Positions 1 through 38,217 of a stretch of DNA of 38,217 bases are shown in pieces. How positions within the stretch are numbered: position 1 is the stretch's first letter; each line of letters opens with the position of its first letter. Below the pieces are notes generated by a model that was given only the letters and a program-made list of their open reading frames with translations, was not told the DNA's origin and ran no database searches. Location: the IMG/VR virus record IMGVR_UViG_3300010151_000042, positions 1 to 38,217 of that record, one strand, 5' to 3'. A program made the translations under genes and the position numbers. The stretch is from a virus.

Positions 1-10
1 CTACTTCAGA

Positions 11-499
11 TTAAGCAAATGTAATTGCACCACTAGTAGATATACTACCATTGGGCATTATAACATTTAAATAATTAGTTGTAGTGCCAGTAGAGGCATC
101 TGTGATAGTTACATCAATATCTCCATCAGCTTCGCTAGTTAACAATAAATTATTCTGTGTATTTGAATCAACTAATACTTGAGTTAATCCATCTGTTCCA
201 GATGTTATTGTTAAACCAGACGAGCTAGCAGCGGTTTGACCTGCTGAATCTGCAGATAAATACGCAAACACACATGATGCCGTTGCCATATCTGAACCAG
301 CAGCATCCTGTAGTTGAATACTAACTACTATAGCTTCGCCTGCCTCTGCGGCAATACTGAATGTAGCTGAAGAGACTTGGTTGTCAACTAAATTCAACTC
401 TTCTGCGGTAGCAGTAGTAGCTGAAATAGTTTTTAACGTCTGCGCCTTAGCATTTGTAATCTCACTATTAGGATTGTTAGCGACCCAATATTTTGCCAT
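11..499 (-). CDS. Small Ser/Thr-rich virion-like protein, unknown
   Basis: This 162-aa protein is acidic and rich in Ala, Ser and Thr, with alternating short polar and hydrophobic runs that suggest an all-beta fold. It has no signal peptide or membrane segment. Around residues 29-40 it carries a TATAEELNLVD motif, a type of short repeat often seen in phage virion and tail proteins. The ATG at 499 follows a near-perfect GGAGGTGA ribosome-binding site. The gene is the last one visible in the head-gene order (terminase, portal, scaffold, capsid, two small proteins). That order suggests a head decoration or connector role, which is inference from position only. No specific family was recognised. 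Confidence 0.75.
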   Translation of the reverse strand: MAKYWVANNPNSEITNAKAQTLKTISATTATAEELNLVDNQVSSATFSIAAEAGEAIVVSIQLQDAAGSDMATASCVFAYLSADSAGQTAASSSGLTITSGTDGLTQVLVDSNTQNNLLLTSEADGDIDVTITDASTGTTTNYLNVIMPNGSISTSGAITFA

Positions 500-510
500 G
501 AGTCACCTCC

Positions 511-948
511 TTATGCTAATCTGTAAACAGAATATGTTTCAGAACTAGAAGTTACATTAGTAAACCTCAGCCTAAAATGACCGCTACCAGATGCTTCTTC
601 ACCACTAACCTTGGCAGCCTCAACAACCATGTTACCAACTGCAGTTCCTCCAGAAGGCATAGTTATCGTTATAGGCTCATCAGCTGTAGAAGTTGCATTA
701 TTGACTATGAAAAAGTCAATACAATCTCCTACTTGTATGCCACTTATTCCAGCGACAGCTAATGCAGGAGTCGGAAGAGTCCAAGCAGCTGCACCTTCAG
801 GGTCTTCTTCAATAACTTGAGACAGCAACTCACGGATAGTTAAAGTTTGAGTGCTTGTCCCTATCGCAGTGGATGGCTCCCCTGGATTTATTATTGAACC
901 AACGTTATCATCGTATTTGTTCTGTCCATATAAAGGATTTTTTGCCAT
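511..948 (-). CDS. Small virion-like protein downstream of capsid, unknown
   Basis: This 145-aa protein is followed by the 162-aa gene after an 11-nt gap and follows the capsid gene after a similarly short gap, so all three are probably co-transcribed. The start at 948 has an AAGGAGGG site. The middle (about residues 55-130) is rich in Ala, Gly, Thr and Val and looks beta-structured. Residues 5-9 read PLYGQ, a pentapeptide that also occurs near the N terminus of the major capsid protein (residues 22-26). This suggests a shared N-terminal tag or docking element. A head decoration or stabilisation protein is the likeliest role from position, but no family was recognised. Confidence 0.75.
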   Translation of the reverse strand: MAKNPLYGQNKYDDNVGSIINPGEPSTAIGTSTQTLTIRELLSQVIEEDPEGAAAWTLPTPALAVAGISGIQVGDCIDFFIVNNATSTADEPITITMPSGGTAVGNMVVEAAKVSGEEASGSGHFRLRFTNVTSSSETYSVYRLA

Positions 949-959
949 TTTATCCCTCC

Positions 960-2498
960 TTATGACCAGTAAGCGTGAGCTTCAGGCATTTGCCATTCCA
1001 TCCCAGCTTCTGTTTGGATTAAGTCAACCCGACGGTCAACGCCACTATTCTCTAAGGTTTGAACACCAACATAGATTGCAGTATCTCGATTCAAGCCATT
1101 ACCAACAAGAGGTCTGTAAGCACAGTATCTCATGTTAACGGCAAGAAGTTTGATAGCATGTCCATCTAGGTGAACATTACGAGCTACATTCATATCACCG
1201 TAAGGTGTAGAAATAGTAGTAATGTCAACTCCAAATACCTTCTTTTTACCAGTCATAGATATGTCTGATCTGAGATTCGGAGATACTTCAAGGTTGTTTG
1301 AGAAATAACCACTTAGTTTATGTAACCAGTTATAAGTTGCAGTATCGCAGAAAAACATCGTTGCGTTTGCATTGTTATAACGGGGGTCTAAGAAGTTACT
1401 CATATCATCCAAGAAATCATCCTGTGTTTTGCTCGCGTGTGTCAAGCTAAACACATTACCGTAACTTGAAATGTAATCGACAGCTCCTTGAGTATACCAC
1501 TCATCGCTTGAATCATATTGAGCACCGAACAAACAACTTTGTTCAATATCCCATTTATGTTCAATCAATTTCTCACGCCAAACACGCGCCCATTCACTAG
1601 AATCATACTTTAGCACGGTAGCACGAGTTGTGTTATCCATTGCCATAGCAGTCTTCCAGATTTGAGTACGTCCATATCCAGTCGAGAAAGGTTGATCTTT
1701 CCATGTTTCTGGATATCCTGATCCTTGACTGTGAGCAGTACCAACTACATAGCACCTTTTTGGTTCTAGGTAAGCTGATATTGATTTACCAGATATATCA
1801 ATCGCGTCAAGAGCATTATTGTATGCAGAATAGGAAGCAAGCTCAAAAGTACTTGTTCCACCGCCTTTTCTAACAACTTTGCATTTTAGATTAGCAGCTG
1901 TAGATAAGGTGTCTGTATCAACTTCCATAATTTTTACAACTAAGTAATCACTAGGACTTGAAGCAGTACTTGCGGATGAATCATCCCATGATCCAGCTGT
2001 GACGCCAGTCATGTATGGGATTCTTAACATCTGATCTGGTAAGAAAAAACCAGGTTGTGTGCCTGAATCTCCTACTGAGATTTCAGTGCCAGATTGACCA
2101 AAAACATTTCCAGTATTCCCAGAACTGTTATAGTCAGTTGCCATTGTGAAGTAGTAAATATCGCCTTGATCAACATCACTTTCAGTAACAGAAGCGTCAC
2201 TGCCAGTAATAGCTGAGGGAGCGGTTGTACCATGATTTACTACATAGGCATATCGCTTATGAAAGGATGGTCTCCTTTCCGTGAACTTAAACTCTGGGTC
2301 ATCTGTTGGTTTCTTCGTAAGCTTAGACATTAATCTGAAGAAAGGGTCTTGAGCTATCGCTAACTCAGATACTCTATCTCCAAAAGCAAATTTCCTACGA
2401 AGTAGACCAGTATTGAGGTCTTGCCCGTATAAGGGCTGTCCAGTGGAACCACCAGACGAGACATCAGCAGTTGACTCAAGTGTAAATAAGTCAGCCAT
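960..2498 (-). CDS. Major capsid protein
   Basis: This 512-aa protein lies directly after the scaffold-like gene and two genes after the portal, the standard place for the phage major capsid protein. It would assemble the icosahedral shell. The sequence is well balanced, with a flexible Gly/Ser/Thr-rich N terminus (about 1-30), a helical stretch with the LRRKF and MSKLTKKP elements, and a long alpha/beta body. The C-terminal region (NMRYCAYRPLVGNG...VDRRVDLIQTEAGMEWQ) fits an HK97-type fold, though I infer the fold from context rather than a diagnostic motif. There is no obvious separate N-terminal scaffold domain, consistent with a separate scaffold gene upstream. The start at 2498 follows an AGAGG site. 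Confidence 0.85.
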   Translation of the reverse strand: MADLFTLESTADVSSGGSTGQPLYGQDLNTGLLRRKFAFGDRVSELAIAQDPFFRLMSKLTKKPTDDPEFKFTERRPSFHKRYAYVVNHGTTAPSAITGSDASVTESDVDQGDIYYFTMATDYNSSGNTGNVFGQSGTEISVGDSGTQPGFFLPDQMLRIPYMTGVTAGSWDDSSASTASSPSDYLVVKIMEVDTDTLSTAANLKCKVVRKGGGTSTFELASYSAYNNALDAIDISGKSISAYLEPKRCYVVGTAHSQGSGYPETWKDQPFSTGYGRTQIWKTAMAMDNTTRATVLKYDSSEWARVWREKLIEHKWDIEQSCLFGAQYDSSDEWYTQGAVDYISSYGNVFSLTHASKTQDDFLDDMSNFLDPRYNNANATMFFCDTATYNWLHKLSGYFSNNLEVSPNLRSDISMTGKKKVFGVDITTISTPYGDMNVARNVHLDGHAIKLLAVNMRYCAYRPLVGNGLNRDTAIYVGVQTLENSGVDRRVDLIQTEAGMEWQMPEAHAYWS

Positions 2499-2561
2499 TT
2501 AGTTTACCTCTTTATTTTAGAGTTAAAGCATCTGGCTTATAAGTCTTTTGTTCAGCTTATA

Positions 2562-3398
2562 TTAACCAAATGCATTTTCAAGATTCTTGTCAATCCCCAA
2601 AATGGCATCAAACAGATCATTGTCTGGGTCTTCTTGAGCTACAGCAGAACCAACGGATGCAAGCGATTGAGGCTTAGTCTGAGCTTTTTTAATATGCTCA
2701 GAAGCCTTTTCAGTTACACCAGCAACTCTAGGCTCAATAGGAGCATTTTCATCTCGTTGTTTTAGATATAAAATATCATCAAGAGATAAAGGTCTAGAAT
2801 CTGCGTACTCTTTAAACTGTTCCCATTGATCGTTATTTAAATTATGCTTTTGTTTAAAAGCATCTACTTCAGAATCTACTCTGGCTTCTTCTTTCTGTTT
2901 ACCAAGTTCATTCTGGAGTCTTTTTTGAACAACTTTATCAATAGTTGAGTTCAAGACCTTTGCTGAATCACTATTTGTATCTGATACTGCTTCATCTGCG
3001 TCAAAGATAAAATCTTCTGGCAAATCAAGGTTCTCAGTAACACTTTGAGGGGTTTGACCTCCGCCCTCGAAATAACCTCTCACATGATTGATTAAATCGG
3101 GGTCTTTTCGCATTTCGTCAAGAATAGGTAAATATGGTTCCAGTTCCTTCAGACGGGTGTTAAGCCGTTTTCCTTCTTTACTAGAATCAGAATACCTTTT
3201 TTTAAGAGTCTCGACATCCTCTTGCTGAACTTCACTAACAACTTTTTCTGTGTTATCAGTTAAAATTTGTGAAGAATCATCACTTTCAAGAATACCTCCG
3301 TTTACTTCCCCATCTAACTGGGAAAAGAAATCGGAAGAATCTGGTGTACTTACAACACTGGGGGCTTCTTGTGAAGCGTTGCCTTGTTCTTGCGCCAT
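2562..3398 (-). CDS. Capsid scaffolding protein
   Basis: This 278-aa, strongly charged protein sits between portal and capsid, the classic scaffold position. It is low in aromatic residues. The first 60 residues are acidic and Ser/Gln-rich and look disordered. A heptad-like helical region with an LKKRYSDSSKEGKRLNTRLKEL core follows (about 65-90), and a long charged helical stretch lies in the second half (about 140-215). The C terminus ends in a short acidic segment. This composition is typical of scaffolds that nucleate procapsid assembly and leave the head. The ATG at 3398 has an AAGGA site. No protease motif was seen, so it is not an obvious protease-scaffold fusion. Confidence 0.75.
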   Translation of the reverse strand: MAQEQGNASQEAPSVVSTPDSSDFFSQLDGEVNGGILESDDSSQILTDNTEKVVSEVQQEDVETLKKRYSDSSKEGKRLNTRLKELEPYLPILDEMRKDPDLINHVRGYFEGGGQTPQSVTENLDLPEDFIFDADEAVSDTNSDSAKVLNSTIDKVVQKRLQNELGKQKEEARVDSEVDAFKQKHNLNNDQWEQFKEYADSRPLSLDDILYLKQRDENAPIEPRVAGVTEKASEHIKKAQTKPQSLASVGSAVAQEDPDNDLFDAILGIDKNLENAFG

Positions 3399-3429
3399 CA
3401 GTTTATTCCTTGTTTATTATTTAAATTTA

Positions 3430-5649
3430 TCACTTTGCCCTATTATCTTCCAATTCTTTTTCTGTTTTCTTTTTTAAGTCATCTTGCATCAATTTTCTAT
3501 AGTATTTCTGTTGAGCCTCTGTCTCAAGTACATCCTTTTTGACCTCGTTAGAGCCGACATCTACCTGATGCCTTATACCAGCTTGTACTAATTGACGTTT
3601 TAATGTTTCATTCTCGCCAGCTGTATCTTTCATCTGAGACTGTAAGGCTTCAATCTGCTGCTGCAGTTGAGCATATAATGATTTTCTCTCAAGTATTTGT
3701 TCTTTTCCACGAACATCAGTTTCAGCCAACATAGCAACATCGTCAATAAGACCAGCCTGAAACCATCTGAAATACTCTTCAAGCAATGCCCATCTATTTA
3801 AAGGCATGACAGCCCCAGCAACTATTCTTACATCAAATCTTGAAGATGCATAGTCATTCCAGAGTTGTACTTGTTCTCCATAATCATTATATATAGGGAT
3901 ATTAATTCTTGTTTCTTTTTCATCATAGTCGCCAGATGTATTTGGCTGTACAATCCTAAATATTTTATCAATTCTATAGTGGGCTTGAGAATGTTGTTTA
4001 AATAACTCACCTGTATGCTCTAATGCAGGTTCTAAGACACTATTCATCCATGCTTTAATTCTCCGTGTACCAAATTCATCATTAGCAAGCAACCCCCTAT
4101 ATGTTTCAGTTTGCTCTTGAGCAAAACCCATCATAGAACTTGGAATACCAGCTATATATTCCATATCGGATTTACCTTCTTGAGTCACTGTAAAGAATGC
4201 GTTGTTAATTGGAGCTGGCAATACTGGTGTAGGAGGAGTGAAGCCAGGTCGATATTTTAATAAAGCACCTGGGGCAGATGAATATTGTTCCCATTCATCC
4301 TCTGGGACACTCCCCTCTTCATACAACCATCTAAGATTAGAAGCAAGGTTAGCATTATGAAGCATTACTTGGTGTGATTTATTTACCTCCTGCTGCTTGC
4401 CGACCATAGGAATTACAGCTGACATTGGATATGGCGTGCCAGTATATAAGTAGGGGACTGGAATTATTGGGAAATCTGTAATTGGGAGAACATACTCATA
4501 TAAAGTTATATCTTTCCCAAGAGTACAGCTTACCTGTACCCTTCGTTCATGAAACTTAGAAGCATCTATAATAGTCTGCGCAATACTCTCATCTTCTATT
4601 AGTATCTTATATTCTTCTTCTGTTACTACTTGAGATTTTGTCCTATTCAATTCTTCCTGAGTTGCATAATCAATTTCAGCTTTTTTCCTCTCGATACCGT
4701 ATTCTAGAGCTTTCTCAGCTTTTTCTATTTCAAGCACTGCCCTTTCTTCAATAATCTCACCAGCTTCCAATTGACGCTCTATCATAACAATTGCTTCTTT
4801 TGTCGCTACCTGAGATTCCCCTATAAAATCTTTTAAATTTTGTTTAGCAACCATTTGGACATTTTCTAAGTCTTCTGGACTTGGATGCAGTTGAATAGTT
4901 AAATTATAAAAAGGAACTCTTATTTTTTCATAACATTCATAATAATCAATAATACTATCTTTTTCACCCTGATCATCAACAGATGTAGAAATATCTTCAC
5001 GAATAATAGCATCTGACTCATCTCTATTTGATCTTGAATAAGTTTCTGTCATTCCCTGTTCTGTTGCCCTGTTAATTTTTCTAATATGTTCAGGGAACAT
5101 CTGCTTTAATTGATTCCTAGTTACTCTCTTTTTTACAATAATAAAAGAGGCATCCCTCATAAGAAAATCAGTACTCATTGGGTCTGGGAAAACATCATAA
5201 GGGTCTATTCTTTTAAATATCACATCTCCTTTTCCATTATCAAGATTCATGTCAACATCTATAAAGAAATAACCAACACCTTTAGCAAGAGAATCTAAGA
5301 TTACACTTCCATACACAGCTTTCCCATTAGAAATACTCCAGCAATAATCAGATATATCACTATGAATTTGAGCTATATTTGTATCACTTCCATCAACAGC
5401 AACTGCTTTCCATCTGGGATTATTAGCAGTTACGAAATATTTCATCGTTTCAATAATAGGAGTTATCCTATTTATTTGAAATGTGGGCATCCCAGCCTCT
5501 TCTAAAGCCGATTGTTCCCTATCTGTTAATTGGTCATTAAGATAAAAATCATATCCCTTTTGACTATCAGACTGCCACTTAATTCTTTCAGAAGAATTAG
5601 CAGACTTCCACATATTGTATATTCTTTCGCTTGTTTTAACTCTAGCCAT
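3430..5649 (-). CDS. Portal protein (P22-like)
   Basis: This 739-aa protein would form the dodecameric portal at the head vertex, through which DNA is packaged and ejected. Its position between large terminase and scaffold, its length and its architecture match large P22-type portals. A helical N terminus with PTFQINRITPIIETM leads into an alpha/beta wing with a DPYDVFPDP element typical of this family. A charged coiled-coil insertion (about residues 265-350) follows, then the crown and stem region. The C-terminal 90 residues, with QQQIEALQSQ, form a long Gln/Glu/Lys coiled coil that could make a barrel. The gene is separated from terL by 24 nt and is probably co-translated with the head genes. 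Confidence 0.88.
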   Translation of the reverse strand: MARVKTSERIYNMWKSANSSERIKWQSDSQKGYDFYLNDQLTDREQSALEEAGMPTFQINRITPIIETMKYFVTANNPRWKAVAVDGSDTNIAQIHSDISDYCWSISNGKAVYGSVILDSLAKGVGYFFIDVDMNLDNGKGDVIFKRIDPYDVFPDPMSTDFLMRDASFIIVKKRVTRNQLKQMFPEHIRKINRATEQGMTETYSRSNRDESDAIIREDISTSVDDQGEKDSIIDYYECYEKIRVPFYNLTIQLHPSPEDLENVQMVAKQNLKDFIGESQVATKEAIVMIERQLEAGEIIEERAVLEIEKAEKALEYGIERKKAEIDYATQEELNRTKSQVVTEEEYKILIEDESIAQTIIDASKFHERRVQVSCTLGKDITLYEYVLPITDFPIIPVPYLYTGTPYPMSAVIPMVGKQQEVNKSHQVMLHNANLASNLRWLYEEGSVPEDEWEQYSSAPGALLKYRPGFTPPTPVLPAPINNAFFTVTQEGKSDMEYIAGIPSSMMGFAQEQTETYRGLLANDEFGTRRIKAWMNSVLEPALEHTGELFKQHSQAHYRIDKIFRIVQPNTSGDYDEKETRINIPIYNDYGEQVQLWNDYASSRFDVRIVAGAVMPLNRWALLEEYFRWFQAGLIDDVAMLAETDVRGKEQILERKSLYAQLQQQIEALQSQMKDTAGENETLKRQLVQAGIRHQVDVGSNEVKKDVLETEAQQKYYRKLMQDDLKKKTEKELEDNRAK

Positions 5650-5673
5650 TATTTCTTCTCACATTTAAAGGAA

Positions 5674-7263
5674 TTAAGCAACTACCCAGGGTCTAGCTTT
5701 TCTTTTAGGTTTTACCCACCTTCTTTCCTTTCCTTCACCTTTTTGCTTCATATTTGGAGGAAAAGCGTGCAAAAGTGCATAGAAAAGCGTCTCAATGGTA
5801 TCATCATGTGCCATTTTTGAACCAAAAGTAACGATTTCGTGTGTTAAATCGAACATATTGTCTCTTAAATATACTGTTCCTGTGCTAAACCTACCAGATA
5901 AACCCGAATATATCTTATTTCTCTTCTCTCTTCCCCCTGGTTTCTCAGGTATTACAGCAATATCAAACTTATTTTCTATCCTGCGGCGTTCATTTAATGA
6001 CTGAAACACCGATCTGTTCATAGCAACATCTTCTACCGTACTAGATGTACAATGGTATTTCTCATGTAATTCCATTATATAATCAACAACACCTTTCTTC
6101 CCAGTGAGCTTATCATCAACTCCCCTAGCTCCTACAGTTGGTATAGACCTGTGCCGCTCATATTCTAATACATATGCATTATTATTATTGTCAATAGCAA
6201 CAGCCATTATAACAGAAAAATCAGAATTTCTTGTATCTATATCAGTTGCTGGATCACAACCAAGAAAAGTATTACATGGGACTTTCTCTCCATCAATAAC
6301 AAGATAATTTATATCATCCTCATTCACATAATACCCTTCCCAATGTTTGATGTATTTCTGTCCCCATAAAGCATCCTCTTCATTTTGCACCTCTAATTCA
6401 TATTCTTGATAGTAACCCTGACTCCTGCCTGCTTCCTCATACTCCCTCTTAATTTTATCTAACTTCTTCTTAGGCATATAAGAATCCCACAAAACACCGC
6501 CTTTCATCTCGGGCTGAGTAGACTTATATGTAATTACATCCCATGTATATTGAGATTTATTATCTGACTTTTCATAACCATCTAAAATATTCTGACATAA
6601 ACTATCATAGTGAACTGGAGTCCCTGCAAATATGAGCCTGCCGCTATTTACATCTAAAGCAGGTCTTACACCATTATATACAATATTCTTAATCTTCTCC
6701 CTGGCATCTTGTGTAACTGTATTCGTTTCACTCTCAGTATCATCCAAAGCAACAATATCATACCTTTTTCCTAAATAGTTCTCACCACGAACACTAGAAA
6801 GATTTGAACGGCTTATAAGTTTTGCATTCGTACTTGTAACAATATCTGTCTCTGTCCATTTATCTCCAACAATATCTCCAAAATAATACTTAATCATATC
6901 ATTATTTTGAAAATGCTGTTTAATATACTGAAGATTTAATATTGATTTACGATGATTGTCAGAAACCCATCCCATAAATAAAAAATCATCCTGAGGCTTA
7001 AAAAGAATCTTGTGCATAAGAAAAGTCTTAAATAACTGGGTCTTGGCACTGCCCCTCGGGAGAATCAAAGCAAGTGACCTATTAGTATTCTCTAAAAGAG
7101 CATCTGCTATCTCATAATGAAACTGAGGAGATTCAGACTTACCAAAATCACCTGGTAAAAATAATTTACCAAATGCAATTAAATCATGCCTGGCAATATC
7201 AAGAACTTTATTTGCCTTTGAGACATTATTTAAATTAATGTTTACTTCTTGCTTCTCTTCCAT
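5674..7263 (-). CDS. terL: Terminase large subunit (ATPase and nuclease)
   Basis: This 529-aa packaging motor pumps DNA into the procapsid and cuts concatemers. The ATPase domain shows a Walker A variant, LPRGSAKT (68-75), and a Walker B strand, DIVALDDTE (169-177), in which DD replaces the more usual DE. IFAGTPVHYD (211-220) is the coupling-motif region. The C-terminal RNase H-like nuclease has candidate metal ligands in GCDPAT (Asp337), VEDVA (Glu411) and AHDDTIE (Asp487/488). The start at 7263 lies inside the 3' end of the metallophosphoesterase gene (22-nt overlap) and has only a weak ribosome-binding site, so translation is probably coupled to the upstream gene. Confidence 0.95.
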   Translation of the reverse strand: MEEKQEVNINLNNVSKANKVLDIARHDLIAFGKLFLPGDFGKSESPQFHYEIADALLENTNRSLALILPRGSAKTQLFKTFLMHKILFKPQDDFLFMGWVSDNHRKSILNLQYIKQHFQNNDMIKYYFGDIVGDKWTETDIVTSTNAKLISRSNLSSVRGENYLGKRYDIVALDDTESETNTVTQDAREKIKNIVYNGVRPALDVNSGRLIFAGTPVHYDSLCQNILDGYEKSDNKSQYTWDVITYKSTQPEMKGGVLWDSYMPKKKLDKIKREYEEAGRSQGYYQEYELEVQNEEDALWGQKYIKHWEGYYVNEDDINYLVIDGEKVPCNTFLGCDPATDIDTRNSDFSVIMAVAIDNNNNAYVLEYERHRSIPTVGARGVDDKLTGKKGVVDYIMELHEKYHCTSSTVEDVAMNRSVFQSLNERRRIENKFDIAVIPEKPGGREKRNKIYSGLSGRFSTGTVYLRDNMFDLTHEIVTFGSKMAHDDTIETLFYALLHAFPPNMKQKGEGKERRWVKPKRKARPWVVA

Positions 7264-8114
7264 GTTAAAAAATCTGCAGCTTCATATGGATTAAATATTG
7301 TTGTAATTAGCCTATTATCATCATCTTCATACCGTGGATCAATAATAGTAACTGGGCAATTAAATATATTCCTATCATCTAACCCCATCTTTTCAGCATA
7401 TGCATCCATTATCTTAAAAGAACCTACCTGCAAAGCATGACTAATAAGCCCACTCGCTGGGTCTTTCAATACTTGATATCCAGATACATGAATATGTCCA
7501 CAAGTCAGTATATGGTCTTTCCAACCCATTTGAGCCGCTTTGGCTACACCATGTGCTGTGTTCCACATAGAAAATCCTTTAAACATATGTCGGGCATTAA
7601 CCCTTACTTCCTTACCATTTGGGAATTTAAGGTTCATCCTTGCTCCCCATCTTTCAAATAGACCTTGATGATCTCTCATTATAAATTCAAGAGGGTCACC
7701 ATCCCCTGTCCATACATCATGATTACCTGCTATTAAGTACAGCCACGGTACTGAATTGACAAAATGTTCTGTCAATCTCCATGATTCTTTAGCTGACATC
7801 GACTGCTGCCCGTATAAAAACGATAATCTTCCTACCCAATTATTCTGTACATCTCCAAGATTGCCTGCAAACATCCCTTCTGTTTTATTAATCAAATTAC
7901 ATAGCTTATATATACTTGCTATATCAGTACCATCATCATCAACATGAGGATCGCCAAAGTGACATATGCCGACTGGACCATTAATCTCCATGTTTATCGT
8001 TATTAACTGCTTACCTACTCTTGATTTATATTTTATTTCATATTTTCTTTCACGCTCTTCAATTAATGAACTTATTGGCAAATGCTCTGGGTCCATGTTC
8101 TCAACAGAAAACAA
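7242..8114 (-). CDS. Calcineurin-like metallophosphoesterase
   Basis: This protein is up to 290 aa and has the full metallophosphoesterase signature: GDPH (54-57), GDVQN (87-91), GNHD (130-133) and GHIH (206-209). These bind two metal ions and hydrolyse phosphate esters, either in nucleic acids (Mre11/SbcD type) or in small nucleotides; the substrate cannot be read from the sequence. The gene lies between the two terminase genes. The frame as given opens with TTG at 8114; the first ATG is at 8096, and neither has a clear ribosome-binding site. The reading frame continues upstream through one TGA (8169-8171) into a zinc-ribbon ORF that starts at 8282 with a good site. The product may therefore be a zinc-ribbon/phosphoesterase fusion made by readthrough, or a broken fusion gene. 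Confidence 0.88.
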   Translation of the reverse strand: MFSVENMDPEHLPISSLIEERERKYEIKYKSRVGKQLITINMEINGPVGICHFGDPHVDDDGTDIASIYKLCNLINKTEGMFAGNLGDVQNNWVGRLSFLYGQQSMSAKESWRLTEHFVNSVPWLYLIAGNHDVWTGDGDPLEFIMRDHQGLFERWGARMNLKFPNGKEVRVNARHMFKGFSMWNTAHGVAKAAQMGWKDHILTCGHIHVSGYQVLKDPASGLISHALQVGSFKIMDAYAEKMGLDDRNIFNCPVTIIDPRYEDDDNRLITTIFNPYEAADFLTWKRSKK

Positions 8115-8168
8115 TGACTTCTCTATTATATATGGAGCTATTGTCTTTCTACCGCATGCATTGCAAAA

Positions 8169-8282
8169 TCATCTTTGTCTTTTCTTTCCGCCCTTCCAAT
8201 ACTGCCAGCCATCTTTTCTTAGAGACTTTGCTCTACAATGAGGACATACTATGCTATTATCATCAGCATCTTTAATATACAT
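8169..8282 (-). CDS. Zinc-ribbon N-terminal piece, in frame with phosphoesterase
   Basis: This 37-codon ORF begins at ATG 8282 after a strong GAGGAGA site that overlaps the end of the small terminase gene. It contains CPHC (residues 13-16), then KDGWQYWKGGKKRQR and a TGA. The same frame then continues FCNACGRKT and runs into the metallophosphoesterase without another stop. The second CxxC is what a zinc ribbon of the CPxC...QRxxCxxC type needs, and in related ribbons the residue at the TGA is usually Trp or Tyr (QRW or QRY). The TGA therefore replaces what would most simply be TGG. The piece alone could not form a complete four-cysteine site. Confidence 0.5.
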   Translation of the reverse strand: MYIKDADDNSIVCPHCRAKSLRKDGWQYWKGGKKRQR

Positions 8283-8285
8283 ATG

Positions 8286-8795
8286 CTACTTCTCCTCAGA
8301 TTTATCAGCTATTTCTTTAGTCGGCTGCCTTATTACTTCCTTTAGTTGGTCTTGAGAAAATCCTGCAAAAAATCCTACAGCAGAATTATTCTTCTTTATA
8401 TTAGATGATGTACCTATAATCTTTCCCAATTCTTTTGCAGACTGTAAAACAATATTATCATCTGGGCTGCTGTCTGCTAACATCTTTAATCTACTTAACA
8501 CATATTCATGATCTATGCCCATACCTTTAGCAATATCATTTACGCCTCTTTCTATTTCATCCATTACACGCTCCTGCTTTAATAGTAAAACTGCTTTATT
8601 CTTCGCTTTTTGAAAATCTTCAGTCCCATATACATTCTTTACAGCATCAACCGCTGGCTGACCCGTCATCACCTGAGTAGCAAACATCTGCTCTTTCTTT
8701 GTTATTTTTTTTCTGGAATTAAAATTACCGTTTGAATCAGATAACTTCTTTGAAAATGTATATCTGTTGGGATGTTGGTTAAAATCTGTATCCAT
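8286..8795 (-). CDS. terS: Terminase small subunit (core)
   Basis: The 169-aa frame shows the layout of phage small terminases. A helix-turn-helix-like DNA-binding segment, KKEQMFATQVMTGQPAVDAV (about 31-50), is followed by a region of repeated helices (KAKNKAVLLLKQERVMDEIERG, DHEYVLSRLKML) that would form the oligomeric ring, and by a short charged tail. It recognises the packaging site and feeds DNA to the large subunit. The ATG at 8795 has no ribosome-binding site, and the frame stays open upstream for 96 codons to 9083 with clearly protein-like sequence. The real start is therefore probably upstream of 8795. The 3' end carries the ribosome-binding site of the next gene. Confidence 0.8.
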   Translation of the reverse strand: MDTDFNQHPNRYTFSKKLSDSNGNFNSRKKITKKEQMFATQVMTGQPAVDAVKNVYGTEDFQKAKNKAVLLLKQERVMDEIERGVNDIAKGMGIDHEYVLSRLKMLADSSPDDNIVLQSAKELGKIIGTSSNIKKNNSAVGFFAGFSQDQLKEVIRQPTKEIADKSEEK

Positions 8796-9083
8796 ATAAG
8801 ATTTGTCATTTAATAAAAAACTACCAACAATTGTCCTAACATAACAACTATTTGATTTGTAATTATCACTGTCTTTAGGATGACTTATATTCCCCCTCTT
8901 TAATATCTGTACTATACCACCATCATCAGCTTCAACCCAATCACCATCCTGAGGGTCTTCCTTCCAATACTTTATTTCTGAATTATTATGCAGTCTAAAT
9001 TCACTAGAATCATTATAGACAAAATGCTCTATTTCTTTAATTTTTCTAGACTCGATAATACATCCCCTTCTGCTGTCTTCTTG
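8796..9083 (-). other. In-frame 5' extension of the small terminase without a normal start
   Basis: Reading upstream from the terS ATG, the same frame runs without a stop to a TGA at 9084-9086. It encodes a compact, conserved-looking domain with DGDWVEADDGGIVQILKRG and CYVRTIVGSFLLND just before MDTDFN. Trp, Gly and aromatic positions and codon choice look like true coding sequence. There is no ATG, GTG or TTG in the extension. The only candidates are ATT at 9057-9059 (behind AGAAGGGG), ATA at 9030-9032 (overlapping the TAG of the preceding gene) and CTG at 8991-8993. The extension therefore uses a rare start, depends on frameshifting from the preceding gene, or has lost its start. Confidence 0.55.
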
Positions 9084-9250
9084 TCATGTAAAACTTCTGC
9101 CAATCCCTTGATTAAAGTATTCACTTCTTTAGGAATGACGTACACAATACCATCTATCTCTATAGGAATATAATCAGATGCTAGTCCTGACAAAATAAAT
9201 TCCTGACCCTGCTGAGGAAGATGCTGCAATTCTGTTATTAATTTACCCAT
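9029..9250 (-). CDS. Small protein at head of late operon, unknown
   Basis: This 73-aa protein is the first leftward ORF after the divergent intergenic region. It contains a short beta-like core with DGIVYVIPKEV (about 33-43), followed by a charged helix ending in SLEKLKK. No domain was recognised. The ATG at 9250 has no convincing ribosome-binding site, so the transcript may start close to it. Its 3' end overlaps the open frame of the terS extension, which lies one base back (-1). It may be translationally coupled to that gene. Confidence 0.5.
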   Translation of the reverse strand: MGKLITELQHLPQQGQEFILSGLASDYIPIEIDGIVYVIPKEVNTLIKGLAEVLHDKKTAEGDVLSSLEKLKK

Positions 9251-9471
9251 GTTATAAGTTAGATACTTCTGTTTTAATGTACTACAGTTAAATTACTGTA
9301 ATTCTATATATATTATCTATTTCCCCGCCCGCACCTCCTTGAAATTAGATACGAAGTCAAGTGAAATACTATGAAAATTTTCCAAAAAAATAGGGTCAAA
9401 ATGCAGCGGAGGCTATACTTACACCCCATACCCTTAAAATGGTTTTTTTTAATTAACTAAAGGAGTTAGAG
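9251..9471. promoter_or_regulatory. Divergent intergenic control region
   Basis: These 221 nt separate the leftward packaging operon from the rightward early operon, so they should hold promoters in both directions. AT-rich blocks are present, including a run of TATA at about 9304-9313, TATACT at 9414-9419 and an eight-T run near 9443-9450. None of the possible -10 boxes has a good TTGACA at the usual spacing, so I cannot assign a sigma70 promoter. An inverted repeat lies at 9283-9300. A clear AAAGGAG site precedes the first rightward gene. Confidence 0.5.
9283..9300. promoter_or_regulatory. Inverted repeat, possible operator
   Basis: TACAGT and ACTGTA form a perfect 6-bp inverted repeat around a 6-nt AT spacer. 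It sits about 33 nt upstream of the first leftward gene, which is a suitable place for a dimeric repressor. The arms are the reverse arrangement of a classical LexA box (CTGT-N8-ACAG), so it is not a standard LexA site. No repressor gene was identified in the window. Confidence 0.35.
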
Positions 9472-9663
9472 ATGACTTTTGAAATTAAGAGAATGGTCAA
9501 GACTATTATTCGTGTTGATGGTCAAGAGATGACGGTATCAGAACCTGTATGGTTTGAGATTCACGTCAACCTTGACACAGCCGAGGCGTGGTTTGTGGGT
9601 GCCAACAAGACACCTTACGCCATTTCAGCAGAGATGTTGGAAGTTCTAAAGGAGTCTGCTTAA
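9472..9663 (+). CDS. Small early protein, unknown
   Basis: This 63-aa protein is the first gene of the rightward block and has an AAAGGAG site 7 nt before the ATG. It is likely a beta-sheet protein (MVKTIIRVDGQEMTV, PVWFEIHVNLD) with a C-terminal helix (AISAEMLEVLKES). No family was recognised. Its codons use more G and C than the following small genes, which may reflect selection for high early expression or a different origin. The stop codon lies in the loop of a TCTGCT/AGCAGA hairpin (9655-9670). First position in an early operon often means a host-takeover role, but nothing in the sequence shows this. Confidence 0.75.
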   Translation: MTFEIKRMVKTIIRVDGQEMTVSEPVWFEIHVNLDTAEAWFVGANKTPYAISAEMLEVLKESA

Positions 9664-9871
9664 CAGCAGACCCCTTTGGGGTTGGTTTGGCTATATACCC
9701 AGGTTTGCTAGACCCTGAGAAAACTAGCAAAGATTTATTAATAGGGAGGGGGATGGTTCACCGATAAGACGGTGTATAACCAAATGTCTACATTCTTCAT
9801 ACGGCTACCATCTATGCCCTATTCATTTTAAAGATTTCTTTCATAACGTGGGTAACAACAGGGAGGACATA
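9664..9871 (+). ncRNA. Structured non-coding stretch between early ORFs
   Basis: These 208 nt hold no convincing gene but several strong hairpins. These are ACCCC-TTT-GGGGT (9670-9682), TTTGCTAG/CTAGCAAA with a 12-nt loop (9704-9731, 8 perfect pairs), and a nested TGGTT+CACCG / CGGTG+AACCA stem (9754-9782). None is followed by a clean U-tract, so they do not look like simple terminators. Two copies of AAAGATTT occur here (9729-9736 and 9830-9837), and two more occur in later non-coding gaps. The stretch may be a small RNA, an RNA-processing region or a long leader for the gene at 9872. Confidence 0.45.
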
Positions 9872-9994
9872 TTGAGTCTTAATTTTGCCCCAAAGGAGAA
9901 GTTGTGGTTTGTGTTGCTAGACGGCACAAATACGGTATTGTTTTATTCTGTGTTTAAGGCACAGTGTGTTGAATACATAGAGCAACGATCCTAA
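9872..9994 (+). CDS. 40-aa protein with TTG start, unknown
   Basis: This short gene starts with TTG behind a strong GGGAGG site (9861-9866) at good spacing and ends with TAA at 9992-9994. The product reads MSLNFAPKEKLWFVLLDG, then TNTVLFYSVFKAQCVEYIEQRS. This is a beta-beta-alpha pattern similar to many tiny phage proteins in which a WxVxDxxG strand precedes a helix ending in YIE. That pattern, not a named family, supports it being real. The frame stays open upstream for some distance with no start codon, and I treat that part as non-coding. Confidence 0.55.
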   Translation: MSLNFAPKEKLWFVLLDGTNTVLFYSVFKAQCVEYIEQRS

Positions 9995-10053
9995 CGTCAC
10001 CTGGGTAAGTGATAAACTGCCCAAAGATTTTAATAACTTAAAAGGAGATTGTT

Positions 10054-10239
10054 ATGAGTAGAGGACGTCATTCATTTGGATATAAACCTCCATCTGATGG
10101 TCATAAAGGAATATCTGATCTATCTGATAGGGGTCTCAAATACCCTATGGTTTATTGTCCCAAGATAAAAGACACGGTATCTGCTGGTTATACTACAGCA
10201 GGTATGAGATGTAGTCATTGTAAAAAGATTTATGGATAA
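10054..10239 (+). CDS. Small putative zinc-binding protein
   Basis: This 61-aa basic protein starts after an AAAAGGAG site. The N terminus is Gly/Ser/Lys-rich and probably flexible. Cysteines at 35 (YCPK), 53 and 56 (CSHC) could bind zinc together with one His, similar to a minimal zinc ribbon. The spacing does not match a named family. It lies among small early genes and could be a nucleic-acid-binding or host-interaction peptide, which is inference only. Confidence 0.65.
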   Translation: MSRGRHSFGYKPPSDGHKGISDLSDRGLKYPMVYCPKIKDTVSAGYTTAGMRCSHCKKIYG

Positions 10240-10253
10240 GGTAGGATATTAAT

Positions 10254-10349
10254 ATGAGTATAATAGCATATTTGATAGCAATATTTGTTTATGTATCATT
10301 TGGAATATTTGTAATACAGCTGTGGAAAGATAGATCAATTTGGAAATAA
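10254..10349 (+). CDS. 31-aa single-pass membrane peptide
   Basis: The ATG at 10254 follows AGGTAGGA, and the frame ends with TAA at 10347-10349. The product has a hydrophobic stretch, IIAYLIAIFVYVSFGIFVIQ, followed by a basic tail (LWKDRSIWK). This is a typical small one-pass membrane protein with the N terminus outside and a positive inside tail. Such peptides are common in phage early regions and may act on the host membrane. It is too short for family assignment. Confidence 0.5.
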   Translation: MSIIAYLIAIFVYVSFGIFVIQLWKDRSIWK

Positions 10350-10365
10350 TAACAGGGAGTAAAAC

Positions 10366-10623
10366 ATGATAAAAATACATGATATATTCGTGTTGCTTAA
10401 CACTAAGCGAAAGCACCAGGAATGGATAATGGCTAATTTGAAGAATGAAATATCATTTAATGATATGGTATCATTTATCACTGCTGTAATAAGTGCAAAT
10501 GATCATGCCAATATGGGTAGTGATAAGGAATATGATAGTTTTCCTTACATTGAATTGCTTGACACAGTTAATGCAATAATAGCCATAGCAAGAGTTCGTG
10601 ATATGAACTTGATTGATAGATAA
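10366..10623 (+). CDS. Small helical early protein, unknown
   Basis: This 85-aa protein has a CAGGGAG site before the ATG. It looks mainly helical (NTKRKHQEWIMANLKN, NDMVSFITAVISAND, ELLDTVNAIIAIARV), without cysteines, signal peptide or clear membrane helix. No family was recognised. It immediately precedes the large non-coding stretch that begins at about 10628. Confidence 0.65.
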   Translation: MIKIHDIFVLLNTKRKHQEWIMANLKNEISFNDMVSFITAVISANDHANMGSDKEYDSFPYIELLDTVNAIIAIARVRDMNLIDR

Positions 10624-10627
10624 TAAT

Positions 10628-11435
10628 GGCAAGGGGAAAGCCAATAATTTCCCCAAAGATTTGTCTTAATCAGACGTTAAATGATTCGGGAGCATATTCT
10701 CGTTAGATAAACCTAGTAATAGGGATAAAGTCGAAACATTTAGGTAATGTAGTAGGCGACATCTTAGGGTGTTTGAGTATGCAAGTGCATAATGTGATAC
10801 ACCTGCGTAAGTCCTTTTGGCAGCGTATGGTATATTATCTTGGCTTGGAAGTGTCAAGTGAGTAGGAAACTACAATAAGGAAATGCATAGAATATGAGGA
10901 AAGTTCAACAGCTGCCCTTGTATTTAGTCCCTCATGCTGAATCTTCACCGTAAGGAAAGATATACAGATAAGGATGACCATGTAACCTTTGGTGTGTTGA
11001 CTGAAGAGCATAGGAATGTCCCGTAGTATTGTGTTCTGAAAGGAATATAGCTGCAATTTCAAGCGGATATTTCACCTTCCATGCCTATCTAAACGCTGGT
11101 TTACTCCAGTGTTGTTTAACCTAAAAACAAACAGAAAAGCAAAAGTCTTGAAACGTGCAAGTCATAGGATACTTGACCCTTGAAATACTAGGGTGCATGT
11201 TGCTCGCAAGGCAACGTGAGCATGGTGAAAAGTCAGGTCTGATTCATAATCAGTTAGGCGGGAGGCATCCCAGCACTGAACCTATTAGCTGTGGAGATAA
11301 CTTGTATCGTAAGGGGTGATGAGTCTAACTCATTGTGTTCGCAGGGTACTGATTGCAAAATCAGTGGATAAAAGAAATAAGAAATAAGTTTCTCAAAGAC
11401 CTGTATTATCATCTTTAGTCTCAGGATGATTAATT
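10628..11435 (+). ncRNA. Large structured non-coding RNA candidate (~800 nt)
   Basis: About 840 nt between two small genes have no convincing ORF on the coding strand but many stable hairpins in one orientation. They include GGGGAAA/TTTCCCC (10633-10654); GGTGT/ACACC enclosing TATGC/GCATA (10768-10803); GTAG-GAAA-CTAC (10862-10873); ATCTT...AAGAT enclosing CC-GTAA-GG (10941-10961); AACGCTGG/CCAGTGTT (11092-11113); ACCCT/AGGGT (11176-11194); CATGTTGC/GCAACGTG (11196-11218); CTGATT/AATCAG (11239-11253); ATGAGT/ACTCAT (11319-11333); and ACTGATT-GCAA-AATCAGT (11348-11365). Several are capped by GNRA tetraloops. A weak terminator-like hairpin (11408-11430) followed by T-rich sequence may end it. 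The size and ornate folding resemble the GOLLD and ROOL giant RNAs known from phages, but I cannot confirm membership by eye. Confidence 0.6.
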
Positions 11436-11440
11436 TTATT
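11408..11440 (+). terminator. Possible 3' end of the large RNA
   Basis: ATCATC (11408-11413) and GATGAT (11425-11430) can pair around an 11-nt loop and are followed by TAATTTTATT. The stem is AT-rich and weak and the T-run is interrupted, so termination would be partial. This would allow readthrough into the downstream gene at 11468. Confidence 0.3.
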
Positions 11441-11467
11441 AAATAATAAATTAAGGATTATAAAATA

Positions 11468-11644
11468 ATGAAATATCCAATTGATACATCACCAATACAA
11501 CATGCTCGTAATATGCCTTGTGCTTATCATACAGATAAAACATTTGCTATATTAAGGGCATATCATGATTATTGTATGGAATCATGGATATATAGATTAT
11601 TTGTGAAATTAGGATTGAGAAATAACGATTGGTATTCACAATAG
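11468..11644 (+). CDS. 58-aa protein between structured RNAs, unknown
   Basis: The ATG at 11468 follows AAGGA, and the frame ends at TAG 11642-11644. The protein begins MKYPIDTSPIQHARNMPC and continues with an aromatic, His- and Tyr-rich helical segment (FAILRAYHDYCMESWIYRLF), ending NNDWYSQ. Codon use resembles the neighbouring phage genes. No family was recognised. Its stop codon forms the first bases of the 10-bp stem of the next structured RNA, so translation to the stop would disturb that stem. Confidence 0.6.
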   Translation: MKYPIDTSPIQHARNMPCAYHTDKTFAILRAYHDYCMESWIYRLFVKLGLRNNDWYSQ

Positions 11645-11755
11645 GCTATGGTGGCAGCTGCATGGTTACCAGGCATGGTCGCATTGCTAAGAGATGATTT
11701 TTAGCACATCATTGTTCAAGCAAAGGTAAATACCGTTGTAACTATCCATAGCCTA
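11642..11755 (+). ncRNA. Cloverleaf-like structured RNA element
   Basis: TAGGCTATGG (11642-11651) pairs perfectly over 10 bp with CCATAGCCTA (11746-11755), closing a 94-nt multi-branched interior. Inside, TTGCT/AGCAA (11684-11688 with 11719-11723) encloses GATGAT/ATCATT (11693-11698 with 11708-11713), and a TGC...GCA stem encloses GGTTACC. The overall shape is cloverleaf-like, but the closing stem is longer than a tRNA acceptor stem and there is no proper T-arm, so it is not an ordinary tRNA. Confidence 0.5.
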
Positions 11756-11760
11756 ATAAT

Positions 11761-11843
11761 TGTACTCCCTGACGTACACGCTAAAGCTGGAATACAGCAC
11801 CCTGTTAATAAGCTTTCCACAAAGCTTTAATTGTGGTTCCAGC
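11761..11843 (+). ncRNA. Hairpins with a possible pseudoknot upstream of 11868
   Basis: A TGTAC/GTACA hairpin (11761-11778) is followed by a 7-bp closing stem, GCTGGAA/TTCCAGC (11786-11792 with 11837-11843). Within it, AAGCTTT-CCAC-AAAGCTT (11810-11827) forms a 7-bp hairpin whose CCAC loop is complementary to GTGG at 11833-11836. Pairing of loop and downstream strand would make an H-type pseudoknot, or the two pairings could alternate. It lies 25 nt before the next start codon, so it could control translation of the gene at 11868. Confidence 0.45.
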
Positions 11844-11867
11844 ATAATTTAAAATTGGAGAATAAAA

Positions 11868-12125
11868 ATGACTGTAATAAAACTTAGAAAAGGTGTAAAA
11901 GACCTAAGAGATTTCATTAAAAAAGCATCAAAATATATGCCAGATAAAAATAATAGAGGATTTGTAGATGGTATGTGTTATTTGAATGATATACTAGATG
12001 GTATTGATGATATGATGAAATATGTAGATGACCCGATGCTTAACTACTATAAGAAGAAAAAACTTGAAGAACTTGAAACTCAAATAGACTGTTTCATTGA
12101 ATCACAAATGAGACCATGGAAATAA
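11868..12125 (+). CDS. Small helical protein, unknown
   Basis: This 85-aa, strongly charged, mainly helical protein has a TTGGAGAA site before the ATG. It contains a basic N-terminal helix (LRKGVKDLRDFIKKASKY) and a C-terminal helical stretch (KKKKLEELETQIDCFI). No family was recognised. It is the first of a run of tightly spaced genes leading to the recombination block, and its 5' region carries a possible regulatory pseudoknot. Confidence 0.7.
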   Translation: MTVIKLRKGVKDLRDFIKKASKYMPDKNNRGFVDGMCYLNDILDGIDDMMKYVDDPMLNYYKKKKLEELETQIDCFIESQMRPWK

Positions 12126-12139
12126 AAGGAGAACTAAAA

Positions 12140-12421
12140 ATGACCTTAACAGAAAATGAGAAAGTAATTATACATCTTGCCATTTTTGAACTTGGCAGTA
12201 TGATAATTAAATTAGGCATAAGACTGGATAGACATGATTTATTAGGAGATAGTGAAGAGGATAACATAAAAAGCAATCTTGCTGAAGTTACACATTTAAT
12301 ATCTGTTATTATAAATGCAAGTCAATCTGAAATTACTAAAGCAATGGAAATACATACCAAGACACTTGAAATAGATGGTTCTTTTATGGATATAATAAGA
12401 GAAGAAATTGCAGTGTCATAA
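12140..12421 (+). CDS. Small helical protein, unknown
   Basis: I place the start at ATG 12140 because AAAAGGAGAACTAAAA lies just before it; an upstream in-frame ATG at 12116 lacks a site and overlaps the previous gene. The 93-aa product begins MTLTENEKVIIHLAIFEL and is largely helical and acidic, with leucine/isoleucine spacing that could allow dimerisation. No family was recognised. The stop is followed 18 nt later by the next start. Confidence 0.65.
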   Translation: MTLTENEKVIIHLAIFELGSMIIKLGIRLDRHDLLGDSEEDNIKSNLAEVTHLISVIINASQSEITKAMEIHTKTLEIDGSFMDIIREEIAVS

Positions 12422-12439
12422 AAGTCAGGGAGTCAAAAA

Positions 12440-12634
12440 TTGAAACCAATAAAAACCAAACCAAAACCTCTCAGTTATGTACTGAAAAACTTGAACATAA
12501 AAGAAATAATGGATAAATATCCAGATAAAGTTGTCAAAGTTTATAGCGAGGGAAAACATGCAATATTACAGTTAAGTAATATGAGAATAAAATTTCTCAA
12601 TAGAAAAAAAGGAGAAAATAATGAGAAAAGATAA
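12440..12634 (+). CDS. Small basic protein with TTG start, unknown
   Basis: This 64-aa basic protein starts with TTG behind a CAGGGAG site at good spacing; no ATG gives a comparable start. The N terminus is Lys/Pro-rich (PIKTKPKPLSYVL), followed by a small alpha/beta region (KVVKVYSEGKHAILQLSNMRIKFL). Its charge suggests nucleic-acid binding, but no motif proves it. Its last 14 nt overlap the ParB-like gene, which implies coupled translation. Confidence 0.6.
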   Translation: MKPIKTKPKPLSYVLKNLNIKEIMDKYPDKVVKVYSEGKHAILQLSNMRIKFLNRKKGENNEKR

Positions 12635-13355
12635 AAGAGTAAAAACACCTCAACAATGGGAGTCATATGATTACGAAAAATTCCAATTTATTGGGGCTAA
12701 CAGAGAACTTAGTGAACATCATGTTCAAGAAGTTATGGATGAGATAACAAATAAAAATCTTAGCGAAGAAAATCCAGTTAAAGTAAATCAGAAGTTTGAA
12801 ATAATGGAAGGGCAGCATACTGTTGTTGCTTATGAAAGATTGGAACAGCCAGTACGATACATATTTTCAAGAATGACAATTGATGATATAGGCAGATATA
12901 ATAGTAGTCAGAAAACATGGACTTCTCAAGATGTGCTTAATCATTACTGTGTTCGTGGATTTGAAGATTATACAATACTGTATGGTTTTTACAAAAAATA
13001 CCATTATCCAATTTCAACTTTGTTGGTGTTGCTGTCTGGTGAACATACAAAGCAGTTGTATAAGGATTTTAAACTTGGTTATTTCAAGGTAAAGCAAAGT
13101 ATAAGTCAAGTACAGGAAATTCTTGATAAGATTACTGAGTTTAAACAGTTTGACAATAAAATATTTAGGCATAGAACTTTTGTGCTTACATATATTGATT
13201 GTTTAACTCATCCTGATTTCGATCATGATAAACTTGTTCACAAAGTAAGTGTTAAACCAGAGTCATTTGTAAAATGTGAATCACAAGTAGATTATCTTCG
13301 GATGATTGAAGACCTTTACAATTACAGAAATCAAGACCAAATAAGACTGTATTAG
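12621..13355 (+). CDS. ParB-like domain protein
   Basis: This 244-aa protein has an N-terminal ParB/sulfiredoxin-like domain. IGANRELSEHHVQEVMDEI (about 24-42) is followed by a beta strand and IMEGQHTVVAYERL (61-74). The EGQHT element matches the [DE]GxHR motif that binds nucleotide in ParB-family CTPases and related nucleases, with His kept but Arg replaced by Thr. The remaining 160 residues are helical and unassigned. Stand-alone phage ParB-like proteins are found as regulators, nucleases or partition factors, and the role here is open. The gene follows GGAGAAAATA and lies in the early operon. Confidence 0.7.
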   Translation: MRKDKRVKTPQQWESYDYEKFQFIGANRELSEHHVQEVMDEITNKNLSEENPVKVNQKFEIMEGQHTVVAYERLEQPVRYIFSRMTIDDIGRYNSSQKTWTSQDVLNHYCVRGFEDYTILYGFYKKYHYPISTLLVLLSGEHTKQLYKDFKLGYFKVKQSISQVQEILDKITEFKQFDNKIFRHRTFVLTYIDCLTHPDFDHDKLVHKVSVKPESFVKCESQVDYLRMIEDLYNYRNQDQIRLY

Positions 13356-13363
13356 GAGGATTT

Positions 13364-13969
13364 ATGGGATATGATCTATATGGGTTGAATCCAAATAACC
13401 CTAATAATACTGTCAAGCCTGAACATTTTGATTGGAATGATCCAAGTGTTACTGATGAAGTAAAGGATAAATACTATGACGAACTTAGAAAATATGAATC
13501 AGAAGTAGTTGGTTCATATTTCAGGTCTAATGTCTGGTATTGGAGACCGTTATGGAATTTTGTAACAGCTGGCTGTAGTGATATTTTGTCTGAAAAAGAT
13601 ATTGAAGGCGGATACGAAAATGGTGGACATAGAATATCTAAGACAAAATCTAAAAGAATGGCATCCAGAATAAGAAACCTTATAAAAATTGGAGCTGCTG
13701 AATCTTTTGAAGAGCTAACTAATGCAACAATGGAAAAAGCTAGAGAACACAATAAAAATGTTGACAGAGAAATGCAAGTTCTTAGAGAAGAAGTAGCAAT
13801 GAATTATGGAGAAGGATTAGTTCCAAGAGATTATCCAGAACCATTTAAAAGTAAATGGGATAAGATACAATCTAAAAGGAATTGGTCTGATTCATATCCA
13901 TTTAGTGCTGAATTTCTTAATGAATTTGCTTCATTCTGTGATCAAAGTGGAGGATTTGAAATATGCTGA
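13364..13969 (+). CDS. Conserved phage protein of unknown function
   Basis: This 201-aa protein has an AGGAGG site. It opens MGYDLYGLNPNNPNN and has an aromatic cluster, YFRSNVWYWRPLWNFV (about 52-67), followed by GGHRISKTKSKRMASRIRNLI. These elements recall small conserved proteins found in many phage early regions, whose function is not known to me. It is not an enzyme of any family I can identify. Its TGA lies within the start region of the next gene, a 7-nt overlap, so the two are probably translated together. Confidence 0.7.
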   Translation: MGYDLYGLNPNNPNNTVKPEHFDWNDPSVTDEVKDKYYDELRKYESEVVGSYFRSNVWYWRPLWNFVTAGCSDILSEKDIEGGYENGGHRISKTKSKRMASRIRNLIKIGAAESFEELTNATMEKAREHNKNVDREMQVLREEVAMNYGEGLVPRDYPEPFKSKWDKIQSKRNWSDSYPFSAEFLNEFASFCDQSGGFEIC

Positions 13970-14277
13970 CTAAACACTTAGAACAAAGAGTAAAGAGATT
14001 GCTGTCTGATGATGAAAAGTATCAAAAATCTGATTTAGCTTTAATGTCAAGAATATGGTATGATGATCTAAATAGGATTTTCTATGATTCAATAGAAGAC
14101 GTTAGCGCAATAAAGTTTCTTGATTTACTTAGAAGTGGCGATTTGACAAAATCAGAATCAGTAATAAGATGTAGGAGAAAATTACAACAAAAATATCCTC
14201 ATCTTCGTGATGATACTGTTTACAAAGGTCGCAAAGATAAAGAAGTAAAAATGAGAAAAACTGCTCAATGGTATTAA
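13963..14277 (+). CDS. Small basic helical protein, possible DNA binder
   Basis: This 104-aa basic, mainly helical protein overlaps the end of the preceding gene. The C-terminal half contains SGDLTKSESVIRCRRKLQQKYPHLR (about 72-96), which reads like a helix-turn-helix or small DNA-binding helix pair with an Arg-rich second helix. Similar segments occur in phage proteins of unknown role. A DNA-binding accessory function is likely but unproven. A strong hairpin follows 10 nt downstream. Confidence 0.65.
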   Translation: MLTKHLEQRVKRLLSDDEKYQKSDLALMSRIWYDDLNRIFYDSIEDVSAIKFLDLLRSGDLTKSESVIRCRRKLQQKYPHLRDDTVYKGRKDKEVKMRKTAQWY

Positions 14278-14286
14278 CAACTGATT

Positions 14287-14320
14287 GCCCCTAAGTTTAA
14301 TTATATGTAAATTTAGGGGC
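14287..14320 (+). terminator. Strong intercistronic hairpin
   Basis: GCCCCTAAGTTTA (14287-14299) pairs with TAAATTTAGGGGC (14308-14320) over 13 bp with one G-U pair and an 8-nt loop. No T-run follows the hairpin, so it may serve as an RNA-processing or stability element rather than a complete intrinsic terminator. It ends 18 nt before the nuclease start. Confidence 0.5.
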
Positions 14321-14338
14321 ATCACAATGGGAGGAAAG

Positions 14339-15082
14339 ATGTTAAAAATAGAATCTATTTATGCTGATTATTTAAATAAAAAACAAGAAAATTATAAAGA
14401 AAAATATAAAGGTTACGAAGATTGGTATTCTGCTTCTCAAGCAGGTTCATGTTTTAAAAAATTAGTATTAAAACGTGAAGGTAAAGAAGGACCAACTATG
14501 GAAGATAGGGTTATGAGACTGTTAAGACTCGGAACCATAGTTCATAGTGACATAGAGAAATCAATAAAAAATTATATGGATGATCCAGATTCTGAGTATA
14601 GCAAATTAAATGGGACGATACACACAGAAAGAAGAGTAGAAATACCAGAGTTTAAAGTTTTAGGACACCTTGACATAGCAATACATAATACTGATTTTGG
14701 ATTTGCTAAAATTATAGATGTTAAAACCTGTGGCAGTTATCCGTGGAAAATGAAATTTGGAAGAAAGCCTGATCCTAATGCCAATACAAATTACAATTTA
14801 CAGGTATCGACATATTCATATGCTTTTGCAGAGGAAAACAATATATATCTTGATGACATAGAAATGTCTTTATTTTGGTATAACAAAGATACAAGTGCTG
14901 TGAAAGAAGTAGTGGTTGACAATTCATGGATAGAAAAAGCATTAGAGTACTGGGAAGATTTAAGAGAATATAGCAATGGTGCAACATCAGATATGTTAGA
15001 AATTGGCAGTTATGGAGTTCCGATGGCTAATTGGGAATGCAGATATTGTTCTTTTAAAGATATACATTGTAAAGGGGTTTAA
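14339..15082 (+). CDS. RecB/Cas4-family nuclease with Fe-S cysteines
   Basis: I start this gene at ATG 14339, behind GGGAGG and after the hairpin, giving 247 aa; a TTG at 14285 lies inside the hairpin and is less likely. The protein has PD-(D/E)xK nuclease motifs: His69, GHLD (109-112), DVKT (127-130) and QVSTY (155-159). One N-terminal cysteine (Cys38) and three near the C terminus (Cys234, Cys237, Cys244) match the iron-sulfur cluster pattern of Cas4 and AddB nucleases. It probably resects DNA ends to make single strands for the annealing protein encoded just downstream. No CRISPR array or cas1 gene is present, so it is a phage recombination nuclease rather than part of a CRISPR system here. 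Confidence 0.85.
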   Translation: MLKIESIYADYLNKKQENYKEKYKGYEDWYSASQAGSCFKKLVLKREGKEGPTMEDRVMRLLRLGTIVHSDIEKSIKNYMDDPDSEYSKLNGTIHTERRVEIPEFKVLGHLDIAIHNTDFGFAKIIDVKTCGSYPWKMKFGRKPDPNANTNYNLQVSTYSYAFAEENNIYLDDIEMSLFWYNKDTSAVKEVVVDNSWIEKALEYWEDLREYSNGATSDMLEIGSYGVPMANWECRYCSFKDIHCKGV

Positions 15083-15083
15083 T

Positions 15084-15248
15084 ATGATAATAATTAACAT
15101 TGCAGAATGGATTGTAAATATATTTATTCTTGGTTCTGCTGTTTTAATGTGGACTATTGCTTTGCTAATTATAGCAATGCTCTCTTCAATTTTTGTACAA
15201 TATATAAAAAGAAGGATAAACAATGTCAGAAACAATGATGACTCTTAA
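15084..15248 (+). CDS. Small membrane protein
   Basis: I start this gene at ATG 15084, behind AAGGGG; the longer frame opening at 15003 lies inside the nuclease gene and is not supported. The 54-aa product has one long or two adjacent hydrophobic segments (IAEWIVNIFILGSAVLMWTI and ALLIIAMLSSIFV), then a basic tail (YIKRRINNVRN). It is a membrane protein with a cytoplasmic C terminus. Its function is unknown. The last 26 nt overlap the annealing protein gene, so expression is coupled. Confidence 0.6.
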   Translation: MIIINIAEWIVNIFILGSAVLMWTIALLIIAMLSSIFVQYIKRRINNVRNNDDS

Positions 15249-15831
15249 TGAGGGGAACTTGTCTTTGGATAATCTAAGAATAACACTAAGTAAAATAACA
15301 AAACAACATAAGAAAATTGGAAAAATAGAAACACCTAAAGGATTAATAAAGAAAAAGCAAGGTTTTGATTATGTTGAACTTAGCTATATGAAAAATATTG
15401 CAAATGAGCAATTTCCAGGATGGTCTTGGACAATTGTAAACTCAGAAGCATTAGGTAGCAACGCATATGTAGTTCATGGCAGATTAAAATGGTTTGATAA
15501 TGGTGTATGGCGAGAAGGAGATATGGTAGCTGCGCATAGAATACAAACTAAAAGAGATAGCAGTGAATTTGTAGATATTGGCAATGATATTAAATCAGCA
15601 AATACAGATTGTATGAAAAAAGCTCTTAATGTTTATATGGATATAGCAGCAGATGTATATAGAAGTGAAGACCCTGCACTGGATGATGAACAATATGAAA
15701 AACTAATGAAAACATCTAAAAAGATAGGTATAGATACACAATTAGTTATATCTAAAAAAATAGATAATGGTGAAATAAATGCAAATAACTACAAAGCGAG
15801 TTTAGCAAAACTTGAAAGGATGGCAAAATGA
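15223..15831 (+). CDS. Rad52-like single-strand annealing protein
   Basis: This 202-aa protein has the layout of the phage Rad52/Sak annealing family. A basic helical N terminus is followed by DYVELSYMKNIANEQFPGWSW (about 46-66) and a strand-rich core with VVHGRLKWFDNGVWREGDMVAAHRI, then the conserved-type DIGNDIKSANTDCMKKAL (about 115-132) and a charged helical tail. Such proteins form rings that pair complementary single strands during phage recombination. The gene follows GAAGGA and sits between the Fe-S nuclease and the SSB-like gene, forming a nuclease/annealase/SSB module. I base the family assignment on this pattern and the neighbours. Confidence 0.75.
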   Translation: MSETMMTLNEGNLSLDNLRITLSKITKQHKKIGKIETPKGLIKKKQGFDYVELSYMKNIANEQFPGWSWTIVNSEALGSNAYVVHGRLKWFDNGVWREGDMVAAHRIQTKRDSSEFVDIGNDIKSANTDCMKKALNVYMDIAADVYRSEDPALDDEQYEKLMKTSKKIGIDTQLVISKKIDNGEINANNYKASLAKLERMAK

Positions 15832-16079
15832 ATCGTTTTGAATCAATGGATGGAGGATTGCTTGTAAAAGGAGTTGAATATTCAGTAGGCACAAGTGATG
15901 GAAAAATATTCAATAAAATTGTTTACAAAGGGACTAAAAACTTTGGTGGTAAAAACATGATGTGTTTTGAAACTGAGAATAAGAGTCAAGTAACAATTAA
16001 TCCAAGTTATAATTCATTCACAATAGAAGAAAATGGGCAGTTTCCTATGCCTGAAGACCTAAATCAAAAAGGAGAATAA
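15828..16079 (+). CDS. Small beta-rich protein, unknown
   Basis: This 83-aa protein starts with an ATGA overlap with the annealing protein gene and has AAAGGATG before it. It appears to be mostly beta strand (LVKGVEYSVGTSDGKIFNKIVYKG), with a C-terminal acidic tail. No family was recognised. Tight coupling to the annealing protein suggests a part in the recombination module, but this is inference from position. Confidence 0.65.
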   Translation: MNRFESMDGGLLVKGVEYSVGTSDGKIFNKIVYKGTKNFGGKNMMCFETENKSQVTINPSYNSFTIEENGQFPMPEDLNQKGE

Positions 16080-16080
16080 A

Positions 16081-16353
16081 ATGGGAAAATTAACAGTAGC
16101 CGAAACTGAAGCACTTCAAAAAGCAGGTGTGTTGTCAAAAAAAGCAGTTACAGAAATGCAAGATAAGGGATTGGTATCTACGAGACGTAGAAACAATAAA
16201 CGATACATTAAAACTGCAAATGGCAATCTTGTTTCACCTCAACTTTATTTTCAAGGAATTGGAAAAGATAAGTATAGTAGTGAAATGACAGAGCTTAAAG
16301 AGAAGTTTAATTCTTTAGTTTCAAAGTACACAACAACAGAAAACAATAAATAA
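16081..16353 (+). CDS. Small basic protein, unknown
   Basis: This 90-aa basic protein has AAAAAGGAG before the ATG. The N-terminal half, LTVAETEALQKAGVLSKKAV and EMQDKGLVSTRRRNNKRYI, has a helix-turn-helix-like rhythm with a cluster of Arg and Lys. This suggests DNA binding, perhaps as a regulator or recombination accessory. No specific family was identified. It lies between the annealing and SSB-like genes. Confidence 0.65.
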   Translation: MGKLTVAETEALQKAGVLSKKAVTEMQDKGLVSTRRRNNKRYIKTANGNLVSPQLYFQGIGKDKYSSEMTELKEKFNSLVSKYTTTENNK

Positions 16354-16369
16354 AAAGGAGATTGATTAA

Positions 16370-16960
16370 ATGATTGAATTAGCAGATACTACATATAATG
16401 AAGAAAGAGATGGCATAATACCTATAGTAGCAGGTACTTATCCAGCTCATGTAGCAGGTCTTGAAGGTAAAGAACTGACTACAAAAGCAGGTGAACAGAA
16501 AGTTTTTAATGTAACTTTCTTAATAGCTGAAGAGGCTGGTAAAACACACGTTCCTAAAATGGTTAAAAACGGAGATGGTCAATTGTCTCAATCGACTGAT
16601 GATGATGGTGAACTTGTGACTATATCTGGATCATTTATGGTAGGTAAGAGATTCAGTTCTACTGGTATTTGGTTAACTCCAAATCCAGCAGCTGGTGAAG
16701 GTTGGAAGAACCGTAAATATAAAGAGTTCTTTGAAAGTCTTGGTGTCGTTTTTCCTGAAAATGATAACGGTGATACTGTTCTCGCTGAAATTGAAGAAAG
16801 TGATATTATAGGTCATCCTTGTTTCATTAAATTGGGTCAAGAACATTATACAAAAGATGGAGAAGAACGATATGTGTGGAAAGCTTTCGATGCTTTTACT
16901 TGGTCAGATGGTGAAATACTGTCAGAAGATGAAGTAGTAGCAGACGATTTACCCTTCTAA
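16370..16960 (+). CDS. SSB-like single-stranded DNA-binding protein
   Basis: This 196-aa acidic protein starts after an AAAAAGGAG site. The body is beta-rich (IVAGTYPAHVAGLEGKEL; QKVFNVTFLIAEE; LVTISGSFMVG), consistent with an OB-like fold of the DUF669/phage SSB type. The C terminus ends in EDEVVADDLPF. This acidic tail with a terminal LPF mirrors the tip (DDDIPF) by which bacterial SSB recruits replication and repair partners. It follows the nuclease and annealase genes and precedes replication genes. It probably coats single strands at the fork and during recombination. Confidence 0.8.
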   Translation: MIELADTTYNEERDGIIPIVAGTYPAHVAGLEGKELTTKAGEQKVFNVTFLIAEEAGKTHVPKMVKNGDGQLSQSTDDDGELVTISGSFMVGKRFSSTGIWLTPNPAAGEGWKNRKYKEFFESLGVVFPENDNGDTVLAEIEESDIIGHPCFIKLGQEHYTKDGEERYVWKAFDAFTWSDGEILSEDEVVADDLPF

Positions 16961-17266
16961 CATACCGCATCCTAATAAAGAGAGAGTTTGTTTCAATTTC
17001 CTGAAAGGGATTAAAAATCAACCTTGTTGATAGGTTGTTCTCTCTCTTTTAAAATTAGGCTGGACAAATTGGTTGTTGTAGATAAAATTTACCCGAGATT
17101 ATTTTACAAAATACAAAACGTCTAGCCTAAAAATTTTGGGGATAAAGTGCTTGAAAAATTAATAATAACATAGTATGTGATTGAGGTTTTTCTAAAGGTC
17201 TGGCAAATGAAATAGGATCGGCTCAGGAGAAAGCTGCCTGATCCCTTAATTAAAAAGGAGTAAAAA
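16961..17266 (+). ncRNA. Structured non-coding region after the SSB gene
   Basis: These 306 nt contain no supportable ORF but three strong long-range stems. AAAGAGAGAG (16977-16986) pairs with CTCTCTCTTT (17040-17049) around smaller hairpins such as ATCAA/TTGAT (17017-17031). TTAGGCTGGAC (17055-17065) pairs with GTCTAGCCTAA (17120-17130) over 11 bp with one G-U pair. GGATC...GATCC (17215-17243) encloses CAGG/CCTG near the 3' end. No clean U-tract follows the last stem. It may be a small RNA, or a leader controlling the gene at 17267. Confidence 0.5.
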
Positions 17267-17467
17267 ATGTTTAAACATTATTGGGAATCAATGTTGGAAA
17301 ATACAGCGCCATTTATGCTTGCATGGGAAGCGTATGTATTATTTATGTTGTTATTTTTTATAAGTATTGCTTATAGACTTAATAGAGTTGAAAATAAAAT
17401 AGATAAAATGGTTGAAGAATATTCAGATTTATTAGAATATATATATGAAGAAGAAGAAAAAAAATGA
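17267..17467 (+). CDS. Small membrane-anchored coiled-coil protein
   Basis: This 66-aa protein starts after AAAAAGGAG. A hydrophobic segment (PFMLAWEAYVLFMLLFFISIAY, about 15-36) is followed by a charged helical region (RLNRVENKIDKMVEEYSDLLEYI) with coiled-coil spacing and an acidic Glu-rich end. This is a one-pass inner-membrane protein with a cytoplasmic coiled coil. Its function is unknown. Confidence 0.65.
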   Translation: MFKHYWESMLENTAPFMLAWEAYVLFMLLFFISIAYRLNRVENKIDKMVEEYSDLLEYIYEEEEKK

Positions 17468-17470
17468 CCT

Positions 17471-17728
17471 ATGAGACTAACACCTAGAAAAATAAAAAAT
17501 CTTACTATAAAAGCCTTAAAAAACAAGCCAGAATGGAAACCACCGCCAGGGTATAAATATTTAAAAGACTTAGAACCTGGATCTCTATTTCAGGTAGGGA
17601 CTACAAGGGGAATATTAATTGAATGTGATATAAATGCCAGAGTTATAATAACAGAAACAGTAGAAGATGATAAAACATTACTTGGTAAAAAACTCATCTC
17701 TGCACAGACCGAAGTAAAGGAGTTATAA
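17471..17728 (+). CDS. Small protein, unknown
   Basis: This 85-aa basic protein begins MRLTPRKIKNLTIKALKN and has a beta-like core, LEPGSLFQVGTTRGILIECD, that looks like a small barrel or SH3-like strand set. The ribosome-binding site is weak, so expression may depend on coupling with the preceding gene, which ends 3 nt upstream. No family was recognised. Confidence 0.6.
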   Translation: MRLTPRKIKNLTIKALKNKPEWKPPPGYKYLKDLEPGSLFQVGTTRGILIECDINARVIITETVEDDKTLLGKKLISAQTEVKEL

Positions 17729-17953
17729 ATGCCTACACCTTTTATGTGTCATGAATGTGACAAACCTACAATGAATAAAGATGGATTATGTGATGATTGT
17801 AAAAATCCAACAATGAACGTTAAATGGGTTTCTCCGAGAGACCCAGGAGATGAAAATGATACAATGCAATTAGATGAAAAATTAGTATATGAAGATCAAT
17901 TTAAAGGGAAAAGTAAAAATCCTTTATTTATGTGGTTAAAGAAGAATGGGTAA
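17729..17953 (+). CDS. Small zinc-ribbon protein
   Basis: This 74-aa protein has four cysteines as two CxxC pairs (Cys7/Cys10 and Cys21/Cys24), in MCHECDKP and LCDDCKNP. It is a treble-clef or zinc-ribbon fold for protein or nucleic-acid contacts. The rest is acidic and probably flexible, ending in NPLFMWLKKNG. A good AAAGGAG site precedes it. Its specific role is unknown. Confidence 0.7.
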   Translation: MPTPFMCHECDKPTMNKDGLCDDCKNPTMNVKWVSPRDPGDENDTMQLDEKLVYEDQFKGKSKNPLFMWLKKNG

Positions 17954-18140
17954 ATCAGCAGTAGCTCAAGATAAAAGACCAGCTATGGCATTTGATAAAA
18001 GAAAAGAAGTAAGAATTATAATTAACGCTCTTGAAACTTATAGAAATGAATATGCTGTCGAAAGCATAGATTACACAGTTGATATTGAAGAACTTGTAAA
18101 GGAATTTGAAAAAGTATATAAGTTGTTTGATAAAAACTGA
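17946..18140 (+). CDS. Small helical protein, unknown
   Basis: This 64-aa protein overlaps the zinc-ribbon gene by 8 nt and was probably made by coupled translation. It begins MGKSAVAQDKRPAMAFDKRKE and continues as two amphipathic helices with an acidic/basic pattern (IIINALETYRNEYAVES, IEELVKEFEKVYKLFD). No family was recognised. Confidence 0.6.
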   Translation: MGKSAVAQDKRPAMAFDKRKEVRIIINALETYRNEYAVESIDYTVDIEELVKEFEKVYKLFDKN

Positions 18141-18178
18141 AAATAAAACGGAAGCAGTTGCTTCTAAAGGAGTAACAA

Positions 18179-18373
18179 ATGCCAATAACAAAAAAACAGT
18201 GGTTAGATCAAACTATAATGTTTGATGAATGGGGAAGACCGCCCTCACTAGCAGATGTTCCATTAACATATGGTCCTCGTAAAAAGGCTTTTAAGTTAAA
18301 AGGATATTCTACAAAGGAAATTAATACAATTTGGGAGGAAACCAAAAATGGGAAAAATGAAAATAATATCTAA
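18179..18373 (+). CDS. Small protein, unknown
   Basis: This 64-aa protein has AAAGGAG before the ATG. It contains ITKKQWLDQTIMFDEWGRPPS and a C-terminal YSTKEINTIWEETKN helix. No cysteine pair, membrane segment or named motif is visible. Its end overlaps the start of the next gene by 26 nt. Confidence 0.6.
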   Translation: MPITKKQWLDQTIMFDEWGRPPSLADVPLTYGPRKKAFKLKGYSTKEINTIWEETKNGKNENNI

Positions 18374-18575
18374 ATTATGTGAAGAGGAAGATAGAAATGG
18401 CTTAATTCAATTATTAAATAAAACAGATTTAAAAAATAAAGTTTGGGGATTGACTAATAAAACAATAGAAGAAGTTGCTGATGGTTTTATTGATGCTCAC
18501 AAGAAAATGAGAGATAGAAAAAATGATCCAGCTTATAGAAAGTTAAATGAAATACATGACAAGTACAAAAAATGA
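18348..18575 (+). CDS. Small helical protein, unknown
   Basis: This 75-aa charged helical protein has a GGGAGG site located within the 3' end of the preceding gene. Residues 12-30 (EEEDRNGLIQLLNKTDLKN) and 40-58 form likely helices. No family was recognised. It ends in an ATGA overlap with the next gene. Confidence 0.6.
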   Translation: MGKMKIISKLCEEEDRNGLIQLLNKTDLKNKVWGLTNKTIEEVADGFIDAHKKMRDRKNDPAYRKLNEIHDKYKK

Positions 18576-18853
18576 CAAGTTATACTGAAACAATATTAGA
18601 ATTAGAATCATTTTTAGATAGATACCAAAAAGCACTTGAAGAAATAGCATCATCAAGTAATCAAGCAAATCCTATTAAACTAAAAGAGATAGCTAGGGTA
18701 GCTCTTGACGGAGAACCCACTACTGCTGATAAGTTTAATGAAATACAAGATTATGGACCTCCTTATTCTATGGCTAACCCAACTGGTGAACCTATTAAAG
18801 ATAGTCCTTTAGGGGCTGGTTTTGCTCATAAAGATATAAAGAATAAAAAATGA
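18572..18853 (+). CDS. Small protein, unknown
   Basis: This 93-aa protein has a helical N-terminal half (ETILELESFLDRYQKALEEIA) and a Pro/Gly-rich, probably flexible C-terminal half (YGPPYSMANPTGEPIKDSPL). Both ends overlap neighbouring genes by 4 nt, so it belongs to a translationally coupled run. No family was recognised. Confidence 0.6.
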   Translation: MTSYTETILELESFLDRYQKALEEIASSSNQANPIKLKEIARVALDGEPTTADKFNEIQDYGPPYSMANPTGEPIKDSPLGAGFAHKDIKNKK

Positions 18854-19233
18854 TATGTCCTTGCTGTGGATACACATCTGATACAAAATATAATCCAAGC
18901 AAGAAAATAAGAGAATTAAGGGGAAGGAGATCAAAGCATACTAAAGGATTAATAAGAAGGGTTGTTAACCTCATACAGACTAACATACTAAGTGATAATG
19001 AATTAATAAGAGAATACTATTTTTGGCAGTCAATATCAAAAGTGCCAGATGATGTAGTGAATTGGTCTATAGAAAGATATTTAGAAAGCAAAAAACCATT
19101 ATTTGATGGTAAAGGTTTTAAATATTTGACTAAGATAATATTGAATCATCAAAAAGATAGAGGCACTATAAGTAAAAATGAACGTCTACGGCATGGTAAA
19201 CCACCAGCTGTAGTAAAAACAAAGGAGTATTGA
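18850..19233 (+). CDS. Cysteine-containing helical protein, unknown
   Basis: This 127-aa basic protein begins MICPCCGYTSDTK, with cysteines at 3, 5 and 6 that could be half of a zinc site. The central part (about 46-100: LSDNELIREYYFWQSISKVP, then a helix and KYLTKIILNHQKDRG) is helical. Its position near the DnaB helicase leaves open a replication accessory or loader-like role, but I see no helicase-loader motif. The TGA overlaps the next ATG by one base. Confidence 0.6.
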   Translation: MICPCCGYTSDTKYNPSKKIRELRGRRSKHTKGLIRRVVNLIQTNILSDNELIREYYFWQSISKVPDDVVNWSIERYLESKKPLFDGKGFKYLTKIILNHQKDRGTISKNERLRHGKPPAVVKTKEY

Positions 19234-20018
19234 TGTTAGAATCAACACTATTTCCAATAAAAGAAGTGCCTGTTATGTATGATGTAGTAAGAACATCTAC
19301 TGGTAAGATACATGATGTTAAAACAGGTTATAAACTAATAGTAAGAGAAGATAATGATAAAGTGCTTAGCTGTATGACAGATGAATATCAAGTAGTGACA
19401 AATAAGGAATTAGTAGATACAGCAGTGCCAATTTTAGAAAAACATAAAGCAGAACTAAAAGAAGCCGTGTCATTAGCCGATGGTCAGAAGACAATATATA
19501 AATGGATAATACCAGGTATTAAAATAAAAGTAGCTGAAGGAGATGAATTAAATCCTGAGATTATAATGAAAAATAGTTATGATGGAACTTTACAAGTACA
19601 CATATTGGCAGGTGCTTTTAGAATAGTATGTAGTAATGGATTAATAATAGGTGTCAAATTTGGACAGAACAATTTCAAACATAGCGTTAACAATGTAAAT
19701 CTTAAAAATCTTAATGAACAAATTGAAAAAACAATAGACCATACAAGTAATATGGCAGAAGGCTTTGAGATACTTTCCGATACAGAAATGAATGAAAGAG
19801 ATATTTTCAAACTAGTTAAACTCTTCCCAAGTCAGATGTCTGAATTTCTTGTGCAATATTTAATTGCTCATAAACCAAAGACATATTGGGATTTGCTCAA
19901 TTGCGGAACATATTTAGCTTCTCATAGAATGAAGAGACATTATCAGTCTACTCATAAATTAGAATCTGAACTATTTAGTAGTGTTTCCAAATGGGCAGAA
20001 AATGCAGCCAAAGCCTAA
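19233..20018 (+). CDS. DUF932-family protein
   Basis: This 261-aa protein starts at ATG 19233 behind AAAGGAG; a TTG directly before it is less likely. It has the features of the DUF932 phage/plasmid-like family: an N-terminal region with DEYQVVTNKELVDTAVPIL (about 51-69), a central strand set, and the signature AFRIVCSNGLIIG, followed by HSVNNVN and a long helical C-terminal half. The family is widespread in phages and plasmids. Its biochemical role is not established, though links to replication or anti-restriction have been suggested. A strong hairpin follows the stop. Confidence 0.8.
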   Translation: MLESTLFPIKEVPVMYDVVRTSTGKIHDVKTGYKLIVREDNDKVLSCMTDEYQVVTNKELVDTAVPILEKHKAELKEAVSLADGQKTIYKWIIPGIKIKVAEGDELNPEIIMKNSYDGTLQVHILAGAFRIVCSNGLIIGVKFGQNNFKHSVNNVNLKNLNEQIEKTIDHTSNMAEGFEILSDTEMNERDIFKLVKLFPSQMSEFLVQYLIAHKPKTYWDLLNCGTYLASHRMKRHYQSTHKLESELFSSVSKWAENAAKA

Positions 20019-20028
20019 ATTAAGCCTC

Positions 20029-20095
20029 GGGGGGCAGCTAAGTATTCTATACGCTCTTTTGAATACTCACAACTACACACAGCTGCCCTCCTTTT
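20029..20095 (+). terminator. Long two-tier hairpin, probable terminator
   Basis: GGGGGGCAGCT (20029-20039) pairs with AGCTGCCCTCC (20081-20091) over 11 bp with one G-U pair, and AGTATTC (20041-20047) pairs with GAATACT (20061-20067) inside it. TTTT (20092-20095) follows. The strong G/C base and short T-run fit intrinsic termination after the DUF932 gene, possibly partial. The structure ends 14 nt before the methylase start, so it could also control methylase translation. Confidence 0.55.
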
Positions 20096-20108
20096 ATAAG
20101 GGGGAAAA

Positions 20109-20930
20109 ATGAATATTGATTGCCCAACTATTATACCTTATATGGGAGGAAAATTTGAATTAAGTAAAAAACTAATACCTATGATACCAAAACATACAAG
20201 ATATATAGAAATGTTTTTTGGCGGAGGAAGTATGTTTTTTAGAAAAGCTAAAGCAGATTTCAATATATTAAATGATAAACATAATGATCTAATAAATCTC
20301 TATTTAACAGTCATGAATCAGTATGAACAGTTTCAAAAAGAATGTAATTCACTATTAAAATCCAGATACTTTTACACAGAGTTCAAGCAATACTTGAAGT
20401 CAGAAATAGAATATGAAAATATGCCAAATGCCTACAGAGCAAGTAGATATTACTATGTTATAATGAATGCCTTTAATCACACATTTTATAATCCTATAGC
20501 AAAAGAGAAAAATAGTTGGAATGATGATAAGTGGAAGAATTTGATAGAAAGTAAAAAGAAACTTGAAGATACCATGATAGAAAACTTAGATTTCAGAGAG
20601 TTATTTGATAGGTATCCTACGAAAAAAGATGATTTTTGGTACTTTGACCCACCATATGTTGTAGCTGGAGAAAGGGGAGATTATTACTTTCATGCGTTAG
20701 ACAATAAAGATCATGAAGATATGGCAAATATCGCACAGAAAATAGATGATGATGGAGGGAAATTTATGATTTCATATGATGACCATACATTAATACATAA
20801 ACTATATAACAATTATAAAATAAAGAAAATACCTATAAGATACAGCGGTCAATTAGTTGGAGATGACTATAAAAATGAATTGGTCATAACAAATTATGAA
20901 CCAATAAACCAACAACTCACTCTTATATAA
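20109..20930 (+). CDS. Dam-type DNA adenine N6-methyltransferase
   Basis: This 273-aa enzyme belongs to the D12 (alpha) class of adenine methylases. PYMGGKFELSKKL (10-22) and EMFFGGGSMFF (34-44) form the S-adenosylmethionine pocket, NILNDKHNDLINLY (53-66) carries the acidic ribose-binding turn, and FDPPYVV (179-185) holds the DPPY catalytic motif. It would methylate adenine in a short target, often GATC, to protect phage DNA from host restriction or to time replication. The target cannot be read directly. It starts after AAGGGGG and is followed 9 nt later by the helicase gene. Confidence 0.92.
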   Translation: MNIDCPTIIPYMGGKFELSKKLIPMIPKHTRYIEMFFGGGSMFFRKAKADFNILNDKHNDLINLYLTVMNQYEQFQKECNSLLKSRYFYTEFKQYLKSEIEYENMPNAYRASRYYYVIMNAFNHTFYNPIAKEKNSWNDDKWKNLIESKKKLEDTMIENLDFRELFDRYPTKKDDFWYFDPPYVVAGERGDYYFHALDNKDHEDMANIAQKIDDDGGKFMISYDDHTLIHKLYNNYKIKKIPIRYSGQLVGDDYKNELVITNYEPINQQLTLI

Positions 20931-20939
20931 GGAGAGCAA

Positions 20940-22331
20940 ATGAACGATAGAATAATGCCTCATTCAGAAGAAGCTGAAGAAGCAGTTCTTGGAGCCATTC
21001 TTGTAGATGGTTCAAAGGCTTTTGAAAGGGCTAATGCGTGGATAAGAGATGATGATGCGTTTTACTACAGTAAAAATAAAATACTTTATTCAATTATATC
21101 TGATATGCATAGAGAAGGAAAAGATATTGATATGGTAACCGTTGCTGATAGAGTAAGAGATTTAAAGAAAGAAAATTCACGATCTGGTCTTGATATCTAT
21201 TATATAACTGGATTACCAGAAAAAATACCAACTACTTCAAATATAGAAAGCTATTCAAAAATTGTATGGGAAAAATTCATAAAAAGACAAACAATAAAAT
21301 CAGCTCACAATTTATATAATACAGGATTTGACAGCAAGGATAAAGCAGTAGAAGACTTATTACATAGCCATCAGAAATTATTAACTGAATTACTAGAAAT
21401 AGCACCAAGTAGAAAAAGAGAAATTAATTCTGTAATCAATGAAACTATAGATACTTTAAAAACTGGCAAGAATATTATAAAATTTGGATACCCAGCATTA
21501 GATAATATAGCAGGAGGGATGACAAGAAAGGAAATAACAGTAATAGGCGGCAGACCTGGACATGGTAAGACGACACTAACTATCAATATTATCTACAGCT
21601 TATTGAAGCAAGGGTACAGAGTAATGATGTTTAACAGAGAAATGAGCAATATAGAGGTTATTAAGAAATTTATGATTATGGAAAGCAAAGATTTGTTATA
21701 TGAACATCTAAGAACTGGGAATATTGAAGAAGGAAGAATACAAGCAATAGAAATGATGGCTGGTGGATTGAAAAATACACTAAGCAATTTAATTATGTAT
21801 GATGATATCAAAAATCTTAATGATGCCATGAGAGAAATACAAAGAGAAAAACCAGATATTGTAGTTGATGATTATATACAGTTAATTAAAACAGAAGGTA
21901 GAAACAGTAAAGATAGAAGATTTGAAATTGAAGATATATTACTTGAATATAAATGGGTATGCAAAAAAGAAGATTGCTCTGCAATATTAGTATCTCAGTT
22001 AAATAGGGAAATAGAAAAGAGAATAGAACCAAGACCAAGATTAGCAGACTTTGCAGAAAGCGGAACGATAGAGCAAACAGCAGAAACCGCTTTACTTGTA
22101 TTCTATGGACATAATTTTAATGATGAACAATTTGATAAACATGAAATAGAAGTCATATGTGATAAAGCTAGATATGGCAAGGTAGGAACTTATGTAATGG
22201 GTTTTAATGGCAATAAATGTAAATTCTATTCAAATGCTGATGATGCCAGGAATGAACTAATTGATTTCAATAAAAATAAAACCAAGATTAGTCCAGATAG
22301 AGCAATGTCAAATGTGCGGGCGGACTTTTAG
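20940..22331 (+). CDS. dnaB: DnaB-like replicative helicase
   Basis: This 463-aa hexameric helicase unwinds the phage replication fork. The N-terminal DnaB domain starts with MPHSEEAEEAVLGAIL (6-21), typical for the family. The RecA-like motor has Walker A GRPGHGKTT (204-212), FNREMS (231-236) as the motif 1a region, Walker B DIVVDDYIQ (306-314), and a later Q-S-type motif, ILVSQLNREIEKR. The length is normal for DnaB. No separate primase was found in the window. It lies downstream of the methylase with AAGGAGAG before the ATG. Its 3' end overlaps a small zinc-finger gene in another frame. Confidence 0.95.
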   Translation: MNDRIMPHSEEAEEAVLGAILVDGSKAFERANAWIRDDDAFYYSKNKILYSIISDMHREGKDIDMVTVADRVRDLKKENSRSGLDIYYITGLPEKIPTTSNIESYSKIVWEKFIKRQTIKSAHNLYNTGFDSKDKAVEDLLHSHQKLLTELLEIAPSRKREINSVINETIDTLKTGKNIIKFGYPALDNIAGGMTRKEITVIGGRPGHGKTTLTINIIYSLLKQGYRVMMFNREMSNIEVIKKFMIMESKDLLYEHLRTGNIEEGRIQAIEMMAGGLKNTLSNLIMYDDIKNLNDAMREIQREKPDIVVDDYIQLIKTEGRNSKDRRFEIEDILLEYKWVCKKEDCSAILVSQLNREIEKRIEPRPRLADFAESGTIEQTAETALLVFYGHNFNDEQFDKHEIEVICDKARYGKVGTYVMGFNGNKCKFYSNADDARNELIDFNKNKTKISPDRAMSNVRADF

Positions 22332-22503
22332 TAGCAATACAAATTATGAATTAATATCAAAATACAGTAACACCACATTATATATATGCAAAAAATGTGC
22401 TATAAGGGAATATTATGGAACTAAAGCAAAGACTGGTAAAAGGTGGAAATCTGACCAAGAAAAAAACAGATTATTCGGAGAACCAATTAATAATAGGGAT
22501 TGA
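22261..22503 (+). CDS. Small zinc-finger protein overlapping helicase and resolvase
   Basis: This 80-aa frame contains CQMC (16-19) and CKKC, a four-cysteine finger with a spacer of about 23 residues, then a basic KRWKSDQEKNRLFG tail. The first CxxC requires a start upstream of it. The available one is TTG at 22261, which lies inside the last 71 nt of dnaB and has an AGGA about 10 nt upstream. Its end overlaps the resolvase gene by 89 nt. The complete zinc finger argues that it is real. Its role is unknown; nucleic-acid binding is likely. Confidence 0.6.
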   Translation: MISIKIKPRLVQIEQCQMCGRTFSSNTNYELISKYSNTTLYICKKCAIREYYGTKAKTGKRWKSDQEKNRLFGEPINNRD

Positions 22504-22957
22504 CCCAGGTAAGTCTGGAGGAATAGCTTGGATAGTAAAAGATGACTTAGGCAATGCAGCAGAAATATTAGCAGAAAATTGTCCAGCTGAAATAGATGAT
22601 ATGTCATGTCTAATAAAAAATATAACTAAAGATATAAAAAGTATTTGCTATTTAGAATCAGTCCATGCGTTCCCAACAGACGCAAGAAGTTCGGCTTTCA
22701 AGTTTGGAATGAATTTTGGGATATGGCAAGGTATACTAAGTTCATTCAATGTTGAAGTCGTTTTAGTTACACCAAGAAAATGGCAACGTCATTTTGGTGA
22801 GTTGCCTAAAATTAAGAAAGAGAGAAAGAATAAGATGAAACAGATCGCAACTGAACTGAGTGGATTAAAAGCCACACTAAAAACATCTGATGCAATATTA
22901 TTAACTATATATGGGTATTCAATGGATATGGGTGGAAAATGGAAAATCCAAAAGTAA
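22415..22957 (+). CDS. RuvC-like Holliday junction resolvase
   Basis: This 180-aa protein has the RNase H-fold resolvase motifs: LIIGIDPGKSGGIAW (25-39, Asp30), YLESVHAF (79-86, Glu81), a VTPRKWQRHFG substrate loop (118-128), and TSDAILLTIYGY (157-168, Asp159). It cuts branched DNA made by recombination and replication so that it can be packaged. The start at 22415 has an AAGGGAAT site and overlaps the zinc-finger gene. It closes the recombination set that begins with the Fe-S nuclease. Confidence 0.88.
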   Translation: MELKQRLVKGGNLTKKKTDYSENQLIIGIDPGKSGGIAWIVKDDLGNAAEILAENCPAEIDDMSCLIKNITKDIKSICYLESVHAFPTDARSSAFKFGMNFGIWQGILSSFNVEVVLVTPRKWQRHFGELPKIKKERKNKMKQIATELSGLKATLKTSDAILLTIYGYSMDMGGKWKIQK

Positions 22958-23154
22958 CTAATGCATTTTCAATTGGAGATAAATTTGTAGGTATAAATAG
23001 ATGCCAAATAGAAGTAGAAGAAATCAAACAAAGTGAATATAGATTATATTTATTTCCATTTGAATTTCAGTTATCTACAAGTAATAGAAGTATAAGACTA
23101 GGATTCAAAATTTTAATGATTGTATTAAGATTTGAGTTTGTCTATGAAAAATGA
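22939..23154 (+). CDS. Small beta-rich protein, unknown
   Basis: This 71-aa protein overlaps the resolvase end by 19 nt with GGGTGG before the ATG. It is rich in beta-type residues and aromatic residues (SEYRLYLFPFEFQLS, GFKILMIVLRFEFVYEK). The C-terminal stretch is hydrophobic but interrupted by Arg and Glu, so it is probably not a membrane helix. No family was recognised. Confidence 0.55.
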   Translation: MENPKVTNAFSIGDKFVGINRCQIEVEEIKQSEYRLYLFPFEFQLSTSNRSIRLGFKILMIVLRFEFVYEK

Positions 23155-23269
23155 TGATTTAATACAAATATTAAATGATTTACGGGAAACTATGAAAAAC
23201 ATGAAATCTACTATAGATCATGTAATACAATGGATTGAATTAATTATAGAAAATAAAAGATCAAATTAA
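23144..23269 (+). CDS. 41-aa coiled-coil peptide at end of early operon
   Basis: The ATG at 23144 overlaps the preceding gene, and the TAA is at 23267-23269. The product MKNDDLIQILNDLRETMKNM, continuing as KSTIDHVIQWIELIIENK, has regular heptad spacing of Ile and Leu and should form a short coiled coil or amphipathic helix. The ribosome-binding site is weak, so coupling is likely. Its stop codon overlaps the stop of the convergent 1266-aa gene on the other strand. Its function is unknown. Confidence 0.5.
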   Translation: MKNDDLIQILNDLRETMKNMKSTIDHVIQWIELIIENKRSN

Positions 23270-26200
23270 TCTTGATACCATTCATAAATATCTTTTGAAG
23301 CACCGAAAAGAGAACCTAACATAACGGGGAAGAAAAGGAATTGGAGAGCATTTGTTACTTCATTCCTTTTCTCTTCCTCATCTTCGGCTCCCATACCAAA
23401 CATAGCAGTCCATACAACAGCTCTAAATGTTATTGCCAACAATGGGTTTTCTGCCCCTCTCATCATGCTGTAAGCATTTAAAACATGACCTTTTAAAATT
23501 CTTGACATAAGTGGAATAGCAGTAATTAATGACGCCATTGCACTTGCCATAACTCTTGTAGTAATAAATCTTACCATAGCTATAGCATCATGGTCTATAT
23601 TTCTATCAGATGGATCATATCCTTTAAAATCCTTACCTATACCTATATATTTTGAGCCAACACCTTTCATCTGGTTAGCTGTTGCACTTAGAAGCCTAAC
23701 AAGAGCATCAGCAGTACCTTCATTACCATCCATAAATTGTTTCCATATTTGATAATCATGAATCATTTGAAGAGTTGGATATTGTTTATATTGCCATAAT
23801 GCTCTTCCAAAACCATTAAACCCTTCTCCAAGATGAGGAGGAGTCATACCAAATTGTGTGTAATATACTGCATTTCGTGCTATTTTGACGGCTGCTGGGG
23901 TCATGAATACTGATTTATCAGCTGTGCCTGTTTCCCCTCCTATTAGTCCTACTTTTTGAGCATGAAGTAAAGCAGCAACTATTGTTGTTTTTCTTAATCT
24001 ATTTTCACTGCCAGTAAATGTAAATATATCTTTTCCACCTACACCTTCAAACCACCATGATAATTTCCAGCTTACCATTCTTTTTATTAAACTATCACTA
24101 ACATCTCCAAGAAGGTCTTTAAAAAGTCGTTCAATTACTTGCTGGTCAGCTCCTTCTTCTAGGGTAAATACATCGAAAAAATGACCTCTTTTTTCTTTTA
24201 AATCTTTATTTGTTACAGCTTTTCTTAATTCATTTAAACTTTTTAATTGTTGTATTTTTTCTCTAGATGCTCCCTGTTGATTTAAAATCATTCTTGAAAG
24301 TAATCCATCTATTTGATCTTGACCATTTTTTACAAAATTTTCTCTACCTGATCTTAATAACCTAATAAGGTCAGCAACATTTGTTGTAGGAATTTGGAAA
24401 CCTAAACCTGGAAGAGGTAGAAATCCCATATCACTACTTTGGACTTCTCCATCTTGCATCATTATATCTGTAAACATTGTTAATACATTTAATGCCCCAG
24501 TATTTTGAGCAATTTCATTCCATTTTTCTGGATTTGCTTCAAGTTCTTTGTTTGCGTCTTTAACATTATCCCAACCAACTTGAATCATAGTGTTTATTAT
24601 CTGTCCAGAGTTCTGTACTGCTGAGCTGCCACCTAAATACAACATAGAAGCTGGAGCCGTTAACCACTTAGTAAGTCTTTCAGCCTGTTTTGGAGTCCAT
24701 GATCTGCCTCCCTTGATCCAATCTGGCAGAGCATTTAATTTATTTGAAAATTCTTCGTAACTTGTTTCTTTTCCAGTAATGCTTATAGCCCTTGATGTAG
24801 GATCGCCAAATGCTATCTTTACTCTGTTGACAATAAATTCTAAACTACCTTTTGGGAGAGTGCCTATTTTTTCAATTTTAAATGCTGTTTCTGCAAGTTC
24901 ATTTATTAAATCTTGCTTATTAAGAGCATTGTATGATTCATTAAAATAACTATCATGAACGCCTCCATCTTTTCTTCTTTGAAGAGGGTCTGTCCATGAT
25001 GTGATATGTTTTAAATTTTTTATTGCAGGTAAATTAAACATAGCTGTGTCTATTTCATTATTATTGCGATAGTCATCAAGTATCTTATTTAAATGCTCTA
25101 ATCCTTTATTTAGTCTTTCTAAATCGCTGCCCTCATAGTTACCATCTTTTATAAGAGATTCTTTTGTTATTTGATTTTCTTTTTCTTCAGCTTTTATTTT
25201 ACGTTTTATATCTTTTATAGCAGCTGGTATCATATTCATGAATATATCAATTTTATGATATTTGTTTGGGAAGTAATTTTCTGCTTTTGGTTTTGAAAAG
25301 GCTGTTGAACTTTGAAGTTCTCCTTGTTCGTTTTCCCATAAAGTGGTTTCTATCCCATTAGCTTCATAAAAAGTATTTAACCAGGCAATGGCTTCTTCTT
25401 CTGTTTCATTATATTTCCTGCCTCTCCATTGAATAACATTTTTACGCAATGCATTTGCCTTAGCAAGTTGTTTGTCTGCTTTTGATTTTAAATCTTCATA
25501 AGCTAATTTATATTGCTCTCTCAAGGTTGCTAATCCTTTCCAGAGATGTTTTATGACAACTTCATTAGGAGGCTCAATATTTAGATCATCAGTCCCTTCA
25601 TAATCAATACCAGCATATCTTCTAAATTTAATATATTGTTTTTTATGAGTCCCCTCTATATCTTTATACTGTATTTCATCTTTTCCTTCAATTTTTCTAG
25701 TTTGTTTGCCGAAGTCATTTACTTCATCTGATCTGTACCATCCTTCTTGTAAAACTGTATTTAATTCATTTAAATCATAAGATACATATTCTTTTGAAAC
25801 TTCACCATCAACCTCACTTAAGGTAGCACCGAGAAAGTTAACATTAGAGCCGTCAACTCTTTTGCCGTCTAAACCAATTCTTGCTTTATCAATTAAATAA
25901 GCATTATATGTTTCTCTTTGATTTTCACTCTTTAACTGTTTTCCTTCACCCTGTTTTATCATTACATATCTATATTCCCATTTTTCCCCGTCTGCAGTTT
26001 CAATTGTTTTTGTATGTATACCTGGAACTCTATCCCCAATTTCTCTAGCAACAAATAATTGTTTTATTTTTTGTTTTAATTTTTTTAAGTCTTCCCCAGG
26101 CATTGCATCCTTTGCTAGAAAACCACTCTCATCAACAGCTCTATTTATAATTTGAGGAGTGATATATCTTACTTGACCGTTACCTATTTCATCCATTAAT

Positions 26201-27066
26201 TCATCTATATATTTAGATGCTAAAGCTTTATCTATAGTGTCTTTACTTTCCCCAATTTCATCATATGTATAAAATCTAACAGTTTCTGTTTCATCATCTA
26301 AAGCAACTGCTTCAAATCCATCTCCAATATTTTTAGAAACCTTTTTTAATAATCTTATAGAATTTCCATTTTTATCAACAGTTTCAATTCCATTCATTGC
26401 TGAATTATTGAAATAAACATCATTACCGCCAGCTTTAATTAAAGTATATATAGCATCATGAACTTCTTTTCTTGCTGATGTAATTGGATTTAAGAACTTG
26501 CGGGACATTTGAATATTTCTATCTTGTATAGTCAAAATCTTCTGTATGAATTTGCCCATAAATCCAAACTTGTCTATATGGGATGCAACAAATTCTGGAG
26601 GTGCTATAAATAATTCAGCTTTAGATATACCTTTTTCACTCTTAGCAATCTTGTCTCTTTTATTAAATATTCTATCTACAAGCTTATTTAATGCTGGTAC
26701 TTTTCTTTCGCCCTGCATTATAGTAACTGGTGTTATTTCACCTCTTAATCTTCTTGCAAAAATTCTTTGCCAGTCATTAGCGTGTTCTGTGGGGTTTATT
26801 AAATTAGGATCATATCCAGCTTCCTCAGCTGCCTCCATAGAATACTTAACCAATTTATCAAATAGTTTTTTATGCTCTAAATATCTTCTGGCTTCTTTCT
26901 TTTCAAGAGATTTATTACCACTTGCAATAGCTCTACGAAGGGCAGTTTTAGACGGTCTTCCAATAACATCAGCAATAGCATTAGTGCAACTGATTCTCCA
27001 TCCAACAACATCAGCCGCGTGTATATTGTCAGCTTCTCTTATTACATCACATTTGGGGTCAGCCAT
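23266..27066 (-). CDS. Giant internal virion / ejection-type protein (1266 aa)
   Basis: This 1266-aa protein is encoded directly after the 2649-aa gene (stop and start adjoin as TAAATG), so both are probably made and packaged together. Most of it is charged and helical, with long Lys/Glu-rich stretches (about 500-720). A central region (around 860-900) contains an Ala/Gly-rich hydrophobic part, ASMLYLGGSSAVQNSGQ, that recalls domains of large polyvalent phage and plasmid proteins. The last 110 residues contain three hydrophobic segments (ASAMASLITAIPL; LLAITFRAVVWTAMFGMG; LQFLFFPVMLGSLFG), which suggest membrane insertion. I infer an internal virion protein injected with the DNA. No catalytic motif was recognised. 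Confidence 0.65.
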   Translation of the reverse strand: MADPKCDVIREADNIHAADVVGWRISCTNAIADVIGRPSKTALRRAIASGNKSLEKKEARRYLEHKKLFDKLVKYSMEAAEEAGYDPNLINPTEHANDWQRIFARRLRGEITPVTIMQGERKVPALNKLVDRIFNKRDKIAKSEKGISKAELFIAPPEFVASHIDKFGFMGKFIQKILTIQDRNIQMSRKFLNPITSARKEVHDAIYTLIKAGGNDVYFNNSAMNGIETVDKNGNSIRLLKKVSKNIGDGFEAVALDDETETVRFYTYDEIGESKDTIDKALASKYIDELMDEIGNGQVRYITPQIINRAVDESGFLAKDAMPGEDLKKLKQKIKQLFVAREIGDRVPGIHTKTIETADGEKWEYRYVMIKQGEGKQLKSENQRETYNAYLIDKARIGLDGKRVDGSNVNFLGATLSEVDGEVSKEYVSYDLNELNTVLQEGWYRSDEVNDFGKQTRKIEGKDEIQYKDIEGTHKKQYIKFRRYAGIDYEGTDDLNIEPPNEVVIKHLWKGLATLREQYKLAYEDLKSKADKQLAKANALRKNVIQWRGRKYNETEEEAIAWLNTFYEANGIETTLWENEQGELQSSTAFSKPKAENYFPNKYHKIDIFMNMIPAAIKDIKRKIKAEEKENQITKESLIKDGNYEGSDLERLNKGLEHLNKILDDYRNNNEIDTAMFNLPAIKNLKHITSWTDPLQRRKDGGVHDSYFNESYNALNKQDLINELAETAFKIEKIGTLPKGSLEFIVNRVKIAFGDPTSRAISITGKETSYEEFSNKLNALPDWIKGGRSWTPKQAERLTKWLTAPASMLYLGGSSAVQNSGQIINTMIQVGWDNVKDANKELEANPEKWNEIAQNTGALNVLTMFTDIMMQDGEVQSSDMGFLPLPGLGFQIPTTNVADLIRLLRSGRENFVKNGQDQIDGLLSRMILNQQGASREKIQQLKSLNELRKAVTNKDLKEKRGHFFDVFTLEEGADQQVIERLFKDLLGDVSDSLIKRMVSWKLSWWFEGVGGKDIFTFTGSENRLRKTTIVAALLHAQKVGLIGGETGTADKSVFMTPAAVKIARNAVYYTQFGMTPPHLGEGFNGFGRALWQYKQYPTLQMIHDYQIWKQFMDGNEGTADALVRLLSATANQMKGVGSKYIGIGKDFKGYDPSDRNIDHDAIAMVRFITTRVMASAMASLITAIPLMSRILKGHVLNAYSMMRGAENPLLAITFRAVVWTAMFGMGAEDEEEKRNEVTNALQFLFFPVMLGSLFGASKDIYEWYQD

Positions 27067-30000
27067 TTAACAACCTATTTTATCTTTAGCATTAGAAGTA
27101 TTTTCCCTTCTTTTATCCATAGTGTCTTCTACTTCTTCTAGCATTTGAAAATATCCACCAGGTTTGCGAAGTTTTTTCCTCATTTCTCTGGCTTCAAGGG
27201 CTGGAGCATCGACCTTATTATTTGCTATAGCCCATCTAATATGATTTTCATATGCTGGTAAAAATATCTTCATTATATCATTATTTAAAAATATTTTAGG
27301 CAATAATTTATTTACATAAACAGTTGAGCCTGATGTTTTACCGCTTAAATACTTTAATGTAATCCACATTTTAGCATCATTATCTAAAGTTTGATATTTA
27401 TCTATAAATCTATCAATAAATTCAGCAAAAGCAAGATTTTTATCAGATTGTATTGCTTCTTTATCCTTAGTGTGTTCCATTAAACCATTCCAAATATTGA
27501 TAAGACTCATATTCGATGGTTTTGTTATGTTTAAAAGTTCACCCAATTTAGTGCTTCCATTTTCCAATACTTCAGTTTGAGCATATAAAAAATCTTCTGC
27601 CTTGCTATAAGAGTCAAGTTTACTAGAGTCGCTAAGCATATCATACATATAATCTTCTATAATCTCACTACCCATTATTGCTTGGACAGCTGCTACATGA
27701 GAATTTTTTAAAAGGTTTTCACTTTGGAATGCATTTATTAAATCATAATCAAGATTAATACCAGCGCCTATCAACAAACTTTCCATTGGGCTTATATTAT
27801 TTTCTAAATTAATTATAAAATCATCTATGCCTCTGTAACCTGACCAGCTAGCTTTTTTATTAGCAATTTCATTTCTGATTTTCTTTGTAAATGCAAGTGA
27901 ATATTGAGCATCCGTTAATTTACCCTTTACTTTAGGCTGTTTAAGTTCATTCTCAGTTAATTTTTCATCCCCATTAAACATTGAATTTAGTTCTCTGCTC
28001 ATTGCTAGATTAATATCAAGATTGGCAGAGATTCTAGTTCTAGTTCTACCATGTCTTTGAGAGCTAAAATTTTGCACTCCTTTTACTATACCTAAAGTTG
28101 TCAATTCTTCATTTGTAAAATCTATACTAATTGGACTACCAGCTACTGTTTTATCAAAAATTCTAGAATTTATAAAATTACTGATGCTCATAGGTTTACC
28201 TAGTTCATCCTTCAAGTTTTCTAAAATTGTTGCTAAATGAGTGAATTTTGACCCATCAACAGCCATCTGGAATAGTATAACAAGTTCATGAGCTTTAGTT
28301 GTTTTTAAGAATATAGGAATTTTTGAATTTTTAGCTTTATTAAAATCAATTACATTCCCATCTTTGTCAACTAAAGTATCTCCATTAGCTTTTAAAATTT
28401 CGATTTCATTATCATTTAACATTGATTTATCTACTACAATATAATCCATTATAACTTCAGCATTAGGGTCAGCGGCTTTAATTGTAATAGGTGTTACATT
28501 ACCAGAATCATCTGTTGATTCAATATCCATAGTAAAATTCTTGCTAAACAATTCAGCCATTATTGTTCTAGCATTCATAACTACACCAGTTGCTCCAGTA
28601 TTAGACGCATTTCTCGCTATTTCATCAACACTATCAAATATAGATAAAGCTGTGGAATCAGTTTCATTAGTTTCATCATCAACTCTCGGTCCAAATAAAG
28701 GAAGAGATGCAGTTTTGTCTATATTATTATCTATGCTATATTGTTGCCATTCTTCCATACTGCTGCTGTAATCATCTGGCACAAATTCAAATGCCCCTTT
28801 ATCACCATCCCAGTCACCATCAAAAACTTCCTTAACATCTTTCCATGTCATAAGCATGCTTTGACCATGACCTTCTTCTAATGACTGAACTCTTCTAACA
28901 ACAGGACCAGTAACTTTAGAAATAGGATTTCTATGCATTAATACTTTAACATCATTCTGTTCCAAAAATGGATTTAACCATGTTTTTATAAGTTCATGTT
29001 TAGTAAGTCTTGTAGCCATTATTCTGTCATACAATTCTTCACTAATAGATTCTTTCCATTTCTTTTTAACTTGATTAAAAGCAACCTTATTATCAGATGC
29101 TAAAATTACATGACCTTCTTTTACGTGCTGATTGGGATGCTCAGAACTGTTAAAAGATGGTTTTATATACAAAATAGAAGATGAACCATCCCAGGCTCTA
29201 CTTTTATTTAAACCATCTCTAATTAAAATAGAGTTAACAACAGGGAGAAGATGGGTTCTTATAGATGGATGCCATATACCTTCTCCATCGTTTCCTATAT
29301 CTTCTAAATATTGTTCAAGTTCACTTGGTATTTTACCATCATCCCTAGCTCTTATAACAAAATCTCTGAATTTTTTAGGGTCTTTATAAAAGCCATTTAT
29401 CTTATCTGTATAATATTTTACAACATCATAATATCTTGTTCTTATAGATTTTAAAACATTATCAGAATATGTATTGCCATATCCAAGCATTAACATCAAC
29501 TCGCCAAGAGCAATTGGGTGAGATGCTGAATTTTTACTCTTCTCCTGTACGTTATTTATTACAATAGATGATGATGGTATTGTATGAATAACTCCATAGC
29601 CAGATTTATAATCTCCAAGATTCCCGCCAAAAGCTTTGACTTTTTGCTCAGAACTTGCAAAACCTCCAAATGTCATTTTAGCCTCATTAGAAGATGCAAC
29701 CATATCAAATTTTTGACTAGAATTAATTTCTTTCCAATAAGTTAATTTTGTTGTTGAATTTGTTTCCATAGTTGCTACAACATTACCATCAGAATCTTTT
29801 AAAACCATATTTTTAAAACCAGCAAATTGCATATGTTTCATACCAAGATAATCAGTCTCTCCAGTATCTTTATTTAAAGCTCTATGTCTAATAAATGTTT
29901 TTATCTGTTGGAATTTTGTATATCCTATATCATCAGCCATCAACTTTAAATATTCTGTCCCAGTAATTGATGCCCCATCAAATAAATCATATGGTATTTC

Positions 30001-33000
30001 CTCAGTTGGCTCCATTTGGGGGCTTCCATCTCTATTTTTTACAACATTACCATTTGCATCCCTCACTGGTATCATTCCGCTAACTGTATAATCTTTTGGT
30101 ACTATCATTAACTTCATGTCTCTTAATTCAACTGGTCTTTGACCCTCAGCCATATCAATACTAAGTCTAATCATAGTATCTGATGCACTTTTTTCATACA
30201 TAAAATAATCTGGTGTTCTAACAGCCTGCCAAAATCTGAGGTTATGAAGAGATGCTGATAGAGATGTTTTCTTTTCAAGAACTTCGACTAGTCCTTTAAT
30301 TTCAGTTATCAAATCACTTAATTTCCCATTTGGATTATCATTTACCCAGTTGTCTATATAATCAGATAATGTAGAATTAATAATATCATCATCCATTGCC
30401 ATTAATTCATCAAGATTTGATTCATCAACCATAATATCATAATGTTCTTGCCTTATATTCCCAATCCTCAATTCTTCATCTATAGCCATCTTAAACATCA
30501 TTGGAGTCATTTGATGAGGGTTAATATTTTCAACAACACTTCCTATAACAGCCGAATTGTCACCAAACTTTGTTCCATTGATAACTAATAGTTTAGCATT
30601 TGTATCCATTAACTCTTGTTTTAAGGACTCTTTTATTTCTTCTACAGGGACACCGTTTTCATGTTTTTTCTTAGCACTATTTAAACTTGCATTTAATTGA
30701 CCAATAAGTTTATCTACATATCTACCATCATTTTCATCCTGCATTTTATCAAGTTCATCTTTGGTCAAATTGACAGAAGCTTCTTTATACCATTCAGAAT
30801 TATCTTTTCTGTTAAATGCTCTATCAATGATTTGTTTCATTGGTAAAATACCTAAACGAATTTTATGTTTATTATTTTGATGATCTCTTTCTATCGAATT
30901 TCTCATTACAGAATCTGGGAAGAGCTTATTATTGACCCTGTCAAGTTCATCTGCTATTTCCAATCCCATAGTTCTATTATTGCCTTTTAAGACTGTCCTT
31001 GTGTCTAAATCATAATTTCTTATGATACGAAAATTCAGCCTAGCATCTTTCCCCTGTCTGTTTTTATTAGTAGGACTAAATCTATAATTTCTCTGTCTTA
31101 ATTTTGTCCATTCTCGCCTAATAAGTCTTATATCATTATCTGTTAAATCTTCTCTTCGCTTAAATGATTCGTCTTGCGCCCATTTTCTATCAGCAACAAT
31201 TTCTTCAAGAAGTTCATATACATCATTAAGATACTCATCAAAAGTTTTATGTTTTTTTAATACAATATCAACCATTCTAGGATAATCACCAGATTTACGC
31301 AAATAGATTCCAAATTTTTCATTCCAAAAAGAATGATAAGCATCTTCGCTAGAAATAGTATTAGTTTGATTTAGTGATTCACCACCAGTTGCTTCATGTT
31401 CTTCTCCACTTGCTGTATCTGTATCATTTTCATTACTATCTTGATTGGGGTCTTTACTCATGAACTCTTCAAATGGGATCGTAATAGCTGGCGTCACACC
31501 AAGCCATCTACCTTGATAAAACTCTTCAGCAATAAATTCCATAATCTCTTGCTTAGTTTTTGGTTCAACATGGAACATTCTTTTAACCCTAGCAACAAAT
31601 TGCTTTAACCACTTTTCAAATCTTAACCTTAATGATCTAGGTCTGTTCTTCATTCTATCTACAAAATACTCACCCATAGCCTTAACAAGTGCTTCTTCAG
31701 ATTCAAATAACTTTATACCTCGTTTAACAATATCTTGATCTCTAAACATTTTAATATAAATATGAGCATATTCATGAGGTATAGTATCAATTCTACCATC
31801 TGTTGTTGACCACATAACTAAAGCCTCAGTTGCCATACCAATTCTTTCTATACCATATTTTATGATCAATCCCTCAACAGCTGCTTGTTCAATATCTGGG
31901 AAAAACTTTTTTAATCTCGCAGCTATCCTTGCTGTAAATTCTGGATGATCTTTTATATAAGGAAGATTGCTATCACCTAAATCCTGGAAATTCTCATCAG
32001 TCCCTTTAGGCTTTCTTTTGCCCTCTACTGTATCTCTAGTTTTTTGACTACTATCAGCCTTTCTTTTATTCCTCGCTTCTCTTCTTTTTTGTCTATCTGT
32101 TATTTTTTTCTCAGGTTTAGATACGTTTTCATCACTTACTGTAGTATCTGCTTTTACTTTCTTTCTCGCAGCTATAGCCGCCTTTAAGGCTGCAGCATCC
32201 CCAGCTCCAGCAGTCTCTTTAGGAACAGCAGCTGCTAATTGCGCTCTAATTTGGTTAGCTTCATCTGTATCAGTCCATTCTTGTTCTTTAGCTGTCATAT
32301 CGTCAAGAGCTACCTTGCCAAGAACTATATCCATTTTGCGCTGAGTTGATATACCTGTAATAGGGGCTGCAGTAGGTTCTTCAGCTGTTTCTGGAGGAAC
32401 CTCTGCTTTGGCTTTAGCTTTTACTTCTGCTTTACCATGCTTTTCAATTAAATCTCTACCAATTTTAAGCAACATTACTTGAGCTTGAGCTTTAACTATT
32501 TTAACAGGACTAGAATCCATTTCAATAAATAGTTCAAGACTATTTAATTCTTCTTCAGTTAATTTGACTTCTTTTCCATCTACAACTGCTATCTGTTCTT
32601 CTCTACTTTTTGCAGTTGGGAACTGTACTCTATCCATAGGCTCAAGATACTTATCAAGTTGTTCTTTGGCTGCGGGTTTAGCCTGTCTTAATGCTAATTC
32701 ATCAGTTACTCTTTTAATTTCTTTATCTATAGATTCTGTTGAACCCTTACCTTTCGCCTGTATGTTAGCAACAATATTTTTTCTTTGAGTTTGCAACTCG
32801 GAATATTTATTTTCCAATTGGACATCAGTTAATTTTGCAAATCTGCCTGTCCGAGGTCGTAACGGGGCTTTGGGGGTAACTGCAGGTGTAGAAGGAGTTG
32901 TTTTTACTTCATTTAAAACCTTATATGCACTAATTGCTTGGGCAATAAATGCCTTTTGAACATCATCTGGGGCTTCATTATATTCTTTTTCAAGAAAGGC

Positions 33001-35016
33001 AATAGGGTCTTTTTTATATTCCTCTAATAATTTTGGTTGTTGAGATATTGCATTTATATAATTATCTAAATCTTTTTTAGCTTTTTCTATATCTTTAGGA
33101 ACTGGAGTTTCTACTTTCTCTTTTAATAATGTTTCTATTTCAGCACTTTTACCTTGTCTTATAGTCTCTTCATTTTTTGTTAGTTTTTTACCAGCTTCTA
33201 TTTTATTTGCTATATGCTGAAGGACTCCTTGAGGTACAGTGCCATCTGCAACAAAATCTTTCATTACCTTAGCGGTTATTTTCTTGGGAATTACTGGTTT
33301 AATAGGAATTTCTTTCCCTCCAACCCTTACAGCTACATCTTTACCTGGTGGAATCTCAGTATCTCCTATGGCAGGTTTACCAGTTTTATCAAATGGTAAA
33401 GTATCTTCATATTCTGGTTTAACTCCTAATTCAATATCATCCTGTGAAGGTTCTCCGAGTCCTTGCTCAACAATTTTCCCTTTTTGAATAAGACCATACT
33501 CTGCATAATTTTTTAATAAATCAATTTTATCTTCTAATTTACCCTGAGGATCAACTCCCTTCATTTTAGCTGGGATTTTTTCGGAGTCAATTATTGATTT
33601 AACCATTTCAGAGGTTAGCATATCCCCAAATTCAGAATTAGCTATTTCATCTACTAAGTTTTTATCACTTCCCACTATCATTAAAAGTTTTTTACCAATA
33701 CCAGTTGTTGTTTGGTCAGCTTTTAAAATCCTTTTTAATACAGGGTCTTTAGTACCCTCTTCTATACTTTCAATAAAATCTGAAACTTTAGTTGGATCAT
33801 CACCAGTGATTGCTGAAATATATTGAGAAACAACACCAGTTGGGGATACTGGACCTTCTGGGGGAACTTCTTTTTTAAGGTCTTCAACTGGAGTCCCGAC
33901 AACTTCACCTCTTTCTTCCCTAATGGTTTCAGCAATTTCCTCAGATGTTACCTTACCTGCTTGTGTACGAGTACCAACACCAAATGGAAGACCTAATATA
34001 CCAGTTGTAGCACCTGCAAAACCTTCTTCCCATACTGCTTTCTCATCCCAAGTTTCAACGAATGCCTTCTGAAGAGCAACTTTAGCAGTATAATCATCCT
34101 CACCTAAACCAAGCTCTAAAGCCTTATTAATGGTATTTTGAGTGTATGCCTGCATAGTCTCAGTTACACCCTCAGTTAAAGCACCTTCAAGTGTTTTAGC
34201 TATACCAGCAGAACCCCTTAAACCAGCCCTTGTTATCTTAGATGAATTAACACCAGCATCAACAATTCTCTGAGCCAATGTTCTCTTTAAAATTTGTTCA
34301 CCAGGTTCCCTAAGACCAACTAATCCTAAGAAATGTTTAGCACCTATCCTTTCTAAAAGAGTGGAAATGCTACCATAAGCAAGAGATGTTATACCAGCAT
34401 ATCCTCTAGCTTCCTCTGGATCAAGACCTACATCATCAACAAGAGTTGACATAGCTTCATTAAACTGAGCACCAGCTTCCATAGCAAATATTGGAGCCAT
34501 AGTAGCAGTTGTCATCATAAGAGAACTTCCGCCAGTTACAGTCGCAAGCCCAATACCTGCAGCAGTTCCAACAATATTAATAGCTAAAGATGGTAAAGCT
34601 TCTGATAATGATCTAGAAGCTGTATGTAAATTAGTCCATCCAGGTTCATCTTCTTTCCATGCCGTTAGTGCTTGCAGTTCAACATTGTCTGCTATTTTTT
34701 GCCTATACAGATTACGATTGTACATACGAAAGTTTTCATATGCTTCAGTTTCTGTCCATGGCATCATTCCATACAGACCAACTTTTGTTTCTTCAAGCTG
34801 AGTCTCTAACTGATGGGAAACTCTGTCCATGAACCCAGGCACCTCTTGCGCCCCATAAGCCCTATAGGAAGCAGCACCTGGGGTTTCGCCTGGTACATTT
34901 AAATCTGGGATTTGTTGTCTTATAAGTAAATAAAGTTTCTCATCAGTCCATCCCTCAAAAAGTTCTGGATTAGATGCCCTTATATCATCTATTACTGTTT
35001 GCCTGTCTAGTGGCAT
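27067..35016 (-). CDS. Giant multidomain virion protein, candidate RNA polymerase (2649 aa)
   Basis: This protein begins with a short helical region, then a Gly/Ala-rich hydrophobic stretch (139-180) suited to membrane insertion, a long charged low-complexity region (about 350-1000), and a metallopeptidase motif, HEYAH (1081-1085). Residues about 1780-2150 resemble the two catalytic barrels of multisubunit-type RNA polymerases. Lys1794 and Lys1804 lie in KAFGGNLGDYKSGYGVI, followed by IVIN and HPIALGELM (1833-1841), as in the beta-subunit lysine barrel. VKEGHVILAS (1965-1974), MHRNP (2027-2031) and FDGDWDGDKG (2065-2074) follow the beta-prime RxP...DxDGD order. Asp2068, Asp2070 and Asp2072 would bind magnesium. 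The neighbouring genes suggest injection with the DNA. The polymerase call rests on motif order and spacing and needs structural confirmation. Confidence 0.65.
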   Translation of the reverse strand: MPLDRQTVIDDIRASNPELFEGWTDEKLYLLIRQQIPDLNVPGETPGAASYRAYGAQEVPGFMDRVSHQLETQLEETKVGLYGMMPWTETEAYENFRMYNRNLYRQKIADNVELQALTAWKEDEPGWTNLHTASRSLSEALPSLAINIVGTAAGIGLATVTGGSSLMMTTATMAPIFAMEAGAQFNEAMSTLVDDVGLDPEEARGYAGITSLAYGSISTLLERIGAKHFLGLVGLREPGEQILKRTLAQRIVDAGVNSSKITRAGLRGSAGIAKTLEGALTEGVTETMQAYTQNTINKALELGLGEDDYTAKVALQKAFVETWDEKAVWEEGFAGATTGILGLPFGVGTRTQAGKVTSEEIAETIREERGEVVGTPVEDLKKEVPPEGPVSPTGVVSQYISAITGDDPTKVSDFIESIEEGTKDPVLKRILKADQTTTGIGKKLLMIVGSDKNLVDEIANSEFGDMLTSEMVKSIIDSEKIPAKMKGVDPQGKLEDKIDLLKNYAEYGLIQKGKIVEQGLGEPSQDDIELGVKPEYEDTLPFDKTGKPAIGDTEIPPGKDVAVRVGGKEIPIKPVIPKKITAKVMKDFVADGTVPQGVLQHIANKIEAGKKLTKNEETIRQGKSAEIETLLKEKVETPVPKDIEKAKKDLDNYINAISQQPKLLEEYKKDPIAFLEKEYNEAPDDVQKAFIAQAISAYKVLNEVKTTPSTPAVTPKAPLRPRTGRFAKLTDVQLENKYSELQTQRKNIVANIQAKGKGSTESIDKEIKRVTDELALRQAKPAAKEQLDKYLEPMDRVQFPTAKSREEQIAVVDGKEVKLTEEELNSLELFIEMDSSPVKIVKAQAQVMLLKIGRDLIEKHGKAEVKAKAKAEVPPETAEEPTAAPITGISTQRKMDIVLGKVALDDMTAKEQEWTDTDEANQIRAQLAAAVPKETAGAGDAAALKAAIAARKKVKADTTVSDENVSKPEKKITDRQKRREARNKRKADSSQKTRDTVEGKRKPKGTDENFQDLGDSNLPYIKDHPEFTARIAARLKKFFPDIEQAAVEGLIIKYGIERIGMATEALVMWSTTDGRIDTIPHEYAHIYIKMFRDQDIVKRGIKLFESEEALVKAMGEYFVDRMKNRPRSLRLRFEKWLKQFVARVKRMFHVEPKTKQEIMEFIAEEFYQGRWLGVTPAITIPFEEFMSKDPNQDSNENDTDTASGEEHEATGGESLNQTNTISSEDAYHSFWNEKFGIYLRKSGDYPRMVDIVLKKHKTFDEYLNDVYELLEEIVADRKWAQDESFKRREDLTDNDIRLIRREWTKLRQRNYRFSPTNKNRQGKDARLNFRIIRNYDLDTRTVLKGNNRTMGLEIADELDRVNNKLFPDSVMRNSIERDHQNNKHKIRLGILPMKQIIDRAFNRKDNSEWYKEASVNLTKDELDKMQDENDGRYVDKLIGQLNASLNSAKKKHENGVPVEEIKESLKQELMDTNAKLLVINGTKFGDNSAVIGSVVENINPHQMTPMMFKMAIDEELRIGNIRQEHYDIMVDESNLDELMAMDDDIINSTLSDYIDNWVNDNPNGKLSDLITEIKGLVEVLEKKTSLSASLHNLRFWQAVRTPDYFMYEKSASDTMIRLSIDMAEGQRPVELRDMKLMIVPKDYTVSGMIPVRDANGNVVKNRDGSPQMEPTEEIPYDLFDGASITGTEYLKLMADDIGYTKFQQIKTFIRHRALNKDTGETDYLGMKHMQFAGFKNMVLKDSDGNVVATMETNSTTKLTYWKEINSSQKFDMVASSNEAKMTFGGFASSEQKVKAFGGNLGDYKSGYGVIHTIPSSSIVINNVQEKSKNSASHPIALGELMLMLGYGNTYSDNVLKSIRTRYYDVVKYYTDKINGFYKDPKKFRDFVIRARDDGKIPSELEQYLEDIGNDGEGIWHPSIRTHLLPVVNSILIRDGLNKSRAWDGSSSILYIKPSFNSSEHPNQHVKEGHVILASDNKVAFNQVKKKWKESISEELYDRIMATRLTKHELIKTWLNPFLEQNDVKVLMHRNPISKVTGPVVRRVQSLEEGHGQSMLMTWKDVKEVFDGDWDGDKGAFEFVPDDYSSSMEEWQQYSIDNNIDKTASLPLFGPRVDDETNETDSTALSIFDSVDEIARNASNTGATGVVMNARTIMAELFSKNFTMDIESTDDSGNVTPITIKAADPNAEVIMDYIVVDKSMLNDNEIEILKANGDTLVDKDGNVIDFNKAKNSKIPIFLKTTKAHELVILFQMAVDGSKFTHLATILENLKDELGKPMSISNFINSRIFDKTVAGSPISIDFTNEELTTLGIVKGVQNFSSQRHGRTRTRISANLDINLAMSRELNSMFNGDEKLTENELKQPKVKGKLTDAQYSLAFTKKIRNEIANKKASWSGYRGIDDFIINLENNISPMESLLIGAGINLDYDLINAFQSENLLKNSHVAAVQAIMGSEIIEDYMYDMLSDSSKLDSYSKAEDFLYAQTEVLENGSTKLGELLNITKPSNMSLINIWNGLMEHTKDKEAIQSDKNLAFAEFIDRFIDKYQTLDNDAKMWITLKYLSGKTSGSTVYVNKLLPKIFLNNDIMKIFLPAYENHIRWAIANNKVDAPALEAREMRKKLRKPGGYFQMLEEVEDTMDKRRENTSNAKDKIGC

Positions 35017-35807
35017 TATTCTGGGATTGTACTAATAAAGCCTTTTAAAAGTTCATCTGCTTCAGTTTTTACACGAGGATCAAGCTCTTCAATGCCTTCT
35101 AAATACTGACCTTTATTTATTTTCCTGTATTCGGTTTCCATTTCAGCCAAGCTGAATAAAACACTTTCATTTTTAGATTTAAGTGAACTCATTCTATTTT
35201 CCAATCCATAAGGATCAACTGCCCCAACACCACGACTACCAAAAACTGGATAAGGTCTATCACCATATGTAACTTCTTCTAGCATTCTTTGCTTATCTCT
35301 GTTCTTCATTAAATTTTGATATAGAGAACCTTCTTTATTAAGAATATGACCTTCTGGGAATAAATTTGATGCAGCACGTAAATATTTACCCCATGTACCT
35401 ACATTTAAATAAGGGAAATTTGATTTTCCAAAACTATATCCCTCAACTTCTCCACTTTCATATATATCCCACTCTTTCTGCATTTCAGCTTCTTCTGATT
35501 TAAGTTTTTTTAAAGTATCCTCACGCCTTCCAAATTCAGTTTCCATTTTTTTATATTCATCAGTACTACCAGTGTATTTTCTTCTTAAAGATTTAATATC
35601 AGATGCAAGCTTTTTTAATTTACCTGGGGATGATTTACCTTTATAATATTTTTTAAAAGCTTCCTCAGTTTTTTTAGTAGCTTTTGGTTTTTCATCTTCA
35701 CCAGCCAATTTCTGAACCTCCTGCTCTGCTTCTTCTCTAGTGTAGAAACCAGTATCAACAAGATAAGTTATTTTTTCTTCTTTTATAGCTTCAGTTTTTT
35801 TACTCAT
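35016..35807 (-). CDS. Coiled-coil virion-operon protein, unknown
   Basis: This 263-aa highly charged protein is tightly linked to its neighbours, with an ATGA-type overlap upstream and a TAATG overlap with the 2649-aa gene. The first half is Lys/Glu-rich and predicted coiled coil (about 45-110). The middle contains a more ordered segment with YSFGKSNFPYLNVGTWGKYL (about 123-142). It could be an assembly chaperone or minor internal virion protein for the giant proteins. No family was recognised. Confidence 0.65.
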   Translation of the reverse strand: MSKKTEAIKEEKITYLVDTGFYTREEAEQEVQKLAGEDEKPKATKKTEEAFKKYYKGKSSPGKLKKLASDIKSLRRKYTGSTDEYKKMETEFGRREDTLKKLKSEEAEMQKEWDIYESGEVEGYSFGKSNFPYLNVGTWGKYLRAASNLFPEGHILNKEGSLYQNLMKNRDKQRMLEEVTYGDRPYPVFGSRGVGAVDPYGLENRMSSLKSKNESVLFSLAEMETEYRKINKGQYLEGIEELDPRVKTEADELLKGFISTIPE

Positions 35808-37537
35808 TTCTTTTTAATCTCATAAATATATTTTAAAGACATACCTGATATTTCCTTCCTATCTTCATCTGTAAGATCACCTTTATACTCTTTAAAAAAC
35901 TTAATAGTTGCTTCTTTCCTGGCTTTCCCTTTTAGACCCTTTACTGCATCGGCTAGTCCTTCAGCCCCGAGGTCTAATCTGCTTAGTCGAGTCTGTTTAA
36001 CTACCTCAGCTGAGAATTCCTTGTTTTTGATTGCATCTGCTATTCTTGCTCTTCTCATTGACTCTTTCTTTTGAAGAGGATTATTTAACTCAGCTTCTAT
36101 CACATTTCCAACATAAAGAAAAAATTCATAACTTGTAACATCAGATACTTTACCTGTGTCTTCCTTCTTTGCACCAAATCTTTGAATTGTTTTTGATGGG
36201 CTAAATGCTTCTGCTAAAGCTTTTCTCGAATCATCAACAAGTTCTCTATTTATTGTACCAGTAAGATCGCCAAATTTGTGAAATGGCAATGGCTTACCTA
36301 CGTTTTCACCTTTCTTTGCCGTATATGGCACTACAGCAGTTCCGTCTTTAAGACCAATATTCCAAACAAACTGGTCACCAACTTTTCTTATAAGACCAGC
36401 AAGGTAATATTTTTTACCTTCATCATCTAAACCAGCCATATCTCCGTATATTTTTTTGCCAGCTTTACTCTCTGAATCAAATAATTTTAAAAACCCACTA
36501 ATATCTCTATCTAATGCATTATACCACAACTGAGGACTATATGTACCCTTCTTGGTTAATGATGATATGGTTGAATTTGCTATATCAAACTCCCTAGCAG
36601 GAATTAAATCTTTAATTTTTTCGTAACTCTGAAATATCTTTGCTCGTTCATTCTCAGCCTCAGTTCGTAATTCTGCATTAAGAGCTTCAAGTTGAGCAGT
36701 TAAACCCGCATCAATAGTTTTTCTATCTTCTTTTTGAGCCAATTGCCCACCAGTCAAAACATTCCAAGCACTAGTTATATCACCAGCTTCAAGATGACCC
36801 TGAGCTGCCTCAACCATTTCTCTTTCAGATGGTCCAACATCACCATCTTCCTTAAATTGAACCCATGGGTCTCCAGCCTCTTCGCCTATATCATATTTCG
36901 CCAATGTTCTCTTAACATATTCTCTCCTAGATGCCTCATCCATAAGTAATCCAAGTGCTTTAACTTTTGCATCTTTTTCTTCAAGTACATATCCATCTTG
37001 AAGATTTTTAGCATTAGTTATTATTTCATCGCTAGCATCATATTTATTTGCAAATATTCCGCTTTCTAAGTCTTCTCTATGCAACTCATTTAAGGATTTC
37101 AATATACCAGCATACTCATGTTTATTTAGAACCGAATTAAGAAGTGTTTTATATGAAGATTTAATTACATCAGCTTGCAATTGAAAATCTGGGTCTTTAA
37201 AATCTGGATGAGTTGCTTTATATTTATCTATTTCTGCTATATGCTTATTAGCTACTTCTATAGCCTTTTCTTTTGAAATCGTTGTATCTGATATTTCATG
37301 TAATGCAATATTACTTAATGATTCTAAAACCGCAGTAACTTTCTGAAAAGATTGATCATAAATAGCTCTTTCTTCCGAACTCTCTCTAATTTCATCTCCT
37401 CTTAATTTACGTTTTTCGTCTGAAAGATCAGTTAATTGATCATATATCTTACTATGTCTATATCGTTCTGAAAATGTATCATCAGAATCCGCTTCAGGGG
37501 CGAATTGCGCAAGACCTGAAAAAAATCCACTAGCCAT
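35804..37537 (-). CDS. Internal-virion-like protein (577 aa), unknown
   Basis: I start the gene at ATG 37537, behind AAGGAGTG, giving 577 aa; a longer frame from 37576 runs further into the upstream gene and lacks support. After a short MASGFFSGLAQFAP start, the protein is mostly helical and acidic with many Lys and Glu, including regions about 35-210 and 270-330. It has no signal peptide or catalytic motif. Size, composition and position before the giant genes suggest an internal virion or ejection protein. It overlaps the upstream gene by 8 nt and the downstream gene by 4 nt. Confidence 0.7.
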   Translation of the reverse strand: MASGFFSGLAQFAPEADSDDTFSERYRHSKIYDQLTDLSDEKRKLRGDEIRESSEERAIYDQSFQKVTAVLESLSNIALHEISDTTISKEKAIEVANKHIAEIDKYKATHPDFKDPDFQLQADVIKSSYKTLLNSVLNKHEYAGILKSLNELHREDLESGIFANKYDASDEIITNAKNLQDGYVLEEKDAKVKALGLLMDEASRREYVKRTLAKYDIGEEAGDPWVQFKEDGDVGPSEREMVEAAQGHLEAGDITSAWNVLTGGQLAQKEDRKTIDAGLTAQLEALNAELRTEAENERAKIFQSYEKIKDLIPAREFDIANSTISSLTKKGTYSPQLWYNALDRDISGFLKLFDSESKAGKKIYGDMAGLDDEGKKYYLAGLIRKVGDQFVWNIGLKDGTAVVPYTAKKGENVGKPLPFHKFGDLTGTINRELVDDSRKALAEAFSPSKTIQRFGAKKEDTGKVSDVTSYEFFLYVGNVIEAELNNPLQKKESMRRARIADAIKNKEFSAEVVKQTRLSRLDLGAEGLADAVKGLKGKARKEATIKFFKEYKGDLTDEDRKEISGMSLKYIYEIKKK

Positions 37538-38099
37538 ACAAATCACTCCTTCCAGATATTTGCTGGTTGCTTCCAAACATCCCTTCCCAGAATGTATCTG
37601 GAATTTGTCCTATTTCTGCTATTCTAGCATTAAATCTTTCATTAATACCAGCTAAACTTCTTTCTCTTGCTATATCTATACCAGTAATTGTACCTGTATA
37701 CTGATCTCCTAGTTTATCTAATGCATATTTATTTTGACCTCTTGTAGATGCATATGCTTCACTTGTGACAGCTTCAATTTCTCCAATATTGGCAATACCA
37801 CCAGTTTGTTTAATTAAAGAACCTTTTTCACGAAAGGTTTTCATTAAAGATTCTCTTGCTCCTAGATTTACAGCTTGAGTTTCTCTCAACATATTTTGAG
37901 TAGCTAAACTAAACTGGCTTTCAGTTTCTCTTCTTAATAATGCTTCTTGGTCAGCTTTAATTTTCTCAGCCGCTGATGCTGCTTTTTTAGTATCTGCGCC
38001 AGCTTGACTAGCTGACCAGCCTCTGCCTAAGGCACCAACTGCCTTTGCCCCCATTCCAAGTAATGTAGCTCCTGCTGCTAATGTTGCTAAAACAGGCAT
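37530..38099 (-). CDS. Small internal-virion-like protein (gp14-type layout)
   Basis: This 189-aa protein begins with an Ala/Gly-rich hydrophobic segment (MPVLATLAAGATLLGMGAKA), then a long helical Ala/Glu/Lys/Gln region (about 35-90), and ends with DTFWEGMFGSNQQ. This layout is like the small internal core proteins of T7-type podoviruses (gp14), which insert into the outer membrane during ejection. The similarity is in layout and context rather than a diagnostic motif. The start follows AAAGGAAG. Confidence 0.65.
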   Translation of the reverse strand: MPVLATLAAGATLLGMGAKAVGALGRGWSASQAGADTKKAASAAEKIKADQEALLRRETESQFSLATQNMLRETQAVNLGARESLMKTFREKGSLIKQTGGIANIGEIEAVTSEAYASTRGQNKYALDKLGDQYTGTITGIDIARERSLAGINERFNARIAEIGQIPDTFWEGMFGSNQQISGRSDLYG

Positions 38100-38136
38100 T
38101 TTACTTCCTTTTGTTTTCTAAATTGTTCTTTAATCA

Positions 38137-38217
38137 TTATGACCCTGAGTAAATTTTAGCTTTATCTGCATCTGTTAAGTCACTCCACGATTTCCCATAA
38201 TCACCTGCAAATGCCTC
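38137..38217 (-). CDS. Partial CDS running off the window, unknown
   Basis: The last 26 codons and TAA stop (38137-38139) of a leftward gene are visible, ending AFAGDYGKSWSDLTDADKAK. The frame is open to the window edge and is followed, after a short gap, by the 189-aa gene with the same orientation. It should be another member of the virion-protein operon. Too little is visible for a family. Confidence 0.6.
   Translation of the reverse strand, partial: EAFAGDYGKSWSDLTDADKAKIYSGS

Follow-up and report, generated by a model that had tools for sequence, protein, structure and literature searches.

A giant protein encoded in the 38,217-nucleotide viral stretch analysed here (the window), which comes from an uncultured marine phage, was found to combine three modules in one chain. 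Its open reading frame, P0001 (27067..35016, minus strand, as are all parts of the protein given below), encodes 2649 aa and comprises a membrane-type N-terminal module, a zincin peptidase, and a C-terminal two-barrel RNA polymerase. We propose, with a probability of roughly 0.82, that P0001 is a virion-packaged, ejected single-chain two-barrel RNA polymerase for early genes, fused to the membrane and zincin modules; packaging, ejection, catalysis, and the early-gene role are inferred. What is unexpected in this polymerase is its phage group and its domain context.

The polymerase region was modelled as residues 1479-2458 (27643..30582) with AlphaFold2, using a 12-sequence alignment and no templates (pLDDT 81.8, pTM 0.78). 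A Foldseek search of the PDB with this model returned 6vr4 first (E = 7.7e-8), the structure of the crAss-like phage virion RNA polymerase phi14:2 gp66. QDE-1 followed (approximately 1e-7) and bacterial beta-prime came next (approximately 1e-3); the matches to 6vr4 and QDE-1 had a probability of 1.00 across most of the query. The global TM-score to 6vr4, normalised by the query, was only 0.40, a moderate value, as expected for distant multi-domain relatives. A second model, made independently for the sister clade described below and of lower confidence (pLDDT 66.9), again placed 6vr4 first (E = 1.9e-7). In a viral structure library, the top matches of the P0001 model were unnamed proteins, followed by crAss RNAP-block proteins. 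The first-pass annotation had read a two-barrel RNA polymerase from the sequence, and this reading agrees with the template-free model, which matched two-barrel RNA polymerases first. Judging from the models, the assignment of the C-terminal region to the two-double-psi-barrel polymerase fold is close to certain. The two-barrel fold is thus well supported, and active-site metal geometry is not part of the evidence.

The motifs on which that earlier reading was based were all located in P0001: GVIHTIP (residues 1808-1814), IVIN (1818-1821), HPIALGEL (1833-1840), MHRNPI with its RxP element (2029-2031), DWDGD (2068-2072), NTGATGVVMNA (2139-2149), and lysines 1794 and 1804. As evidence for a polymerase, the DxDGD motif by itself is only suggestive, because D.DGD arose in 310 of 5000 shuffles of P0001 (6%), and R.P followed after 32-42 residues by D.DGD in 33 of 20000 (0.17%). 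Ordinary annotation would miss the protein. No relevant match to P0001 was obtained in Pfam, PHROGs, or PDB sequences, the polymerase region had no PDB sequence-profile match, and tblastn with this region gave no match among 50,697 phage records.

Relatives were gathered via the portal protein, with 465 confirmed viral-contig matches, of which the best 80 of 465 were kept. Giant proteins were found with a profile search and with a DNA pattern encoding F[D/E]GDxD[G/A]DK, and they fell into two clades. The window's clade consists of 12 proteins including P0001, carries GDWDGDK, GDGDGDK, or GDQDGDK, and has complete members of 2471-3655 aa. R2029, P2031, D2068, D2070, G2071, D2072, K2073, K1706, K1727, and K1780 were invariant in 12/12 aligned members, at identities down to 17%. 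The first-pass annotation would have been refuted by close homologues lacking the DxDGD aspartates, and every member retained them. The sister clade, found at 15 or more loci in related phages, is very divergent and carries GDYDADK preceded by R[NK]P[RH]TRPND. Its loci include L091, L111, L131, L136, L139, L143, and L152, with proteins of 2827-2980 aa in these named cases. A PDB sequence search with the alignment of this clade gave no match. Comparison of the two clade profiles gave a probability of 96 (E = 2.4e-9) with the same order over both barrels, and the reversed control gave a probability of 0.2. Whole-length MAFFT misaligned the two clades; a motif-anchored alignment worked. That this lineage was already present in the survey of viral two-barrel polymerases (supplement of PMC10770324) cannot be excluded.

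The invariance over 12 proteins at such low identity, together with the second clade, bears on the possibility that the motif and the fold match are an artefact, with a DxDGD that merely arose by chance in some large tail or ejection protein. The frequency of D.DGD in shuffles would allow this, and bacterial genomes scanned with the motif pattern gave matches only at chance level. Two separate models with only polymerases in the PDB ranking, however, argue against it as well, and we regard it as refuted in practice and scarcely credible.

Within the model, the beta-prime-type double-psi barrel (DPBB-A) was inferred at residues ~2024-2078 (28783..28947) from strands, a helix, and Foldseek matches that aligned 150-200 columns with beta-prime and PhiKZ/AR9 RNAP chains. 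It contains the RxP element (28924..28932), whose R and P are invariant and which precedes the metal-binding motif by the ~35-40 residues expected for the superfamily, and the predicted catalytic DWDGD (28801..28815), which is present in 12/12 members and followed by the invariant K2073. The beta-type barrel (DPBB-B) was inferred at residues ~1704-1822 (29551..29907) from the strand order of the model and from collinearity with the lysine motifs of crAss DPBB-B; the boundaries of both barrels are inferred. On the same basis of model strands and collinearity, K1727 (29836..29838) and K1780 (in ASSNEAK; 29677..29679), both invariant in 12/12 members, are inferred to lie in this barrel. A lysine at the place equivalent to K1780 was also found in the DYDAD clade and in crAss virion RNA polymerases (vRNAPs). 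The paired lysines proposed earlier, K1794 and K1804, are present in P0001 but not conserved; they lie within an insert common only to the closest relatives and were rejected as catalytic residues in favour of K1727 and K1780. GVIHTIP and HPIALGEL were only loosely conserved across the family.

The order of these elements was then compared with crAss-type polymerases. Eight aligned enzymes share, in order, a PxYxKxS-like lysine, an SxxKVG-like lysine, YRxPT, GxDFDIDK, a GxGxxAN helix, and VDxxKDP; the window's clade has K1727, K1780, R2029xP2031, GDWDGDK, GVVMNA (2144-2149), and QMAVDGSK (2250-2257). The motif order noted in the first-pass annotation is thus collinear with that of the crAss vRNAPs, and its suggestion that NTGATGVVMNA belongs to the bridge region fits, as these enzymes have GxGxxAN at the same point. 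A putative bridge helix was accordingly placed at residues 2130-2160 (28537..28629), collinear with the GxGxxAN segment, and QMAVDGSK (28246..28269), in which Q2250 and D2254 are invariant, is collinear with crAss LxAxVDxxKDP and marks a putative trigger-loop region. The profile match to crAss vRNAPs was marginal (hhalign probability 29, E = 5.8e-4; reversed control 0.74). We therefore suggest that P0001 belongs to the crAss-phage/QDE-1 branch mainly on the modelled structure, because the profile match is only suggestive. Like P0001, phi14:2 gp66 has both barrels in a single chain and adjoins a large partner protein. It was the closest fold for two models, and its two lysines, RxP, DxDxDK, bridge, and VDxxK motifs are collinear with those of P0001; it differs in having DFDID instead of DWDGD.

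Could the fold have been kept for another job, as a replication primase, a QDE-1-like RNA-templated polymerase, or a catalytically dead structural part? The QDE-1 polymerases are eukaryotic, stand-alone enzymes solved with RNA and DNA templates, and they were the second-best structural match to P0001. In addition, the DYDAD clade replaces the glycine of DGD with alanine, and none of the ORFs searched was identified as a DNA polymerase or a separate primase. However, crAss enzymes also vary this fourth position (DFDID/DFDVD), no family member has lost any of the metal-binding aspartates, the RxP element, or either lysine, and the best match, 6vr4, is a DNA-dependent transcribing enzyme. We thus consider another function very unlikely and retain the reading of P0001 as a transcribing polymerase.

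The remainder of P0001 also pointed to the crAss transcription block, and the membrane segment and protease motif mentioned in the first-pass annotation were recovered there. The N-terminal module (residues 1-540; 33397..35016) is conserved in window-clade homologues and has hydrophobic segments at ~140-160 and 165-185 in hydropathy analysis; its profile match to the RNAP-block protein of crAss phage cr128_1 was weak (E = 0.005; reversed control 0.40). The zincin-type peptidase module (residues 1004-1190; 31447..32007) was identified by tblastn and profile matches and contains HEYAH (residues 1081-1085; 31762..31776), with HE[YF][AS]H in 9/9 aligned sequences. Its profile matched a 'putative RNA-polymerase subunit' of cr128_1 (E = 2.2e-4; reversed control 0.097), and its tblastn match to MT835645 (33.9% over 170 aa, 7e-13) was the only significant phage-record match of P0001. 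The latter record (L109, MT835645.1, from human faeces) is an unannotated 23-kb sequence from a TAG-recoded, crAss-like gut phage. When TAG was read as glutamine, it showed a 4921-aa frame with YRVPTQGQNS...GADFDIDK, a crAss-type polymerase signature, adjoining a 1117-aa frame whose zincin domain is related to that of P0001. In cr128_1 the zincin and membrane modules lie in a separate protein, whereas P0001 is one chain. P0001 looks like several domains of the crAss transcription block joined together, and common descent of the non-polymerase modules with that block is likely but not proven.

The head genes of the window phage, in contrast to this block, are not crAss-like. The late genes on the minus strand run through the small terminase, the large terminase (5674..7263; PHROG 38, 5.9e-70), the portal (3430..5649; Pfam P22_portal, 9.4e-48), and the major head protein (960..2498; PHROG 1328, 1.3e-7) and off the contig end at position 1. 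The P22-type portal reported earlier was confirmed by its Pfam match. None of terminase, portal, and major head protein places the phage in Crassvirales: the nearest kin of the large terminase, among the matches listed, were N4-like and Vibrio phages, the portal matched other phages, and the head protein gave no match. P22-type portals were found in all >30-kb contigs of both clades except G053 and G062, with related terminases in the same contigs. One contig (G067, from L147) has a terminase 76% identical to that of the window and a polymerase of the DYDAD clade. The TerL tree placed it among window-clade phages (100/100) and the portal tree with a DYDAD phage (G034), which supports recombination between the terminase and the downstream genes; only this one event is supported, and swapping of polymerase modules was rejected as a reading.

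From the other contig end, the late genes are P0005, P0004, P0003, P0001, and P0002, all on the minus strand. P0005 (189 aa; 37530..38099) and P0004 (590 aa; 35804..37576) are candidate ejection proteins by position and size only; P0004 had no sequence match to N4 gp51, and P0005 none to N4 gp52. P0003 (263 aa; 35016..35807) has no assigned function, and its adjacency to P0001 is conserved in a relative, G002. Directly downstream of P0001 lies a partner protein of 1266 aa, P0002 (23266..27066), which showed no similarity to phi14:2 gp65 despite its equal position. A shared function of P0001 and P0002 is supported, because P0002 homologues were found with the window's clade alone and, in one relative (G057, L168, contig IMGVR_UViG_3300033153_001737), the polymerase and P0002 homologues form a single 3655-aa ORF. 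Converging on P0002 is a plus-strand block (12116..22957) of replication-type and small genes, inferred to be early, with a DnaB helicase, a PD-(D/E)XK nuclease, a ParB-like protein, a Dam-type methylase, and a Holliday resolvase. A D12-class N6-adenine DNA methyltransferase (Pfam, 1.5e-27) lies at 20109-20930 in this block. A search of the block for a repeated promoter-like motif found nothing convincing. The stretch from the small terminase to this block (8796-12115, ~3.3 kb) has no ORFs other than very short ones, which may be small early genes; a control region is also possible.

From gene content, the window is probably a fragment whose ends (1-11 and 38100-38217) flank a missing block, because in G002 (54,445 bases) the head genes are separated from the P0005 homologue by ~17 kb of additional genes. 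These include ORFs of 864, 1132, and 1184 aa, which are probably tail genes. G002 is itself probably close to complete, because its contig ends cut a P0004 homologue; the genome size of the lineage is perhaps ~55 kb.

This gene order resembles the ejection cassette of phage N4 (Schitoviridae), in which a small protein (150 aa) and a ~600-aa protein (644 aa) precede a giant ejected polymerase, gp50, late in the operon. N4 also has a related terminase, and the N-terminus of gp50 is likewise of the membrane type. N4 gp50, however, is a T7-type polymerase, and P0001 was rejected as an enzyme of that type, as profile A3 against gp50 gave a probability of 0.2 with no similarity in the polymerase region. 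A search for the T7-type RNAP family in the related genomes gave no matches; its control was also silent, and absence is not shown. In gp96 of P23-45, a two-barrel polymerase is likewise embedded in a giant virion protein, the injected tail tape measure, which also has metallopeptidase and membrane domains (PMC10770324). P23-45 is a long-tailed phage, and its 5002-aa tape measure carries the polymerase at the N-terminus, whereas it is C-terminal in P0001 and the window phage has podovirus-like head genes; given this placement and a profile probability of 0.1, P0001 was not assigned to the gp96 type. YonO of SPbeta is a single-chain polymerase akin to multi-subunit RNAPs (PMC5467207), and differs from P0001 in being ~100 kDa and unfused.

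Packaging, ejection, and early transcription by P0001 are proposed by analogy with gp96, with N4 gp50, which after ejection acts at a membrane-anchored ejectosome (PMC12633501), and with crAss001, which carries RNAP-associated proteins as capsid cargo (PMC10172136). Its virion location is inferred from gene position, because P0004 and P0005 have no match to N4 ejection proteins. A two-barrel polymerase may instead be a non-virion enzyme made in the infected cell for middle or late genes, as P23-45, PhiKZ, and AR9 all encode such enzymes (PMC10770324, PMC7598289); proteomics is lacking, and the small neighbours lack similarity to known ejection proteins. Against this, the P0001 gene ends the late structural operon outside the early block, the chain also includes fused hydrophobic and zincin modules such as occur in virion proteins, and its closest fold is a virion enzyme. 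We consider the non-virion alternative improbable, and packaging together with early transcription quite likely, by inference and without biochemical or virion proteomics data.

As a virion-packaged enzyme, P0001 would share the head with the ejection-type proteins encoded beside it and would pass the tail largely unfolded, ahead of or with the DNA. Its N-terminal module may help form or anchor a channel in the cell envelope, and the C-terminal polymerase would refold inside the host cell. D2068, D2070, and D2072 are predicted to bind Mg, whereas K1727 and K1780 would lie at the RNA/NTP. The polymerase would transcribe the first genes while the DNA enters. Whether a widespread uncultured-phage lineage with P22/N4-like head genes fused a crAss-type transcription block into one ejected protein, coupling entry with first transcription, and whether its polymerase diverged to give two or more clades (DxDGD and DxDAD), is a hypothesis on which we are evenly divided.

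With these results, the range of virion-type two-barrel polymerases takes in not only crAss-like, jumbo, and Thermus phages but also phages whose head genes are P22/N4-like, in a lineage with many relatives in environmental virus data. The two new, deeply divergent clades provide material for relating single-chain polymerases to cellular and RNA-interference enzymes. The fusion also allows a direct test of whether the polymerase is attached to the DNA-entry channel, transcribing during DNA entry.
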